Positions 1-61,077 of a stretch of 61,077 nt of DNA are shown here, piece after piece. The notes beneath the pieces were generated by a model. That model had not been told where the DNA came from. It worked only from the letters and a program-made list of their open reading frames with translations, and made no database searches. This DNA comes from Candidatus Peribacteria bacterium (lineage in GTDB: Bacteria > Patescibacteriota > Gracilibacteria > Peribacterales > Peribacteraceae): assembly GCA_028286915.1 (NCBI GenBank), contig JAQBQQ010000003.1:1-61077 (forward strand). Direction: 5' to 3'. The position numbers and the translations under genes were made by a program. The number at the start of each line of letters is the position of its first letter. Positions within the stretch are counted from its first letter, which is position 1.

Positions 1-1
1 G

Positions 2-160
2 TTCAGTGAACTTTCACCCAAGCACCTCCAGCAATTGCAGAGATTGGAAATGAAGCATACGGAAGACTGGAAAGACCTCCAGGCCATGAATGCTCAGCAG
101 AATGTGAAAGAGCAGGAGAAAGATCAAATGGAAGATATTCGCAAGCAGTTGGGACTTTAA
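2..160 (+). CDS. C-terminal end of a coiled-coil protein (5' truncated)
   Basis: An open frame enters from the window edge and runs 52 codons to a TAA. It is very rich in Gln, Glu, Lys and Leu (for example KEQEKDQMEDIRKQLGL at the end), as in an alpha-helical or coiled-coil tail. An intrinsic terminator follows 30 bases later on the same strand, which supports it as the true end of a transcribed gene. The family cannot be recognised from the tail alone. Confidence 0.55.
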   Translation, partial: FSELSPKHLQQLQRLEMKHTEDWKDLQAMNAQQNVKEQEKDQMEDIRKQLGL

Positions 161-189
161 ATGTAAGTAAGTCCGATGACGAATGAAGG

Positions 190-214
190 AGCCACGTTCA
201 CTCGTGGCTTTTTT
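190..214 (+). terminator. Intrinsic terminator after the truncated first gene
   Basis: A 7-bp stem AGCCACG/CGTGGCT with a short loop is followed directly by a run of T. It lies 30 bases after the stop of the partial upstream gene. Confidence 0.75.
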
Positions 215-324
215 AGTATAATCTCTCACTAATCACTATCGTCATTAACGGAGGCTGAAATCCACGCTTAACCTGGAAAGCAGGTGTCGCTCGAATAATC
301 AAAAAGTAATTTTATTCATATGTA

Positions 325-873
325 TTACACGTTCTGCCGAAAGACAATCACCAGCACTGCGCCCAGCACTATCAATAATATTCCTTTTACCAATCCCTTA
401 CCTATCAATGTGTGAACTGATGAAAGTAATAAAAATAAAAATGCCGCAAACGTAAAACTGAGGATGGTGGGAGACAGGAAGAACTCATCCAGATACGGAA
501 TCTCAAACGGTAGCGCTTTGGTAAACTGATACGAACCAAAAGCATAAATAAGGAAATACCAGGCCAGAAGCCAGCCGGCATACAGACGTATGGTTGTGGT
601 AACCGGCACGTATGTAGCCGCTGTATTTTTCACGCTCGGCGGTACGTTCTTCACCTTCGGCTTATCTGCTTTTTTCTCATCCACCAGGTGCCAAGGGGGG
701 GAGGGGGGAGGTGTGTGCGTTTTTTCAATTGGCGGTACAGTCGCCATTAATTCAATAATATCACCGCTCATCTCGGCTAATGCGGCGCGCGCAGACAAAA
801 CATCCGGGGCATCGATAATCCCATGTTCGGTGCTGCCATCCGGCAAGCGTAGTGCATACGAAAAACGTGGCAT
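325..873 (-). CDS. Membrane protein with a type II secretion F-like N-terminal segment
   Basis: The first ~50 residues (MPRFSYALRLPDGSTEHGII...) follow the pattern of the short N-terminal domain of GspF/PilC proteins: Y-A, a D-G turn, G-I-I-D-A and an Ala/Leu-rich helix. A Pro/Lys-rich linker follows, then about three hydrophobic segments (residues ~95-180). The rest of a GspF protein is absent, so it is not a secretion-system inner-membrane protein as it stands. The chosen start is the second Met, where the domain begins; an in-frame ATG lies 42 bases upstream (915). Function unknown, probably inner membrane. Confidence 0.6.
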   Translation of the reverse strand: MPRFSYALRLPDGSTEHGIIDAPDVLSARAALAEMSGDIIELMATVPPIEKTHTPPPSPPWHLVDEKKADKPKVKNVPPSVKNTAATYVPVTTTIRLYAGWLLAWYFLIYAFGSYQFTKALPFEIPYLDEFFLSPTILSFTFAAFLFLLLSSVHTLIGKGLVKGILLIVLGAVLVIVFRQNV

Positions 874-952
874 AGTTACATAGTAATGATAAACAGCAAA
901 AAGAGAACTTGTCATAGCTCTCAGTCTGTCATGCTAAGTAGCCCCGCACGTA

Positions 953-981
953 AAGGCACCCCTCGTTTTATGCGGGGTGCC
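953..981 (-). terminator. Hairpin terminator for the Ser-rich lipoprotein gene
   Basis: An 8-bp stem GGCACCCC/GGGGTGCC lies 21 bases beyond the stop of the minus-strand gene at 1002. Only three T follow on that strand, so termination may be weak. Confidence 0.55.
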
Positions 982-1001
982 CTATATGTTATCAATTATA
1001 T

Positions 1002-1979
1002 TTATCTGGAAGACGCAGACGATGCCGAAGATATAACTGACGACTGAGTCTGCACAGTCACGCCTTTGGTGATATTTTCCACTATCACACGCAATGCGCT
1101 TGGGGCAGTTATCTCTACGTGACGGTTCTCCGTCCAGGCACGGTAACCTGTTACAACTCCGCCGCTATCCTGCACCTGTCCGTCGGTGGCACCTTTGGAT
1201 TCCACCGTTCCGGACACCAAATTGACGGCAACCGGACCATCGCCAATGGCCAAAATATCTTCCGAACTCAGTTCCACATGCCAGAGCGATGTTGTCGTGG
1301 CACCGAATGATTTATACCAGGCGTTCTTGGGAACAGGAATGCAGAACCCGGCATGTGACGAACAGTACTGCTGATTCCAACTGGCAGCATCCATTTTAAA
1401 TTTCTGCATGGCGGCTACACGCGTCTGCATGGCATCCATGGCGGCGGCCGAACTTACCGCAACAGAAGAAACTGATGATGCGGAGGCAGCGGAAGAAGGC
1501 ACTGCGACAGGAACAGACGAAGTTTGAGCATTGGAAGAAGCCGATGACGACAAAGATGAAGCTTGCTCCGATGATATGGATGACCTTGTATCTACAATAG
1601 TAATGGAGCGTACGGAAACAATAGTTCCGCCGGCTTCCACGGTACTGCGCTGATCGCCCGTCAGCGTGACATGCTTTCCTACATAATCATCAAGATTGAC
1701 AGTTTTGCTTTCCAGAAGCACAAAGTCACCAGTTGATAAATTAAGACGATGCGTACCTTCCTGATAAATACTCATACCTGCCGGCTCAATGACACCTTCG
1801 TAGGACACATTTTCCACTACCGTCATGGATGAGGATGAAGAAGACGAACTGGAAACCACTTCTATGGAACTGGCGCTTGATTGAACACTGGCGTCCGGCA
1901 GAACAGTCTGGCCGGAGCGACATCCAACCATGGACAATGTCGCAAGAGTGAAGACGGAGAGAGTGACAGATCGGTTCAT
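1002..1979 (-). CDS. Ser-rich secreted lipoprotein
   Basis: 325 residues. The N terminus is a lipoprotein signal: short basic start, hydrophobic stretch, lipobox-like MVGC near residue 20. Two Ser-rich linkers (residues ~33-52 and ~130-180) flank a small beta-rich domain (YEGVIEPAGMSIYQEGTH...), which reads like a DUF5666/OB-type unit. A second globular region (~185-300) holds a Cys pair (QQYCSSHAGFCIP) that could form a disulfide. The Ser-Ala linkers match those of the GH6 protein and the SNase in this window, suggesting a common surface-display style. Likely anchored outside the cytoplasmic membrane; exact role unknown. Confidence 0.75.
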   Translation of the reverse strand: MNRSVTLSVFTLATLSMVGCRSGQTVLPDASVQSSASSIEVVSSSSSSSSSMTVVENVSYEGVIEPAGMSIYQEGTHRLNLSTGDFVLLESKTVNLDDYVGKHVTLTGDQRSTVEAGGTIVSVRSITIVDTRSSISSEQASSLSSSASSNAQTSSVPVAVPSSAASASSVSSVAVSSAAAMDAMQTRVAAMQKFKMDAASWNQQYCSSHAGFCIPVPKNAWYKSFGATTTSLWHVELSSEDILAIGDGPVAVNLVSGTVESKGATDGQVQDSGGVVTGYRAWTENRHVEITAPSALRVIVENITKGVTVQTQSSVISSASSASSR

Positions 1980-2008
1980 GGCAGAGTGATAAGAAGGAAA
2001 TGAATACG

Positions 2009-2749
2009 TTAGGACTTCAGAATGCCATCAATTGCAGACTGGAAGCTGGAGAGAGGAGCTGCACCGTCAATACTCACGCTTTTCTTGGTAGCATTATCTA
2101 TAATAAAGTTAGCAGGCGTTCCTTGTACACCGGCGGATACGCCGCCATTCTGTTGATCGGCAACTTTTTGTGCATACTTGCCGCTGGTCACGCAATCCTT
2201 GAATTTGGCTTCATTTACGCCAAATGTTTTAGCAACGGTAAGATAGGAATCTTCCGACATGGGATCCAGGGCGATAATAGCATCCAGATAATCCCAGAAC
2301 TTATCTTTTTTCTGTTCGACTAAACATTCCGTTGCCTCCGCAGCCTTTTGGGCAAAAGGATGAATGCTCTGGAGCGGGAAGTGACGGTACACCCAGTTCA
2401 CATCATTTGGATATAATTCCATAAGCTTCAACATGGTCGGGTGATGACGCTTACAATACGGACACTGAATATCTGAATATTCCACAATAGTCACTTTGGC
2501 ATTTTTAGGACCGCGAATACGGTCTGTGGCAACATCCACCGACGGGATGGGCTGGACGGCAGGGGCGGCAACGGGTGCGGCCGGCACATTGGCCGGAGCA
2601 GCTGGTGCATTATTGGCAACGACAGCTACGCCAACCGGTGCAACAGGGGAAAGAACACCTGTGGTACCGATAATAAAACCAATGATAACGCCGCCAAGAC
2701 CGGCAGAAATAGCAGGCCACGGATTGGAAGGATGCAGAGAATCGGACAT
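2009..2749 (-). CDS. Membrane-anchored DsbA-like thiol-disulfide oxidoreductase
   Basis: 246 residues from the chosen ATG; an ORF extension of 14 codons upstream looks like non-coding sequence. One transmembrane helix (residues ~13-35) is followed by an Ala/Pro-rich spacer and a thioredoxin-4/DsbA-type domain. The active site CPYC is at residues 96-99 and the cis-proline loop reads GVQGTPANF. This family catalyses dithiol oxidation or isomerisation on exported proteins. The DipZ-like protein at 15.0 kb could be a redox partner. CPR genomes commonly carry such anchored DsbA homologues. Confidence 0.88.
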   Translation of the reverse strand: MSDSLHPSNPWPAISAGLGGVIIGFIIGTTGVLSPVAPVGVAVVANNAPAAPANVPAAPVAAPAVQPIPSVDVATDRIRGPKNAKVTIVEYSDIQCPYCKRHHPTMLKLMELYPNDVNWVYRHFPLQSIHPFAQKAAEATECLVEQKKDKFWDYLDAIIALDPMSEDSYLTVAKTFGVNEAKFKDCVTSGKYAQKVADQQNGGVSAGVQGTPANFIIDNATKKSVSIDGAAPLSSFQSAIDGILKS

Positions 2750-2922
2750 GGCAATAAAAGAGAAAAAGAAACGAATACAAAACGAATACAAAATGGAAAA
2801 TAAATTCTACAGCAACCGCCTGCCACATGCGCCATTCCGATTTGACAATCAAAGGTGAAAATGTCGAATGATAAAAATCAATGACCTTTCCGGCCTCACA
2901 CGTTTATATTGGAAAATAATTG

Positions 2923-3285
2923 CTACAGTAAATATTTTTGAATATTCGGCCACAATTCATCTTCATCCATATCGCTTTTTACCAGGTAGTCTTTGGCACC
3001 AAGTTCAATACACTTTGATTGATCAAGCTCATCGCTAAGATTGGACAGAATGATAACAGGAAAATTGAACGAATTCTGCCGCAAAAATGCCAGCACGCTG
3101 TACCCGTCACGCTTGGGCATAAGCAAGTCCAGTAGCAGCAAATCGGGTGGAGATTTTTGAATTTCCGCAACGGCATCATCACCATTGGATACGACGATAA
3201 CATGTACCTGGTGTTCTTCCAGGCCCAATTGGATCGTTTCCCGTAAGAAAGGCTCATCCTCGGCTACTAAAATAGTTTTCATCAT
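2923..3285 (-). CDS. REC-only response regulator paired with histidine kinase
   Basis: 120 residues, a single receiver domain with no output domain. Acidic pocket ED at 9-11, phospho-acceptor D53 in LLLLDLLMP, Ser/Thr switch near 81 and conserved K103 in the DYLVKSD motif. Its ATG overlaps the kinase stop codon in an ATGA arrangement (4 bp), so the two are translationally coupled. Without an effector it must act through protein contacts or as part of a phosphorelay. A close paralogue of identical length and residue spacing lies at 17230-17592. Confidence 0.93.
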   Translation of the reverse strand: MMKTILVAEDEPFLRETIQLGLEEHQVHVIVVSNGDDAVAEIQKSPPDLLLLDLLMPKRDGYSVLAFLRQNSFNFPVIILSNLSDELDQSKCIELGAKDYLVKSDMDEDELWPNIQKYLL

Positions 3286-5501
3286 ACGGAAGCTGGAAGT
3301 ATGAACGGAAGTGTGACAGAAAAAGTAGTGCCTTCGCCTTCCTCGGACACGAAGGATACAGAACTATGCAGCAATTTTGCCATAATAAATGCAAGATACA
3401 ACCCCAGGCCGGTTCCATCAGGCTGGCGGAGAATGGCATTATCTGCCCGAAAGAACTTCTGGAAAATACGCTCCTGCTGATGAGCCGGAATACCGACACC
3501 GGTATCTATGACTTGAATTTCCAAGTGATGGGACGCACGCACCAGATTCACGCGTATCGAGCCGTTCTCCTTCGTGTACTGAATGGAATTCCTGATCAGA
3601 TTGGAAATAATTTCCTTGAGGAGTTGCCCGTCTGTCTCTATGACCGGATCACCCTCAACTGACAACAAAAAATTCAGATGTTTCTCTTCGCAAATTGCAG
3701 CCGACTCTTCATGAATATCCTCAATAAGCGTCGCCACATTCACCTTCATGGATTTTGGCAGAATATGGCCCGCTTCTACCCGCGAGACGGTAAGCATGGC
3801 ATTAATGGTATCGGCCATGACGACAGTGGCATTCCTGGCTGCGGAAAGCATATTTCTGTGTGAATCCTGCAAAAAATTCTCCGCTTTCTGCAAACGGCCA
3901 AGCGCCCAGCGAATAGTGGTAAGCGGCGTTCGCAGCTGATGGCTTGCGAGCGACATAAATTCGGATTTCGCCGCATCTATACGCTTATCCCGCGTTACGT
4001 CTCTGTACAGAAAAATCTGCCCCAAAAATGTTTGATCATCCATAATAGGGACGTAGTCACGAAATAAAATGCGTCCGTCTCTCAACAAAATCTCCTGATT
4101 CAACACCAGCTGACGATTCTGGAATATTGCATGAAATGTTTCGGTGTATTCAGCCGGCTGCTGCACGACACTTTGCAGGCTGTCTAAAAATTCAAAGTAA
4201 TGACGACCTACCAGTGCATGCGGCGTATCCGACAGTTTAAAAAAATCACAAAAATTCTGATTTACCTCAATAATATAATTTTTCTCGTCCAATACGAGGG
4301 CACCCATAGGAAGCTGGGCGATGACATTTTTAAAACGCTGGAGCGAAGCACGATCCTGTTTTTGCGATATTTGCAGCGCATGTGTCCGTTGCTCCACTTT
4401 TTGCTCCAGCACTTCATTCAAATGCCGTACTTCTTTTTCTACGCGTATCCGCTCCTCAATCTCGAATTGCGCCTCTCTGTATAACCGGGCATTTTCAATA
4501 GCCAGTGCCGCTCGTCCGCCAAGGTTCTCCGCAAATTTTAAATCCTCTGTTCTGTAATTTTTATTTGATTCGGCAGCTATGAAAGAAATCGTGCCAAGAA
4601 CTTTTCCATTCGCCACCATAGGAACGATCATAACGGACCGCATGCCGAGTTCCCGCAAAATAGCCAAGTGCTCGTCATTTTGGGCGGACATCTTCACCAT
4701 GTCATCACTAATATCCGTATACAGTTCGGGTACCCCCGATTTAAACACACCATACACACCGGAATGTTCATCCGGACTATGGGGGTATTTTTTATCCAGG
4801 TCCCGTGCCCACTTCACTTTTTGGGGATTTACGTGTTCCACGGCTACGTTCTGCGCAATGCCTTTGTTGTCCACAATATGTACAACGCACCAATCGGCAA
4901 ATTTAGGCACAACCAGGCGGGCCAGCGAAACAAGTGTTGTCGTATAATCCAATGACGAGGAAAGAATGGACGTGGCGTCAGATAGAAACAGTGCATTTTC
5001 TTCGTTTCGCTTTCGTTCAGTCAGATCATGAAAAATATTAATAACGTATTCTACTTGTCCTTGTGCGTCTTTTACCGGAGTGGATTTTAGCAATGACCAG
5101 CGTTCTTCGCCGGTTGCCCGTATACGAAATTGCAGTAGCTGCTCGGACGGATTTCCCATCAATGCCAACCTTGATGGCATGTTCTGCATAGGCAAAGATT
5201 TACCGTGCTCATCAAAGATTTCAAATTTCCCCATAATATTCTCCACCGGCTCATGAAGTAACTCTTCCGCGGAAGCGTAACCGGTAACAAGTGCAGCCGG
5301 CTCATTGGCATATATAAGCGTTCCATCCGGCGCCTGCAGCGTAATTCCATCGGCAATGCCGCGCAAAATAAGCTCCAAACGCTCTTTGGAAAATTCCAAA
5401 GTCGGCAGCAGGGGAAAAGAAAGGGGACTCATAAGCCGTTCTGCCGTTTTTTTGATTACAGAAGATACGGCAATACGCTTTGGAAGAGGCGGAGTGGACA
5501 T
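3282..5501 (-). CDS. Soluble hybrid-sensor histidine kinase (PAS-GAF-PAS-HisKA-HATPase)
   Basis: 739 residues from the ATG; a GTG three codons upstream (5510) is the alternative. Domains in order: PAS (~40-165), GAF (~180-345), a coiled-coil linker, a second PAS (~390-510), HisKA with phospho-acceptor H521 in SHQLRTP, and an HATPase with N box (NLIRNSIQYT), G1 (DTGVGIP), F box and G2 (GTGLGL). No transmembrane helix is visible, so it senses a cytoplasmic signal. It is co-transcribed with the REC protein and divergent from the polysaccharide locus, with about 200 bases between the starts; control of that locus is possible but not shown. Confidence 0.93.
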   Translation of the reverse strand: MSTPPLPKRIAVSSVIKKTAERLMSPLSFPLLPTLEFSKERLELILRGIADGITLQAPDGTLIYANEPAALVTGYASAEELLHEPVENIMGKFEIFDEHGKSLPMQNMPSRLALMGNPSEQLLQFRIRATGEERWSLLKSTPVKDAQGQVEYVINIFHDLTERKRNEENALFLSDATSILSSSLDYTTTLVSLARLVVPKFADWCVVHIVDNKGIAQNVAVEHVNPQKVKWARDLDKKYPHSPDEHSGVYGVFKSGVPELYTDISDDMVKMSAQNDEHLAILRELGMRSVMIVPMVANGKVLGTISFIAAESNKNYRTEDLKFAENLGGRAALAIENARLYREAQFEIEERIRVEKEVRHLNEVLEQKVEQRTHALQISQKQDRASLQRFKNVIAQLPMGALVLDEKNYIIEVNQNFCDFFKLSDTPHALVGRHYFEFLDSLQSVVQQPAEYTETFHAIFQNRQLVLNQEILLRDGRILFRDYVPIMDDQTFLGQIFLYRDVTRDKRIDAAKSEFMSLASHQLRTPLTTIRWALGRLQKAENFLQDSHRNMLSAARNATVVMADTINAMLTVSRVEAGHILPKSMKVNVATLIEDIHEESAAICEEKHLNFLLSVEGDPVIETDGQLLKEIISNLIRNSIQYTKENGSIRVNLVRASHHLEIQVIDTGVGIPAHQQERIFQKFFRADNAILRQPDGTGLGLYLAFIMAKLLHSSVSFVSEEGEGTTFSVTLPFILPASV

Positions 5502-5698
5502 AAATGACACAGGAGAATAGCACTTTTTGTACGTTCGTATCCATTACACTTTCCGGAAAGATTGTAATCGGCCCCGAAACGATATCAAGAACATATGTCA
5601 ATAAATTTGTTGTAAGACTGAAAATCCAATCGCGTCAACGATGGCGCACGGCAGAAAGTTCGCGCACACATTCTCATAATCCAATTTTCTCCTCACCC

Positions 5699-8014
5699 AT
5701 GGACCACCCATTCTCCGCACTGGATACCGAACTGGATACAGAAGCAGCATATGCAACAAGCAAATCGCTAAAATCAGCGTCTGATAATGATGCTGATTTG
5801 CAGCCCGACAATTTTTCGCTGCCGAGCACAGACAAGCATACGCCACTGCTCGTCAGTATTGTGGTACCTGTTTTTAACGAACGGGAGACGCTGCCGCTGC
5901 TGCTTTCGCGGCTGCAACGCACCATGGCACACACAAATTATCATGTCGAAATTATTATCGTGGATGATCATTCCAATGACGGTACACGCGAATTTTTGCA
6001 AAACCATACGAATACGAACTCTGTTCATGTGCTGCGCAAACGTGGCAAGCGCGGAAAATCCTATTCGCTAATTGAAGGATTTCGCCGCGCCAAAGGCGAT
6101 GTCATCGCTATGATTGACGGCGATCTGCAATACCCGCCGGAAGCGATTCCTGCCATGGTTCGCACATTGCAAAAGGTGGATATAGTGGTAGCCAAGCGCA
6201 TGCGCTTCAAAACATCCAGACTGCGCAATACGCTCAGCTACTTGTTCCGGCTGGTCTTCGGACGCATACTGCTGGGGCTGAATGTCGACGTGCAATCCGG
6301 TCTGAAAGTGTTTCGCAAAGAAATTCTGGACACGGTGGAACTAAAAACATCAGCCTGGGGTTTTGATTATCAATTCCTCTATAAGGCCAGGCGGATGGGC
6401 TACACCGTGGGAGAGAAAGAAATTATTTTTGAAGAACGGAAATTCGGGCACAGCCATGTAAAGACCATCAGTACAGCTTTAGAGCTGGCATGGGGCGCTT
6501 TGCGGCTAAGGCTGTCTTATATTCCCCGGGATCTGTTCGCTTTTCTGTACTACCCGCATGCGTCGGAGCATGAAGTAAAAAACGAACACAATACGACAGA
6601 CTACTTATTTTTGCCCGATATCCAAAGCAGCAAAAAACACATCTATAAAGAAACGGTTTCGCTTGCTGTCGTATCGCTCCTTATTATGTCTGCCATTATT
6701 GGCGCGTTAAGCTATGTGCTCCGTAGTTCGCCGCTCGTTATTCTGTCCGGCATTCTCTCGGTAGTCTATCTGGGGCTCATCGGCTTTAAGCTGTACGTCG
6801 TCCACCAGTCACTCAATCGCAAGCTTCTGTCATTCAGCAGGCGCGATGTAGCGGCCATTAAAGATGAGGATTTGCCGCTATATACCATTCTGATTCCTCT
6901 CTATAAGGAAGCCGAGGTCATTCCGCAGATTGTCAAAGCCATGACAAGCATTGATTATCCAACCGATAAACTGGAGATTCTTATTACCGTAGAGGAATAC
7001 GATCACGAGACGATCGATGCCATACGGCAGGCCAATATGCCGCCGCACTTCCGCATGCTTACGCTGCCGGACGTGCAACCCAAGTCCAAGCCAAAAGCGC
7101 TGAATGTGGCGTTCAGTCACACCCATGGCGAATTTTTCGTTATCTATGACGCGGAAATCATCCCGGATGCCGATCAACTGAAGAAAGCCTATCTTGCCTT
7201 CCGGAAAGACAGGTCGCTTGCCTGCGTACAGACACGTCTGGATCATTATAATTTAAACCAGAACTGGATCACCAAACTTTTCAACGCCGAGTTTTCCTTC
7301 TATTACGACTTATTTTTACCCGGCTTGCAAAAACTGGGGTACCCGTTGCCGCTGTCGGGCCACAGCACACATTTCCGGCGGCAGGTATTGGCGGATATCG
7401 GCCTGTGGGACCCGTACAATATGACCGAGGACTGCGACGTGGGTATTCGCCTGGCGCGCAAGGGCTACAAAACGGAAATCCTTGATTCCCTGAGCCAGGA
7501 AGAAGCCACGTGCACCTTTGATTCATGGGTAAAGCAACGCTCGCGCTGGATGAAAGGCTTCATTCAAACAGCCATTGTGCACTTGCGTCACCCTGTCCGC
7601 TTTAAAAATGAACTCGGCAGCTGGAAAAACTTCGGCGCCTTCCTGCTTATTGTGCCGGGCAGCGTGGTGATGAACGTATTAAATCTTTTCTACTGGGGGC
7701 TGCTCGTATTATGGTTTACCACTCACTCGCCGGTTATCCAGTTACTATTCCCGCGATTTATTTTGTACTTTTCTCTGCTGTCATTCGTATTGGGCAACTT
7801 CATGTTCACGTATTTGAATCTGATCGGTTCGTATAAACGCAAGCGGTTTTCTATGGTGAAGTACAGCCTGCTCTCATTTGTCTATTGGCTTATGCTGGCT
7901 TATGCCGGCATTCGGGCAACGATTCAGCTCTTTACGAGCCCGCATCGTTGGGAGAAGACCACTCATGGCACCCATCTCCTCCCAAACTCCCTCTATGCAG
8001 TCCCCGTCTCGTAG
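5699..8014 (+). CDS. Double glycosyltransferase: DPM-like GT2 fused to cellulose-synthase-like GT2
   Basis: 771 residues from the chosen ATG; the ORF extends upstream without protein-like character. The first GT2 domain (~45-270) resembles dolichyl/polyprenyl-phosphate sugar transferases (VSIVVPVFNE, IIVDDHSNDGT, MIDGDLQYPPE). Two transmembrane helices (~320-375) lead to a second GT2 domain (~395-640) with the processive-synthase motifs: YDAEI, TEDCDVG and KQRSRW (QxxRW). It ends with four membrane spans and the typical SPHRWEKTTHG tail. No PilZ domain is present. The first domain may charge a lipid carrier and the second polymerise, but donor and product cannot be read from sequence. It overlaps the next gene by 50 bases. 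Confidence 0.9.
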   Translation: MDHPFSALDTELDTEAAYATSKSLKSASDNDADLQPDNFSLPSTDKHTPLLVSIVVPVFNERETLPLLLSRLQRTMAHTNYHVEIIIVDDHSNDGTREFLQNHTNTNSVHVLRKRGKRGKSYSLIEGFRRAKGDVIAMIDGDLQYPPEAIPAMVRTLQKVDIVVAKRMRFKTSRLRNTLSYLFRLVFGRILLGLNVDVQSGLKVFRKEILDTVELKTSAWGFDYQFLYKARRMGYTVGEKEIIFEERKFGHSHVKTISTALELAWGALRLRLSYIPRDLFAFLYYPHASEHEVKNEHNTTDYLFLPDIQSSKKHIYKETVSLAVVSLLIMSAIIGALSYVLRSSPLVILSGILSVVYLGLIGFKLYVVHQSLNRKLLSFSRRDVAAIKDEDLPLYTILIPLYKEAEVIPQIVKAMTSIDYPTDKLEILITVEEYDHETIDAIRQANMPPHFRMLTLPDVQPKSKPKALNVAFSHTHGEFFVIYDAEIIPDADQLKKAYLAFRKDRSLACVQTRLDHYNLNQNWITKLFNAEFSFYYDLFLPGLQKLGYPLPLSGHSTHFRRQVLADIGLWDPYNMTEDCDVGIRLARKGYKTEILDSLSQEEATCTFDSWVKQRSRWMKGFIQTAIVHLRHPVRFKNELGSWKNFGAFLLIVPGSVVMNVLNLFYWGLLVLWFTTHSPVIQLLFPRFILYFSLLSFVLGNFMFTYLNLIGSYKRKRFSMVKYSLLSFVYWLMLAYAGIRATIQLFTSPHRWEKTTHGTHLLPNSLYAVPVS

Positions 8015-10781
8015 TACCCGGGAAATCACTCCTTATGAGTGGTTTCTGCTCGCAGTCGCCACCGTCGCCGGCGTAGTCATGGCATATTTCCTCTACCGTG
8101 CCGGACTGGTAAAAATTCTTACGGATCAGAATGCTCATTTGAATTTTTCCCGTCTTACGTTTGACAGCATTACGCCGGGCGTCAGCCAGATAGGTTTTTG
8201 GCCGCCCTTGTTGCACTTTTTGCTTATCCCGTTCGTGGCCGTTCCGTTTCTGTACCAGTCCGGGCTGGCCGGTGCGTTTGTTCTTATTCCCTGTCTTATT
8301 GTCTGCGTCCTGTTTTTATACCGCATCGCCTATAGACTGACCGGCAATACATGGCTGGCCAGCGTGGGAGCGCTGCTTCTGGTGAGCAACCCCTACATTC
8401 TGTATTACAGCGCCACGCCCATGATGGAAATTTTGTATCTGGCAAACCTGTTCGGCGCCACGTACTTCATGCTGCTATGGCTGGAAACACCGCGACTGCG
8501 CTATCTGCTGGGGCTCGGACTGTTTGTGACACTGACCAGCCTGTCGCGCTTTGAAGGCTTCGTGCTCATTCCGTTGTCCATTATTATTCTCTTCCTGGAT
8601 CAGCTGCGTCGCAAAAAAGGCTACGAAGAACTGGAAGCAACATTACTCATGTTTGCATTCCTGGCTGTCGCGGGCCTGGTCTTTGTCGTCACCTACAGCT
8701 GGGTGTATGGCGGTAATCCGCTGGCATTTACCGGCGGCTCCTGGATTCGTGATCCGGCGGCAGATATGCGTCCCGCGCGTCATAATATTCTGGTTGCACT
8801 TTCGTATGTGTACCAGGCATCAGTCTATATGCTTGGCACGCCAATGGTTGTCGTATCACTGGCATGTTTTATTCTACTGATGTTTTTTTCCAGAAAACGG
8901 TTTTTGGAAATCAGCGCACTGCTCATGCTGGCGAGTCCCATCATGTTCGTTATTGTGTCCATGTTTTCCGGCTCCATTACCATTAACGTACCGGCAGTAC
9001 CGCCGTTCCATATTTTCCATAATGACCGTTACACACTTACCTGGATCGGCTTCGGTATTCTGGCACCCATTCTGTGCATCAACGGAGTGCAGTCCATTAT
9101 CCGCAACAAGGCACTTGCCGTCCTTGGCAGAAGTATCGGCATTGGCTTATTGATTATTCTGATACTGAGCAACACCTATGAATTTGTAAACGCCGCCGTG
9201 TTCAATAATTTTGATGTTATCCGCGCCAATATCAACGCGCCGGTGGCGGGCCAGCTGGAAGTTGCCGATTATCTGAAATCCAATTACGACTACGGAAAAA
9301 TTCTTACCGCCCGCGTGGATAACGATCCTATTATCGCCAATGCCGGTGTGCCGTTACACGATTACATTTATGAAGGAAACTATCGCTACTTCAACCAGGC
9401 GGTAAAAGAACCCTGGTTATTTGCACGTTATGTTATTATGCACAATGCCGTGGGCAAAAACAGTTCCTGGGTGGAGACATCGGAACCGGTATACCGGGAG
9501 CTGGGCAAATCCGAAACGTTCAAAATTTATTATCAGCTGATACTTCAGAACAAAGAGCGCAAGCTCTATAAACTGAATACCGAGCGGGTGCTGGCGCTGG
9601 CCAAAGCCCGTAATTATAATCTGTCTGCCATTCCGTCGTTAAATCCGAATATTGCGCTCTGGGAACCATCAAGCGTCTATAAAAATATGCAGACACCGGT
9701 AGATGCACCCGGAACAACCAGCGCGCTGCTGGCATCGAAAGCATACATGAAAAGTGATCTGATGGATTTTTACGAAAAACGCCTCATGCCGGAGTACCGG
9801 AAAGGCTATTACGTCTCCCCTCAGGGAGAAGGCAATTCGGAGTCGCAAAGTTATGGCATGCTGCAGTCGCTGTGGGCCGATGACAAAGCGACTTTCGATA
9901 CCATCCGGGGCTGGAACAAGCGGAATATTCAACGAAGTGATTCTCTCTTCTCATGGCAGTTCTCCATAAAAAATGGGAATCTCCAGATTGATGATGCAAA
10001 TTCCGCCACCGACGCGGATACCGATATAGCGTACGCGTTGTTACAAGCAGCTGATCAATGGACGGATGATGCGTATAAAAAAGACGCACTGGCTATCATA
10101 AATAGTATCTGGAACAAGGAAACCAAAGCACAGGGCGACGGACGGCATGTTCTTGCCGGTCCGTGGGCGGCAAATTCCGGCAGCCTGGTACTGAATCCGT
10201 CGTATATTTCTCCCGTGGCGTACCGCGCATTTGCAAAAGTGGATACCGCACATGACTGGAAAAAAGTAATCGAAACCAGTTACGTGGATCTCCACGCGTC
10301 TTCACGCAGAAATTTACCGGACGGCACGGCCGTTTTCCTGCCGCCAAACTGGATAACATTAAACGCAACAACAGGCGCATACGAACCGTTTGCACAGAAA
10401 CCGGATTCGCAGGATTATTCGTACGATGCGTTCCGTACATTCTGGCGCGTATCACTGGATAACGAACGTCATCCGTCGGAAGCCGCGAGAATGTACCTCA
10501 TGCGCGGCCGCACAACGTTTGAAAAGGAGATACAAAACAATAACACGCTCTGCAGCGTGTACTTTTCCAATGGCCGCTGTGAAGCCACGATAGGAACGCT
10601 GGCCGGCCCGCTGAGTGTCTGGCTGACAGCCGATCCGGCACTTGCAACCGATTTGGTATCCAAGCAATACGTTGATAAGGCCAGTCTCTCGCTGTCTCCG
10701 GAAGCGACTTTTTACGAGAAGAGCTGGTACTGGTTCAGCTTATGGCTATGGAGCGAAAGCAGAAACACGGCAGTCTCGTAA
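7965..10781 (+). CDS. GT39/ArnT-like membrane glycosyltransferase fused to GH8 glucanase
   Basis: 938 residues. The start follows a strong ribosome site (GGGAGAAG, 7 bases before the ATG) and lies inside the end of the preceding gene. Residues ~22-445 form a multi-spanning membrane region resembling the PMT/ArnT/GT39 lipid-linked sugar transferases, with a D-x-x-x-H loop after the first helix. Residues ~590-925 are a GH8 domain: proton-donor Glu626 in SESQSYGM and the family signature ATDADTDIAYALLQAA at 681-696. GH8 enzymes such as BcsZ trim beta-1,4-glucans during cellulose export. A single chain carrying both is unusual and couples transfer to hydrolysis across the membrane. Confidence 0.88.
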   Translation: MAPISSQTPSMQSPSRSTREITPYEWFLLAVATVAGVVMAYFLYRAGLVKILTDQNAHLNFSRLTFDSITPGVSQIGFWPPLLHFLLIPFVAVPFLYQSGLAGAFVLIPCLIVCVLFLYRIAYRLTGNTWLASVGALLLVSNPYILYYSATPMMEILYLANLFGATYFMLLWLETPRLRYLLGLGLFVTLTSLSRFEGFVLIPLSIIILFLDQLRRKKGYEELEATLLMFAFLAVAGLVFVVTYSWVYGGNPLAFTGGSWIRDPAADMRPARHNILVALSYVYQASVYMLGTPMVVVSLACFILLMFFSRKRFLEISALLMLASPIMFVIVSMFSGSITINVPAVPPFHIFHNDRYTLTWIGFGILAPILCINGVQSIIRNKALAVLGRSIGIGLLIILILSNTYEFVNAAVFNNFDVIRANINAPVAGQLEVADYLKSNYDYGKILTARVDNDPIIANAGVPLHDYIYEGNYRYFNQAVKEPWLFARYVIMHNAVGKNSSWVETSEPVYRELGKSETFKIYYQLILQNKERKLYKLNTERVLALAKARNYNLSAIPSLNPNIALWEPSSVYKNMQTPVDAPGTTSALLASKAYMKSDLMDFYEKRLMPEYRKGYYVSPQGEGNSESQSYGMLQSLWADDKATFDTIRGWNKRNIQRSDSLFSWQFSIKNGNLQIDDANSATDADTDIAYALLQAADQWTDDAYKKDALAIINSIWNKETKAQGDGRHVLAGPWAANSGSLVLNPSYISPVAYRAFAKVDTAHDWKKVIETSYVDLHASSRRNLPDGTAVFLPPNWITLNATTGAYEPFAQKPDSQDYSYDAFRTFWRVSLDNERHPSEAARMYLMRGRTTFEKEIQNNNTLCSVYFSNGRCEATIGTLAGPLSVWLTADPALATDLVSKQYVDKASLSLSPEATFYEKSWYWFSLWLWSESRNTAVS

Positions 10782-10810
10782 GATATATTTTTACTTTCCA
10801 CATTCCAAGC

Positions 10811-11497
10811 ATGAAATACTCTCAAGCCATCCTCACATTTCTGGCCGGTACCGCCATACTAACCGGTGTCATGCTGCATCGGTACGATAATACCAATGCG
10901 CTGGCGGCGCGCTTGTTCGCCCCAGGCGCGTCATCATCCTTCGCAAGCTCTAAAAATACGGCACAAAAAACAATGACAGCCGCGGAACGAAAAGCAAGAC
11001 GCCTGGCCGGACGGACTGCACACTCGCAGCCGGCATCCTCCAGTGCCTACAGCAGAGCGGCGCCGGTTATCGGGTCCGCCTCCTGCAGTCCCATTGATTT
11101 CACCATGAGCACGCAGGCGCTGTCTGCCAATAACGCACTGGAAGGAACCATTTTCTTCAAGAATGAATCCAATCATGCCTGTACCGTATTCGGTTCACCG
11201 GTACTCACGCTCATGGACGCGCATACTGCAATGCTGACTGTACTACAGTCCAAATTGGATGCGACACAACCAAAAGCCATAACATTGTCCACCGGCGAGC
11301 AGGCACAAGTCCGTTTCCGCTGGAGCAACGGCTGCGCAGACAAAACCGGACCATTCTCCGTAAAAGCATTATTTACCGGCTATTCAGAATATCTGTCCGC
11401 TCCGTTACAAACTGCATTGGGAGAAACAATTACCACCATGCCTGCCTGCAAGAACTCAGAGGAGAAATCAATACTGCAGACAGGCGTATTTCAATAG
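10811..11497 (+). CDS. Anchored exported protein with DUF4232-like domain
   Basis: 228 residues from the ATG that begins a hydrophobic export/anchor segment (MKYSQAILTFLAGTAILTG), 29 bases after the GH8 fusion gene, so likely the third gene of the same operon. After a Ser/Ala-rich linker comes a beta-rich domain (~95-215) with features of the actinobacterial DUF4232 family: ALEGTIFFKNESNHACTV, LSTGEQAQVRFRWSNGC and conserved Cys. Function is not known; its position suggests a periplasmic or surface accessory to polymer synthesis or export. Confidence 0.7.
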   Translation: MKYSQAILTFLAGTAILTGVMLHRYDNTNALAARLFAPGASSSFASSKNTAQKTMTAAERKARRLAGRTAHSQPASSSAYSRAAPVIGSASCSPIDFTMSTQALSANNALEGTIFFKNESNHACTVFGSPVLTLMDAHTAMLTVLQSKLDATQPKAITLSTGEQAQVRFRWSNGCADKTGPFSVKALFTGYSEYLSAPLQTALGETITTMPACKNSEEKSILQTGVFQ

Positions 11498-11505
11498 TGC
11501 GTCGC

Positions 11506-11541
11506 CGCCAACTTCCCCCTAAAAGCAGGGAGAAGTTGGCG
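11506..11541. terminator. Hairpin between convergent polysaccharide genes
   Basis: A 10-bp perfect inverted repeat (CGCCAACTTC and its complement) sits between the convergent DUF4232-like and GH6 genes. No T run follows on either strand, so it is called a bidirectional end-of-transcript hairpin by position only. Confidence 0.5.
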
Positions 11542-11552
11542 TAAGTGTCGCA

Positions 11553-13712
11553 TTACCAGCCGGCACGCTGTGCCAGGCCCAAGGCGTAATCCGCCCACCA
11601 ATTACCGGCATTTGGTCCGCCGTTGCAGTTACCATCGGATTCACCCGGACGCTTGAGCCAGAGAAAGGCATCAACAATAGAACGACCGGTTGTCGTTGTC
11701 GGCTTTTGACCCAGGGCACGGCCGGACGGGTTGCACCATTCGTTATTGGCAGCCGGGCCGTTACCGTTGCGGGCGGTATCGATGACGGCATGCTTGCCGC
11801 CCGTGGCACCGGAAATAGCTTCGGCAAATGCAATATTCTCATCGTTCGTACGGAAGTTGGACACGTTAACGGCAAAGCCGGTGGCATTATCCACGCCCGA
11901 TTGCTTGAGACGGCCCGCCATATCGGCGGCGGCAATCCAGGCGCCGTGTGCCGCATCTAAATAGGTATATTGATTCTTAAACGCAGCCACCGCGTAACTC
12001 AGCAGACCGGCACGCTCATTTTTATTGGCACAATCCCATTGAGCCAACGCATCCGGCTCCACAATAATAATTGCTTTTTCGGAACCCAGGGCGCCGGAAA
12101 TGGTATCAATCCACTTTTTATACGCGTCACTGCTGCCGGCACCTCCGGCTGAGTAACTGCCGCAGTCACGATTCGGAATGTTGTACACCACAAACGTAGC
12201 CAGTGCACCCTGATCCCGGGCCACTTTCATTTCATTCCGGACATCATTTCCCACGTCTGCGCTCCAGTTTCCTAACCATTTGGCAGTGGAGGAATTGGCA
12301 ACTTTATCCATAAGCGCCGCGTCACTCGGGCGCGATTGCCTCCAGCTGTCGGCCGTGTGCCTGGCATCTGAATTATTGTTCACGTATAAGTTGGAACCGG
12401 CCAATGAACCGCCGCCGTTTGAAGTGCGAGGCTGCGGTGACGGAGTCGCCTGTACCAGCTGCGCCGCAGCACCGCCCTTGGTAACCGTCACAGTCTTTTT
12501 ACCGATGGTTATTCCTTTTGCATCCCTGGCAACAAACTCAAATATATACCTGTTATCGGTTCGCCAGTTCCAACCGGAAATATCTATAAGCTGCTGACGC
12601 GTCATGCCATCGGGCCCTTTTTCGGTTATGGCGTTCGGCGAGCCGCCATCCACCGACCATGTCGCCGTATAATCATTAAATGGCAGACCTGTGTTCACTC
12701 GCATAAAAAACTGATTCGGTACCTGCGTCTGATCCAGCGGATACAGGACCTTAAAATCTGTCACCGTCCTGGCAGCAGAGGAAACAGAAGAAGAACTTGC
12801 CACTGAAGGTGTTGCCGATGAAGAAGATAAAGAAACAGCTGATGAAGACGAAGCCAGAGAAGTACTGGATACACCGTTTTCAACGGTTACGGGAATATCG
12901 CGTGTGGCAATAGTTTGCTTTTGCTCGTTTGTCACAACCAGCGTAATAATCTGCTTACCGTTGGGCCAATCAGCAAAGTTAATGTTTGCTTCTTTGTGCG
13001 GAAAGCCGTTTGCATTGCTCGGCATAACCGTCGGCTGACGATTTTTCGCACTCCAGGTCATAGTGTAATGCTCCACATCTGCAATTTCTCTCACCAGTGC
13101 CTTCACCGCCTGCACTCCCTTTACAGTCGTATTATCCGTAGGCCACCATACTTCTATAGGAACAGTATTAACAGGCGCAACCGACGCCACCAATATCGCA
13201 GCACTACTGACGGATGAAACTGCCGTCCCTGGGACATATACGGTAGACGGAGAACCATCGGAATAGATCGATACGTCTTTCGAGGCAATCAACGCATTCT
13301 GCGAATCTCTTACGGTGAATGTAAGCAGATACGGGCCATTGCCTTTCCATTTCCAATTCGTCACATCAACGTTTGCAGCTTTTACCGTGCCAGCCGTCTG
13401 CAAGTCATTCTCGCCACCGTTATCCACCTTCCAGGTAGCACGGTACGAATCAGTAGGAAGACTTGTCATTTGCAGTGTAAAAATTTGTACCCCGGTAAGA
13501 TGCAAATCATTGGTCGGCCAGAGTACATTCAGGCTTACCGGTGTATTGTCGGCTGTCCCAGCTATAACGGAAGATGAAAGCAACGGACTGGCAATCAACG
13601 CGCATACGGCCAAAAGACAAACGGCCGTTTTGACGGAAAAAAATCCACGCTGCGACACGCTAGTCACTACACTCTGAACCGGTCTTGTTTTTCTTGAGGG
13701 AACTGTCTGCAT
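11553..13712 (-). CDS. Secreted GH6 glucanase with three Ig-like repeats
   Basis: 719 residues. A basic N terminus and hydrophobic stretch (~28-50) form a signal peptide. Three related beta-sandwich repeats (~55-150, ~180-280, ~325-415) share a WP-(T/L)-D opening, Y-x-x-T/A-W-x-V/A core and D/N-W motif; they are separated by Ser-rich linkers. The C-terminal domain (~430-719) is a glycoside hydrolase family 6 domain: NIPNRDCG with D516, IIIVEPDALA with the presumed general acid D554, NVSNF, IDTARNGNG, NEWCNPSGRALG and the LWLKRPGESDG loop. GH6 enzymes cut beta-1,4-glucan. Convergent with the synthase operon. GH6 enzymes also accompany cellulose-synthase-like genes in Streptomyces. Confidence 0.93.
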   Translation of the reverse strand: MQTVPSRKTRPVQSVVTSVSQRGFFSVKTAVCLLAVCALIASPLLSSSVIAGTADNTPVSLNVLWPTNDLHLTGVQIFTLQMTSLPTDSYRATWKVDNGGENDLQTAGTVKAANVDVTNWKWKGNGPYLLTFTVRDSQNALIASKDVSIYSDGSPSTVYVPGTAVSSVSSAAILVASVAPVNTVPIEVWWPTDNTTVKGVQAVKALVREIADVEHYTMTWSAKNRQPTVMPSNANGFPHKEANINFADWPNGKQIITLVVTNEQKQTIATRDIPVTVENGVSSTSLASSSSAVSLSSSSATPSVASSSSVSSAARTVTDFKVLYPLDQTQVPNQFFMRVNTGLPFNDYTATWSVDGGSPNAITEKGPDGMTRQQLIDISGWNWRTDNRYIFEFVARDAKGITIGKKTVTVTKGGAAAQLVQATPSPQPRTSNGGGSLAGSNLYVNNNSDARHTADSWRQSRPSDAALMDKVANSSTAKWLGNWSADVGNDVRNEMKVARDQGALATFVVYNIPNRDCGSYSAGGAGSSDAYKKWIDTISGALGSEKAIIIVEPDALAQWDCANKNERAGLLSYAVAAFKNQYTYLDAAHGAWIAAADMAGRLKQSGVDNATGFAVNVSNFRTNDENIAFAEAISGATGGKHAVIDTARNGNGPAANNEWCNPSGRALGQKPTTTTGRSIVDAFLWLKRPGESDGNCNGGPNAGNWWADYALGLAQRAGW

Positions 13713-14215
13713 AAAGAAAAGAGGGGAAAAGAAAAGAGAACAGAAGAGACACGAAACACGACCCTAAAGATAGAAATTTATATGAACAAGACGTCATATA
13801 CTTTTTTTGCAAGATAGTTCTGGCATTGTTCAATGGTATTTTTCTTCATCATAACTTTCTATTTGTCTACGCAACGAAGCACCACATGTCTCCCAACGTA
13901 AGGAGACGAGAATATGGCTTATATTAAGCAAAAACTGGAACAAAGCATAACGATCTATAAGAAAATAGTACTGCAACCACATATTACGATTATCCAACAA
14001 TTGATTTGATCATACGTGTATGAAATTAGACATATAGTGTAACACGCAATATTTTATATTATAGACAACAATTTTTATGTAATAAACCCGGCTCTCTTCC
14101 GTTACGAACCAACTCTTTCCGGCTGCATTGAACCGACAGACATTGGTAAGAATCAAAAACACCATGCGTCATATTCGTAGATCTGCCTGACTTCTATTTC
14201 TTTCAGATTATATCT
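13713..14215. other. AT-rich intergenic stretch, about 500 bases
   Basis: Lies between the divergent GH6 gene and the secreted protein at 14216. It is AT-rich, with several TATA-like stretches that could serve as promoters for both flanking genes. Apart from one small ORF with a strong ribosome site (13914-14009), I see no gene, RNA or repeat in it. Confidence 0.5.
13914..14009 (+). CDS. Possible 31-residue small protein
   Basis: MAYIKQKLEQSITIYKKIV... is preceded by AAGGAG eight bases before its ATG, one of the best ribosome sites in the window. The product would be a basic amphipathic helix. No family is recognised and the short length leaves it uncertain. Confidence 0.35.
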   Translation: MAYIKQKLEQSITIYKKIVLQPHITIIQQLI

Positions 14216-14923
14216 ATGAATACACATTCATCCTCCGCCATTATCCGTACCGTATCTTTCTTGAGTGCAATTTTATATTGCCTGTCGGGCAATACCGTAT
14301 GGGCCGCCGATACGAACACCGTACGAGTGAAAGATCTGGAAACCATGATACAATCCAGTATTGCCCAGGAAGAAAAAAACAATGATCCCGCCAATGCCGA
14401 ATCGCAAAAAAATAACATCTGTACTGTTCAAAAAATAATAGGCGTGGACATGCCGGCAGATCCGGAAGCAGCCAACCGGCTATGGTCCATACGATACGTG
14501 GCAGCATCAATGCTGAACGAAAAATTCGGATGGGAAATCAGTACAACAGTGAACTCCCTGGAAGACGCATCGTATTGCAAAGACATGCCGAGTGTTTCCA
14601 CGGCTACAGGCAGTGTTGCCATGCTGGGAGAAAATACCAGCCTTGTACCGGTTCTTATTGCACCCGACGGCTACCCGACAACGGGAAATGCCGTATTTGA
14701 TGCCTGCATACGAGGCAAGCAGGTAATGCGAAACGATGGAACAAACCGTCCCATGTCCTGCAGCCGCTATCATGGCGATGGCTCCAACAGGTACGTGTGG
14801 ACCAACCCTGCCACGCCGGCGTTATCCATCTGGATACGCGAATTAGGCGGTGACGTGCTTATTAAAGTGCCCAAAGGATTCGAAATTGTCCGAATGAACG
14901 TATCTACCAACGTAGGACAGTAA
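14216..14923 (+). CDS. Secreted protein of unknown function
   Basis: 235 residues with a classical signal peptide (hydrophobic core ~12-25, predicted cleavage after VWA at ~31). The mature protein is hydrophilic, contains five or six Cys, and ends in a beta-rich section (ALSIWIRELGGDVLIKVPKGF). No catalytic motif or known family is recognised. It stands alone on the plus strand, 66-87 bases before the DipZ gene, and could share regulation or supply that redox protein with a substrate; this is only suggested by position. Confidence 0.7.
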   Translation: MNTHSSSAIIRTVSFLSAILYCLSGNTVWAADTNTVRVKDLETMIQSSIAQEEKNNDPANAESQKNNICTVQKIIGVDMPADPEAANRLWSIRYVAASMLNEKFGWEISTTVNSLEDASYCKDMPSVSTATGSVAMLGENTSLVPVLIAPDGYPTTGNAVFDACIRGKQVMRNDGTNRPMSCSRYHGDGSNRYVWTNPATPALSIWIRELGGDVLIKVPKGFEIVRMNVSTNVGQ

Positions 14924-14959
14924 ATTCCTGCAATAAGTGCCTTACCCGGCGAAACAGTC

Positions 14960-14986
14960 TTGCAAGTATAAAGAGAGGGCTATACT
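14960..14986 (+). promoter_or_regulatory. Possible promoter of the DipZ gene
   Basis: TTGCAA and TATACT separated by 15 bases, short of the usual 17. If used, transcription would begin near 14993, which favours the ATG at 15011 over the GTG at 14990. Confidence 0.4.
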
Positions 14987-15010
14987 AGAGTGTATTTCCT
15001 CTCTCCTTTC

Positions 15011-16825
15011 ATGATCTCCCAAGTCGTCACGCTGTTCATCGCCGGTCTGCTTACCATTCTGCTACCGTGCATTCTGCCGCTGGTTCCCATAGTTCTGGGT
15101 GTAAGCGTAACGGATAAAAACCCCTGGCGGCCGCTTACCATTATTGGCGGCATGCTGGTGAGCTTTGTGGGCTTTACCTTTATTATCCAGGTACTTCTGT
15201 CGCAATTTGTCACTCTGGCCGTCTATATCCAGACTGCCACATTTTATATTTTGTTGCTGTTCGGTCTGGGGTTCGCTTTCCATAACAAGTGGGTCCAATA
15301 CGCCGGCGCCTTTGCGGGCGCATTCTTCTTTTGGGACAAAGGTCCTCTGGCCGTTGCTGTGGCAGCCTTGCTGGGAATTATCGCCATGGAACTGGGCGGA
15401 AAAGCAGCCACCCGCATTCAGCAGCTTGGAACGGATGTCCAGACAAAGACACGGTCAACATTCGGCGGATCGTCGCTGCTTACCGCTTTCATCATCGGTC
15501 TCACCATGGGCCTGGTATGGGTACCGTGCGCCGGCCCGGCACTGGGTTTTGCCTTGTCCGTTGTGCGTGATAAACCCGGCATTCAGGCTTTGCTCTATCT
15601 GTCGGCTTACGGAGTCGGCAGTGCCATTCCTCTTCTTCTCATCGGCTATGGCGGACAAAAAGCCGTGCACTCCGCCAGGGCGCTCACCAAATACAGCGGT
15701 ACCATCAAACAGATCTCCGGTTTTATTCTGATTATTGCCGCCATTCTGTTCCAACAGAATATTTTCCAGGATCTCCAAACACGACTTGCAGGCACCTACC
15801 TTGGCAGCTTTGCCGAAGGTATTGAATCCAGACTGTTTCCAAACCAGGCTCCGCCGCAGCAGGCGACAGTAGCAACCGATAAACCGCTACCTGTTCTTGG
15901 CGCCATGCCGGAACTGACCGGCCTGGGACCATGGCATAATTCGAGCGCCCTCACGAATGCGGACCTGAAAGGCAAAGTGGTGCTGGTGGATTTCTGGACC
16001 TACAGCTGCATCAATTGCATCCGCACGTTACCGTATATTCAGGGCTACTGGGAAAAATTCAGCCAGGGCAAGAGCGTGAAAGACAGTCCGTTTATCTTGC
16101 TGGGCGTCCATACTCCCGAGTTTGTGTTTGAGAAAAACGAACAGAATGTTGCCGGTGCCATTAAGAAGCACGGCCTTACCTACCCGGTTGCGCAGGATAA
16201 TGATTTTGGCACCTGGAATGCATTCCAGAACCACTACTGGCCGGCCAAATATCTTATAGATGCCAAGGGCAATATCCGTTACACGCACTTTGGCGAAGGC
16301 GGTTACGAAGAAACCGACAAAGCCATTGCTAGCCTGCTCAAAGAAACGGGTGTGAATGCCAAAGCGGGAATCAGTGTCAAAACGAATGCCGGCAGTAATG
16401 CAGGCGGCGATATTTCACCAGAAACATATGTAGGCGCACGGAACTGGGACCAGCTGTCCAACAAAAAAAGTGGCATTACCACGAAAGCTGTAAAGTATGA
16501 TGGCCCGTGCACCCCGAACCTGAATGAATATTGTCTTATTGGCATATGGCAGCTAAAGGACAATGAACATCAGGTTTTAATAAATGAGGACGGCGAAATC
16601 CACATGAAGTTTAAAGGCGGTGAAATTAATCTTGTCTTGGGTCTGGAGGAAAATATTCTCGGAAGCATAGCGAATGTTTCTATAGATGGAAAACACGTAA
16701 GAACATTTGATATCAAAGAAAATGATTTACAGCAGTTATTTAAGGGCGACTACGGAACGCACGATCTGGTCTTAACATTCAAAGGCAAAGGAGTACAGGC
16801 GTACGCGTTTACGTTTGGGGGATAA
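15011..16825 (+). CDS. DipZ-type CcdA-thioredoxin fusion
   Basis: 604 residues. Residues ~1-245 are a CcdA/DsbD-like membrane domain whose two conserved Cys lie in LLPCILPLVP and WVPCAGPALG. A thioredoxin/TlpA domain (~300-450) follows with the active site C333-INC-336 in YSCINCIR. The C-terminal ~150 residues form a beta-rich domain seen in DipZ proteins of mycobacteria. The family moves electrons from cytoplasmic thioredoxin across the membrane to an extracytoplasmic thioredoxin domain. It would keep the exported DsbA-like protein or other Cys proteins reduced. An in-frame GTG at 14990 is an alternative start. Confidence 0.92.
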   Translation: MISQVVTLFIAGLLTILLPCILPLVPIVLGVSVTDKNPWRPLTIIGGMLVSFVGFTFIIQVLLSQFVTLAVYIQTATFYILLLFGLGFAFHNKWVQYAGAFAGAFFFWDKGPLAVAVAALLGIIAMELGGKAATRIQQLGTDVQTKTRSTFGGSSLLTAFIIGLTMGLVWVPCAGPALGFALSVVRDKPGIQALLYLSAYGVGSAIPLLLIGYGGQKAVHSARALTKYSGTIKQISGFILIIAAILFQQNIFQDLQTRLAGTYLGSFAEGIESRLFPNQAPPQQATVATDKPLPVLGAMPELTGLGPWHNSSALTNADLKGKVVLVDFWTYSCINCIRTLPYIQGYWEKFSQGKSVKDSPFILLGVHTPEFVFEKNEQNVAGAIKKHGLTYPVAQDNDFGTWNAFQNHYWPAKYLIDAKGNIRYTHFGEGGYEETDKAIASLLKETGVNAKAGISVKTNAGSNAGGDISPETYVGARNWDQLSNKKSGITTKAVKYDGPCTPNLNEYCLIGIWQLKDNEHQVLINEDGEIHMKFKGGEINLVLGLEENILGSIANVSIDGKHVRTFDIKENDLQQLFKGDYGTHDLVLTFKGKGVQAYAFTFGG

Positions 16826-16833
16826 CACATCCA

Positions 16834-16869
16834 AACGGTAGCCTGGGAATTAATTCCCAGGCTACCGTT
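16834..16869. terminator. 36-bp perfect palindrome after DipZ
   Basis: An 18-bp inverted repeat with no spacer, centred on AATTAATT, begins 8 bases after the DipZ stop. It could form a long hairpin in RNA from either strand. There is no T run, so it may protect or end the mRNA rather than act as a standard intrinsic terminator. Confidence 0.6.
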
Positions 16870-16965
16870 CATATACATACCATAGCAGCAATTCTCAAAT
16901 TATTGCGGTCCAGCGATATTTGCGAATCCCGGCTACGGAGGATGCTATATTTTCATCATAAACTA

Positions 16966-17211
16966 CTAAAGATCATCCGGCAGTGGACCAATGTACGTAT
17001 TCATATCTTCGGCAGTCAATCGTGTCGACGCATGAATGGCATCAAGATAGGGCTTCATCTTTTCCTCCTCACGTTTTCGTATAACTTCTAAATCCTTTGC
17101 AACTTGAGATTCCGGATTATGAATTTCATTAAGTAACAATCTAATGGACTCAACTTTTTCCGGAGTAAGGTCCAATATATTTTTTTCAAAAGGCATAATG
17201 TGAGATGTCAT
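16966..17211 (-). CDS. Small helical protein of unknown function
   Basis: 81 residues, charged and helical (LTPEKVESIRLLLNEIHNPESQVAKDLEVIRKREEEKMKPY in two stretches). No signal, membrane segment or recognised motif. A second Met five codons in (17196) is an alternative start. It lies 18 bases downstream of the REC-only regulator on the same strand, so the two are probably co-transcribed and it might be a partner of that output-less regulator. Confidence 0.6.
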   Translation of the reverse strand: MTSHIMPFEKNILDLTPEKVESIRLLLNEIHNPESQVAKDLEVIRKREEEKMKPYLDAIHASTRLTAEDMNTYIGPLPDDL

Positions 17212-17229
17212 CCTGAGCCGAACTAAGTA

Positions 17230-17592
17230 CTACTTCAAATACTTCTCCACCACCAAACCGATCTCATCCCAATCAATATTGCTTTTCACAATATAGTCTT
17301 TTACTCCCAGATCTTTAGCCTTATCTATTTCCACCTGATCACTGATATTGGAGAACACGATAACGGGGAATGTGTACCCTTTGGTACGAATATGTTCCAG
17401 TACGCCAAAGCCGTCTATCTTGGGCATGCGTAAATCCAATAAAAGCAAATCCGGCAGATGCTTCTCAATTTCCTCTATAGCCTGCTCGCCGTCTCTGGCC
17501 TTCACGGAGTGAATGCCACGCTCTTTGAGCTCGACGTTGATGATAATGGAGAGGAATGGTTCGTCCTCCGCAACAATAACTGTTTTGGTCAT
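17230..17592 (-). CDS. Orphan REC-only response regulator
   Basis: 120 residues from the ATG that aligns with its paralogue at 2923-3285. Phospho-acceptor D53 in LLLLDLRMP and K103 in DYIVKSN; no output domain. It has no kinase next to it, so it is either phosphorylated by the PAS-GAF-PAS kinase at 3.3-5.5 kb or by one outside the window. Twenty upstream in-frame codons look non-coding and were excluded. Confidence 0.92.
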   Translation of the reverse strand: MTKTVIVAEDEPFLSIIINVELKERGIHSVKARDGEQAIEEIEKHLPDLLLLDLRMPKIDGFGVLEHIRTKGYTFPVIVFSNISDQVEIDKAKDLGVKDYIVKSNIDWDEIGLVVEKYLK

Positions 17593-17699
17593 ACAATGAA
17601 GTGGAAATACTCCATAGTTTTTACCGTATATCGGCCGAAGAAGAAAGAACAATCCTGTCTTTTAATTTTATCTGGAGAGAGAATAAGATGACAATTATC

Positions 17700-18767
17700 C
17701 TATTTATGGAATAAAATCATATCTGATCGCAATGAAGCAGCTGTCTTGGCAACACCCGCACCCTTGGCAGTAATACTGTGCGGCGTCCCGGCGGGCGCAC
17801 GGTCGCGGCTGACAATACTCACCATATTGGCAGAACCTGCCAACTGACCCCACGTACTCTGTACCGGTACGGCACGCAAACGGACTTCTGCCTGTATGGC
17901 ATCTTCAGTTTTTTTCATGCTGGCTATGTAACGCAACACACAGCCGTCTTTTTTTGCCTGCGTAATCCGCGCGGACATTGCCGCATCGGCATCTGCAAGT
18001 GAAGCCATGAATGCTTCATTATCCTGAACTGCACCGAACTCCGGCGGAATGAATGGCTCCACCTGTATGTCTGCCAGTGAAAAGGAATACCCGGCGGAAC
18101 GGATGAGAATAAGTAATTTACGGGCAACGTCCAGGCCGTTTAAATCATCCCACGGGTGAGGCTCGGTAAAACCTTTTTGCTTCGCGGTTTGTACTGCCGC
18201 AGAAAGGAGCATGCCGGCATCCATGGCGGAAGCGATAAAGCCGAGCGTGCCGGAAAAACATCCTTCGATAGACTCAATGGGATCTGCAATATCACGCGCA
18301 TCCTGCAGGTAGGGCACAGCTCCGGCACCAGCCATGACGGTCGTATTGTACGTATACTGATGCCGCGCACGGCTCAGCACGTTAAATGACTCTGCATCAA
18401 ACAATGAAAGTGGATTCTTGTTCGCCGTCACCATGCGGAACCCCCGCTCCACGCAGGCAAGGTGCATATCCAGCATGCGCGCCGAACGATCAGCCGACGC
18501 ATCAACAAATACCGTTTCTGGATCCACCGCCGCCATGGCATCAAATATTTCTTCATACGACTGATACGGACGGGCGGCGGCAAATGCCTCACGATCAATA
18601 TTCTGCATTGAATCAATATCAAGCCCATCAGCGGCAAAAAAGCCGGTCGAATTCGCCAAGCCGATAATGGTACTTCCTATATCATGCTGATGTATTTGCC
18701 GCACAAGTTCGGCCCCTACCTGACCAGTGGCACCCAGAATACAGATATGAAGCGGAGAAGCAGACAT
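17700..18767 (-). CDS. Homoserine dehydrogenase
   Basis: 355 residues. The N terminus is a Rossmann fold (HICILGATGQVGAELV); VTANK is the family's substrate/cofactor loop, and TEPHPWDDLNGLDVARKL carries the signature D-D-x-x-G-x-D-x-A-R-K of the catalytic domain. The enzyme reduces aspartate semialdehyde to homoserine in threonine/methionine synthesis. There is no fused aspartokinase or ACT domain, and no other threonine-pathway gene in the window. An isolated copy in a streamlined genome may salvage or have a changed substrate. Confidence 0.85.
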   Translation of the reverse strand: MSASPLHICILGATGQVGAELVRQIHQHDIGSTIIGLANSTGFFAADGLDIDSMQNIDREAFAAARPYQSYEEIFDAMAAVDPETVFVDASADRSARMLDMHLACVERGFRMVTANKNPLSLFDAESFNVLSRARHQYTYNTTVMAGAGAVPYLQDARDIADPIESIEGCFSGTLGFIASAMDAGMLLSAAVQTAKQKGFTEPHPWDDLNGLDVARKLLILIRSAGYSFSLADIQVEPFIPPEFGAVQDNEAFMASLADADAAMSARITQAKKDGCVLRYIASMKKTEDAIQAEVRLRAVPVQSTWGQLAGSANMVSIVSRDRAPAGTPHSITAKGAGVAKTAASLRSDMILFHK

Positions 18768-18873
18768 GCAAAAAGAGTAGCAGAGAGAAAAGATAAAAGA
18801 ATCAGCGAATCAGAATGATGTGTATCAGATACCAAAAAATTGATTGATTCATTGCAACGGTACATCAATCGGG

Positions 18874-20214
18874 TTATAAAAAAAATCGTCCCAAAATAAT
18901 TCCCCAGTACAGCACCACTGTGCAAACCGCGAAGTAAACAACCGTCAGCGATTCCACGCGAAAACTTCGGCCTTCACGGAAGATCATGAACAAACAGTAC
19001 GGAATAAAATAGTAGCGCTGCTCTATGAGCCACGACGGGATAAGATACAAAACAGCAAGCGGATACATGCTGTAAAATGAAGACCACACGAGTCTGGTGG
19101 CGGCAATAGAAAGAACCGAATAAGCGATAGGCAGAAAGAACAAAACGCGCAGAAGCGCGGACTGCGTGAAAAAAATAAGAATACGGTTACGCAGCCACCA
19201 GGAGTAATCCTGCTGGTTGAACGGATGCGTATTCTGGAACGTAAACCAATAGAAGAAGAAAAACAGAACAAGCAATACCAGCACCGAATCCATATGCACT
19301 TTCAACAACCGACGAATGCGCGGCAGATTGGCAATATTGAGCGGCAGAAAAATGAAGAAAAACAGAAATAGCAGTAAGTATATATTCCCAAAATGAATCG
19401 CCGGGAACGGATGCGCTTCTTTATCGCCAATGGCAATGCCATGGTTCCAGTATACGAATACAGCAAAAAGCACCATGCCCACCAAAAAAGTGAACGACCG
19501 AAAGACCGCCCTCCATAACACCTGCCTGCTCTTCAGCACTTCTCTCACGCGCCGGCGAGCTTCCTGGAAATATGTTTCACCGGGCAGTGATGGCGTGACG
19601 GAATGGTGAATCCAGACGAGTAAAAATAAAAATCCCAACCAGACAATGGCGTTTTGCCGCGTCAACACGCAAAGAATACTAAGTATGCCCGCCAGCCAGT
19701 AATGCCTGGTAAGTACGGCATACAGAGCCAGAAACAAAAAAAGTAATGATGAAATATCGGTATAAAGCAGGAATAAAAAGGGAAACAGAACGGGCAGCAG
19801 AATATATTGCATGGTTTTCAGAAGCGCGTGCTCGGGATCCAGAAAACGAACGCACAAAAAGAAGGCAAGGATAGAAAAAAGGCTGATACCAAAGGAAATG
19901 GAACGAAAAACCGGCAGCGTAGCACTGAACCCGCTAAGCCACCAAACCGCAGCAACGATACCATGGTACCCGGGCAACGTTGTCAGCGATGGAACCATGG
20001 ACCAGTTATATTTGGTAAAGCGGGAAATCTGATCGAAGTGAAAATTCTCATCGCTGATGAGACTATGTTGCGACATTAGTAAAAAACTCCACCCGACAAG
20101 AAGACATGTCACAAAAAGCAGCGCCGCCAAAAAGAGTATCTGCATTTTCTCGCGACGAGGCGAAACCGGCAGTGGTGCGAAAGGTGCGGAGACCATGCGA
20201 ATTGCGAAGTGCAT
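18874..20214 (-). CDS. ALG10/DIE2-like membrane glycosyltransferase
   Basis: 446 residues with about ten membrane spans. The first luminal/periplasmic loop reads SDENFHFDQISRF followed by LTTLPGYHG, which matches the eukaryotic ALG10 pattern (D-E-x-F-H then I-T-T-x-P-G-x-Y). A later loop, HPFNQQDYSWWLRNRI, mirrors the ALG10 motif H-P-x-x-x-A-D-N-R-H-Y-x-x-Y. ALG10 adds the terminal alpha-1,2-glucose to lipid-linked oligosaccharide using dolichyl-phosphate glucose. A bacterial homologue could use polyprenyl-phosphate glucose, perhaps made by the DPM-like domain at 5.7 kb. Assignment rests on motif resemblance only. Confidence 0.68.
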   Translation of the reverse strand: MHFAIRMVSAPFAPLPVSPRREKMQILFLAALLFVTCLLVGWSFLLMSQHSLISDENFHFDQISRFTKYNWSMVPSLTTLPGYHGIVAAVWWLSGFSATLPVFRSISFGISLFSILAFFLCVRFLDPEHALLKTMQYILLPVLFPFLFLLYTDISSLLFLFLALYAVLTRHYWLAGILSILCVLTRQNAIVWLGFLFLLVWIHHSVTPSLPGETYFQEARRRVREVLKSRQVLWRAVFRSFTFLVGMVLFAVFVYWNHGIAIGDKEAHPFPAIHFGNIYLLLFLFFFIFLPLNIANLPRIRRLLKVHMDSVLVLLVLFFFFYWFTFQNTHPFNQQDYSWWLRNRILIFFTQSALLRVLFFLPIAYSVLSIAATRLVWSSFYSMYPLAVLYLIPSWLIEQRYYFIPYCLFMIFREGRSFRVESLTVVYFAVCTVVLYWGIILGRFFL

Positions 20215-20285
20215 GTGTCTGACGCATGAACGAAAGATCTCTTACGAAGAAAAGCATCGCTAATATTCACAGACGGCTTGCGGCT

Positions 20286-21584
20286 TCATTTGACTGCCAC
20301 TTCTTCCGTCGTATATTTCTTTACAACAGACTTCGGGACGGATTTGTAAACGGATACCAGTTGCTCATTTTTTGTCGTGCCGTCGACATACGTAATAGAG
20401 CGAACCCAGGCAATTTCATTGGCGCGCAGCAGCCGTCCGTTTACGCGCATGCCGGCAGGTGCATTCGTGTAAAAGTACGGTCCGTTCAGCTTCACCGTGC
20501 GACCATCGGGCTTGCCGAAGATACGAACGTACGCATCAAACCCGGAAACTTCGGTCTGCAGTACCAGGTAATTGCCGGTGTCATTCACGAATTTAAAATC
20601 CTGCGTAAAAGGAAAAACCGTGGAATCCAGGCCCACGCCGTACATTTCATAATAATGAACGTACAGGCTGTGGCTTTTCCGCTCTAAAATAGGTAAACCG
20701 GCATTCACGGCTGCGCGGAAAGTGGTGGTGGAAGCCTGACAAATACCGCCGCCGGGTGCATCGCGCAATTGCCAGCCTTCGAATATGGTCTTCGCCATCA
20801 TCCAGCCGCGGGAAGTGGCAATCGGGAAATCCAGCACATGATTGAAAGAGAATGTTTCGCCCGGCGCAATGGCCACACTGTGCACATTCCCGATAGCCTT
20901 ACGCACATTGGAAGCACGCGCCTTAATGGAAGTGGAAAAATCGGAATGGCCGGTTGCCAGTAATTCCAACGAACCGTACGGCGTATCCACGGTTCCGGCT
21001 TCATACGTAACAGGCAACGAAAGTAACCCGCCGCCGCTGGTAAGCAAGCGCACTGCCTCGGAAGCCATCAATGTTCGATCTATAATCCAGCCGGACTTTG
21101 CCAGTCCGCCAGTCATGTCCATGCGCTCAACGCCGTTCTCCGATTGAATGCCCACTACCGTACTGTGCACGGCGGGAGCGATGCCCGGTACATCTGTCGA
21201 GATCAGAAACTGATGAGCGGCGTTCGCATCCAGCATGAAAGAAGCTGCCGTTTTGGAAGCAGAGAATATAATCCATTCCGGATGCGCCTGTAAAAATACA
21301 TTCATCGGCGGGAACACCGTCCCATCCGCAGCGGTAAAAGAAATCTGCACAGACGAACGAAGCAGTGCCTGTCTCATAATCACCAGCTGCTCCAGTGCGG
21401 GAATAGTCAAAGCTGATACTCCGCGTTGTACCAGACGCGTCTGCAACCGCATGGCAACATGATGCGCAAGGGGAGAGACGGATGCCGGCGGCGTTGTTTG
21501 TGTCGCCGCATGTACGGTCAGGCTTCCAATCAAAAAGAGTGAAAGCATAGAAGAGCCAATAGGCATATTTTTTTGTAATATCAT
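20286..21584 (-). CDS. VanW-family exported protein
   Basis: 432 residues with a signal peptide (~10-27, cleavage near VHA). The N-terminal half contains a region like the PG-binding-4 domain that usually precedes VanW. The VanW domain (~215-370) is clear: GETFSFNHVLD, PGGGICQASTTTFRAAVNAGL, RKSHSLYVHYYEMYGVGLDSTV and DFKFVNDTGNYLVL. VanW proteins are linked to the cell wall but their reaction is not established. Stand-alone copies are frequent in CPR genomes and need not relate to glycopeptide resistance. Confidence 0.92.
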   Translation of the reverse strand: MILQKNMPIGSSMLSLFLIGSLTVHAATQTTPPASVSPLAHHVAMRLQTRLVQRGVSALTIPALEQLVIMRQALLRSSVQISFTAADGTVFPPMNVFLQAHPEWIIFSASKTAASFMLDANAAHQFLISTDVPGIAPAVHSTVVGIQSENGVERMDMTGGLAKSGWIIDRTLMASEAVRLLTSGGGLLSLPVTYEAGTVDTPYGSLELLATGHSDFSTSIKARASNVRKAIGNVHSVAIAPGETFSFNHVLDFPIATSRGWMMAKTIFEGWQLRDAPGGGICQASTTTFRAAVNAGLPILERKSHSLYVHYYEMYGVGLDSTVFPFTQDFKFVNDTGNYLVLQTEVSGFDAYVRIFGKPDGRTVKLNGPYFYTNAPAGMRVNGRLLRANEIAWVRSITYVDGTTKNEQLVSVYKSVPKSVVKKYTTEEVAVK

Positions 21585-21714
21585 TATTGAACCATAGAGG
21601 ATCGGATAACCTGACGGACTCTTTAATAAGTATTATACACTTTTTTTATAATTTAGCAAACGTAGCAAATCCGCTGCGCGTATGCGCCGATTCCAAAATC
21701 CAATGTTTATACTA

Positions 21715-21900
21715 TTACTGCCCAACCGGAAGCGCCGTAACCGAATGCGCATTGTGCAAGGCTGATGACAAGCTGCTGTAACCAAGCGACGGCAGAAGCA
21801 GTAATGCCAGAACCGCCAGAATAATGACAATAAACAGGATTACCAGAGGAAGTCGCGATGGTTTGCCGACAAGCCGGCCCTGGTTTTCGGTCTGACTCAT
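21715..21900 (-). CDS. Small single-span membrane protein
   Basis: 61 residues: a polar basic N terminus, one strong transmembrane helix (PLVILFIVIILAVLALLLL, ~18-36) and a short Ser/Ala tail. It is 23 bases downstream of the PRC-barrel gene on the same strand, so it is probably in one operon with it. No family recognised. Confidence 0.55.
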   Translation of the reverse strand: MSQTENQGRLVGKPSRLPLVILFIVIILAVLALLLLPSLGYSSLSSALHNAHSVTALPVGQ

Positions 21901-21923
21901 AGGAGAAAAAAGAAGGAAGAAAA

Positions 21924-23114
21924 TTAGGTGCGATACGTAGGCTGAGAATCGTTGGCAGGCATGGTGACGCGATTCTTTTCTTTGGATGTATCAGCCGAAT
22001 TCAACAAAATATCCAATACTTTAGCTTCCCGGGCACGGTCGATAGCCTCGTGCGTAATCAGGTCGCCCTTTTGTAAAAGAACCCTGTCGTGATCATCCAG
22101 AATCACTCGGGTAACAGGAAGACCCAAAACACGCTGAATGCGCATATCCTCCATTTGCCGGGCGGTTTTTTCCCTCATATTCATTGCGGATTCTTTCACT
22201 TTTTCCCAGGCACTCTGTGCTGACTTTTTCATGTTCTGCAGGCCTTCCTGAGCTTTTTGCTGTGTTGCTTCTTTTGTAGCTTTCGCCGGATTCAACTGTA
22301 CGGCTTCCATGAGTTCCTGCTCCTTTCCCATCAGGCGCACACGCTCCACTATATCCTTTGTCACAATTTGTCCGGGTGCCACCACGAGGGACCCTTTATC
22401 ACTGTAAATGCCCAGGGTTGCACGCCGGCCCACTGCCTGCTCTATCGCCTTGTCCGCAACATCTTCGGTAACATTCTGTTTGGCATCGGAAGCCACGGAA
22501 CCAGCTTTCTCTTGTGCAGCCTGAGCGGCCCGCTGCACTGTATCGGTGGTTTTTTTCTGCAAATCCGTCAATGTATCACCGGTATCCCGGGCAATTTTCT
22601 GTATACCGCCCACCTGCTCTTCCATTTGCTTCGCCATATCATCCGGCACAAACGCGACATCTTCACCTATACGGAAAGAAGGCGGTGCCGGCAAGAATGA
22701 CCGGCCCGAATACGCATCGCTAAAAAGACCGCCGGATACTTCATAGCCTTCTATCCTGCCGGTCTTGTCATCAAAGTATAAATCGGCAATTTGACCCAGA
22801 TCTCTTCCATCTTCGGTCATAACTCTTGTCCCCTTGGCGACAATGCCGCTCTTTACCGCCACATCTTCTTTTGACTTCTCTTCCGGCACCACAAGCGACT
22901 CTTCACTTTCCACTATGACGGCATCAATTCCAATGGAAAGGATATTCGCAAAAGGAATCATACTGCCCGCGTGTAACATGCCGGGTTCCCGGACAAGGAA
23001 ACCGAGTACCGTCCCGGCCTGTGCATCGAACAACACGTCTTTCACGGAATCTATTTCTCTACCCGTAGCACGTGCCATAATGGATTTGCCGATAATATCG
23101 CCGCCTTTATACAT
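21924..23114 (-). CDS. PRC-barrel protein with amphipathic helical middle
   Basis: 396 residues from the ATG giving MYKGGDIIGKSIM. Two PRC-barrel units occupy ~1-75 and ~90-165 (GKSIMARATGREIDSVKDVLFD and a second with VMTEDGRDLGQIADLYFDD, each beginning a beta barrel). A long Ala/Lys/Glu/Gln-rich amphipathic region (~180-225 and ~275-325), like LEA or apolipoprotein helices, surrounds a further barrel-like unit (~240-270) and a last one near the C terminus. PRC barrels bind RNA or proteins (as in RimM). Possibly a membrane-surface or stress scaffold; function unknown. Confidence 0.8.
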   Translation of the reverse strand: MYKGGDIIGKSIMARATGREIDSVKDVLFDAQAGTVLGFLVREPGMLHAGSMIPFANILSIGIDAVIVESEESLVVPEEKSKEDVAVKSGIVAKGTRVMTEDGRDLGQIADLYFDDKTGRIEGYEVSGGLFSDAYSGRSFLPAPPSFRIGEDVAFVPDDMAKQMEEQVGGIQKIARDTGDTLTDLQKKTTDTVQRAAQAAQEKAGSVASDAKQNVTEDVADKAIEQAVGRRATLGIYSDKGSLVVAPGQIVTKDIVERVRLMGKEQELMEAVQLNPAKATKEATQQKAQEGLQNMKKSAQSAWEKVKESAMNMREKTARQMEDMRIQRVLGLPVTRVILDDHDRVLLQKGDLITHEAIDRAREAKVLDILLNSADTSKEKNRVTMPANDSQPTYRT

Positions 23115-23278
23115 GGTAAAACAAAGAGAGAATGAACACATGTGCTGACGCACGTTGTAGCCGGTTATGACAAAATGCAGGCACTAAACAAAAAGCGTCA
23201 TAAAATATAAAATTAAGCCGTAAGAACAGGAAAGCCAATGCGTCATAAAAGCCTCGTTCATTATTCCCCAATATTTGT

Positions 23279-23518
23279 ATGAAAAAATTTATGTCAGCCC
23301 TCATAGTAGGCAGCGCCTTATTGGCAACCGGCTGCGCAAGTAATAGTGGTACCGGTACCATAAACAGCTCCGTATCCTCCTTCGATACTGCAACAAGCAA
23401 TATCGGCTACAGCTCGTCATCGGACATGTCCGCAGGCGCTATGATGTCCGGCTCAGGCGGCGCCTTTACCTCCGATGGCACCATGATAAACGGATCCGCA
23501 TCTTCTTTGGGATATTAA
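23279..23518 (+). CDS. Small Ser/Gly-rich lipoprotein
   Basis: 79 residues. The start gives a textbook lipoprotein signal (MKKFMSALIVGSALLATGC, lipobox LATGC) followed by about 60 residues of Ser, Gly, Thr and Met with low complexity. No globular domain is expected. Likely a short surface lipoprotein. Confidence 0.75.
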   Translation: MKKFMSALIVGSALLATGCASNSGTGTINSSVSSFDTATSNIGYSSSSDMSAGAMMSGSGGAFTSDGTMINGSASSLGY

Positions 23519-23586
23519 GAGCGAAAACGAATTTTACGAGATACGCATGAGCTTAAAATATCTTCATATTTTCAAGATCAATAGAG

Positions 23587-23661
23587 TGGTGGCCCAGGCC
23601 AGAGTCGAACTGGCTACGCCTGCCTCTTCAGGGCAGCGCTCTACCGATGAGCTACCGGGCC
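23587..23661 (-). tRNA. tRNA-Phe (GAA)
   Basis: Complete cloverleaf on the minus strand: acceptor GGCCCGG/CTGGGCC (one G-U), D arm TAGCTCATCGGTAGAGC, anticodon stem CTGCC/GGCAG with loop CTGAAGA (anticodon GAA), T arm GCCAG-TTCGACT-CTGGC, discriminator A and an encoded CCA end. Confidence 0.96.
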
Positions 23662-23757
23662 ACAGTGAATCGTTAGAAGAATGATCGAGAAGAGCCGAGC
23701 GCTTGATATTTTATAAGGCTCTGCTGCAGAGCCTGGCGATGAGCTACCGGGCCACAG
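23645..23757. repeat. Direct repeat of the tRNA-Phe 5' end
   Basis: Twenty-one bases of the tRNA-Phe 5' region (23645-23665) recur exactly at 23737-23757, 92 bases away. The second copy stands next to a GC hairpin (GGCTCTG/CAGAGCC, 23717-23733) and lacks the rest of a tRNA, so it is a fragment. Confidence 0.85.
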
Positions 23758-24011
23758 CTGAGGCAGGTTACCATAGAATCCAGTTCAAACAAGGCTTGTC
23801 TGAGTCCGATACCACCGGATATTCTGCATGCTACCTTTCCGACTCTTTACCAAGACCTTCGCCGGGAGACATGTGAGCGGCATTCAGAATTTCCTGAGGA
23901 GTAAGCATACTAAAAGCAGATTTATGCGTATTACGGGAGAAATCAAAATAAAACCGTAAGAGCACTATGTATGGGCCGTCAGGTATAGATAATTCTTTTT
24001 CCACGCACGCC
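23662..24011. other. Intergenic stretch upstream of tRNA-Phe
   Basis: About 350 bases. It holds the tRNA-Phe fragment and hairpin described separately. A 60-codon minus-strand frame (23831-24013, ending in SMLTPQEILNAAHMSPGEG) looks weakly protein-like, and its ATG overlaps that of the DUF378 gene; I do not call it as a gene with confidence. Confidence 0.4.
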
Positions 24012-24272
24012 ATGCACGCACTCACGACCCTGGACCGGATTGCCCTGTCACTGCTCATTATAGGCGGCGTGAACTGGGGTCTTATCGGCTTTTTTGAATT
24101 TGATCTAATCAGCGCACTTTTCGGCCCGGTCGCGGCACTTTCCAAAATTATCTACGGTCTGGTAGGCCTGTCAGCCTTATATGTTGCCGCCATATCACCA
24201 GACCTGCATCGGCACGAAACATACGAAGGCCGTCGGCATCGCGGTATAATTGCAACCAACAGACAAGCTTAG
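24012..24272 (+). CDS. DUF378 membrane protein
   Basis: 86 residues from the ATG giving MHALTTLDRIALSLLIIGGVNWGLIGFFEFDLI in stretches. The pattern D-x-I-A-x-x-L-x-I-x-G-x-x-N-W-G-L-I-G-F-F-x-F-D-L followed by a second helix (IIYGLVGLSALYV) is diagnostic of DUF378. Two membrane helices and a polar basic tail. Function unknown. It converges with obg, the stops being 11 bases apart. Confidence 0.88.
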   Translation: MHALTTLDRIALSLLIIGGVNWGLIGFFEFDLISALFGPVAALSKIIYGLVGLSALYVAAISPDLHRHETYEGRRHRGIIATNRQA

Positions 24273-24283
24273 TATTACTAAAT

Positions 24284-25627
24284 CTACTCCAAATACGGAT
24301 CAACTCTCATGGCGCCGATAAACACCGGCTGCTCTTCGGATGTGCGCATTTTCTTAATGGCTTTTAGAAGACCGATGCGTTCCACGACATCGTAAAATCT
24401 CTTCTGTGCGGCGGCATTGGAGAAATTCGTCATGACCGTAAATTGCTCCAGGCGCTTGCCGGTTATCATAACCGCATCATTTTTCAGCTCCAAACGGAAC
24501 GAACCCATACTTTCCGATTCCAGATGCGGCCGCAGTACGCGGAGTTCCCGGGCATCAGTCACTTTCTTTTTATCCGCCACCTCCACGCGCGATTCACGCT
24601 CGGCCAGGACAATAGGCAGAAGTTTTTTCTTTAACTCAGTCGTTCCCTGTGCCGTGCCGGCAGAAATTGTCATGAATAATTCCAGCTTATGTTTTTTTAA
24701 AAACTTCGCCACATCCTTCAGGTGATCCGGAATTAAGTCGGCTTTATTAAGAATAATCAACTCACGCTTGGCCGCCAGGGAAGGGGAGTAGGCCTCCAGC
24801 TCTTTGCGGATGGCTTTATAATCCCGCAGCAGCAATTCCGGGTTCGGGACCGAATCAATAGCCGTAACATCAAACGAGCGCGAGGCATCCAGCACATGTA
24901 ACAATGCACCGCAGCGCTCAATATGTTTCAAAAATGTATCACCCAAGCCCTTACCTTCACTGGCACCTTCTATAAGACCCGGCACATCCGCCACAATGTA
25001 GGAACGGTCATCCACATGCACCACGCCCAGGTTTGGCACCAGCGTGGTAAATGGATAATCGGCAATCTTTGGCTTGGCGGAACTGATGACGGAAATAAGG
25101 GTGGATTTACCCACGCTTGGGTACCCGATAATACCCACATCGGCCACAAGCTTGAGTTCCAGCTTGATATTCGTCTTTTCACCCGGCTCGCCGTATTCGG
25201 CAAAATCCGGGCTCTGGCGGGTGGAACTCTTAAAATGCGCGTTGCCGTACCCTCCGCGACCGCCGCGCGCCGCCGCCAATTCATCGCCATCGTGCACTAA
25301 ATCGGCAATGTATTCAGTGGAACCGTCTTTAAGCATGCGTGTCACAATGGTGCCCGGCGGGACAAGCAAAATCCTGTCTTCACCGTCGTAGCCATGACGG
25401 TTGGAACCGGAACCAAATTTACCATGATATGCCTCAAAACGCTTGCTGGAAGCAAATGTACTCAGCGTATCCGTATTGGCATCGGCCCGGATAATCACAC
25501 TGCCGCCGCGCCCGCCATCGCCGCCATCCGGGCCGCCTTTGGGCACGAATTTTTCCCGTCGCCAGCTGACACATCCATTGCCACCCTGGCCGCCGGAGAC
25601 CTCGATAATAGCTTCATCAAGAAACAT
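24284..25627 (-). CDS. obg: Obg/CgtA GTPase
   Basis: 447 residues. The glycine-rich Obg fold (1-158: GGQGGNGCVSWRREKFVPKGG, GGDGGRGGSV) precedes the G domain with G1 GYPSVGKSTL, G3 DVPGLIEGASEGKGLG and G4 NKAD. A C-terminal extension of about 90 residues is present. Obg binds the 50S subunit and links ribosome assembly to nucleotide levels. No neighbouring uL21/bL27 genes, unlike the usual arrangement in Firmicutes. Confidence 0.97.
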   Translation of the reverse strand: MFLDEAIIEVSGGQGGNGCVSWRREKFVPKGGPDGGDGGRGGSVIIRADANTDTLSTFASSKRFEAYHGKFGSGSNRHGYDGEDRILLVPPGTIVTRMLKDGSTEYIADLVHDGDELAAARGGRGGYGNAHFKSSTRQSPDFAEYGEPGEKTNIKLELKLVADVGIIGYPSVGKSTLISVISSAKPKIADYPFTTLVPNLGVVHVDDRSYIVADVPGLIEGASEGKGLGDTFLKHIERCGALLHVLDASRSFDVTAIDSVPNPELLLRDYKAIRKELEAYSPSLAAKRELIILNKADLIPDHLKDVAKFLKKHKLELFMTISAGTAQGTTELKKKLLPIVLAERESRVEVADKKKVTDARELRVLRPHLESESMGSFRLELKNDAVMITGKRLEQFTVMTNFSNAAAQKRFYDVVERIGLLKAIKKMRTSEEQPVFIGAMRVDPYLE

Positions 25628-25755
25628 AGGTGCACAGTATACTCACAAAGAGAGTATTTGCACTATAGAAAGCTAAAAAGCTGCAATTCGACATAAAACG
25701 ATAGTCTGATGTAGTATAGCGTTCTGGAGCCATCATACATGCTACACTTTTGCCT

Positions 25756-26283
25756 ATGAAAGTACGCCTGCTGATAACGGACGAAGAAGACACTATTCCG
25801 GTGGAAAAAACTTTTGACGAATTCATTGAAGATGAGAGGAGGTATATGCAAGAAAAAGTAAAATTTTTACAGACGATAAAAAAAATAAAAAAAGGTCATG
25901 AATGGTATGATATAAAATATAATTTACAAGAAAAGATTGTCGCAGAAATTTGTTATTCCTATACATTGAATATCTGTTATCTGCTCGCACAAACCGTTCT
26001 GGTTGATCAGAAGGATAAACATGCAGATGCATCAGATAGAGCCGTTGCAGCTTTTTCTTCTTTATTTTTGGATGAAGCCACGGTGAAAACGTACTGGAAA
26101 GAGATATTAGCCGATATTCCGGAAATGGAATTATCCGATAATTCCAAAACAGAACGGCAGTTACATAATCTTTTGAGAAGATATGCGCCAGCGAACCCCA
26201 AAGAAATGATCGACGGCGCCCGACAGCTTATTGAGGAAACACTGTTGCCAAAGAAAGACAAAGCCATGCAAAACATGAATTAG
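25756..26283 (+). CDS. Helical cytoplasmic protein of unknown function
   Basis: 175 residues from the first ATG (a TTG two codons upstream is unlikely). Charged and mostly helical, with no signal or membrane segment; features include EKTFDEFIEDERRYMQEK and a central YSYTLNICYLLAQTVLVDQKDKHAD. No motif points to a family. The start lies next to a TATA-like region and it is divergent from obg. Confidence 0.6.
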   Translation: MKVRLLITDEEDTIPVEKTFDEFIEDERRYMQEKVKFLQTIKKIKKGHEWYDIKYNLQEKIVAEICYSYTLNICYLLAQTVLVDQKDKHADASDRAVAAFSSLFLDEATVKTYWKEILADIPEMELSDNSKTERQLHNLLRRYAPANPKEMIDGARQLIEETLLPKKDKAMQNMN

Positions 26284-26348
26284 TCACATACATTCACGGC
26301 TCCGCTTCCTCTTGGACAAGCGGCACCTATTCCTGAATAATCAGTGCC

Positions 26349-26789
26349 ATGCCTAAAGATCGCTTCAAGCTTATTCCGGAGGTGTACTTACTGCTTTTTA
26401 AAGAAAATAAGACGCTGCTTCTTAAACGGGCGAATACCGGCTATGAAGATGGAAATTACGGACTTGTTGCCGGACACAAGGAAGAAGGGGAGTCGGCAAC
26501 CGAGGCTATTATTCGTGAAGCCAAAGAAGAAGCGGGTATTATCATCAATCCTTCAGATGTACAATTTGTGCACATCTGCCACAGAAAAGATAAAGACGAG
26601 CGGATCAGTTTCTTTTTCACTGCCAATACATGGCACGGTACCATTGTAAATTGCGAGCCGCATAAGTGCGATGAACTGAGCTGGTTTCCCGTTGATCAGC
26701 TGCCGGCAAACACAATTGCCTGCATCAGATCCGTACTACAAGAAGTGCGTAACGGTGAAACATATTCCGAATTCGGATGGGAAGGGTAA
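26349..26789 (+). CDS. Nudix hydrolase
   Basis: 146 residues. The Nudix box spans ~41-63: G-H-K-E-E-G-E, then seven residues, then REAKEEAGI. The preceding strand VYLLLFKENKTLLLKRANTG and the E-L-S-W-F motif later fit the 8-oxo-dGTP/ADP-ribose-type branch. Such enzymes hydrolyse nucleoside diphosphates linked to another group; the substrate cannot be set from sequence. Confidence 0.93.
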   Translation: MPKDRFKLIPEVYLLLFKENKTLLLKRANTGYEDGNYGLVAGHKEEGESATEAIIREAKEEAGIIINPSDVQFVHICHRKDKDERISFFFTANTWHGTIVNCEPHKCDELSWFPVDQLPANTIACIRSVLQEVRNGETYSEFGWEG

Positions 26790-26801
26790 GCCGAAAATGA
26801 A

Positions 26802-26830
26802 TTGACGAAAAAAGACTGGCACTCTAAACT
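26802..26830 (+). promoter_or_regulatory. Sigma-A type promoter of dnaK
   Basis: TTGACG and TAAACT with a 17-base spacer. The -10 element lies inside the CIRCE operator, as expected for a HrcA-repressed promoter. Confidence 0.75.
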
Positions 26831-26842
26831 AGAGAGTGCTAA
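26816..26842 (+). promoter_or_regulatory. CIRCE operator (HrcA site)
   Basis: CTGGCACTC, nine bases, GAGTGCTAA. This departs from the TTAGCACTC-N9-GAGTGCTAA consensus only at the first and third bases. It is 109 bases before the dnaK start and indicates heat-shock control by HrcA, whose gene is outside the window. Confidence 0.93.
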
Positions 26843-26951
26843 ATTGCTTCTATTGATCACCTGGCTTCACATGGTTCGATAATATTTTCTTTCTGTACCC
26901 GTCGGCCATAGCTCTCAAGACGGAGCAATGGCTCACTACCCCCATATTCCT

Positions 26952-28877
26952 ATGTCTAAAATTATCGGTATCGACCTTGGTACCACCAACTCCTGTGTCG
27001 CCGTTATAGAAGGTGGCGAGCCGACTGTCATTCCCAACTCGGAAGGCAACCGCACGACACCATCAGTTGTCGCATTTAAAGATAATGAAGTTCTTGTAGG
27101 CGTATCTGCCAAGCGTCAGGCTGTCACCAACCCAAAGAACACCATTTTTTCCGCCAAACGCTTCATTGGTCACCGCTTCAACGAAGTAAAAAAGGAGGCC
27201 GGCCAAATGCCGTATGAAGTAAAAGAAGGGAAAGAAGGCCGCGCTGTCATTGTAGTAAACGGACAGGAAATGTTACCGCAGGAAATAAGCGCGAAGGTTT
27301 TGCAGAAACTAAAAAGAGACGCAGAGGCGTTCCTGGGCACAACGGTTACCAAAGCTGTCATTACCGTACCGGCCTATTTTGATGACTCCCAGCGCCAGGC
27401 CACCAAAGAGGCCGGCCAGATTGCCGGACTGGAAGTGGTGCGCATTATCAATGAGCCAACGGCAGCTGCCCTTGCTTACGGCCTGGACAAAGGCCACAGC
27501 CAGAAAATCGCCGTTTACGACCTGGGTGGCGGAACGTTCGACGTCTCCATTCTGGAATTGGGTGACGGCGTGTTTGAAGTGGTATCCACCAATGGCGACA
27601 CGCACCTTGGCGGCGACGATTTCGATCAGGTGATTATCGATTGGATTTTAGACGAATTCAAAAAAGACCAGGGCATCGATTTAAGCAAAGACAAGATCGC
27701 CATTCAGCGCTTAAAAGAAGCCGCCGAAAAAGCGAAGATTGAACTGTCTTCCGCCACGGAAACGGAAATCAATCTGCCGTTTATTACAGCCGATGCCACC
27801 GGACCCAAGCATTTAAACCTCAAACTTTCCCGCGGCAAACTGGAAGCACTTGTTATGCCGCTCATTGAAAAAACTATCGGCCCATCCGAAGCGGCGCTTA
27901 AAGATGCCAAGCTTTCCAAATCCGATATTGATGAAGTGGTGCTCGTGGGAGGCATGACCCGCATGCCGGCCGTCATAGAAAAAGTAAAACAGATGTTCGG
28001 CAAGGAGCCGCACAAAGGCGTAAACCCGGACGAAGTGGTTGCCATTGGCGCCGCTATTCAGGCCGGTGTCATTGGCGGCGATATCGACAAAGACATTGTG
28101 CTGGTAGACGTAACGCCACTGTCCATGGGTATTGAAACCATGGGTGGCATTGCCACCAAGCTCATTGAGCGGAACTCCAAAATCCCCACCAGCAAATCCC
28201 AGATTTTCTCCACAGCCGCCGACAACCAGACCTCCGTGGAAATTCACGTAGTCCAGGGCGAGCGTGAAATGGCCGCCGACAATAAGTCACTCGGCCGCTT
28301 TATTTTAGACGGCATCCTGGCCGCACCACGGGGCATGCCGCAGGTTGAGGTGGCATTCGACTTGGACACAAACGGTATCCTGAGCGTCCGAGCCAAGGAC
28401 AAAGGCACCGGCAAAGAGCAGCACATTACTATTCAGGGCTCAACAGGCTTAAGTAAAGATGAAGTTGAGAAAATGCAAAAGGACGCCGAACTAAACGCCG
28501 AAGCAGACAAGAAAAAGCGCGAAACGGTGGAAATCCGCAATAGTGCGGATGCACTCGTCTTCACCGTAGAAAAACAAGTGCGCGAGTACGACGCCAAAAT
28601 TCCGGACGCCACCAAAAAAACTATCAATGAACATGTAAACACCGTAAAGGAATTACTAAAGAAAGATGATGTTGACGCAGAAACGCTCAAGAAGGCAACC
28701 GAAGAGCTGGGCACAGCTGCTCAGGAAATCGGCAAGATCGTCTATGAAGAAGCTCAAAAAAAGAACCAGGAGCAAACCGACGCCTCGGCCCCCGACGCCG
28801 CCAAGTCGTCCGACCCCAACGTGGTCGACGCCGAGGTAGTGGATGAGAAGAAAGAAAATGAAGAGCCGAAGGCGTAA
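26952..28877 (+). CDS. dnaK: Hsp70 chaperone DnaK
   Basis: 641 residues from [15 protein letters not shown]; eight upstream in-frame codons are excluded. Nucleotide-binding domain with phosphate loops [24 protein letters not shown] and VGGMTRMP; the linker and substrate domain follow ([16 protein letters not shown]), then a helical lid and an acidic Ala/Asp/Glu tail. ATP-dependent folding chaperone. It is monocistronic here: neither grpE nor dnaJ is adjacent. Confidence 0.98.
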
Positions 28878-28900
28878 TTCAAAAGATTATTCTGAAAATA

Positions 28901-28925
28901 AAGCCCGCGAAAGCGGGCTTTTATT
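28901..28925 (+). terminator. Intrinsic terminator of dnaK
   Basis: Stem AAGCCCGC/GCGGGCTT with a GAAA tetraloop followed by T-rich sequence, 24 bases after the dnaK stop. Confidence 0.93.
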
Positions 28926-29039
28926 ATTGCAAACTCGCTGCAGGGGCATTTGAATTCACATAGCGTTTCAGAAATAAAAAATTACACGGCTATTAGACCG
29001 AACTCGTCGAAGCCTGGCGTGAACTAATACCTTCACAAA

Positions 29040-29735
29040 TTACAAATGCATCGAAGCATTTTCCGGCGCTAAAATAAACGAATTCACCGTGCCGCCGCAG
29101 AATTGTTTGATCAAGTCAGTAACTTCCGAAACGGCGGATAGCAAATCCGTCAGGTGCGATAAACTCTCGATCACCACCACGGCATTCTTAGTTTGCTTCG
29201 TTAATTTTGTCCGGTCCGCCTCGCGCCAATTGAAGCGGCGGCAAATAACGCCCAGGTCATCTTTATAAATCACTTCGCCTGGTTTGGGCGGATCATTTTC
29301 GGTGGCGCCTAATTCTACAAATCGCTCTGTTCCTTCGGCCAATGTAAGTTGAATATCGCCTTGGCATGTATCCAGATCCTCACCTCCCACGGGCAAAATG
29401 TATTTGAGCGAAATAATATTGTAGAGCTCCACAAGTGTATTGATCTGTGGCAATTCGCCGCCTTTCACCACGCGCCTAACCAGTGCCTGGATGGAAGGGG
29501 GAAACGAATTGGGATTACTGCCAAATGCGCGGTGCGCCTGTTGCCAGGCAGCAATCGATGGATGCTCTTTGAATGTTTCCGGCGGCAGCAAGGCACGGAC
29601 ACGCCCTTCTTCGGTGCGAAGCATGCTCAGAACATCGGGACGGTCTAACGTGTTATCGGCTGATCGAACGATGATGGCGCCCACGTGCAAGCCGGGAAAT
29701 TTTTCAAAAATACGCGGATCAACGATTAACTTCAT
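29040..29735 (-). CDS. B3/B4 tRNA-binding domain protein
   Basis: 231 residues. It resembles the free-standing B3/4 domain otherwise found in the beta subunit of phenylalanyl-tRNA synthetase: a motif AWQQAHRAFGSNPNSFPPSIQAL, then LPQINTLVELYNIISLKYILPVGGEDLD. In PheT this domain edits mischarged Tyr-tRNA; free copies may edit in trans or bind nucleic acid. It follows the GAPDH gene by 14 bases and is likely co-transcribed. Confidence 0.85.
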   Translation of the reverse strand: MKLIVDPRIFEKFPGLHVGAIIVRSADNTLDRPDVLSMLRTEEGRVRALLPPETFKEHPSIAAWQQAHRAFGSNPNSFPPSIQALVRRVVKGGELPQINTLVELYNIISLKYILPVGGEDLDTCQGDIQLTLAEGTERFVELGATENDPPKPGEVIYKDDLGVICRRFNWREADRTKLTKQTKNAVVVIESLSHLTDLLSAVSEVTDLIKQFCGGTVNSFILAPENASMHL

Positions 29736-29749
29736 GAAATATACAAGAA

Positions 29750-30757
29750 TTATAATTTGGATCCCATATACTCAGCCAGCTCCACAATACGGTTACTGTA
29801 GCCCCATTCGTTATCGTACCAGCCGCAGACTTTCACCATATTTTTACCGATAACATCGGTAAGCTCGGAATCAATAATACAGCTCGCCGGATCACCAACA
29901 AAATCTTTGAGAACCAACGGCCGGTCTTCCACGCGCAGAATTCCTTTCATGGCACCTTCTGCGGCCTTTTTAAACGCAGCATTTATTTCCTCTTTGGTAG
30001 CCGGCTTTGTAAGAGTGACAGTAACATCATTCAAGCTTCCGGTCGGTGTCGGCACGCGAAGGGAAATACCGTTCATTTTTCCCATCAGCTCCGGAACAAC
30101 CAGGCCGATAGCTTTGGCGGCACCCGTAGATGTCGGAATAATATTCACGGCGGCAGCGCGGGCGCGGCGCAAATCCTTATGCGGCAGATCCAGTAAATTC
30201 TGATCATTCGTATAGCTGTGAACCGTGGTCATAAAACCATATTCAATACCGAACACATCATTGAGCACTTTCACCATAGGAGCCAGGCAGTTGGTGGTAC
30301 ACGATGCATTGCTTACCACATGCATGGTAGCCGGATCATATGTTTCATGGTTCACGCCCATGCAAAAGGTTCCATCTACGGCGTCTTTGGCCGGCGCGGA
30401 AATAATCACTTTTTTGGCACCCGCCTTTAAGTGATTGGACGCACCTTCTTTACTGGTAAAGAAGCCCGTACATTCCAGTACTATATCCACTTTCAACTCT
30501 GCATGTGGCAGCTTGGCCGGGTCTTTCTCGGCGGTAATTTTAATAGTATCATTACCGGTAATCAGATTTCCGTCTTTTACAGATACGGATCCGTTATTAA
30601 AGTGGCCGTACGTGGAATCGAACTCAAACAAATGAGCCAAAGTTCCCGGGTCCGTTAAATCATTGATGAGTACTACGTTCATGTCCGGGTGTTTCTGCTG
30701 GATTATGCGCAAAGCCTGGCGGCCGATGCGCCCGAAACCATTAATAGCAAGATTCAT
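29750..30757 (-). CDS. gap: Glyceraldehyde-3-phosphate dehydrogenase
   Basis: 335 residues, full length. NAD-binding start [13 protein letters not shown]; catalytic Cys in [25 protein letters not shown] and the C-terminal [11 protein letters not shown] are all typical. Acts in glycolysis/gluconeogenesis. The class 1 fructose-bisphosphatase at 59.1 kb belongs to the same pathway. Confidence 0.97.
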
Positions 30758-30883
30758 AGAAAAGTGGAAAATAACAGGCTAATCATGGCCGAAGATACAA
30801 AACAGTCAACTCGACAAGAATATAAAAGATGGTAGTTCCCCAAATTATTTGCATTTATACAAAGCAGGCATATTATTTTCTGT

Positions 30884-31369
30884 ATGAACCAACCAGAACA
30901 GGAAATTCCAAAGTATGAAAGACCCTATCGGGTTGATAAAAATGAATTTGCTCATGGCATCGCCATTACTCTTGTTCATCCAAAAACACGGGAAGCCATA
31001 AGTGCTACAGAGTATTATCGCGGTCCGTTGGTTCAAGATATAGAAATGGGCGAACGTATTGTAAGTACCGAAATGAAAGACGGTAAAAATAAAAAAACAT
31101 CCATAGTCACCTTTATGGAAAAAATAGACGAGGTTCTGTATGTTGAAACAGCAAGAAAAGGTAATCTTTATCGCATTGATGGAATAGAAGCCCCCAGACA
31201 GACAACACATGATATTAGGGTGCTGGCACAGAAAATAGCCGATGCCATTATGGCAATAGAAGGAAATTTGCCGGAGGGCGCACTCATTACTATTAAAGTA
31301 ACGCCGGATGGAAAGCTGAATGGAATCGAAGAGCCATCAAAGAATGTGTATGACTATGCCATGCTGTAA
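30884..31369 (+). CDS. Hypothetical protein
   Basis: 161 residues, soluble, no signal or membrane segment. Regularly alternating strands (HGIAITLVHPKTREAISATEYYRG, KTSIVTFMEKIDEVLYVETAR) followed by a helix (DIRVLAQKIADAIMAIEG) suggest an alpha/beta fold. Not recognised. Divergent from gap and convergent with the TIM-barrel gene, 7 bases apart. Confidence 0.6.
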   Translation: MNQPEQEIPKYERPYRVDKNEFAHGIAITLVHPKTREAISATEYYRGPLVQDIEMGERIVSTEMKDGKNKKTSIVTFMEKIDEVLYVETARKGNLYRIDGIEAPRQTTHDIRVLAQKIADAIMAIEGNLPEGALITIKVTPDGKLNGIEEPSKNVYDYAML

Positions 31370-31376
31370 CGGTACA

Positions 31377-32201
31377 TTATAACGTTGCAAACGTGTCCCG
31401 CATCAGAACCGTATCATCTTCCAGAAGAGGGGACTCACACACGCAGGTGCCGCCTATGTTTCTGTCTTTCAGAACTTTGAGGAAATCCTGCCACTTTGCA
31501 TCGCTCTCCTGTAACGGTACATGGTTTCGTTCTCCTGTTGCGTTGTACGCAATGCCGGAATAATGCAGGTGCATGTTTTGTAGCGAATTTTTGCCTAAAT
31601 ATTCCGCATACGTATCAAGCATTTCATTCCATTCCGCGGTGGAATTTACGCCGCCATTCGCGCGCGCATGCATATGTGCCGGATCAATGACGGGGTAAAC
31701 GTCAAACTCTTTGCTTATGCGCAACACTTCGTCCAGGGTACCGAACTGCACATGCTTGCCCATGGTTTCCAGCCCCAGATTTACGTGCGGGAATAATTTT
31801 TTCTTATGCTCCATCACGCGTTCAATGGCGTTCTTCACGTTTGCATACACCGTCTCCGGGGGCATTTTTAAATTGAATGCCGCGTGCACACACACAGAGT
31901 GCGCGCCGGCCAGCTCAGCCATGCTCAACGCGTCTGTAATTCTTTTAATGGACGCCTCTATGGTTTCCGGCTTCTCTGAATTTAAATTGATGTAATACGG
32001 CGCGTGAACTGTTAGATACATTGCATGTTTTTCCGCGCATTCACGGATTTCTCTCATGCGTTCCACATTTTTGGGCACCTGCTGCACCCACTCCATTTCC
32101 ATGGCCGTAATACCCAGTTCATGAGCTCGCTTTATACCCTCACATGTTCCACCCGGCTTGGGTGTGGAAAGGGGACTCCCGGCAACGGCAAAGTGAAGCA
32201 T
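31377..32201 (-). CDS. AP endonuclease family 2 / endonuclease IV-like TIM barrel
   Basis: 274 residues from MLHFAVAGSP; 31 upstream codons look non-coding. A TIM barrel with metal-ligand positions typical of the family: H in TVHAPYYINL, H in VCVHAAFN, E in LGLETMG, D and H in VIDPAHMHARANGG, H in MHLHYSG and E in CVCESPLLEDD. Endonuclease IV cuts DNA 5' to abasic sites with a trinuclear zinc centre. The same fold also houses sugar isomerases, so the DNA-repair role is probable, not certain. Confidence 0.8.
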   Translation of the reverse strand: MLHFAVAGSPLSTPKPGGTCEGIKRAHELGITAMEMEWVQQVPKNVERMREIRECAEKHAMYLTVHAPYYINLNSEKPETIEASIKRITDALSMAELAGAHSVCVHAAFNLKMPPETVYANVKNAIERVMEHKKKLFPHVNLGLETMGKHVQFGTLDEVLRISKEFDVYPVIDPAHMHARANGGVNSTAEWNEMLDTYAEYLGKNSLQNMHLHYSGIAYNATGERNHVPLQESDAKWQDFLKVLKDRNIGGTCVCESPLLEDDTVLMRDTFATL

Positions 32202-32249
32202 GAAACCAGTATAGAGAAAGTAGTTGGTATGATGAAAGGGAGATTCTGG

Positions 32250-32255
32250 TATAAT
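32250..32255 (+). promoter_or_regulatory. Extended -10 promoter for the CCA gene
   Basis: A perfect TATAAT preceded by TGG (the TGn extension). No good -35 element is seen. Transcription would start near 32262, just before a large hairpin. Confidence 0.6.
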
Positions 32256-32269
32256 GACGTGTGAATTAT

Positions 32270-32320
32270 GAGTTTTGAGTCTTGAACGAAGCAAAGCTCA
32301 CAATTCAAGACTCAAGACTC
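32270..32320 (+). promoter_or_regulatory. Long 5'-UTR hairpin upstream of the CCA gene
   Basis: A 17-bp stem with one G-U pair (TTGAGTCTTGAA and its complement at the core) and a 17-base loop, 18 bases before the start codon. There is no T run after it, so it is not a terminator. It could stabilise the mRNA or control initiation. Confidence 0.55.
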
Positions 32321-32337
32321 AATTCTATTGTTCGCCT

Positions 32338-33690
32338 ATGGCAATTGATAAACGCATTCTCAATCGTACGCTTACCACCCCCTACGGCACGCATGCTTAT
32401 ACAATAACCGAAACGCTGCACGATGCCGGGTACGATACGTGGTGGGTGGGTGGCGGAGTGAGGGATATGCTGATGGGAAACATTCCCGCAGATATTGATA
32501 TTGCAACGGACGCACTGCCTGCGCAAATCGAAAAGCTCTTTAAGAATGTACACATGCAATCGGCGGCGCTTGGAAGCGTACGCGTGCCTATGGGGAACGA
32601 TCTGTTTGAAGTGACTACCTTTCGGGAGGATGACACGGCATCCGACGGACGGCATCCGGAATCGGTGCGTTTTGGCAAACGCGAAACCGATGCAACGCGG
32701 CGTGATTTCACTATCAACGCCATCTATTTTCATCCCATATCCAGTAATATCTACGATCCGTTCAATGGCCGGAAAGACCTGGAAGAAAAACTGATTCGCT
32801 TTATTCTGGATCCATACGTGCGCATTCGACATGATGCCCTGCGTATATTGCGGGCCGTGCGTTTTCGCGCGGGTATAAACGGCCAGTATCATCCGGACAC
32901 CTACGCGGCACTGCGGGAACTGGCCGAACTGATCAAGCCGCTTTCCGGCCAGCGCAAATTTGAGGAACTGGAAAAACTTCTTAAAGGTCCAAACCCGGCC
33001 CGCGGCCTGGAGGACCAATGGGAACTGGGTATTCTGCCGTACTATTTACCGGAACTCTATTCCTGCAAAGGCATTCCGCAACCGGCGGATTACCACCATG
33101 AAGGCGATGTCTGGGATCATCTTTTGGCTTGCTGCAATGCGTTCCGCGAGGAGCACCATATAGATGTCCGTATAGCCGCCCTGTTCCATGACATCGGCAA
33201 AGCCGAAACATTCGCCATTCGGGAACGTATCCGGTTCGACGAACATGCCAGTGTATCGGGCGACCTTACAAAAAATATTCTGGAACGACTTAACTGTCCG
33301 GCCAAGCGACGGGAGAAAATTATCTGGCTCGTAAAACACCATATGATGGTTCCGGCTTTTTTGGAAATGTCCGATGAACGCAAGGCGCACTGGTACTTCC
33401 ACCCGTGGTTCCCGGAATTGCTGCAGCTTTTCTGGCTGGACATTGCCGGCACCGAACCTTCCGATTTCACATTATTCGATGCCATTGTACGGAATTATAA
33501 TCATTTCCTGGATGCTCACCCGCGTCCGCCTAAACCACTGCTGGACGGGGAAGAAATTATGGATGTTCTGGGCTTAAAACCGGGCGAAAAAATAGGTGAG
33601 ATCCTTAAAGAATTACATGATGCCCAGGTAAAACAAGAGGTAACAAGCAAAGAGGAGGCCAGGCAATTTATTGCCAAATTCATAAAGTAA
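32338..33690 (+). CDS. cca: CCA tRNA nucleotidyltransferase with HD domain
   Basis: 450 residues from MAIDKRILN; 21 upstream in-frame codons fall in the hairpin leader and are excluded. The head domain has GGGVRDMLMG and the catalytic DIDIATDA; RRDFTINA and the RxxR region (IRHDALRILRAVRFRAG) recognise the nucleotide. A C-terminal HD phosphohydrolase domain carries ALFHDIGKAET. It adds or repairs the 3' CCA of tRNA. The three tRNA genes here already encode CCA, so repair may be the main task. Confidence 0.95.
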   Translation: MAIDKRILNRTLTTPYGTHAYTITETLHDAGYDTWWVGGGVRDMLMGNIPADIDIATDALPAQIEKLFKNVHMQSAALGSVRVPMGNDLFEVTTFREDDTASDGRHPESVRFGKRETDATRRDFTINAIYFHPISSNIYDPFNGRKDLEEKLIRFILDPYVRIRHDALRILRAVRFRAGINGQYHPDTYAALRELAELIKPLSGQRKFEELEKLLKGPNPARGLEDQWELGILPYYLPELYSCKGIPQPADYHHEGDVWDHLLACCNAFREEHHIDVRIAALFHDIGKAETFAIRERIRFDEHASVSGDLTKNILERLNCPAKRREKIIWLVKHHMMVPAFLEMSDERKAHWYFHPWFPELLQLFWLDIAGTEPSDFTLFDAIVRNYNHFLDAHPRPPKPLLDGEEIMDVLGLKPGEKIGEILKELHDAQVKQEVTSKEEARQFIAKFIK

Positions 33691-33724
33691 TACAAAGCAA
33701 CAAATTCAGTGCTTCCGCACGCCT

Positions 33725-33862
33725 TTACAGTCCACGATTCTTTTCATCCGCTTGCTTAGTCAGTTCTTCATTCTCTTCCGTATCCGGGTACTGGTACTCC
33801 GCCTCCCTGCCACGCATGGAGTCTTTATTACTAATGCCACCAAATTTTTCGTCTTCTTCCAT
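33725..33862 (-). CDS. Small acidic protein (45 residues)
   Basis: MEEDEKFGGISNKDSMRG followed by an acidic, Gln/Glu-rich tail ending KNRGL. It is convergent with cca and just downstream of the terminator of the surface-protein gene. Its composition is protein-like and very hydrophilic, whereas the overlapping longer frame on this strand is basic and irregular. No family recognised. Confidence 0.5.
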   Translation of the reverse strand: MEEDEKFGGISNKDSMRGREAEYQYPDTEENEELTKQADEKNRGL

Positions 33863-33897
33863 GCCATAGATGACGGGAGCTGGAAATAATCGTGACA

Positions 33898-33928
33898 CAA
33901 AAAATCCTCCCGTACTGAGCGAGAGGAT
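33898..33928 (-). terminator. Intrinsic terminator of the surface-repeat gene
   Basis: On the minus strand a 9-bp stem ATCCTCTCG/CGGGAGGAT (one G-U) with a 7-base loop is followed by six T, 21 bases after the stop of the gene at 33950. Confidence 0.88.
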
Positions 33929-33949
33929 CTTTCATATACCATTTTATTT

Positions 33950-34852
33950 TTACTGAGCCAGTGTCACGGTCCGTCCGCTTGATTGACCGCTTAATGTTCC
34001 CATGGCGCGCACTTCAAAATTACCGCCATCCGATGGCGATACAGCGCCGCCAAAATTGACGTTCCCGCTGGTATCGGCATTTGCCGTCTGCACCTTGGCA
34101 CCTGCAACATACAAATCTACCGGCTCGTTAGCAGCAAAATTATTGCCGCTGACGCTAAAAGATTGATTCTTTCCAATATAATAGCTGGACGGAGAAATCT
34201 GCGGATAGAACTGACCGATGGACAGTGTTAAAGGAATATTCATCCCGCTCGTAAGCCCGTTCAGAGTATAGCTCCAGGCACTGTTGGCGGCCGAGAAGGG
34301 GATAGTGGCTACTTTGGATGCCGAAAAGCCTCCGTTGCCGTCGGCGGTAAACGTAGCAACCAACTGATCGCCCCGCTTTAATTGCACCTGTTCGTTGGGC
34401 GCAAAATGTTGACCGGACAAACCAAAAGACTCATTTGGAAGTACATAATACGGTGAAAATGCAGCGGTTGGGTAAAAGCCGCTGACGTAGATATTTTGCG
34501 ACTGTGTCCGGCCGGAACTCACGCCCATAGCTGTTACCGGGTAACTGCCGGCTGCCCAAAAGGGAATCTGTATGCCGGGGCTGGTGAAATTGCCGTTACC
34601 ATCAGCCGTAGCCGTCACGCTGGCACCATCAGACGTCACCTTTACCTGCTCATTGGCACCAAAGCCAAAACCCTGAGCCGTGAAGCTGCTTTGCGGGGCC
34701 GCCGCGTATGTACTTAGCACCAAGTAGTTGGCATCTGCCTGTGCAACTACCGGTGACATAAAAGAGGGGAGTGCGGAAGCCGTACCAAGTATGGCCAGAA
34801 GCGATAAGCTGCCAAGCAACCGCTTCCCCTGCGCAAGAGAAAACATCTGCAT
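33950..34852 (-). CDS. Secreted protein with three tandem beta-sandwich repeats
   Basis: 300 residues from MQMFSLAQGKRLLG; a further ATG two codons on (34846) is equally possible, and 30 upstream codons are excluded. A signal peptide (~10-38) precedes three repeats of roughly 85 residues. Each follows Y-x-x-x-P-x-x-S-F-x-x-x-G-x-x-F-x-x-N-E-x-V, then a short sugar-tongs-like strand with T-A-D-x-x-G-N. They look like IPT/TIG or other Ig-like folds used in surface layers. Probable cell-surface structural or adhesive role. Confidence 0.78.
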   Translation of the reverse strand: MQMFSLAQGKRLLGSLSLLAILGTASALPSFMSPVVAQADANYLVLSTYAAAPQSSFTAQGFGFGANEQVKVTSDGASVTATADGNGNFTSPGIQIPFWAAGSYPVTAMGVSSGRTQSQNIYVSGFYPTAAFSPYYVLPNESFGLSGQHFAPNEQVQLKRGDQLVATFTADGNGGFSASKVATIPFSAANSAWSYTLNGLTSGMNIPLTLSIGQFYPQISPSSYYIGKNQSFSVSGNNFAANEPVDLYVAGAKVQTANADTSGNVNFGGAVSPSDGGNFEVRAMGTLSGQSSGRTVTLAQ

Positions 34853-35012
34853 ACTATAGGTGGGAAATAAAATAGAAACGAAACATACAACACACTGAGT
34901 GTTTACACCTTTGCAGACGATACCCCGAGGAAATACTTGCAAATTGTGCCGGTTTCTTTGGGTGTATTATAATATTGAACGTCACTGCGACTGATAAATT
35001 GATAGCGTACTA

Positions 35013-36320
35013 TTAAGGCTGTAATCGATTCACATCTCTCGGAAACAACGTGGCTTCTTTCACGCTGTGAAGACCGATAATCTTCTGCGTCAAACGTTCC
35101 AGACCCATGCCGAATCCGCCATGAGCAGGAAGACCATACTTAAAAGCCATGAGATAATACTTAAAACCAAGATGCTCAGGATCGCCGCCGACAGCTTTCA
35201 ATTGTTCTACCAGCTTGTCATATCGATGCTCACGACGGCTGAGTGTTGCAATTTCCACACCACGAAACAAGAGGTCAGCCCGGTCTGCCACGTCAGGATT
35301 CAACTCATTTCGATAATGATAAAACTTCATATCTTTGGCTGGAAATTCAGAAACGAACACGGCTTCACTCTTCCATTCTTTTGCAGAATATTCACAGATC
35401 CATCGTTCCTCCGCCGGCGTCGGATCTTTTTCCTTCGTTGTGTCTTGACCGGTCGACTCTGTGTATAACCTGTGAAGCTCTTTCAGGCTCACAATCGGTA
35501 ATTGCTGTTTAAGTACAGGCTTTACTGCTCCAAGAGCCAGTAATTCTTCTTCATGATCTTTCCATGCATTAGTACAAGCAACATGCAATATACCACCGGC
35601 GATTGCGAGCACATCCTGCAAGCCTTCAATGAAACCCATCTCCACATCTATATGCATGAACTCTGTCATGTGGCGCGTTGTATAACTGAGTTCCGCTCGA
35701 TACGTGGGATTAATTTCATATACGCGCTCAAAGACACCAACCATAATCTGCTTATAAAATTGTGCCGATTGCGCAAGTGTTGCCTCTTTGCCGAAGTAAT
35801 CCAACTTAAATACTTCTGCGCCGCCTTCCGTGGAACCCGCAAGAAGCTTCGGACTATTGAATTCGGTGAAATCCTGTGACCGCAAATAATCACGCACAGA
35901 CTGCTTCACATTTGCCTGTACCTTGAAAATACCACGTTCAATGACGTTTCGGAGTCCTATTACTCTGTTCTCAAATAATGTCTCCAGGTTTTCCGGTGTA
36001 TGATCAATGGCTTTGTCTACTTCAATCGGCGAAACATGCTCCACAGAAACATCAACCGTAATAACCGGATGATGAATCTCCGCGCCACTTGGTGCTTTTT
36101 CTAGGCCTATCACATTACCTGTGACTGTTAGTACTGTGCCATTATGTAAGCCACGTAGTTTTTCGGATTCATTTGTTTCATCGACAATTTGTATAAGCCC
36201 ATGTCGATCACGCAGTATGAGAAATGTAATTTTCCCAAGTTGCCGCTTTTTATGCAACCAACCAGAAACCTGTACTTGCTTGCCGGTGTGATACTTAAGC
36301 TCAGATGACAGGATACGCAT
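35013..36320 (-). CDS. aspS: Archaeal-type (probably non-discriminating) aspartyl-tRNA synthetase
   Basis: 435 residues, the short AspRS form without the bacterial insertion domain. N-terminal OB fold (VQVSGWLHKKRQLGKITFLILRDRHG), class II motif 2 (RVYEINPTYRAE, HMTEFMHIDVEMGF) and motif 3 (GFGMGLERLTQ), ending LFPRDVNRLQP. This form usually charges both tRNA-Asp and tRNA-Asn, with Asn made by GatCAB; those genes are not in the window. A putative attenuator precedes it. Its DNA is more AT-rich than the genes to its left. Confidence 0.93.
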   Translation of the reverse strand: MRILSSELKYHTGKQVQVSGWLHKKRQLGKITFLILRDRHGLIQIVDETNESEKLRGLHNGTVLTVTGNVIGLEKAPSGAEIHHPVITVDVSVEHVSPIEVDKAIDHTPENLETLFENRVIGLRNVIERGIFKVQANVKQSVRDYLRSQDFTEFNSPKLLAGSTEGGAEVFKLDYFGKEATLAQSAQFYKQIMVGVFERVYEINPTYRAELSYTTRHMTEFMHIDVEMGFIEGLQDVLAIAGGILHVACTNAWKDHEEELLALGAVKPVLKQQLPIVSLKELHRLYTESTGQDTTKEKDPTPAEERWICEYSAKEWKSEAVFVSEFPAKDMKFYHYRNELNPDVADRADLLFRGVEIATLSRREHRYDKLVEQLKAVGGDPEHLGFKYYLMAFKYGLPAHGGFGMGLERLTQKIIGLHSVKEATLFPRDVNRLQP

Positions 36321-36341
36321 ATTGTAGAAAGAAAATGTAAG

Positions 36342-36363
36342 AAAAAACCCGCTTGAGGCGGGC
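36342..36363 (-). terminator. Intrinsic terminator inside the aspS leader
   Basis: On the minus strand CCCGC-CTCAA-GCGGG is followed by six T, ending 22 bases before the aspS start. It lies downstream of the candidate aspS promoter, so it would stop transcription before the gene unless disrupted. Confidence 0.8.
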
Positions 36364-36386
36364 TTTTGTGAATCAGGTTAGGACAG

Positions 36387-36431
36387 TATCACAAACAACC
36401 CGCAAAAGCAGAGTTATTATCGTTTGTGATA
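36387..36431 (-). promoter_or_regulatory. Upstream hairpin of the putative aspS attenuator
   Basis: A perfect 10-bp stem TATCACAAAC/GTTTGTGATA. Its 25-base loop contains GCGGG (36399-36403), which can pair with CCCGC of the terminator stem. This gives two mutually exclusive folds, the usual design of a transcription attenuator. No T-box motif is seen. Confidence 0.55.
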
Positions 36432-36452
36432 GAAAGATGGATCATTGCAGAA

Positions 36453-36480
36453 AATATAGCAATTTTTGCTTCGAAAGCAA
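36453..36480 (-). promoter_or_regulatory. Candidate aspS promoter
   Basis: On the minus strand TTGCTT, a 16-base spacer and TATATT preceded by TGC (extended -10). The transcript would begin near 36446 and carry a leader of about 125 bases with the two hairpins described. The 260 bases between here and the protease gene hold nothing else I can identify. Confidence 0.6.
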
Positions 36481-36739
36481 TAAATTTGGTCAGCGAGGGG
36501 GTGAAGGTCACTACTTATTTCACTTTTCCGCAGTGTTCCGCGAAGGAGTTTTTCTAAGGCATTATCCGGAGAAATCGATGTATCGGAAAGAAGTGTATTT
36601 GGAAGAGCTTAACAACCATTCTATGGAAGCATTCTGTACGCCAAGTAAATAGAGACAAGGAATGGTTACACTCTATAAATATAAAAACTTCTTATGTCAC
36701 CATAAAGCAAAATGAGGCTTAAATTAAAAATTGCTTAAT

Positions 36740-38185
36740 TCAAAGCGAAACCTTTAGATCAAATTTATACTTATCCAGATTTTTTTCCTTAACAAGGAAG
36801 AATTTATACAACATCACAGCTATTGACCTACGATTAATAGGGCCATTCCTATCAAACCATTTTGATGACCACTCCTCATTTTTGACGATATTAATATCAA
36901 GAGAGGTCTTTAGGTAATCTGCATACCATTCACTATCCTCTAAATGCTTATATGAACTATTGTGATGCTTTGATATATCAAAATTTGGTACCAGCAGCAT
37001 TTTAATTGCTTCCATATTTGATACAGACTGATCAGGCTTAAAACTGCCATCCGAGTACCCAGAAACCCATCCCTTCTCCTTTCCAAAGCAAACATATTTT
37101 GCGAACCACTGAGCTTGAACATCAGTAAAACAATTTTTATATCGATCTTCATCAGGGGTTTCAAAAAATGCCTCAACGATCACTTTGAAAAATTCAGCAC
37201 GGTTAATTCGATTTAACGGCATAAAATTACCATCACTATACCCAGTCATAATTCCAGAGGATTTTAAGAAAGTATAAGCTCTGGTACTTACGCATAAATC
37301 TTGAGATCCTACCTGATAGCTTTCAGAGAACTTTTCATGCCCTTTAAGATAATCACAACCTTTTTCTGGTACATCTGAGAAAATTAGCCTTTCTACTGCC
37401 ACAGGCTTTATGTCTTTCTGCATTTTTTGTTGAATTATATTAGGTGTTGATGGCAATGAATTTATTGGAGGAGTGGCTGGTGCAGAAGAAATGGAAGGCT
37501 TTAGGTGTGCGAGACTCATAAGGTCATCTAAATATATAAGTGGCGTTATAAGACCAATATTTTCGGAACTTGACATTGTATATGCTGTAGCAACTCCAAA
37601 TAAATTACCTGCATCATCAAAGACAGGGCCACCCGAAACGCCGGGAATAATTTTGGCATCTGTTTTAAGTTCTGTAGTCATGCCCCCTTCGATAATTTTT
37701 CCTGCAATCTGCCCATTAGTAAGAGTGATAGAAAGACTACCTTTGCCTATTGCTGGATAGCCAAGAATTTGAATATCTGTGCCAGTTTCAGGAATAACTT
37801 TTGACGGCGATAAAAAATTGAAATTACAAGGAATGTTTGCCTCTCCTTCAGTGATTATCAATGCAAGATCTCTTTCTGAATGACGTATTACAGAAGTTGG
37901 TTGCCATGCACATGGCCAATCTGGTTCTTCGTTTGCATTCGTAGGAATGATAAAAATACTGTCAACAAGGTGCCCGGCATCATTTTCTACAACGTGCTTG
38001 TTTGTTACAACCATACCGTCAGGCGATGCAATAAACCCACTGGCTCTACCTATTAAATTGCCATCCGAATCATAGATTCCTATTAATACAGTACTACTAA
38101 TGGCAGTCTTACTAATACCAGCTGCAATTGAACAAATTGGCTGAAAGAATGCCAAGCATGCAAATATCGTTATTAATTTTCTCAT
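36740..38185 (-). CDS. Trypsin-like serine protease with C-terminal SLH domains
   Basis: 481 residues with a signal peptide (1-22). The protease domain (~25-230) has a complete triad: H64 in TNKHVV, D106 in SERDLALI, S184 in PGVSGGPVF. A Pro/Ser linker (~235-270) leads to two or three SLH-type units (~290-470: SSGIMTGYSDGNFMPLNRINRAEFF, KGWVSGYSDGSFKPDQSVS), which bind cell-wall polymers or the S-layer. It would be held on the surface and cut external or envelope proteins. It marks the left side of the AT-rich region. Confidence 0.9.
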   Translation of the reverse strand: MRKLITIFACLAFFQPICSIAAGISKTAISSTVLIGIYDSDGNLIGRASGFIASPDGMVVTNKHVVENDAGHLVDSIFIIPTNANEEPDWPCAWQPTSVIRHSERDLALIITEGEANIPCNFNFLSPSKVIPETGTDIQILGYPAIGKGSLSITLTNGQIAGKIIEGGMTTELKTDAKIIPGVSGGPVFDDAGNLFGVATAYTMSSSENIGLITPLIYLDDLMSLAHLKPSISSAPATPPINSLPSTPNIIQQKMQKDIKPVAVERLIFSDVPEKGCDYLKGHEKFSESYQVGSQDLCVSTRAYTFLKSSGIMTGYSDGNFMPLNRINRAEFFKVIVEAFFETPDEDRYKNCFTDVQAQWFAKYVCFGKEKGWVSGYSDGSFKPDQSVSNMEAIKMLLVPNFDISKHHNSSYKHLEDSEWYADYLKTSLDINIVKNEEWSSKWFDRNGPINRRSIAVMLYKFFLVKEKNLDKYKFDLKVSL

Positions 38186-38271
38186 AATGGGTATGAAAGA
38201 GCATGATGTCCTTCTTTACAAGAGATTTTTTCAGTTTGAATAAAGCAAGCGCAATTCAAATTACAAAAAAA

Positions 38272-39216
38272 TTAGTCTTTCAATATATATCGTGTTCTTA
38301 AATTTAATAGATCACAATAATTCCTATATCGCTGCTCGTCAATTTCACTTAATTCGGCACCATAGAAAAGCTCGCGCATTATTGGATCCGATTGCGGTGC
38401 AACGGCACTCAAAGACAATGCATCGTCTAAAATTCGCAACGCCTCGTTACCAGCGCCGTGACCAACATGCATTTGCAGATATTCACTAATGTCTTTGTAC
38501 ATTGTCTCATTCTTCTTTGATCCTTTTGTAAAAACAGGAATACGCCGCATATCGCTTTGTAGATCCGCTTTCATGACTGTATCCCAACGCTTTGGAATTC
38601 TGTCAGTTTCTGTAAAATACAATGCAGGTGTAATTGCTAACAAGTCGTCTTCGGAAAGTTCTCTCACTTTCGTTCGCACTTCAGCCGTGTAATTCCATAC
38701 CTGCCGATGCGGCTTTTCTACAACTCGCCATGATGGCAGTTCGCCATCTACCAAAGCATTCTCTGAAAATACCAAAAGGAGCTTTGAAGTGTCATGCGAT
38801 GGGATTTGATCATACCGATACGCAAACTTCTTCTTATTCTTCCCTTTACGCCGGTTATGCCAGCCCTTGCCTTCAGTTACCACTGCAGACGGCTGACCGG
38901 CTGCATTCATGCCGCAGATGACAGCATCGATTCGGCGACGACCATTCAGTATAACCTCCAATAATACTTTCTGGTCTTCGGTAAGCTCTGCATGTTCAAA
39001 GGCCTTTCCTAAGCCCACAATCGAGCTGTCCCAGGCATTTACCTGTTCCCGCATATTCTGCTCTTCTTCAAGCGAAGACGGCTGCAAACCGTTCTGTATA
39101 ACTGCCGCAGTTAACTGTTCCACGATCTTTTTTCTATGCGGCAGGTCTTTGGATGCATTAATAATTTCGGCGGCATCCGAAGGGTAATAGCTGTAAGAGG
39201 GTAATTTTTCGACCAT
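38272..39216 (-). CDS. PD-(D/E)XK-like protein, copy 2
   Basis: 314 residues, soluble. A nuclease-like core is visible: E87 in LLEVIL, D97 in RRRIDAVICG and E115-G-K117 in VVTEGKGW, the D and E 18 residues apart. The same layout occurs in the upstream gene and in the N-terminal region of DUF2075 proteins. The C-terminal half (IPVFTKGSKKNETMYKDISEYLQMH) is helical and unrecognised. It begins 20 bases after the stop of the other copy, so the two form an operon. Role unknown; a defence or DNA-processing function is a hypothesis. Confidence 0.65.
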   Translation of the reverse strand: MVEKLPSYSYYPSDAAEIINASKDLPHRKKIVEQLTAAVIQNGLQPSSLEEEQNMREQVNAWDSSIVGLGKAFEHAELTEDQKVLLEVILNGRRRIDAVICGMNAAGQPSAVVTEGKGWHNRRKGKNKKKFAYRYDQIPSHDTSKLLLVFSENALVDGELPSWRVVEKPHRQVWNYTAEVRTKVRELSEDDLLAITPALYFTETDRIPKRWDTVMKADLQSDMRRIPVFTKGSKKNETMYKDISEYLQMHVGHGAGNEALRILDDALSLSAVAPQSDPIMRELFYGAELSEIDEQRYRNYCDLLNLRTRYILKD

Positions 39217-39236
39217 AGCGGAGCAGAGTAATGGAT

Positions 39237-40178
39237 TCAGCTAAAAAATAGCCAGTAGATTATTTGTAGAAATAACCGTATCGGCATAAAGACGATGCGC
39301 AACAATAGGTAAAGAGCGTAGCCAATTGATAGTCGCGACTGTTTGGCTTGTCGATTCATCGGAATACCAAGGAAGCGAGGCGTGAAGTCCGGGCGCTTCG
39401 GCAATTCTTTCAGGTGTGCTAAAGATTCCCACTTTAATTCCTGCAATGCATGAAGTGTGGCCAAGCCGTCTCCGTAACCCACGCGCTCTACAAGCCGCTT
39501 ACGTAACGCCTGCCAATACTCCAGAGTATAAAGTCTATTCGGCTCGCCTTTCGGGCGATTACCGAAAAGAACCATCCTTTTATATCCAGTCAGCGACGCT
39601 GCATTATGCAGAAAGGCGTAGGCACTAAATTGAATGCCATTGTCGGAAAGATGACAGATTTGCTGTACTCTTCTGATGTGCTCTTCGTAAGCACGCGCCT
39701 GTTCCGCCGGATGCATAACATTCTGCCATTCGCCTTCACGACGGATTTGAATGTAGTTTTTCTTAATGGATACGCGCATATCAATACGTTCCCATTGCTT
39801 TAGCTCAATAATAACTGCATTTGGCCTATCTTGGTTGTCTTTGCCGCATATCAGGGCATCCATGCGCTGCGGATACGCCATGTCCTGCGACGGCAGACAG
39901 TATTCAATAATGATAACCTGATCTTGAAGATCAGACGCCAATAAAAGGCTAGCAAGATCCGGCAGTGAATGTGCCCATGCCTCTACCTCTTTCAAGCCGG
40001 GCACCACTTTTAAGTTAGTAAGATAACCATCACGTATTTTCTGTGCAAGTACGTGCGAGTCAGCCGATTCAGCAATAAATTCCTTTACCGTATTGGCATA
40101 CAACCAATTACCACTAAACAAATCGCTCTGACCGTGTGGGTCTTGGGAGTTGGGGAGCAAAATGGAGGATGGGGGCAC
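39237..40178 (-). CDS. PD-(D/E)XK-like protein, copy 1, with C-terminal membrane segment
   Basis: 313 residues from a GTG; no in-frame ATG exists before the core domain. The putative nuclease core has E92 (IIIEYCLP), D107 (YPQRMDALICG) and E125-L-K127 (VIIELKQW), followed by Q-A-R-A-Y-E-E-H helices as in DUF2075 N-terminal domains. A hydrophobic C terminus (~285-313) could insert in the membrane, which is odd for a nuclease. No helicase motor is fused or nearby. First gene of a two-gene unit with its paralogue. Confidence 0.65.
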   Translation of the reverse strand: MPPSSILLPNSQDPHGQSDLFSGNWLYANTVKEFIAESADSHVLAQKIRDGYLTNLKVVPGLKEVEAWAHSLPDLASLLLASDLQDQVIIIEYCLPSQDMAYPQRMDALICGKDNQDRPNAVIIELKQWERIDMRVSIKKNYIQIRREGEWQNVMHPAEQARAYEEHIRRVQQICHLSDNGIQFSAYAFLHNAASLTGYKRMVLFGNRPKGEPNRLYTLEYWQALRKRLVERVGYGDGLATLHALQELKWESLAHLKELPKRPDFTPRFLGIPMNRQAKQSRLSIGYALYLLLRIVFMPIRLFLQIIYWLFFS

Positions 40179-40400
40179 GGGCCTTATTGCAAAAGGACTA
40201 TAAATTATTTATATAAATTTTCCAAATCCTATTTAAACTTGTGAAGGTGGACAATACTGTATGAGGTGCGAACTGAAATATCGGAGACGCATATAAAGTT
40301 GGAAGGTGCATTTTTCCTTATACGGCAGACAGTTTTTTGATATTGGAATGCAACAGTTTTCTTAAAAATGACACGAGAGTGCCAAGACAAAGTTATAAGC

Positions 40401-40406
40401 TATAAT
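40401..40406 (+). promoter_or_regulatory. -10 element just before the nuclease-like gene
   Basis: A perfect TATAAT ends 7 bases before the ATG at 40414. Transcription would start at or next to the start codon, giving a leaderless mRNA. No convincing -35 element. Confidence 0.45.
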
Positions 40407-40413
40407 AAGTTAT

Positions 40414-41838
40414 ATGGGCCTATTTGATTCAACGCCGGGTATTCCTGCCGATACAAGTTCTGCTAATAAAAAACCCGAAAAAAAGGATGTGGAATCTGAA
40501 AAACAACAGGTTATTGCCTATGGCTTCGAAGCTGCAGATTTAAATCCACCTTCCGGCGGGGAATGTGAGACCAAAGATGCCAACATTCATTTTATTAATT
40601 TCTTTGACTCTGCCGATTACTACAAAAACGCTAATGGGGTAATTATTCCATCAGGAATTTTCGACAAAATTGAGCAGCGTGGTGATGGCTATGGACATGT
40701 TTACTCAACAATTACGTGTAAAGACTATGATATGGTATACGAGAAAGAAAAACAGCTTCTGAACCACTTGAAAGATGGCGGCTGGATTTGCTTCTTAGTA
40801 ACAGACACAATAATCGATTCCTATACTATTACTTATGCTTATGGGCATAATTCAGCCATAAAAAGTTGTAATGATACTGACCTTTGTAAACGACTACTAA
40901 ATATTTACGGTATAAGCCGAAAGTCTATCGATGTAAACACTCAGGTTTCAGCTAAGAGAGATGAATTTATTCCACTAATGCGCGAATTCGGTATTGCAAA
41001 AAACTCATTTATTTTACGTGAAGCGAAAGGTACTCCAACAGTTCTGGCTGAAGTCGCAGGCAGTCCAGTTGGTTTAACCATTAATGGGAATCTTTTCTTT
41101 CTTCCTATTCATTACACACGAGCGTCTGATGCAAAGAAGATTGCAGAAGCAGTGACAGGAGCGATTATTAAGTATCGAAAAGATCGTGCAACATTTGTAC
41201 CGTTATGGATAAAAGATCTTAAATTTAACAGCGAACACTCGATTGCGGCCGAAATTCTAAAACTAGAGTCTGCTCTTCTTGAGCAACGGCAGATGGCTCA
41301 GGTTTTCGATGAATATAAGACAATTTTAGTAACACAGTCTGACACTTTGCGGAATGAAGTTGCGTCTATACTTAAAGATTTTTTTGGCCTAAATGCCGTG
41401 CCTATGAATGAAAATGTTGAAGATATAAAAATTATAGATGGTCATGGGCAAATACAGTTTCTGATGGAATGTAAAGGTACTAACAGTGGCGTTACACGAG
41501 AATATATTAATCAAACAGATTCTTTTAGGGAAAGGAATAATCTTACTATTACCATTCCTGCAATTTTGATGATTAATAATGAAAAAAAGATAGAAAGTAT
41601 TGAAAAACGGCAAAGCACGAAAGTTGTAAATGACCAAATTAAAAAAGCCGTAAGTGACAATATCTTAATTATTCGAACCATCGATCTTCTCTTCCTTATG
41701 AAACAGTATGAAAGCTTAGGCATTTCAGAAAGAAAAGATGGGATTAAAAAACTTTTCAATTCGGGCGGTGGTTGGCTAAAAGTGAACGATACAGAACATC
41801 ATATTTTAAAGAGTATTGACGATGTGAGCGCGCTATAA
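40414..41838 (+). CDS. Uncharacterised protein with C-terminal restriction-endonuclease-like domain
   Basis: 474 residues, soluble. The N-terminal two thirds is not recognised. The last third (~300-435) has the order of a PD-(D/E)XK restriction-like domain: a helix (LRNEVASILKDFFGLNAV), D337 in VEDIKIIDGHGQ, then E352-C-K354 in FLMECKGTNSG and a following helix with a conserved-looking RE-Y-I-N-Q motif. This is common in anti-phage effectors. It is divergent from the other nuclease-like pair, 235 bases away, so all three may be parts of one system. Confidence 0.65.
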   Translation: MGLFDSTPGIPADTSSANKKPEKKDVESEKQQVIAYGFEAADLNPPSGGECETKDANIHFINFFDSADYYKNANGVIIPSGIFDKIEQRGDGYGHVYSTITCKDYDMVYEKEKQLLNHLKDGGWICFLVTDTIIDSYTITYAYGHNSAIKSCNDTDLCKRLLNIYGISRKSIDVNTQVSAKRDEFIPLMREFGIAKNSFILREAKGTPTVLAEVAGSPVGLTINGNLFFLPIHYTRASDAKKIAEAVTGAIIKYRKDRATFVPLWIKDLKFNSEHSIAAEILKLESALLEQRQMAQVFDEYKTILVTQSDTLRNEVASILKDFFGLNAVPMNENVEDIKIIDGHGQIQFLMECKGTNSGVTREYINQTDSFRERNNLTITIPAILMINNEKKIESIEKRQSTKVVNDQIKKAVSDNILIIRTIDLLFLMKQYESLGISERKDGIKKLFNSGGGWLKVNDTEHHILKSIDDVSAL

Positions 41839-42007
41839 GGAGGGGCGAGCCATTACTATCAAGTAATGACATATCATGACCGGGAACCGGTGTTTATTAA
41901 TGGGACAATTAAGTTGTTAATACTTTCAAAGTGACATAAAACATTGCAAGTATGGATAGATTCTAATATTATATATGCTTAGTTAAAATCGTTCGTCATT
42001 AAAAAGA

Positions 42008-42973
42008 ATGAGCACACCTAATAAGTCGGAAATTCCAATAAAGCATCATTTCGTTCCAAAGTTTTATTTAGAAAATTTTTCCATACCAAATTCTGAACCA
42101 TTAAACCTTTGGGTTCAGCAAGTAGGAAAACCTCCTCGATTATCAACACCCAAAAAAGAGGGATATGAAAGAAATTTACATACGATACTAACAAAGGACG
42201 GGACTGAAGACCGAAGTCTAGAGTTTGCGTTAGTGGAAAAAGAAGGGATAGCTGCATCCATTATCAAAAAGATAATCAAAGATAAGGGTGGCCAAAATAT
42301 GTCACAAAGTGAAAGATTAAACTTTGCATTTTTTATAGGACTGATGCTTGTTAGGACTCCACAGTTTTTTACTGAAATAAAGCGTATGACCGCGATATAT
42401 AATGATGCACTAACAAAAGCCCTAAATGGGGATACGGAACAACTCGCCAAGCTTGCTGCAGCAGCAAAAATGGGGACAGCTGAAGAATTCTTAAAAAATC
42501 GCTCAAAAGAAGCTATTAAAGATTGGTTAAAACAAGATAAAATGCACACTTACATGCATTTAATATCGATGGAAAGCCTTGCAAATACACACGCAAAAAA
42601 GATTTATGAAGATATGGGATGGTACTATTTACTTGCACCAGAGGGGTATGAGTATTGCACATGTGATGACCCCGTTATCAGATGGAGCCCAAACGACACA
42701 GAAGGATGGCGGCATGGAATTGGCCATGAAGAAACACAAATATTTTTCCCAATTAGCCCCCAAATTTGTTTCTTCGCCAAAAGAGGAAGGATTACCCAAT
42801 CAGACTCAGTTCAATTTATAAATGAACTCATTGTGTGGCAGGCGCAAAGATTTGTATACTCTAGCTCAGAAAATCCTGAAATAAATATTTACCTTAAACA
42901 AAGAGAAGACCTAGAAAAAGTGCAACCTCGGAAAGTAGTAATTGATTCGCGTTTTAAACCCCTTGAAAGTTAG
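42008..42973 (+). CDS. DUF4238 protein
   Basis: 321 residues. It opens with the DUF4238 hallmark I-P-x-x-H-H-F-V-P-K-F-Y-L-x-N-F and contains the helical RTPQFF region and the later DDPVIRWSPND and IFFPISPQICFF strands of that family. Members occur widely in defence islands and mobile regions but have no proven activity. It is 169 bases downstream of the nuclease-like gene on the same strand. Its stop overlaps that of the SNase C-terminal frame by 4 bases. Confidence 0.88.
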   Translation: MSTPNKSEIPIKHHFVPKFYLENFSIPNSEPLNLWVQQVGKPPRLSTPKKEGYERNLHTILTKDGTEDRSLEFALVEKEGIAASIIKKIIKDKGGQNMSQSERLNFAFFIGLMLVRTPQFFTEIKRMTAIYNDALTKALNGDTEQLAKLAAAAKMGTAEEFLKNRSKEAIKDWLKQDKMHTYMHLISMESLANTHAKKIYEDMGWYYLLAPEGYEYCTCDDPVIRWSPNDTEGWRHGIGHEETQIFFPISPQICFFAKRGRITQSDSVQFINELIVWQAQRFVYSSSENPEINIYLKQREDLEKVQPRKVVIDSRFKPLES

Positions 42974-43233
42974 CAATTTCCCGCCTTCCTCCAGCCAGCC
43001 TTCTTCGCCTCGGCTTCAGTGCAGAACATCTGCTCGCCTTTACTGGCATCAATCTGCGTCTTGTCGTAGTCACGGCAACCCGGAGCGTGGTAGATCTTTT
43101 CCTTCTTGCTGGAGATGTTTCCTTTGATGTTACAGACCGTAGAAACACTGGAACTAGAACTCGCCTTTGCAGTGGCCTTTACAGCGGTTTTCTTACTCGA
43201 TGACGACGAAGAGACGAGGAAGCTGCGCCGCAA
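42970..43233 (-). pseudogene. C-terminal part of a frame-broken SNase (Cys-rich domain)
   Basis: 87 codons from a TTG, reading SSSSSSKKTAVKATAK and then a small domain with CNIKGNISSKKEKIYHAPG-C, F-C-T-E-A-E-A and a final Cys. This Cys/His module commonly follows secreted SNase domains in CPR proteins. Its frame is -1 relative to the SNase ORF and overlaps it within a run of Ser codons (TCN). A one-base deletion or a programmed -1 shift would join them into one protein of about 240 residues. Confidence 0.7.
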
Positions 43234-43697
43234 CTCTCCCAGAGGCCTTTATTGCCCTCGCGTGCCGTCACTTCCAACGCGTTGTAATCCTCAAGGCGTG
43301 GATGCGGGTATTGTTTATAGCTGTAGGCGTACCCTTCGCTGATCAACTGTGCACCGATGTCTTTCCCTTTTAATTCAACATAACGAAGCAGACGATCATA
43401 CTTGTCCCGGTTATCGGCAGGATTTTCCACCAAAGTTACCTTCTTATTCTTCACAAGTTTCGTCATACGTGCGCTCGCTTCCTTACCAAAACATTGAACG
43501 TCTTTCCGTGGATCAACGGTTTCCGGCGTATCGATACCGATAATACGAATCGTCTCATCTTCACCATTAAGAAGTACGTGCAGCGTGTCGCCATCCACAA
43601 CCTTCGTAACCTTCACGTTGTCAGCAGCAATGGCAAGGGGCACGACAGTTATTAATGCGAGGGAGGCAGAAATAATGCTCAGGCGACGGTTATACAT
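43179..43697 (-). CDS. Secreted thermonuclease-like SNase domain (frame-disrupted 3' end)
   Basis: 172 residues with a signal peptide (cleavage near AIAA at ~25). The SNase fold is intact: VKVTKVVDGDTLHV, IRIIGIDTPETVD with the catalytic Arg and Glu, and DKYDRLLRYV with the second Arg. After GLWESCGAASSS the frame runs into an unrelated tail (LRRHRVRKPL). The natural continuation is the Cys-rich module in the adjacent frame (42970-43233). The catalytic domain should still fold if the truncated form is made. It would degrade external DNA or RNA. Confidence 0.85.
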   Translation of the reverse strand: MYNRRLSIISASLALITVVPLAIAADNVKVTKVVDGDTLHVLLNGEDETIRIIGIDTPETVDPRKDVQCFGKEASARMTKLVKNKKVTLVENPADNRDKYDRLLRYVELKGKDIGAQLISEGYAYSYKQYPHPRLEDYNALEVTAREGNKGLWESCGAASSSLRRHRVRKPL

Positions 43698-43744
43698 AAT
43701 AGAAAAGGAGAAGAGGATTATGTAATGCTATGGCAATAAAATTT

Positions 43745-44170
43745 TTAATAGGATTGAAAACTACTTAGAATTTCATTCCATTTAGGGTGACTTTTATTTT
43801 CTACCAGAATCAAATCGCCATTTTTATATACAGGACTGCCCATAAGACCCTCTTTTATTATTGCATCTAATGCTTTTTGGCCAGAACCTATGGAAGTATT
43901 GAATTGATAAACCTCAACATCAATTCCATTGATACTAACACCAAATCCATTCTCTGCGGCAAGTATGCCATAATACTTTTCAGTCTTTTCGCCCACCTGC
44001 AGATCTGACTGTGTAAAGTGAGCCATTAGCCCATCCAAATTTTTTTCTACTGTTACCGAAGTTTTATCAACTTTGACATTGTTTTCTGGTGTCGCTGAAC
44101 TACAGGCATTAAGTAAAATACATGCTGATAAATATACAAAAAAAGTTTTCCGTCGTGATGTCAGACGCAT
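43745..44170 (-). CDS. Small lipoprotein of unknown function
   Basis: 141 residues from MRLTSRRKTFFVYLSACILLNACSS, a typical lipoprotein signal with lipobox LNAC; 17 upstream codons are excluded. The mature part is an alpha/beta domain (DLQVGEKTEKYYGILAAENGFGVSI, VEVYQFNTSIGSGQKALDAI) that could bind a ligand. It is divergent from the small HTH gene, with palindromic sites between them, so that regulator may control it. Confidence 0.7.
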   Translation of the reverse strand: MRLTSRRKTFFVYLSACILLNACSSATPENNVKVDKTSVTVEKNLDGLMAHFTQSDLQVGEKTEKYYGILAAENGFGVSINGIDVEVYQFNTSIGSGQKALDAIIKEGLMGSPVYKNGDLILVENKSHPKWNEILSSFQSY

Positions 44171-44207
44171 AGTAAAGCGGGGAAGCAACCCAATAATAGC
44201 GATTGTA

Positions 44208-44265
44208 TTGCTATATAGCAACTGCTACAAAGCCACTAAAGCGATAGCGTTATTGGACGATAACG
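44208..44265. promoter_or_regulatory. Palindromic operator-like sites between lipoprotein and HTH genes
   Basis: A 14-bp perfect palindrome TTGCTATATAGCAA (44208-44221) and a 6-bp inverted repeat CGTTAT/ATAACG around six bases (44248-44265) that ends two bases before the HTH start codon. Both are placed for autoregulation and control of the divergent lipoprotein. Confidence 0.5.
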
Positions 44266-44267
44266 TT

Positions 44268-44459
44268 ATGGCTGATCACTTTCCAAAACTAATGGGCATG
44301 GGGGACGTAACCAAAGCACTAGGTGTTACGCGCCAGTATATTGATTATCTTGTAGAAACAGGTCGTCTGCGTTGCCAGCGTATTTCGACCGGCAAAGTAT
44401 TTCTCGCCAGCGATATTGATGCATTTAAGAAGGAGCGATTGCGCAAACAACGAAAGTAA
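44268..44459 (+). CDS. Small helix-turn-helix DNA-binding protein (excisionase-like)
   Basis: 63 residues from MADHFPKLMGMGDVTKALG; the longer upstream frame crosses the operator region and is excluded. The pattern M-G-x-x-x-V-T-K-A-L-G-V-T-R-Q-Y-I-D-Y-L-V-E-T-G-R-L, followed by V-F-L-A-S-D-I-D-A-F-K, is the MerR-like winged helix of excisionase (HTH_17) proteins. Such proteins act as recombination directionality factors or repressors. It lies 0.5 kb before the integrase on the same strand. Confidence 0.85.
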   Translation: MADHFPKLMGMGDVTKALGVTRQYIDYLVETGRLRCQRISTGKVFLASDIDAFKKERLRKQRK

Positions 44460-44715
44460 AATTCTGCATCTAGCACCACCAACAACCCTCCAATAGTCCA
44501 CCAATTCTATAGGGATGCCGCTATGAAATATTTGACCATCACAAAAACATACTTATGATTCATTCAGTTTATCATTCTATTGCTCACCCCTTCGTCGCGG
44601 GACGTTAAACCGATACAGGTGGAGCAGTAAAAGTAATTCACACGCGGCTTCCCGGCGCACTGGGTCGTACGAATTACGAAATGATGAGGATTTATTTCTC
44701 ATTTGCTCGTTATTC

Positions 44716-44907
44716 GTGGCTCATAAGATTAATCAGCGGCTCAAAGACGACACTAAGCCTATCTCGTATATTTGTCATGAGAAGCCTAAGCGTTTTAGTA
44801 CCGGTAAATCAGTGGTTGAAATGACTGCACATTACCCGGAAGAAAATCCGGCTGATGCAGTTGAATTAATTGCGCACTGCTTAACAAAAATCGGAATATT
44901 TGGATAA
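44716..44907 (+). CDS. Possible small protein upstream of the integrase
   Basis: 63 residues from a GTG. The latter part (VEMTAHYPEENPADAVELIAHCLTK, in two helices) looks like real protein sequence, but the frame stays open further upstream without a convincing start, so it may be the remnant of a longer gene. Not recognised. Confidence 0.4.
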   Translation: MAHKINQRLKDDTKPISYICHEKPKRFSTGKSVVEMTAHYPEENPADAVELIAHCLTKIGIFG

Positions 44908-44920
44908 AGGCACAGTTCAT

Positions 44921-44950
44921 ACCTAGTATTTACATTATATAAAACTAGGT
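44921..44950. promoter_or_regulatory. Inverted repeat around the integrase promoter region
   Basis: ACCTAGT and ACTAGGT flank 16 bases that contain a TATA-rich promoter-like core. It ends 12 bases before the integrase ATG. It may be an operator for the integrase gene or part of an attachment site. Confidence 0.45.
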
Positions 44951-44962
44951 TAGCATGACAGC

Positions 44963-46663
44963 ATGCAGCGCTCATCCGATTTCTTAGACACCAATACTGT
45001 TAAACGCAGAGTGGCTATTTACATACGTGTTTCTACGTCTGAACAACGAATCGATGGCTATAGCTTAGAGGCGCAAAACAGCCGCCTATCAGCTTATGTG
45101 AATAACAATCCTGCCTTAAATTTGATTACCAAACCCGGATGGATATATACGGATGTTCATACGGGAAGTGACTTAAACAGACCAAGCCTTACCCAATTAT
45201 TAGAAGACGTAAAACAAGGTAAGTATGACGCAGTATTAGTATGGAAAATTGATCGACTATCCCGGAACCTCAAGCATCTATTAATAATTTTTGAAGAACT
45301 GGAAAAGAACAATGTTAGCTTTATTTCATTGCAGGAAAACATAGACTTCAAAGGCCCGATTGGAAAACTCATTTTTCAAATATTTGGTGCAATAGCCCAG
45401 TTCGAGAGGGAACTTATAAAGGGACGTACCCAGATGGGCAAAATAGCGTCTGCAGAAGCGGGGAATTACACGGGAACACACATTCCATACGGACTAAAAC
45501 CAAAAATAGAAAAGGGTAAAAAGGGAAAGAAGTTGGAAGTGGATATGGATGAAAAAGAAACGGTCGAAAATATTTACGACTGGTACATCTATGATCATAT
45601 GGGAGATGTAGCCATAGCTAAAAAACTTAATGGCCTTAAGATTCCACGGGCGTCATGGGAGAAGGAAGGAGATTCATGGGTAAAACACAATTCTAAAGCA
45701 AAATGGACTCACAAAATGGTGACATACATTCTGACAGATACCATTTACCGTGGTGAATTTGTAGCTAATACTAAAGATGATTCAGGCTCTGAATTACCGC
45801 CTGAGCAATGGACTACCGTAGCCATACCAGCGGTTGTCTCAGAGCTTACATATCAGCAAGCCCAATATACACGCCTAAACAAGCCAGGTGGAGCTGCCAA
45901 GAATGATTACTTGCTATCCGGAAAGCTTGTAGATATGGACTTGGCCTTTCCCAAAAAATTCGTTGGCGCCAAAAGAACCAAGGGCGGCTTCAGTTATCGC
46001 CGTAAGCCATTCGAACGCGAAGGGATCCATTATTCTGTGTTTGAAGTTACCGGACGGCAAATCGAAGAATATGTATGGGGCAAGATTATGGAAGCGCTGA
46101 AAGATCCAGAAATATTTATACAAAAGTACTTGAGCAAGGAATATGCGAATCCAGACAGATTAAGCAAAATGCAGACAGAGCTAATAAATCTGCGAGCGCA
46201 AATTATAGAAGACGAAATGGCTATACAGAGAATTGAGAAATCGTATGAAGATGGCACATATTCAGAAGAAAAAATGGCCAAAAAGGCCTCCGAGCGAACT
46301 GTACAAATTACCAATGCCCAAGGGCGCATTCAGCAAATTGAAGATGAAATGAGAATTATTAGTTCCGTTGATATCGAAGTTCAGAAATTAAAGGAGGCCT
46401 CTGAACAGGTTAAATATCGTTTAGACAATCTTGAACCAAGGCATAAAAAAGTTCTATGCGGACTGTTTTTGGAACGCGTTGAAATGCGACGAAAGAAAGT
46501 AGAAGGAGTATGGCAGGTACAAGCCGAAACCTATTTCAGGTTCAACCCTAGTAAGTTCACCGAGCCTGTGGTCAAGGGTAGAACCACAAAGGGTCTAACC
46601 AAAGCCAATATTGAAGAAGTGTTCGGAAAAAATGATAAGTTTGGTAGGCCAGGGTGGACTTGA
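44963..46663 (+). CDS. Large serine integrase (site-specific recombinase)
   Basis: 566 residues. The resolvase domain has AIYIRVSTSEQ with the nucleophilic Ser near residue 24, then DAVLVWKIDRLSRNLKHLL and FGAIAQFERELIKGRTQ. The recombinase domain (~185-290) and a zinc-ribbon-like region follow; the usual four Cys are not evident, so the ribbon may be degenerate. A long coiled coil (~395-470) precedes the C terminus. These enzymes catalyse one-way phage or island integration. Its last codons (for RPGWT) lie in the 3' end of tRNA-Ile on the other strand, so the insertion site is at that tRNA. Confidence 0.93.
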   Translation: MQRSSDFLDTNTVKRRVAIYIRVSTSEQRIDGYSLEAQNSRLSAYVNNNPALNLITKPGWIYTDVHTGSDLNRPSLTQLLEDVKQGKYDAVLVWKIDRLSRNLKHLLIIFEELEKNNVSFISLQENIDFKGPIGKLIFQIFGAIAQFERELIKGRTQMGKIASAEAGNYTGTHIPYGLKPKIEKGKKGKKLEVDMDEKETVENIYDWYIYDHMGDVAIAKKLNGLKIPRASWEKEGDSWVKHNSKAKWTHKMVTYILTDTIYRGEFVANTKDDSGSELPPEQWTTVAIPAVVSELTYQQAQYTRLNKPGGAAKNDYLLSGKLVDMDLAFPKKFVGAKRTKGGFSYRRKPFEREGIHYSVFEVTGRQIEEYVWGKIMEALKDPEIFIQKYLSKEYANPDRLSKMQTELINLRAQIIEDEMAIQRIEKSYEDGTYSEEKMAKKASERTVQITNAQGRIQQIEDEMRIISSVDIEVQKLKEASEQVKYRLDNLEPRHKKVLCGLFLERVEMRRKKVEGVWQVQAETYFRFNPSKFTEPVVKGRTTKGLTKANIEEVFGKNDKFGRPGWT

Positions 46664-46718
46664 ACCACCGACCCCAGGTTTATAAGTCCTGTGCTCTAAC
46701 CACCTGAGCTACTGGCCC
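46642..46718 (-). tRNA. tRNA-Ile (UAU)
   Basis: Cloverleaf on the minus strand: acceptor GGGCCAG/CTGGCCT (G-U at the end), D arm TAGCTCAGGTGGTTAGAGC, anticodon arm CAGGA-CTTATAA-ACCTG (A-A mismatch next to the loop, anticodon TAT), T loop TTCAAGT, discriminator A and an encoded CCA. TAT reads AUA without the lysidine change that the usual CAU form needs. The 3' 22 bases overlap the integrase gene. Confidence 0.85.
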
Positions 46719-46776
46719 TTGTTACAAATAAAGTAAATGAACACTGATCGGTTACTACTATATTCAGTATACGTTT

Positions 46777-46799
46777 AAAAAACCCGGCTAGGCTAGGGG
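46777..46799 (-). terminator. Weak terminator between bL9 and tRNA-Ile
   Basis: On the minus strand a short GC stem (CCC...GGG) is followed by six T, about 97 bases after the bL9 stop. The stem is short and partly mismatched. Confidence 0.35.
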
Positions 46800-46895
46800 A
46801 CTTCGATAAATACATTCGATAGCATCTTTATACTCAATTCCAAATGACACGCCGAAAAAAATGAAGATTCAAGATGTATGAATCAAGGTTTACTA

Positions 46896-47342
46896 TTACT
46901 TCTCGGCCTTTACGGCTACCGATACCGTCTGGGCGACAGTGCCGATCTTTACCTTAATGTTAAAGCTACCGGCGGCCTTAATAGGCTCAGGAATATCAAT
47001 ATCTTCAATGGCAACATCCACATTGTGCTGGTCGCGCATGGCTTCTGCCACGTTCTCTTCTGTAATAGCGGCGTATAACTTGCCGGTCTTGGTTACTTTG
47101 CGGGTGAATTCCACCGTTTTACCGGCAATAGCCGATGCAACTGCAGTCTGGCGGGCGCGATCTTTCTCTTTTTCCTCTGCACGCTTGCGGATTTGATCCG
47201 CATAACGGCGACGCACTGTTGGCGTAGCTACCAAAGCCTTACGCTGTGGGAGCAAACAATTTAGCGCAAAGCCGTCTCCGACAATCAAAAGATCGTTCTT
47301 TTTGCCTATGCCGTTGACGTCTTCGAGGAGGAGAACTTCCAT
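46896..47342 (-). CDS. rplI: Ribosomal protein bL9
   Basis: 148 residues from MEVLLLEDVNGIGKKNDLL; 21 upstream codons are excluded. The N-terminal domain (1-50) keeps the family pattern L-L-E-D-V-x-G-x-G-K-K-x-D and G-F-A-x-N-x-L-L-P-Q-R-K-A; a long helix (~60-80) joins it to the C-terminal RNA-binding domain (GKLYAAITEENVAEAM, IDIPEPIKAAG). The GDGFALN sequence departs slightly from the usual GYARN. Several CPR lineages have lost this protein, so its presence is useful for placement. Confidence 0.93.
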   Translation of the reverse strand: MEVLLLEDVNGIGKKNDLLIVGDGFALNCLLPQRKALVATPTVRRRYADQIRKRAEEKEKDRARQTAVASAIAGKTVEFTRKVTKTGKLYAAITEENVAEAMRDQHNVDVAIEDIDIPEPIKAAGSFNIKVKIGTVAQTVSVAVKAEK

Positions 47343-47519
47343 GATAATTGCGTTGAAAGGTGAGCAATACGTAGTCTTTTTGCCCATAGATACTAAAAAG
47401 CCCAAGTAGTGTACGTGATACCCTATTCAACGTCAATGGTTTATAGGTTGACCGGCTATGGTGTAATATAACTCTATTCTTTGAAAATCAGCTTATATAT
47501 AAACATATCGACTAATCTC

Positions 47520-49736
47520 CTAGAGGAGAGTTCTTAGCCAGCCAAAGAATGACAGCCAGTTTTCACCGGTCTTAAAGGCCCGCTGCTGCTTTACATACCA
47601 CTGATGCAGTGTCAAAAACCTATCCGAATGAAGCGCGATGGCATCAATATGCACTCCCTGTATTTGCTCATGATGTGCGTAGGTATACTGGGGAGAATAG
47701 AGGAAAATAGCCGGAACATCTTTCTTAAGCATTTCCTGCAAATCCTTCAACGCCTTCGTCCGATCTGTATCACTGGCCGTGCGGCGGATAGTCTCCAGAA
47801 GCGAGTCTGCCCTGAAAGACGTGTACTGAGATAAATTATACGCGTCGCGACGCAGGTCTTTGTCTTTCCCTGTTACTTTCTGTACGCCACTGGAATGCCA
47901 GTACGGGTAGCTGTCCAGGTTATCCAGCAAAGACTGGCCAAAAAGAAGAACATCATAATCGCGTGTCAGAAGCCGCTGCTCAAACTCTTCAGACGTGGCA
48001 GGTACAATCACCTGTACCTGGACACCGAGTTCCAGCCATTGTTTTTGAATGGCAGATGCCACCTGTTTATATGCTTCCGGCGCAGGGCTGGTGAGGAGTG
48101 TCAGCTTCAATAAATCACCCTTTTCATTACGACGAATACTTACCTGGTCGCCAGATTGACGTCGTCGCAGAAAGCCATGATCCAGATACAAATTTTGCAT
48201 AAGAATCTGATTATTCTTCGGAACTTTTCCATCTTTGGAATCCAAAAACAACTGCAAAAGTTGCTGCTCTACCAGCGCCCGGCCATACGTCTCTCTATCC
48301 GGAGCAACATACACATAGTGCGAATCGACAATCTTGCCACCGGCATCTGTGAGCCGCAGAAGATTATCACCGCTTTTCAGGACTCCGGCGGCGGCCATTG
48401 AAAGCGGCAATATCCAGGTCCCGGTATTGGTGGCAACCGTTTGAAGTGGCGCGGTATTGATGTGCGAACCCTGCTCAAGATTGGTATACGAGCCTGTCAA
48501 CGTAAATGTTGCGCCGCTTTCCAGGTATAAGACAGGCGGAATATGCAACACGCCCACTGCATTGGTGTCTCTCTTTTCCAGCAGTGCCTGCAGGCGCAAA
48601 CGCTCGGGCACAAACCAGCGCGAAGAATAGAGCGAGCCCTGGGCAGCCTCTGCATCAAAATGATAGCGCCAGTCCGATGTATCAATTTCCAGCAAAGGTG
48701 TATCGACAATTTTCTGTTCATGAATCGTATCAATGATTTCCTGCTTATTGGTTCCCAGCTGTAAACCCAGCCGCAACTTATCATCCTTAAGAACGGCATG
48801 ATCCAGGTTAAAGAAAAGCGCCACGTACTGCGGCAATGTATAGGTCTCAGCAATAAAATGCTTGGGGACAAGCAGGCGGCCATCCGCACTTCGCGGTACC
48901 GTACGCACGCCACCCAGATTATGCATATCCGAAAGCAATGTGGAGTAATCCGGGAAAATACGGAACACAACTCTGTCCAGCTGATAATACGGCTGAATAG
49001 AACGTGAAAATTTTTCCAGCGTCACTTCCGTGGACAAATCCGTCTCCACCACGCTCTTAATTTTATATGGCCCGGCACCAATGGGCGCAAAAGCGAAATC
49101 CAACGCCTGATCCAATTTGCCGGGCGGGATGCCCTCAAAAGACCGCTTGGGTAGTAATCCCATGGTCAAATTACTGGGGAAAAAACTATACGGCTGGTCC
49201 AGTGTAAAACGGGCCGTCCGATCATCAATTTTTTCTATATGCACGCCACGAAAGTTCTGTTGCAAAATAGTATTCGGGAAATCCGGATCCTGAATCGTCT
49301 GAAACGTGAACAGGACGTCATCAGCCGTAACCGGATGCGGGTCCCGTTCCGTGGAATCGTGCCAGAATAAATTTTCCTTCAATGTAAGCGTATAGGTCTT
49401 CGTGTCTTCGGAAATATTCAGTGTGGCCAGGTCGGGTTCGATATTCTTGGTTTTAGGGTTGTATTTTAAGAGGCCGGCAAACACCAGCGACACAATGTCA
49501 CGGTTCACATCGTTCGTGACTGCGAACCAGGGGTTGAGCGGCGCGAGCTTGCCTACAGATCCTTCAATGTACGTCCCGCCGTTTTTGGCTGCCAGTATGG
49601 TGTTATCAGTGTAAAACTTGTGCACCAAAGACGCAAAACTGAGTACGAACAGTCCCAGCAGGACAATCAAGCTGTACCGCTCCCATTTGCCCATGGCAGA
49701 CACAAGTGCGCGAAATCGCGAAATCATCGGCACCAT
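47520..49736 (-). CDS. Membrane-anchored peptide-binding protein (SBP family 5)
   Basis: 738 residues, longer than the ~540 of OppA/DppA. An uncleaved-looking helix (~20-42) anchors it. The SBP_bac_5 fold is clear: GGTYIEGSVGKLAPLNPW, DLATLNISEDTKTYTLTLKENLFWHD, VTADDVLFTFQTIQDP, GAGPYKI. An insertion (~375-500) with strands like LESGATFTLTGSY and APDRETYG splits the domain and looks Ig- or jelly-roll-like. It binds peptides or related ligands for an ABC importer; no permease or ATPase gene is nearby. A second Met (49727) is an alternative start. Confidence 0.9.
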   Translation of the reverse strand: MVPMISRFRALVSAMGKWERYSLIVLLGLFVLSFASLVHKFYTDNTILAAKNGGTYIEGSVGKLAPLNPWFAVTNDVNRDIVSLVFAGLLKYNPKTKNIEPDLATLNISEDTKTYTLTLKENLFWHDSTERDPHPVTADDVLFTFQTIQDPDFPNTILQQNFRGVHIEKIDDRTARFTLDQPYSFFPSNLTMGLLPKRSFEGIPPGKLDQALDFAFAPIGAGPYKIKSVVETDLSTEVTLEKFSRSIQPYYQLDRVVFRIFPDYSTLLSDMHNLGGVRTVPRSADGRLLVPKHFIAETYTLPQYVALFFNLDHAVLKDDKLRLGLQLGTNKQEIIDTIHEQKIVDTPLLEIDTSDWRYHFDAEAAQGSLYSSRWFVPERLRLQALLEKRDTNAVGVLHIPPVLYLESGATFTLTGSYTNLEQGSHINTAPLQTVATNTGTWILPLSMAAAGVLKSGDNLLRLTDAGGKIVDSHYVYVAPDRETYGRALVEQQLLQLFLDSKDGKVPKNNQILMQNLYLDHGFLRRRQSGDQVSIRRNEKGDLLKLTLLTSPAPEAYKQVASAIQKQWLELGVQVQVIVPATSEEFEQRLLTRDYDVLLFGQSLLDNLDSYPYWHSSGVQKVTGKDKDLRRDAYNLSQYTSFRADSLLETIRRTASDTDRTKALKDLQEMLKKDVPAIFLYSPQYTYAHHEQIQGVHIDAIALHSDRFLTLHQWYVKQQRAFKTGENWLSFFGWLRTLL

Positions 49737-49850
49737 GGTAGCGGATAAGTAAAAATGATGCAGGTATTTTCTCTAACAGGTTTGATGTCCGGGACTTGAA
49801 TGATAAGCACTAAAAAAACTTACAGCTGATATCTTAAAGCTCATAGCTTA

Positions 49851-50063
49851 TTAGAACCACCACTCAACAATGGAGAGTACAAAAAAGACGATACTAAGGA
49901 CAATCGTTGCCTGATAAATCACTTTCTCCGCCCCGCGGCGCTGCACGTACGTAGCACCACTACCACCAAATGTAGCGGAAAGGCCGGACATACGATGCTG
50001 CAGCAGAATGCACAGCGAAAGCAGTAGAGCGACGACAATCTGAATGGCAATAACAATATTCAT
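49851..50063 (-). CDS. secG: Preprotein translocase subunit SecG
   Basis: 70 residues from MNIVIAIQIVVALLLSLCILLQ, two membrane helices (~3-22 and ~50-68) joined by the family loop with Q-x-R-x-x-G-L-S-A-T-F-G-G-S-G. It assists SecYEG-driven export. The longer upstream frame is excluded because the second Met begins the first helix exactly. Confidence 0.93.
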   Translation of the reverse strand: MNIVIAIQIVVALLLSLCILLQHRMSGLSATFGGSGATYVQRRGAEKVIYQATIVLSIVFFVLSIVEWWF

Positions 50064-50163
50064 GGCAGAATGGTAATAGGGAAGGGGATTTAGCGCAACG
50101 GTAAATATGGCTGTATTGTCATAGTATTTGCCCCTGAGCATTTATATACATCTTGAACTCAAG

Positions 50164-50514
50164 CTAAAGAACAAGAGAGTAAATAAGCTGGACTATAATA
50201 AAACTACCCACAAAGAGGCCCCATAAAAACAAAATCTGACGCTCACGACTTCCGGTCTTTTTACAGGACCGTATAATGAGAGTAAGAAGAATGATGCCAA
50301 ACAGCCAATTGAAGGGATTCATCAAAAGATCAAACGTAACAGGCTTCATTTCCGGACATGGTGGACCGCTTTTATAAGCCTCCAGGCAATCAAGCCACCA
50401 AATAGTAGAAATAAACACAATAAACGAAAGGCCACTGCACAAAATGGCATAAAAAATATTGAGCAGATAATCGGCTACATAATGACTATCTGCATGATTA
50501 TTAAAGCTAGTCAT
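50164..50514 (-). CDS. Small membrane protein of unknown function
   Basis: 116 residues from MTSFNNHADSHY. Three membrane helices (~18-38, ~64-80, ~92-114). Between the first two is a Cys-containing loop (DCLEAYKSGPPCPEMKP) likely outside the cytoplasm. The upstream 40 in-frame codons come from a degenerate region and are excluded. Not recognised. Confidence 0.55.
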   Translation of the reverse strand: MTSFNNHADSHYVADYLLNIFYAILCSGLSFIVFISTIWWLDCLEAYKSGPPCPEMKPVTFDLLMNPFNWLFGIILLTLIIRSCKKTGSRERQILFLWGLFVGSFIIVQLIYSLVL

Positions 50515-50723
50515 ATGGATAGCAGGATGATTAATATTAAGACGACTTGTTACTAGCTTTGTAATAGCTCTTTCTATTCTCGACCGCGACCAGAAAGGCC
50601 GCTCCCAAGTTGGTATGCTCCAAATAATAGACAAGAAGTAGGCATTCTGCCTTTGGATGGTAGAAAAGGCGGTTCGACTCCACTGAAGCTTTGCACACTA
50701 TTATTGGACCACGAGCGAGCAAT

Positions 50724-50737
50724 GTCCGCTTGCGGAC
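50724..50737. terminator. GC hairpin just beyond the tRNA-Val 3' end
   Basis: GTCCGC-TT-GCGGAC, 12 bases past the tRNA-Val 3' end on the minus strand. No T run. It may mark the transcript end or guide 3' trimming. The 230 bases from 50515 to 50748 hold no recognised gene. Confidence 0.45.
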
Positions 50738-50748
50738 TGCGAGTCGAA

Positions 50749-50825
50749 TGGTGGGCGCCAAGGGATTCGAACCCGTGACCTACTCGGTGTAAGCGAGTCG
50801 CTCTAACCAACTGAGCTAGGCGCCC
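50749..50825 (-). tRNA. tRNA-Val (UAC)
   Basis: Cloverleaf on the minus strand: acceptor GGGCGCC/GGCGCCC, D arm TAGCTCAGTTGGTTAGAGC, anticodon stem ACTCG/CGAGT with loop CTTACAC (anticodon TAC), T loop TTCGAAT, discriminator A and an encoded CCA. One mismatch in the T stem. Confidence 0.93.
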
Positions 50826-50988
50826 AATGATGTGAAAATACTTCTTTCTCCGTACCGCCGCGACTCGGTTGTTTTCTGCCGTCCCGTCCGGGACTGGCCA
50901 ACTGAGGCTCGACGCCCAATGATGTGAAAATGCTTTTCATGAAATACATGGCTTGCCCGCCGTAGCCCAGAGACGAAGGTGGGCGCCC
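50821..50988. repeat. Degenerate tRNA-Val fragments upstream of tRNA-Val
   Basis: The sequence CGCCCAATGATGTGAAAAT, covering the tRNA 5' end and its upstream flank, occurs at 50821 and again at 50913, 92 bases apart. Before the second copy the D-arm sequence is partly kept (CCAACTGAG) and then replaced by a hairpin GTCCCG-TC-CGGGAC (50881-50894). A third remnant, GGTGGGCGCC, matching the tRNA 3' end, is at 50979-50988. Confidence 0.75.
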
Positions 50989-51102
50989 TATACTATCACA
51001 TTCTTTTCATCTGCAAACAGACAAATATGAATATCCGCGAAGTTATAAAGCCCATGATTTACAAATCAGTGCAAACCAGATAAATGTAACAACGAAGTCG
51101 TA

Positions 51103-51423
51103 TTACCCCTGTAGTGCAGCAAAGATTTCCTGCATGAGCTGTACGATAGTGGAAAAACGCAGTTCAAAAGGAATATTCAACAGGCGGCTGATCCAGGAAA
51201 CGAAGAAGAAAGCGATAAATGTGACAAACAAACCAATAATAGCGTAACGGATTGTGTTCACTGCCTTCTTGATGCGGTCTTCATTGCCGGCGGAAAGAAT
51301 GAACGTAATACCTCCGAAAATAATGAATACTAGACACAAGAGAGAGGCGACAATAAGCGCCAAAGCAATAAAAGTGGCAATAATTTCAATGATGTTGCCG
51401 TTTTCCAATAAATCGCGGAGCAT
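51103..51423 (-). CDS. VirB2/TrbC-like two-helix membrane protein
   Basis: 106 residues. Two long membrane helices (~15-42 and ~60-85) joined by a short charged loop (SAGNEDRIKKAVNTIRYA), plus a third, weaker amphipathic end. The arrangement I-F-G-G-I-x-F-I-x-S-A-G-N-x-x-x-x-K-K-A is typical of the pilin-like proteins common in CPR genomes and related to type IV secretion VirB2. Role unknown here; no other secretion genes are near. It follows khpA by 17 bases. Confidence 0.75.
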   Translation of the reverse strand: MLRDLLENGNIIEIIATFIALALIVASLLCLVFIIFGGITFILSAGNEDRIKKAVNTIRYAIIGLFVTFIAFFFVSWISRLLNIPFELRFSTIVQLMQEIFAALQG

Positions 51424-51440
51424 AAGAGGGAGAGAAGAAA

Positions 51441-51713
51441 CTACGCGGCTTTCTGCGGCTCCAGAATCTTCATATTGATTCTCTGGGATGTGTTGCCACC
51501 GATAATGCGAAGAAGGGTACGGAGAGCCTGGACTGTCTGGCCGCTTTTGCCAATGAGCTTACCCATATCACGCTCACTCACTTGTACCGTCAGCAAAATA
51601 CCGAGATCATCGATACTTGGCTCAATGACAAGCAAATCATGGTCCTCGATAAGAGAATCGAGAACAAAGCGCAGAAAGGCGTACCCTGGGATATCGGTCG
51701 TAGCAGTCGTCAT
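51441..51713 (-). CDS. khpA: KH-domain RNA-binding protein KhpA
   Basis: 90 residues, one KH domain with the GxxG loop in MGKLIGKSGQTVQALRTLL. It is 48 bases downstream of rpsP, the conserved rpsP-ylqC order. KhpA binds small RNAs and affects cell-envelope growth in Gram-positive bacteria. Confidence 0.92.
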   Translation of the reverse strand: MTTATTDIPGYAFLRFVLDSLIEDHDLLVIEPSIDDLGILLTVQVSERDMGKLIGKSGQTVQALRTLLRIIGGNTSQRINMKILEPQKAA

Positions 51714-51761
51714 ATCCGTGGAATTGTAATGGTGTTGTGAAATTTTGTCAGGAAAAGCTCT

Positions 51762-52067
51762 TTACACTGCGGCTGGAACATCTTTCTTTGACTTACGCTT
51801 GGTATACGTGGCAATAAATTTATCCATGTCTTTCATGCCATTTTTACGAAGAAGGCGGGCAACAGTATTGCTTGGAATAGCGCCCTTCTCAATCCACTTG
51901 GTAATATTCTCTGGATTGTGCTCAAAAATGGCAGGGTTCCGGGCTGGCAGATAGTGGCCCAAAATCTCCATGAATTTGCCTTTTACCGGCTTACGCTTCT
52001 CTGCCACCACGAGGCGGTAGCTTGGAAGGTTTTCACGGCCGGTGCGCTGTAAACGGATAACCAACAT
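51762..52067 (-). CDS. rpsP: Ribosomal protein bS16
   Basis: 101 residues from MLVIRLQRTGRENLPSYRLVV; 14 upstream codons are excluded. Family features include RLVVAEKRKPVKGKFMEILGHY and a basic C-terminal tail. First gene of an rpsP-khpA-membrane protein unit. Confidence 0.96.
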   Translation of the reverse strand: MLVIRLQRTGRENLPSYRLVVAEKRKPVKGKFMEILGHYLPARNPAIFEHNPENITKWIEKGAIPSNTVARLLRKNGMKDMDKFIATYTKRKSKKDVPAAV

Positions 52068-52255
52068 AAAGTGGACCCGTACTCTAGAGAGGGAAAGAAG
52101 GTTATGCAAGATAATTTATGCAATTGGCCAGCCGTCGCTCTCTAAGAGCTATGGCCGGCAAGTAGTTGATAGCTTGTAATGAGGAGCCGGAAATGATGAT
52201 TGGCTGTAAATATTTGATTTATAGAGCCAAATATACATCAAAATTTACTCACTAC

Positions 52256-52549
52256 TCACCTCGCCCTCGTCAGTTGGATTCCTTCAAGATTCTTCACGCC
52301 GCCTTCTTTCTGCAGATATATTTTTAAAAGAGGCAATACCTGCTGGCATTCCTGGGCGGCAATACTGTGGGCAGCGGAAATATAAAGAGTTGCATCGCTG
52401 TAGCGCTCCACGTGAAGATCAGCTGAGAACTGTGGCAATGCCTGCCGCAGCCACTCTTGGGCAATATGCACAATGTGTGATGCTGTCGCCTGCGCCTGGA
52501 GTCCGCGCTTTTGAAGCACTTTGGGGAGAAGACTGCTGATACGATCCAT
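52256..52549 (-). CDS. DUF721/DciA-like protein
   Basis: 97 residues. It shows the DUF721 layout: an N-terminal helix with L-P-K-V-L-Q-K-R-G-L, a W-L-R-Q-A-L helix, then the strands A-D-L-H-V-E-R-Y-S-D-A-T-L-Y-I-S-A and a helix with hydrophobic heptads. DciA of this family is the ancestral loader of the replicative helicase DnaB. The protein is short and could be a degenerate member; the call rests on pattern only. Confidence 0.6.
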   Translation of the reverse strand: MDRISSLLPKVLQKRGLQAQATASHIVHIAQEWLRQALPQFSADLHVERYSDATLYISAAHSIAAQECQQVLPLLKIYLQKEGGVKNLEGIQLTRAR

Positions 52550-52657
52550 GAATCTTTAATGGTATGACGAATACAAATTACCGATATGACGGAAGTGTAC
52601 CCCTGGAAATCCTAAGCACTAAGCATCAAATGATAAATCGAGATTGTCCGACAGTTG

Positions 52658-53701
52658 CTATGCACCCACTATTTCCGCGGTTTTCGCTGCTGTTTCGTCC
52701 CATTTCCATGGCCGCGGGGCAGGGGCACTAAACGATTTTTTACTGAGCGCCGCAATAAACGCCTCTGTAGTCGGTTCCACGAGTAAGGCCGTATCCGATG
52801 CCACTTCCGGAATGGACGCCCGTGCAGAGGCAATAACCGGGCAGCCGACCGCTTCCGCTTCCACTACCGGCAAGCCAAACCCTTCATACAGGGAAGCAGT
52901 CACGCAGGCATCAGCCAGTGCGTACAGCGCCGGCAGGTCCACATCGGAAATAGAAGATAGAAAACGAGCGCCTGGCGGCAGGTGCAACGATGCCGCTTCT
53001 TTTCCTCCGGTCACAAGAATAAGTTCGCGCCCGCGTGTCTCCGCTTTCTTAAACGCCTCCAATAACATGGGTACATTCTTGTGTTGCTTGGCATTTCCAA
53101 CGTACAGGAAGAATGGCTTGAACAGACTGTATTTTTGTCTGACTGCCTCCATAACCGATGCGGCAGGCCGATGAAACATATCCGCCACGCCTTCGTATAT
53201 AACCGTTGTTCGCTGCGCTGCATACTTGCCGTAAAAATAGGCAAGTTCTTGTTTGGTGAACTCGCTCACGGCAATAATATGCCTGGCCCGCCTTACTGCC
53301 CGGTACATCAGAATTTTATACGCCATCTGTTTTACCGCAGATGCCTGGTTGGGATAACGATGCAAAATGAGATCATGGATAGTAACAACAAACGGCACCG
53401 GGCAAAAAAACGGCACATTAAAATGTAAGGCAACATACAAGTCCAGTTGTGCCTTGCGGATGAGACGCGGCAGCTCCCATTGCTCGGCCGCGGAGTAATG
53501 ACCGCTTTTCACCTCCCGAACAACGGCATGTGCTGCAAGCGGTCTGAGCCATTCTTCATGTTTTGATTGGACAAATAATACGTACTGAACCGCATCATTC
53601 CGCTGCAAAAGGTGCGTTACCAATTCACGCGAATACCGCCCAAGACCGGTAGACGTAGCTGCAAAACGACAATCAATACCAATTCGTTTCATATGTGTCA
53701 T
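52658..53701 (-). CDS. GT4 glycosyltransferase
   Basis: 347 residues from MTHMKRIGIDCRF; the second Met (53692) is an alternative start. GT-B fold of family 4: N-terminal acceptor domain with IGIDCRFAATSTGLGRYSREL, and a donor domain with FLYVGNAKQHKN and the E-x7-E motif in YEGFGLPVVEAEAVGCPVIAS. Transfers a sugar from a nucleotide donor in envelope polysaccharide assembly. It is divergent from prmC with only 9 bases between the ATGs, so their promoters must overlap the genes. Confidence 0.93.
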   Translation of the reverse strand: MTHMKRIGIDCRFAATSTGLGRYSRELVTHLLQRNDAVQYVLFVQSKHEEWLRPLAAHAVVREVKSGHYSAAEQWELPRLIRKAQLDLYVALHFNVPFFCPVPFVVTIHDLILHRYPNQASAVKQMAYKILMYRAVRRARHIIAVSEFTKQELAYFYGKYAAQRTTVIYEGVADMFHRPAASVMEAVRQKYSLFKPFFLYVGNAKQHKNVPMLLEAFKKAETRGRELILVTGGKEAASLHLPPGARFLSSISDVDLPALYALADACVTASLYEGFGLPVVEAEAVGCPVIASARASIPEVASDTALLVEPTTEAFIAALSKKSFSAPAPRPWKWDETAAKTAEIVGA

Positions 53702-53710
53702 GATAGAGGC

Positions 53711-54493
53711 ATGACTATAGCAGAAGCTCTTGCCCCGGGCACACTCCCGAAACTGGACCTGGAAGTACTGCTGGCCTGGCTTATGAAGCAGAACCGCGCC
53801 TGGCTTATAACACATGCGGACCTCACGATTCCCACGCAGTACCTGTCACGATGGCACTCCATTCTTGAGCGACGCCGGAACCATGAACCGGTGGCGTACA
53901 TTATTGGCGAGAAAGAATTTTACGGCCGCGTATTCAACGTCAATCGCCACACGCTCATTCCGCGTCCGGCAACCGAAGGGCTGATTTCTGTCATCAAAGA
54001 ATTTATGGAAGACCGGAAAAATAGTATTCATGCTATTGATACGGACATTGTGGCAACGGCAAAAAATATCCGCGATGGCGACATTCAGACAATCGTGGAC
54101 ATAGGAACCGGCAGCGGCTGCATAGCCATTACACTGGCGCTTGAATTTCCAGCCATGAAAATAATCGCCACCGATATCTCCGAAAGCGCACTCCAGGTGG
54201 CAAAGCAGAACGCCAAACTCCACGGCGTCGCACACCGCATCAGTTTTTTGCAGGGCTCTTTACTGGAACCCATCAAACATCTTCGCGAATCCTTTTTAAT
54301 CGTCTCGAATCCGCCCTATATTCCGGCTGATACGGAACTGATGCCGGACGTACAAAAATATGAACCCGAAAGCGCGCTATTTGCCGGGAAAGAAGGGACC
54401 GATGTCCTGAAACCGCTGGCAGAAGGGGCATTAGCGCATCCGTTTTGCAGAGGATACGTGTTTGAATGCCGGAAAGAACAGGCGCAATCATAA
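53711..54493 (+). CDS. prmC: Release-factor glutamine methyltransferase PrmC (C-terminally short)
   Basis: 260 residues from MTIAEALAPGTLPKLD; 33 upstream codons belong to the divergent gene's start region. SAM motif VDIGTGSGCIAITLALEFP and catalytic VSNPPYIP are intact. PrmC methylates the GGQ glutamine of release factors. The end, GYVFECRKEQAQS, stops where the last strand and helix of other PrmC proteins (about 35 residues ending in a D-x-x-x-x-x-R motif) would follow. An insert of about 15 residues lies before motif I. The truncation may be natural or a frame error. Confidence 0.9.
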   Translation: MTIAEALAPGTLPKLDLEVLLAWLMKQNRAWLITHADLTIPTQYLSRWHSILERRRNHEPVAYIIGEKEFYGRVFNVNRHTLIPRPATEGLISVIKEFMEDRKNSIHAIDTDIVATAKNIRDGDIQTIVDIGTGSGCIAITLALEFPAMKIIATDISESALQVAKQNAKLHGVAHRISFLQGSLLEPIKHLRESFLIVSNPPYIPADTELMPDVQKYEPESALFAGKEGTDVLKPLAEGALAHPFCRGYVFECRKEQAQS

Positions 54494-54555
54494 ACTAAAA
54501 ATCCCCCTGCAGCTTGCGCCACAGAGGGGTAGGGGACATCGGGACACCAGAGAAA

Positions 54556-55623
54556 CTACGGATGATTTTTTGTCTGACCGACTGGCTCCATGCTGATATC
54601 GTCAATCCACATTTCGCCAATCTCACCGACAATCCGGAATTCCATGGTAAGGGATGTGGCCGTCGGTTCAATGAAAAAGAACCGCTCCACTTTCACCCAG
54701 CGGCCGACAGTGGTGAGCTGTTGTTCCAGGTCGCCATCGGACAGAATTTTCCATGAGCTTGGCGCGTCTTTGTACTGAACGATTCGTACCTTGCCCGCAT
54801 CTTCCGACCCGAGTGCCACAAGATACCAGAACTGAAGTTTCATTCTGGCACCGTAGGGAACCGGCACTTCCTTAAAGCGGTACGACTGGTTACCCGGAAT
54901 TTGCGCCTCCACATGAAGGCTGTCCGGCGCCGACAGGAATATTCTGCTGTCCCGTCTATCGTCCGGAATAGATTCCGGACTCATAAAAGACGGCATGGAA
55001 ACAGGCAGGTTTGCCGGCTGATCCAGCACAAGCCTGTCGGCAAATTGTGTCGCGCCCAATGTGAGCAGCAAGGTACGCGAACCGAGCAATGCATCGTACA
55101 GTCCGTATAAAAAATGATCATGTTCCAGATGAAGACGCACCTGGACGCAGGCACCCGGACCAATAATCCAGGTGGACTGCTCGGACGTGGCGACGAGCCT
55201 TACCACGGCTTTCGCAATGGGATCGGGCGGATCTTCATGGTTCGGATCGTGCGGCCAGACCTGCAAAACAGCCCGTTCCCGGCACCGCTTTTCATCATCG
55301 GCGGAGGGAATGACATCGGCCGTGGCAGACAGGCCGCCGGAACCGGTAACGGTTATAACCGATGCGCGCGGCGCGGCGTGCGCAGGCACACGGGAATTTG
55401 AAACCATGGCATGAATGTTGGCCACGGTGTTCTTGGGACCAATGATAATGGGCAGCTGGCTGTCGTTCCGAAGAACGTACGACACCTGCCAGAATCTGCC
55501 GTTTGCCCGGCCCTCGGAAATACCGCGGGAGACAACAGTCCATGGCCTGGAAAGTGCCGAAACTGATTCAGACACTTGCCCCTGGCATGCGGCCATCATG
55601 ACGCAGAACAAAGAAGTGATCAT
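54556..55623 (-). CDS. Lipoprotein with C-terminal carbohydrate-binding-like domain
   Basis: 355 residues from the ATG behind an AGGAG site 8 bases upstream. The signal is a short lipoprotein type (MITSLFCVMMAAC). The middle contains a beta-rich domain (~25-175); the last ~140 residues (YRFKEVPVPYGARMKLQFWYLV, KVERFFFIEPTATSLTMEF, GEMWIDDISMEPV) follow the layout of CBM4_9-type jelly rolls. It may bind sugar polymers at the surface. The family is not identified beyond this. Confidence 0.7.
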   Translation of the reverse strand: MITSLFCVMMAACQGQVSESVSALSRPWTVVSRGISEGRANGRFWQVSYVLRNDSQLPIIIGPKNTVANIHAMVSNSRVPAHAAPRASVITVTGSGGLSATADVIPSADDEKRCRERAVLQVWPHDPNHEDPPDPIAKAVVRLVATSEQSTWIIGPGACVQVRLHLEHDHFLYGLYDALLGSRTLLLTLGATQFADRLVLDQPANLPVSMPSFMSPESIPDDRRDSRIFLSAPDSLHVEAQIPGNQSYRFKEVPVPYGARMKLQFWYLVALGSEDAGKVRIVQYKDAPSSWKILSDGDLEQQLTTVGRWVKVERFFFIEPTATSLTMEFRIVGEIGEMWIDDISMEPVGQTKNHP

Positions 55624-55870
55624 CCGAATCTCTCCTGTGGTGTAAAAAATCGATGTCCGAACCCACACGTATCAAACGATACGAAGGGATAAGAAGAAGG
55701 CTAAAGAGCGGGAGAAAAATGGGCAAAGAAGTAAGTATGGAACAAGCTTTCCACGGCTTCACTGCTGCAAAAAATGTGTTTTTCAAGCTCCATGTTTCAA
55801 AGCATGACAATTCCCGTTCAATGACCCGCAGGTAGCAGCCGCACATACTTTGCACAGTGCCTGACGTTCA

Positions 55871-56755
55871 TTAATCCAGCCGGTCACCCCACTTCAACTT
55901 ATTTCGAAGTGTTGCGTAAAAACCGTCTGTCTTAAGGCGCAGAAATTTTACCGTCCGCGCGCTCCGCTTGGTTCGAATGATGTCATGCCCCTGTAGAGAC
56001 AGATGTGTCTGGCCATCTAATGTGAGGCTTACTTCTATCGTATGAAATTTATTCGGCTTGGTCAGTATTTCCACTTCCACTTCATGGTCACCCGGAATGA
56101 CAATGGGCTTCTGGCTAAAACTCTGCGGATTAATAGGCGTTAAAATAGTGGCCGACATTTTAGGGTGCACCACCGGTCCGCCGGCTGCCAGCGAATAAGC
56201 GGAAGAACCGGTAGGCGTTGCGATAATAAGACCATCAGCGCGATAAATTGTAAGCTCTTCGCCGTTAATAGAGGTCCGCAAATCCACCAGACGGGCAATG
56301 GATCCCTGCGACAATACCGCTTCGTTCAACACGCAGCCGCTGTGAATTTTTTTTCCGTCACGAAAAGCATCAACATCCAATAAGGCACGCTCATCAATGG
56401 TACCCTCGCCACGCAAAAATTTTGGCAGAGACTCTGGAATGTCCGTAATCATCATCTCGGCTAAAAAACCAAGCATCCCTAAGTTCACGCTCAGAATAGG
56501 AATAGACGGATCTGCCAACTCGCGCACGGCCCGCAGAATCGTGCCGTCACCACCGACGACTATCAGCAAGTCCAAACCTTTCTCTATGTCGAATAACTCA
56601 TGATTGGCCGCTTCTTCCATGTCGTTACAACGCCTGCGGTCCAGCAATACCTCCGCGCCGGCCTTTTCCAAACTATCAATTAACATACGCACGGCTTCAT
56701 CGCGCCGGCTAAGGCCGGACTTTACCGTAATACCGACTTTTTTGTAGGCAAGCAT
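55871..56755 (-). CDS. nadK: NAD kinase
   Basis: 294 residues. Motifs: LLIVVGGDGTILRAVREL, NLGMLGFLAE, NEAVLSQG and DGLIIATPTGSSAYSLAAGGP. It makes NADP from NAD and ATP or polyphosphate. It lies 14 bases downstream of a GT4 gene and is probably co-transcribed. The 245 bases beyond it (55624-55870) hold no gene I can support. Confidence 0.96.
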   Translation of the reverse strand: MLAYKKVGITVKSGLSRRDEAVRMLIDSLEKAGAEVLLDRRRCNDMEEAANHELFDIEKGLDLLIVVGGDGTILRAVRELADPSIPILSVNLGMLGFLAEMMITDIPESLPKFLRGEGTIDERALLDVDAFRDGKKIHSGCVLNEAVLSQGSIARLVDLRTSINGEELTIYRADGLIIATPTGSSAYSLAAGGPVVHPKMSATILTPINPQSFSQKPIVIPGDHEVEVEILTKPNKFHTIEVSLTLDGQTHLSLQGHDIIRTKRSARTVKFLRLKTDGFYATLRNKLKWGDRLD

Positions 56756-56769
56756 AAGAGAAGAAGTAA

Positions 56770-57852
56770 TTAGGGTCGGGCGATAGTAACTGCATGAATC
56801 TGCTCCAAAACGGATATAACCGTATCAGCCGTACGCTGCCAGGTAAAGTGCGCTGCCTGCGCGGGCCCGGCTGCCGACAGCCGCTCGCGGAGTGTTTGTT
56901 CTACCAGTAACCGCTCCAGACCATGTGCAATGGATTCAACACTTTCCGGGTTTACCATATATGCCGCGTCACCGGCTACCTCGCGCAGACTACCGCGGTC
57001 CGATGTAAGAACCGGCACGCCGCAGGCGAGCGCGTCCAATACCGGCAACCCGAACCCCTCATATAAAGAAGGAAGCGCAAAGACTGTCGCACTGCCCAGG
57101 AGCTGGCCGTATTCGGCATCAGTAATATATTTTTTCCATTCCACGCCCGGCGTGCTGTCTATTAACTGCAGAATATCGTCATCCTGCCAGCCGCGGCTGC
57201 CAGCCAGAACCAGACGATACCGGGCGCGAAGGTATTCGGGCAACAGCGCATATGCTTGGATAAGCCGCACCTGATTCTTGCGCGGGCATAACGTAGCCAC
57301 GCACACAATAGTGTTGCCACCCGGTTTTGACGGCTCCGACGACGCATGCATGGGCCCGGCAAAGACAGGAGTAACATGATGCGACGATAATGATGGATAC
57401 TGAGCCAACAGATCTTTTTTTGTCGATGCACTGACCGTAAAAATATGACGGGCATTCTGCAGCGTGCGCGACAACGTCAAACGCTCAATGAACCGCGCTT
57501 TGCGGTTATGCGGCTCTTTGCGAAACGCGATAAGATCGTGCACCACCGGCACATACGGAAACCGACGGCGCAGCAAGTACGGCACCAAGTAACTCGTCGG
57601 ACTTACATACACCGTACTATGGGACTGATTCCGCAAAAGCGATGCCACGCGCATGTGCCATTTCCAGCCGGAAAAAGGAATAAGCACCTGCACTGCGCCG
57701 GCCTCCTGCCAGCCAAAGGGGAGGGGAGTATCCGTAAAACAGGTCACCGGAAAATTACGCGCCAGAAGTTCCGTCATCAGCCCATAGACCCACTGTCCCT
57801 TGCCGGTTCGCTCGGCCTTGCACGCCTCACGGACATCGATGGCTACGTGCAT
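56770..57852 (-). CDS. GT4 glycosyltransferase, second copy
   Basis: 360 residues from MHVAIDVREACKAERTGKGQW; a Met seven codons upstream (57873) is the alternative. GT-B family 4 with N-terminal domain (HVAIDVRE, VPVVHDLIAFRKEPHN) and donor domain (IVCVATLCPRKNQVRLIQAY, YEGFGLPVLDALACGVPVLTS; the second acidic residue is D). It shares domain order with the GT4 at 52658 but is clearly divergent. Probably part of surface glycan assembly. Confidence 0.93.
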   Translation of the reverse strand: MHVAIDVREACKAERTGKGQWVYGLMTELLARNFPVTCFTDTPLPFGWQEAGAVQVLIPFSGWKWHMRVASLLRNQSHSTVYVSPTSYLVPYLLRRRFPYVPVVHDLIAFRKEPHNRKARFIERLTLSRTLQNARHIFTVSASTKKDLLAQYPSLSSHHVTPVFAGPMHASSEPSKPGGNTIVCVATLCPRKNQVRLIQAYALLPEYLRARYRLVLAGSRGWQDDDILQLIDSTPGVEWKKYITDAEYGQLLGSATVFALPSLYEGFGLPVLDALACGVPVLTSDRGSLREVAGDAAYMVNPESVESIAHGLERLLVEQTLRERLSAAGPAQAAHFTWQRTADTVISVLEQIHAVTIARP

Positions 57853-57919
57853 GAAAAGAGGGAGAAAAGCCACTCAAGTTCCGAGTATACCCTAGTGACA
57901 AAGAGAGTTGGATGGTATC

Positions 57920-58531
57920 ATGAAGATCATGCCTTCTGGAACCCTGAAACAGATCATACGATTGGATTTGGAAGAAAAAATCCTGAACGGAAGTGCCATA
58001 CTGGCTGCAGCATCTGTATTTATGCCATGGCTGTCCGGTGAATGGCTGGGAAGTGATAACGTGGTGTCCTTCAGTGGTTTTAGTTTCTATACGTCCTTTC
58101 TGGGTTTTGCCATTTTTCTCCTGCAGCTCGGCATTGTGGTCATTACCGTTGTACCACTCCTTGGCGGCCCGTTACTGGTAAAACGGCGCCACAAAGACAG
58201 TATCCGGCTTTTACTCTCTATACAGGCAACTATCCTGCTATTGGCCACCCTTACGGTTCTTACGCATATTACGTTTGATTTTGCTAAAATGGAGGTGCGC
58301 TACGGTATTTACATTGCGCTTATCACCAGTCTTATTACACTATTCGAGATCACTGTGCATTACCTCGGCCACCGAAAGATGGAATTACAGGAAGTGTTCC
58401 ATCATCCGGAAGAAACAATTGATAGAGAACGCATGGAACATATGGAACACAAAGAACCGCTGCGCTACGTTCCGCCGCCACCGCCGCCTCCCGCACCGTC
58501 CGAACCCGAAGATCACCGCCGCTACCCATGA
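57920..58531 (+). CDS. Membrane protein with proline-rich tail
   Basis: 203 residues from the second Met (MKIMPSGTLKQII); a Met at 57908 is possible. Four membrane helices (~25-45, ~55-90, ~100-120, ~130-150) and a soluble tail with ERMEHMEHKEP and eight consecutive Pro. The spacing of FMPWLSGEWLGS resembles small CPR membrane proteins of unknown role. Its stop overlaps the next start in an ATGA arrangement. Confidence 0.65.
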   Translation: MKIMPSGTLKQIIRLDLEEKILNGSAILAAASVFMPWLSGEWLGSDNVVSFSGFSFYTSFLGFAIFLLQLGIVVITVVPLLGGPLLVKRRHKDSIRLLLSIQATILLLATLTVLTHITFDFAKMEVRYGIYIALITSLITLFEITVHYLGHRKMELQEVFHHPEETIDRERMEHMEHKEPLRYVPPPPPPPAPSEPEDHRRYP

Positions 58532-58911
58532 CCACCGAAGAAACCCCTGCACCTACACCGGCAATAAACGCAGATGCTGCAACCACTCCCGAACAGGCAG
58601 TTTCGGCTCCTGTGGCAGTAACGTACACCGATGAAGATATGGTCTACGTAGACCCGGAGTTACGCACGGTGGTTGGCAAAGTGGAATTTAATAAAAACGG
58701 TAACCCGAAAAAATTTGAAATGCCAATTGTGGAGAGCATGGGCAAAGACGGCAAGCCCCGCAAGCGCTCGCTCACCAAGCGGTATTACCCGTGGGGGACC
58801 TACAAATCCATGAAGAAAGTGTACAAGCTGGAAGGCAAGCCGCCAAAATATGAACCGAATGTCACACTGGATGACGTAATTGAAAAGGCGTTGGAGCAGC
58901 CGTTTTGGTAG
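58528..58911 (+). CDS. Hypothetical soluble protein, translationally coupled
   Basis: 127 residues. An Ala/Thr/Pro-rich start is followed by a compact basic domain (VGKVEFNKNGNPKKFEMPIVESMGKDG in two parts, KRYYPWGTYKSMKKVYKLEG). It is coupled to the preceding membrane-protein gene by a 4-base overlap, so the two may work together. Not recognised. After its stop, 225 bases to 59136 hold nothing identifiable. Confidence 0.65.
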   Translation: MTTEETPAPTPAINADAATTPEQAVSAPVAVTYTDEDMVYVDPELRTVVGKVEFNKNGNPKKFEMPIVESMGKDGKPRKRSLTKRYYPWGTYKSMKKVYKLEGKPPKYEPNVTLDDVIEKALEQPFW

Positions 58912-59136
58912 AGGATAGAAACTAAAACCACTGTACGACTCTGCTCAGTTTGACAGTTTTGTAGTGAAATTTCAAAAATCAGGGTGACCGCTCCCGGCCG
59001 CAGTGCGAGTTAATAAAATGAATGTACGCACATATTCAATCGCAAGACTGACCGAGATAAGCGCTGTACCGCTGATAAAAAATATCCTTACACTTCTCTC
59101 TATCAAACCGCATAAGACATCGCTCTGATTATAGAA

Positions 59137-60060
59137 TTAATTCAAAAGCCCGCACACCCGTTCCACCTCTTTCATGGAACCGACAATAATATTGGTCCGC
59201 TGATCAATGGATTCGATCTTCACATCTAAAATAGGAGCCTTACCGGTACTTGCCATGCCACCGGCCTGTTCCACTAAATACGCAAAGGGGCCGCATTCAA
59301 ATACCAGCCGGAGCTTTCCATGGGGGTACTTGCCACCGCCGATATTCACAAAAATACCGTTTCCCTTGCTAAGAACATGGTGAATGTCCGTTACCATACA
59401 GCCGGTGTAACGGAGCGTAAGACCGCTCTGCATCCAGCCTTCCACCAGCGTCCGGTACGCAGCATTCTCTTTCGTAGCAACCAGATTACCCACGCTGTAC
59501 GATTTTGGATTATCACCGATTCCCAGAAAGCCATGAAGTAATATAAATTCACCCATTTCATCCAGAATAAATTCATGCACTCCGTTCCCGGTACTGTAGA
59601 CAAGCAGTGTCCGTGGTCCGTATAAAACATACAGTGCGCCCACCTGCTCGCGCGGCGTCCTGCCTATCAGCTCTTTGCCTGCGTAGATTCCCACAATCGT
59701 CCCGACCGTAAAATTAGTATCCACTACCGACGAACCATCGAGCGGATCAAAGACAACCGAATACGGCGCATCATCACGAAGCTCTATGACGCTCTGCTCT
59801 TCTTCGGAAATAAAACTGGCTACCAGCCGGCTCTCATGCAGGTGCCGGGCAATAATATCATTGCTGATAACATCCAGTTTCACCTGAGCGTCACCATACT
59901 GATTAAACGTTCCGGCCAGGCCCGCTTCCGTCGTGCGCAGGGCATAATGAATATATTTACAGGCACGCGCGACTTCTAAAATAAGATGACGCAGCGTATC
60001 CGGCGCACCGGTTTCCTGTAGATGCACACTCAGTGATGGACGTGAGACAGGCATAGACAT
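59137..60060 (-). CDS. fbp: Class 1 fructose-1,6-bisphosphatase
   Basis: 307 residues. Metal-site motifs FISEEEQ and VVFDPLDGSSVVDTNFTVGTI; the substrate region RYTGCMVTDIHHVL and KLRLVFECGPFAYLVEQAGG are conserved. It dephosphorylates fructose-1,6-bisphosphate in gluconeogenesis. It is 5 bases downstream of mraY, an unusual pairing. Confidence 0.94.
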   Translation of the reverse strand: MSMPVSRPSLSVHLQETGAPDTLRHLILEVARACKYIHYALRTTEAGLAGTFNQYGDAQVKLDVISNDIIARHLHESRLVASFISEEEQSVIELRDDAPYSVVFDPLDGSSVVDTNFTVGTIVGIYAGKELIGRTPREQVGALYVLYGPRTLLVYSTGNGVHEFILDEMGEFILLHGFLGIGDNPKSYSVGNLVATKENAAYRTLVEGWMQSGLTLRYTGCMVTDIHHVLSKGNGIFVNIGGGKYPHGKLRLVFECGPFAYLVEQAGGMASTGKAPILDVKIESIDQRTNIIVGSMKEVERVCGLLN

Positions 60061-60065
60061 ACGTA

Positions 60066-61077
60066 TTAAAGGAGAGGAGATGCCGCATGAGTCGTATTGC
60101 CGATAAACGGTAATACCATAATATTAGCACTGGCCGGGTCATGGGCCAGGCCGACAATAATACCTAAAAATGCAAAGAACACGCCGATGATCCAAAGCCG
60201 CATGGTTACCTTGCTTTCGCCCCACTCCAGCGCCTCAAAATGATGGTGAATGGGTGCCGCCTTAAATACTTTCTTGCCGCCACGAAATTTCTTGCTGGTC
60301 AGCTGAATAATGACGGACAGCATTTCCACGACAAACACAAAACCGACCAGGGGCAGGACAAGTAATTGATCCATGAGAAGCGCAATTACTCCCAACGCGC
60401 CGCCGAGTGCAAGTGCGCCGGTATCACCCATGTAAAACAGTGCCGGTGGTACATTATGCCATAGAAACGCGGCAATGGCGCCAGCTGTGACGGCGCAAAA
60501 GCCGGACAGAATATACAGGCCTTTCAAGTACGCCAATAAGCCGAATGATGCGAAGGCGATTACGAGCAATCCGCCCGCCAGGCCGTCCAGGCCGTCAGTC
60601 ACGTTTACGGCGTTAGCGGTTGCCACAATAATGAACACAAAGAGCGGAATATACAGCCAGCCAATGTATAAAAATCCAAAATACGGAATATGAATGGAAT
60701 CACGTTCCAGTTTAAAATAAAACCACAGCGCACCAAGCAGACCGATAAGCAGCAATGAACTGATTTTTGGCAACACTGCCAGCCCCTTACGCGCGCCCTG
60801 GTTCATAAAGAAACGCAAAAATATGTCATTGACGGGCCGGCCGCCGAAGAACAGCAAAAACAATGGCACTAACACGATGGCGGCAATAATAAGAAAGCCG
60901 GGAACCCCCAAATATAGAACAATATCGCTGTAAATACTGAGCGGCGAACTGAATATAAACACGATTCCCGCTGTGATTGCCAGAATACCCAGCGCAAAAA
61001 ACAGCTTCATGGTTGGACTCATTTCGCGGATTTTCTGCTCGTCAATTCCGACAATATTAATGTAATCATCCACTATA
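60066..61077 (-). CDS. mraY: MraY lipid I synthase (5' end outside the window)
   Basis: The visible 337 codons begin at VDDYINI, which corresponds to the conserved F-x-D-D motif about one third into MraY, so about 100 residues lie beyond the window edge. NAVNVTDGLDGLAGG, FMGDTGALALGG and the HHH motif (APIHHHFEALEW) are intact. About eight membrane helices remain. It transfers phospho-MurNAc-pentapeptide to undecaprenyl phosphate in peptidoglycan synthesis. The loop after VDDYINI is typical of the family. Confidence 0.95.
   Translation of the reverse strand, partial: IVDDYINIVGIDEQKIREMSPTMKLFFALGILAITAGIVFIFSSPLSIYSDIVLYLGVPGFLIIAAIVLVPLFLLFFGGRPVNDIFLRFFMNQGARKGLAVLPKISSLLLIGLLGALWFYFKLERDSIHIPYFGFLYIGWLYIPLFVFIIVATANAVNVTDGLDGLAGGLLVIAFASFGLLAYLKGLYILSGFCAVTAGAIAAFLWHNVPPALFYMGDTGALALGGALGVIALLMDQLLVLPLVGFVFVVEMLSVIIQLTSKKFRGGKKVFKAAPIHHHFEALEWGESKVTMRLWIIGVFFAFLGIIVGLAHDPASANIMVLPFIGNTTHAASPLL

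Follow-up and report, generated by a model that had tools for sequence, protein, structure and literature searches.

Four genes were determined from the open reading frames and Pfam matches at positions 5699-13712 of the window, by which the whole analysed stretch of 61,077 nucleotides is meant: a gene of a twin GT2 protein, a gene of a GT39::GH8 fusion, a DUF4232 gene and a convergent GH6 gene. Both ends of this span are start codons: an ATG in frame with the GT2 lies at 5699 and, on the minus strand, the GH6 frame starts with an ATG at 13712. All Pfam family matches at the locus exceed the curated cut-offs. The source genome, that of a Candidate Phyla Radiation (CPR, Patescibacteria) bacterium, measures 1.43 Mb in 48 contigs and was judged 100% complete. 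The features of the locus and a further gene downstream of it are the following.

5699..8014, plus strand: twin GT2 protein, 771 aa from the ATG at 5699; the frame is open from 5504
5855..6331, plus strand: GT2N, the N-terminal GT2 domain (PF00535), polyprenyl/dolichyl-phosphate-sugar-synthase-like
6881..7723, plus strand: GT2C, the C-terminal processive-type GT2 domain, with DAE at 7145, SGHSTHF at 7355, TED at 7424 and QRSRW at 7535
7965..9602, plus strand: GT39/PMT_2-like GT-C membrane half of the fusion (PF13231), with conserved D54 (8124) and E197 (8553)
9603..10781, plus strand: GH8 half of the GT39::GH8 fusion (PF01270), with E626 (9840), D683 (10011) and D821 (10425)
10811..11497, plus strand: small DUF4232 protein (PF14016, 1.3e-9), with a hydrophobic stretch at the N-terminus
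11553..13712, minus strand: convergent GH6 protein, with a hydrophobic segment at the N-terminus, beta-rich repeated domains in the N-terminal part, linkers rich in Ser and a C-terminal GH6 domain
11616..12341, minus strand: GH6 catalytic domain (PF01341), with D516 (12167), D554 (12053) and D693 (11636)
12393..13535, minus strand: repeated N-terminal domains of the GH6 protein, with the motif WWPTD...GVQ...W.VD
18874..20214, minus strand: DIE2/ALG10-like glucosyltransferase homologue (PF04922, 1.5e-37), 5 kb from the locus

In the window, the start of the GT39::GH8 frame (ATG at 7965) and the end of the GT2 frame share 50 bases, and an overlap of the two frames was found in both family relatives as well. 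The DUF4232 gene between GH8 and GH6 had no match in the relative loci. An earlier note on this DNA had correctly listed the GT2, GH8 and GH6 but overlooked the second GT2 domain (GT2N), the fusion of GT39 to GH8 and the DUF4232 gene. A mechanism is suggested by two of these parts, GT2N and the GT39 half of the fusion. Upstream of the GT2 and divergent from it, the minus strand at 2923-5510 is predicted to encode a PAS/GAF sensor histidine kinase and a response regulator, a possible regulator. Elsewhere in the window, the G+C content is lower at 36000-47000, where the end of a recombinase-like frame (44963-46663) overlaps tRNA-Ile (46642-46718); this region is a possible integrated element.

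The two GT2 domains of the first protein were detected by Pfam with E-values of 1.8e-42 (PF00535) and 4e-40 (PF13641). The nearest solved structures of GT2N are dolichol-phosphate mannose synthase (5mlz, 4.7e-25) and ArnC (6.7e-19). Judged by its sequence, this domain is polyprenyl-phosphate-sugar-synthase-like, with the similarity spanning the catalytic domain. GT2C carries the BcsA-type motifs DAE, TED and QRSRW, the last being the QxxRW motif that had been read earlier. The identity of GT2C was 20% to E. coli BcsA and 18% to PgaC, and at such values its sugar and linkage are unreadable from sequence. The scores with the CelA model TIGR03030 and the PgaC model were 81 bits (cut-off 699) and 123 bits, respectively, each far under the cut-off.

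In the tree, GT2C grouped with the class II synthases described below (100/97), and this group in turn with GT2s of Geobacillus, Hyphomicrobiales and actinobacteria (96/95), at a distance from BcsA; the deep joins are unsure, as long branches were flagged by the program. The contrast in identity to BcsA, 20% for the window's GT2C vs 33% for Sm669, is independent of these joins. Sm669, an unnamed tree reference, is a 669-aa S. meliloti GT2 of BcsA type from an unannotated record and may be BgsA. The description of the protein as a cellulose-like synthase in the narrow sense was thus not borne out, given its position outside the BcsA clade and the low CelA score. A match of GT2C to TIGR03111 had prompted a comparison with the XrtG-associated Gram-positive EPS locus, which was rejected, the score being 96 bits vs a cut-off of 364 and XrtG not being seen.

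Homologues of the twin GT2 in the same locus of two other genomes were 60% (G012) and 55% (G016) identical, and a second copy in the window's own genome (G000) was 45% identical. In that genome, a second pair of a twin GT2 and a GT39-like protein lies at L052 (G000:C1), 6436-11060, with a Cys-rich DUF4215-type repeat in the place of GH8. Longer frames of about 1340-1590 aa with GT2C homologues were found at L121 and also in G560, G481, G409, G365, G449 and G490; the L121 protein (6458-10612) ends C-terminally in a domain of GT4 type.

The second protein carries both a PMT_2 match (PF13231, 2e-9, 38.3 bits, cut-off 26.1) and a GH8 domain (PF01270, 1.3e-35, 123.5 bits, cut-off 24), which agrees with the GH8 that the earlier note had placed in the gene next to the synthase. 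In the alignment with E. coli BcsZ, E626, D683 and D821 correspond to the catalytic residues E55, D116 and D243, respectively. The nearest solved relatives of the GH8 half are bacterial endoglucanase structures (1.3e-21), and its score with the NCBIfam BcsZ equivalog NF008305 was under the cut-off (112 bits vs 299). In the GT39 half, D54, the acidic residue of the first loop, is retained together with E197 or D197 in 10 of the 12 aligned GT39s. The AlphaFold models of the fusion and of the twin GT2, each computed from a two-sequence alignment, had mean pLDDT values of 34 and 38, respectively; as these predictions are too poor for use, the GT-C fold and the topology were judged from hydropathy and from Pfam matches that are weak.

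Some relatives of the fusion have degenerate residues. In L057:5981-8554 the catalytic residues of GH8 are replaced with A, G and N, and in L058:7527-10265 GH8 residues are replaced with K and N and the GT39 half has lost D54 and E197 as well; both are possible pseudo-enzymes. These domains may therefore be structural in some relatives. In L128:8742-11405 (G449), which adjoins a twin GT2, the fusion partner of GT39 is a GH5 cellulase domain and not GH8. The Pss system of Listeria was considered as a parallel for GH8 and ruled out, as PssZ is placed in GH126 (PMC7479077).

The GH6 domain of the convergent gene was matched by PF01341 at 6.5e-58 (197 bits, cut-off 27), so that both hydrolase domains score to the families proposed for them. 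Its nearest solved relative is the M. tuberculosis Cel6/CelA1 structure (5.6e-71). D516, D554 and D693 belong to conserved motifs and do not vary among the 10 aligned CPR GH6s, and the catalytic residues are thus intact, as had been noted from the sequence. For the repeated N-terminal domains, Pfam gave no match; such domains occur also in other CPR GH6s and in a GH113 protein (L053:8621-10348). A second, lone GH6 of the window's genome was found at L011:8509-9483 (G000:C37).

The recurrence of the locus was determined in the window's family and in the phylum. GH8 was detected in 3 of the 74 family genomes, GH6 in exactly the same three, and the twin GT2 again in these three (3/71). In both family relatives, L009 and L010/L003, the gene sets are adjacent, and in L009 the GH6 sits on the opposite side of the GT2. 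Among 287 phylum genomes, GH8 was found in 18, GH6 in 11 and both in eight, where 0.7 were expected (hypergeometric P ~6e-9, a value which ignores the relatedness among genomes; the eight span the families f1, f47, f72, f87 and f92). In all eight, GH8 and GH6 are linked on the same contig within about 10 kb. The GT2-GH8-GH6 grouping proposed from the single locus therefore recurs, both among relatives and in remote CPR families. A GH8 gene adjoins a QxxRW GT2 in all 18 phylum genomes with GH8 (in one of them, G560, the contig holds only the GT2 end), and the CPR GH8 therefore looks biosynthetic, not degradative. The lack of BcsB and PilZ, to which the earlier note had drawn attention, extended to all 20 GH8 genomes searched with PF03170 and PF07238, while the positive controls were matched.

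In L010, a GalU-like gene adjoins the locus and a DIE2/ALG10-like gene adjoins GH6. Homologues of the latter, a family familiar mainly from eukaryotic N-glycosylation, were found in 11 of 71 family genomes, all three locus carriers among them. The protein is a possible accessory of the locus; as an obligate partner it was ruled out, its distribution being enriched and not exclusive.

Three kinds of CPR locus were distinguished. In class I (L059-L067), GH8 is a gene of its own and the GT2 is single-domain and of the BcsA clade, although the L066 protein, at 6.2e-87 with TIGR03030, is still under the cut-off; a PMT_2-type protein is present in eight of the nine loci and GH6 is nearby in five. 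Class II consists of the window, L009, L010, L058 and L068. In L058 the GT2 is single, not twin, and in L068, from a different family, GT39 and GH8 are separate genes with GH6 beside them. Class III (L053-L057) has a twin GT2 of a third clade and a membrane::GH8 protein, the GH8 being followed in L053 by a GH113 gene. GT39 was also found as a neighbour of GT2C without GH8, in L126, L128, L129, L131, Nonomuraea (hGT39, 4e-57) and the Geobacillus plasmid. In L131, a GtrA-type GT2N, GT39 and GT2C are three adjacent genes, and the twin GT2 therefore looks like a fusion of two functions which belong with GT39. The logic common to these loci, as far as gene content can tell, is that of a polymer synthase, a putative lipid-sugar loader, an outer-face transferase and a glycan hydrolase.

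With moderate confidence, we propose that the product of the locus is a surface polymer resembling a beta-1,4-glucan and carrying decorations, which would be polymerised, decorated from a lipid-linked sugar and trimmed at the membrane. From the families and the neighbourhood, we infer the sugar and its linkage, the lipid carrier, the topology and the sequence of events. By its family, GT2C would draw on a nucleotide sugar, in all likelihood UDP-glucose, to polymerise the chain, and would thread this chain through the single membrane. GT2N, similar to DPM synthase and ArnC, may transfer a hexose, on the cytoplasmic side, to a polyprenyl-phosphate carrier. The family of the GT39 half and the recurring GT2N-GT2C-GT39 linkage suggest that this half picks up the carrier-borne hexose at the outer face and transfers it either to the emerging chain or to an anchor. 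GH8, covalently tied to GT39 and probably outside, would cut or trim the nascent chain as BcsZ does in cellulose synthesis. The GH6, whose catalytic residues were observed, is presumably exported and may trim or release the polymer further. The pathway would run without BcsB or PilZ. The minimal and different beta-1,4-polymer pathway suggested earlier is a fair reading because of the hydrolase scores, the recurrent grouping, the BcsB/PilZ absence and the precedent of CslA with GH6; its beta-1,4 linkage is read from the hydrolases, GH6 and GH8 both pointing to a beta-1,4-glucan.

The product might instead be another beta-1,4-linked glycan, for example a mannan or an amino-sugar polymer, for which GH8 and GH6 are specialised. 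The higher score of GT2C with PgaC than with CelA points in this direction, as do the GH113 gene, of the beta-mannanase family, beside GH8 in the class III locus and the GDP-mannose pyrophosphorylase-like gene of the Geobacillus relative. The GH6 and GH8 families include enzymes for other beta-1,4 glycans, and since some GH6 enzymes cut such glycans, acting on chitin or peptidoglycan (PMC9040799), the alternative keeps a certain, rather low probability. It is weakened by the GH6-GH8 pairing that also accompanies the BcsA-clade synthases of class I loci, by the GalU-like gene adjoining the L010 locus and by the fact that a deacetylase was not found among the genes examined. Moreover, the GH6 family consists overwhelmingly of beta-1,4-glucanases, and the enzyme here is nearest to Cel6 endoglucanases.

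For the GT39 half, a role in anchoring the polymer to lipid or protein, or in aiding export, instead of adding side sugars, was likewise considered and appears fairly unlikely. Proteins are the substrates of PMT-type enzymes, which would fit anchoring, and so would the L058 GT39 without the two acidic residues; these residues are kept in most of the aligned GT39s, however, and the pairing with a polyprenyl-phosphate-sugar-synthase-like domain fits sugar transfer. The scavenging of environmental cellulose by the hydrolases, with GT2 and GT39 serving an unrelated cell-envelope glycosylation, agrees with the GH6 of G121, G134 and G205, which occurs alone, with neither GH8 nor a GT2C-like neighbour, and with the second, lone GH6 of G000:C37, but is already disfavoured and very improbable given that GH8 is covalently fused to a membrane glycosyltransferase in a frame overlapping the synthase and that a GH8 gene adjoins a QxxRW GT2 in all 18 phylum genomes carrying GH8.

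Returning to the decorated glucan-like polymer, a broader and more tentative proposal is that these loci represent a distinct, modular class of polysaccharide synthase in CPR bacteria, in which a polypeptide pair couples polymerisation, outer-face decoration from a lipid-linked sugar and cutting by a fused hydrolase, which is exchangeable (GH8 or GH5). The genomes of CPR bacteria are reduced, and for many of them a life in attachment to other cells is assumed; to our knowledge, their surface coats are largely uncharacterised. If the proposal is true, the recurrent compact glucan-synthesis set would provide a testable surface polymer for CPR bacteria, together with a new synthase layout, in which fusions tie the synthase to the lipid-sugar loader and the decorating enzyme to the trimming hydrolase. 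It would also be a small BcsB/PilZ-free system in which the minimal requirements of a beta-glucan synthase could be studied. In the open-access papers searched, no description of a CPR/Patescibacteria locus of this kind was found.

In comparison with known systems, all the parts are of known families and the overall job is known, whereas the arrangement differs from Bcs. The locus shares with Bcs a processive-type QxxRW GT2 adjoining a GH8 with the catalytic residues of BcsZ. It differs in that GT2C is outside the BcsA clade, the genome is without BcsB and PilZ, GH8 is fused to the GT39 half, and GH6 and a polyprenyl-phosphate-sugar-synthase-like domain are added.

The Streptomyces cslA-glxA-cslZ locus, the precedent cited in the earlier note, is real: a GT2 glucan synthase gene lies beside an oppositely oriented GH6 gene, CslZ (PMC9040799). 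The gene layout of a GT2 synthase with an adjoining, oppositely oriented GH6 is similar here, while GH8 and GT39 are present in addition, the four locus genes are of other families and no glxA-like gene was seen. In the case of the Geobacillus plasmid CP128455 (nucleotidyltransferase, BcsB, GT2, GT39), the GT2, a neighbour of a family-39 glycosyltransferase, shares about 36-39% identity with GT2C; that cluster, in contrast, has BcsB, GH8 and GH6 are not annotated in the stretch, and its sugar-nucleotide gene is GDP-mannose pyrophosphorylase-like, not GalU. We know of no experimental characterisation of it.

The pairs of GtrB, ArnC or DPM synthase with a GT-C enzyme likewise have a polyprenyl-phosphate-sugar-synthase-like domain next to a GT39/GT-C transferase, whereas the window combines these parts with a polymer synthase and also a hydrolase. 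The class I CPR loci resemble the window in their GH8, QxxRW GT2, PMT_2-like protein and often nearby GH6, and differ from it in the single-domain BcsA-clade GT2 and the separate GH8 gene.
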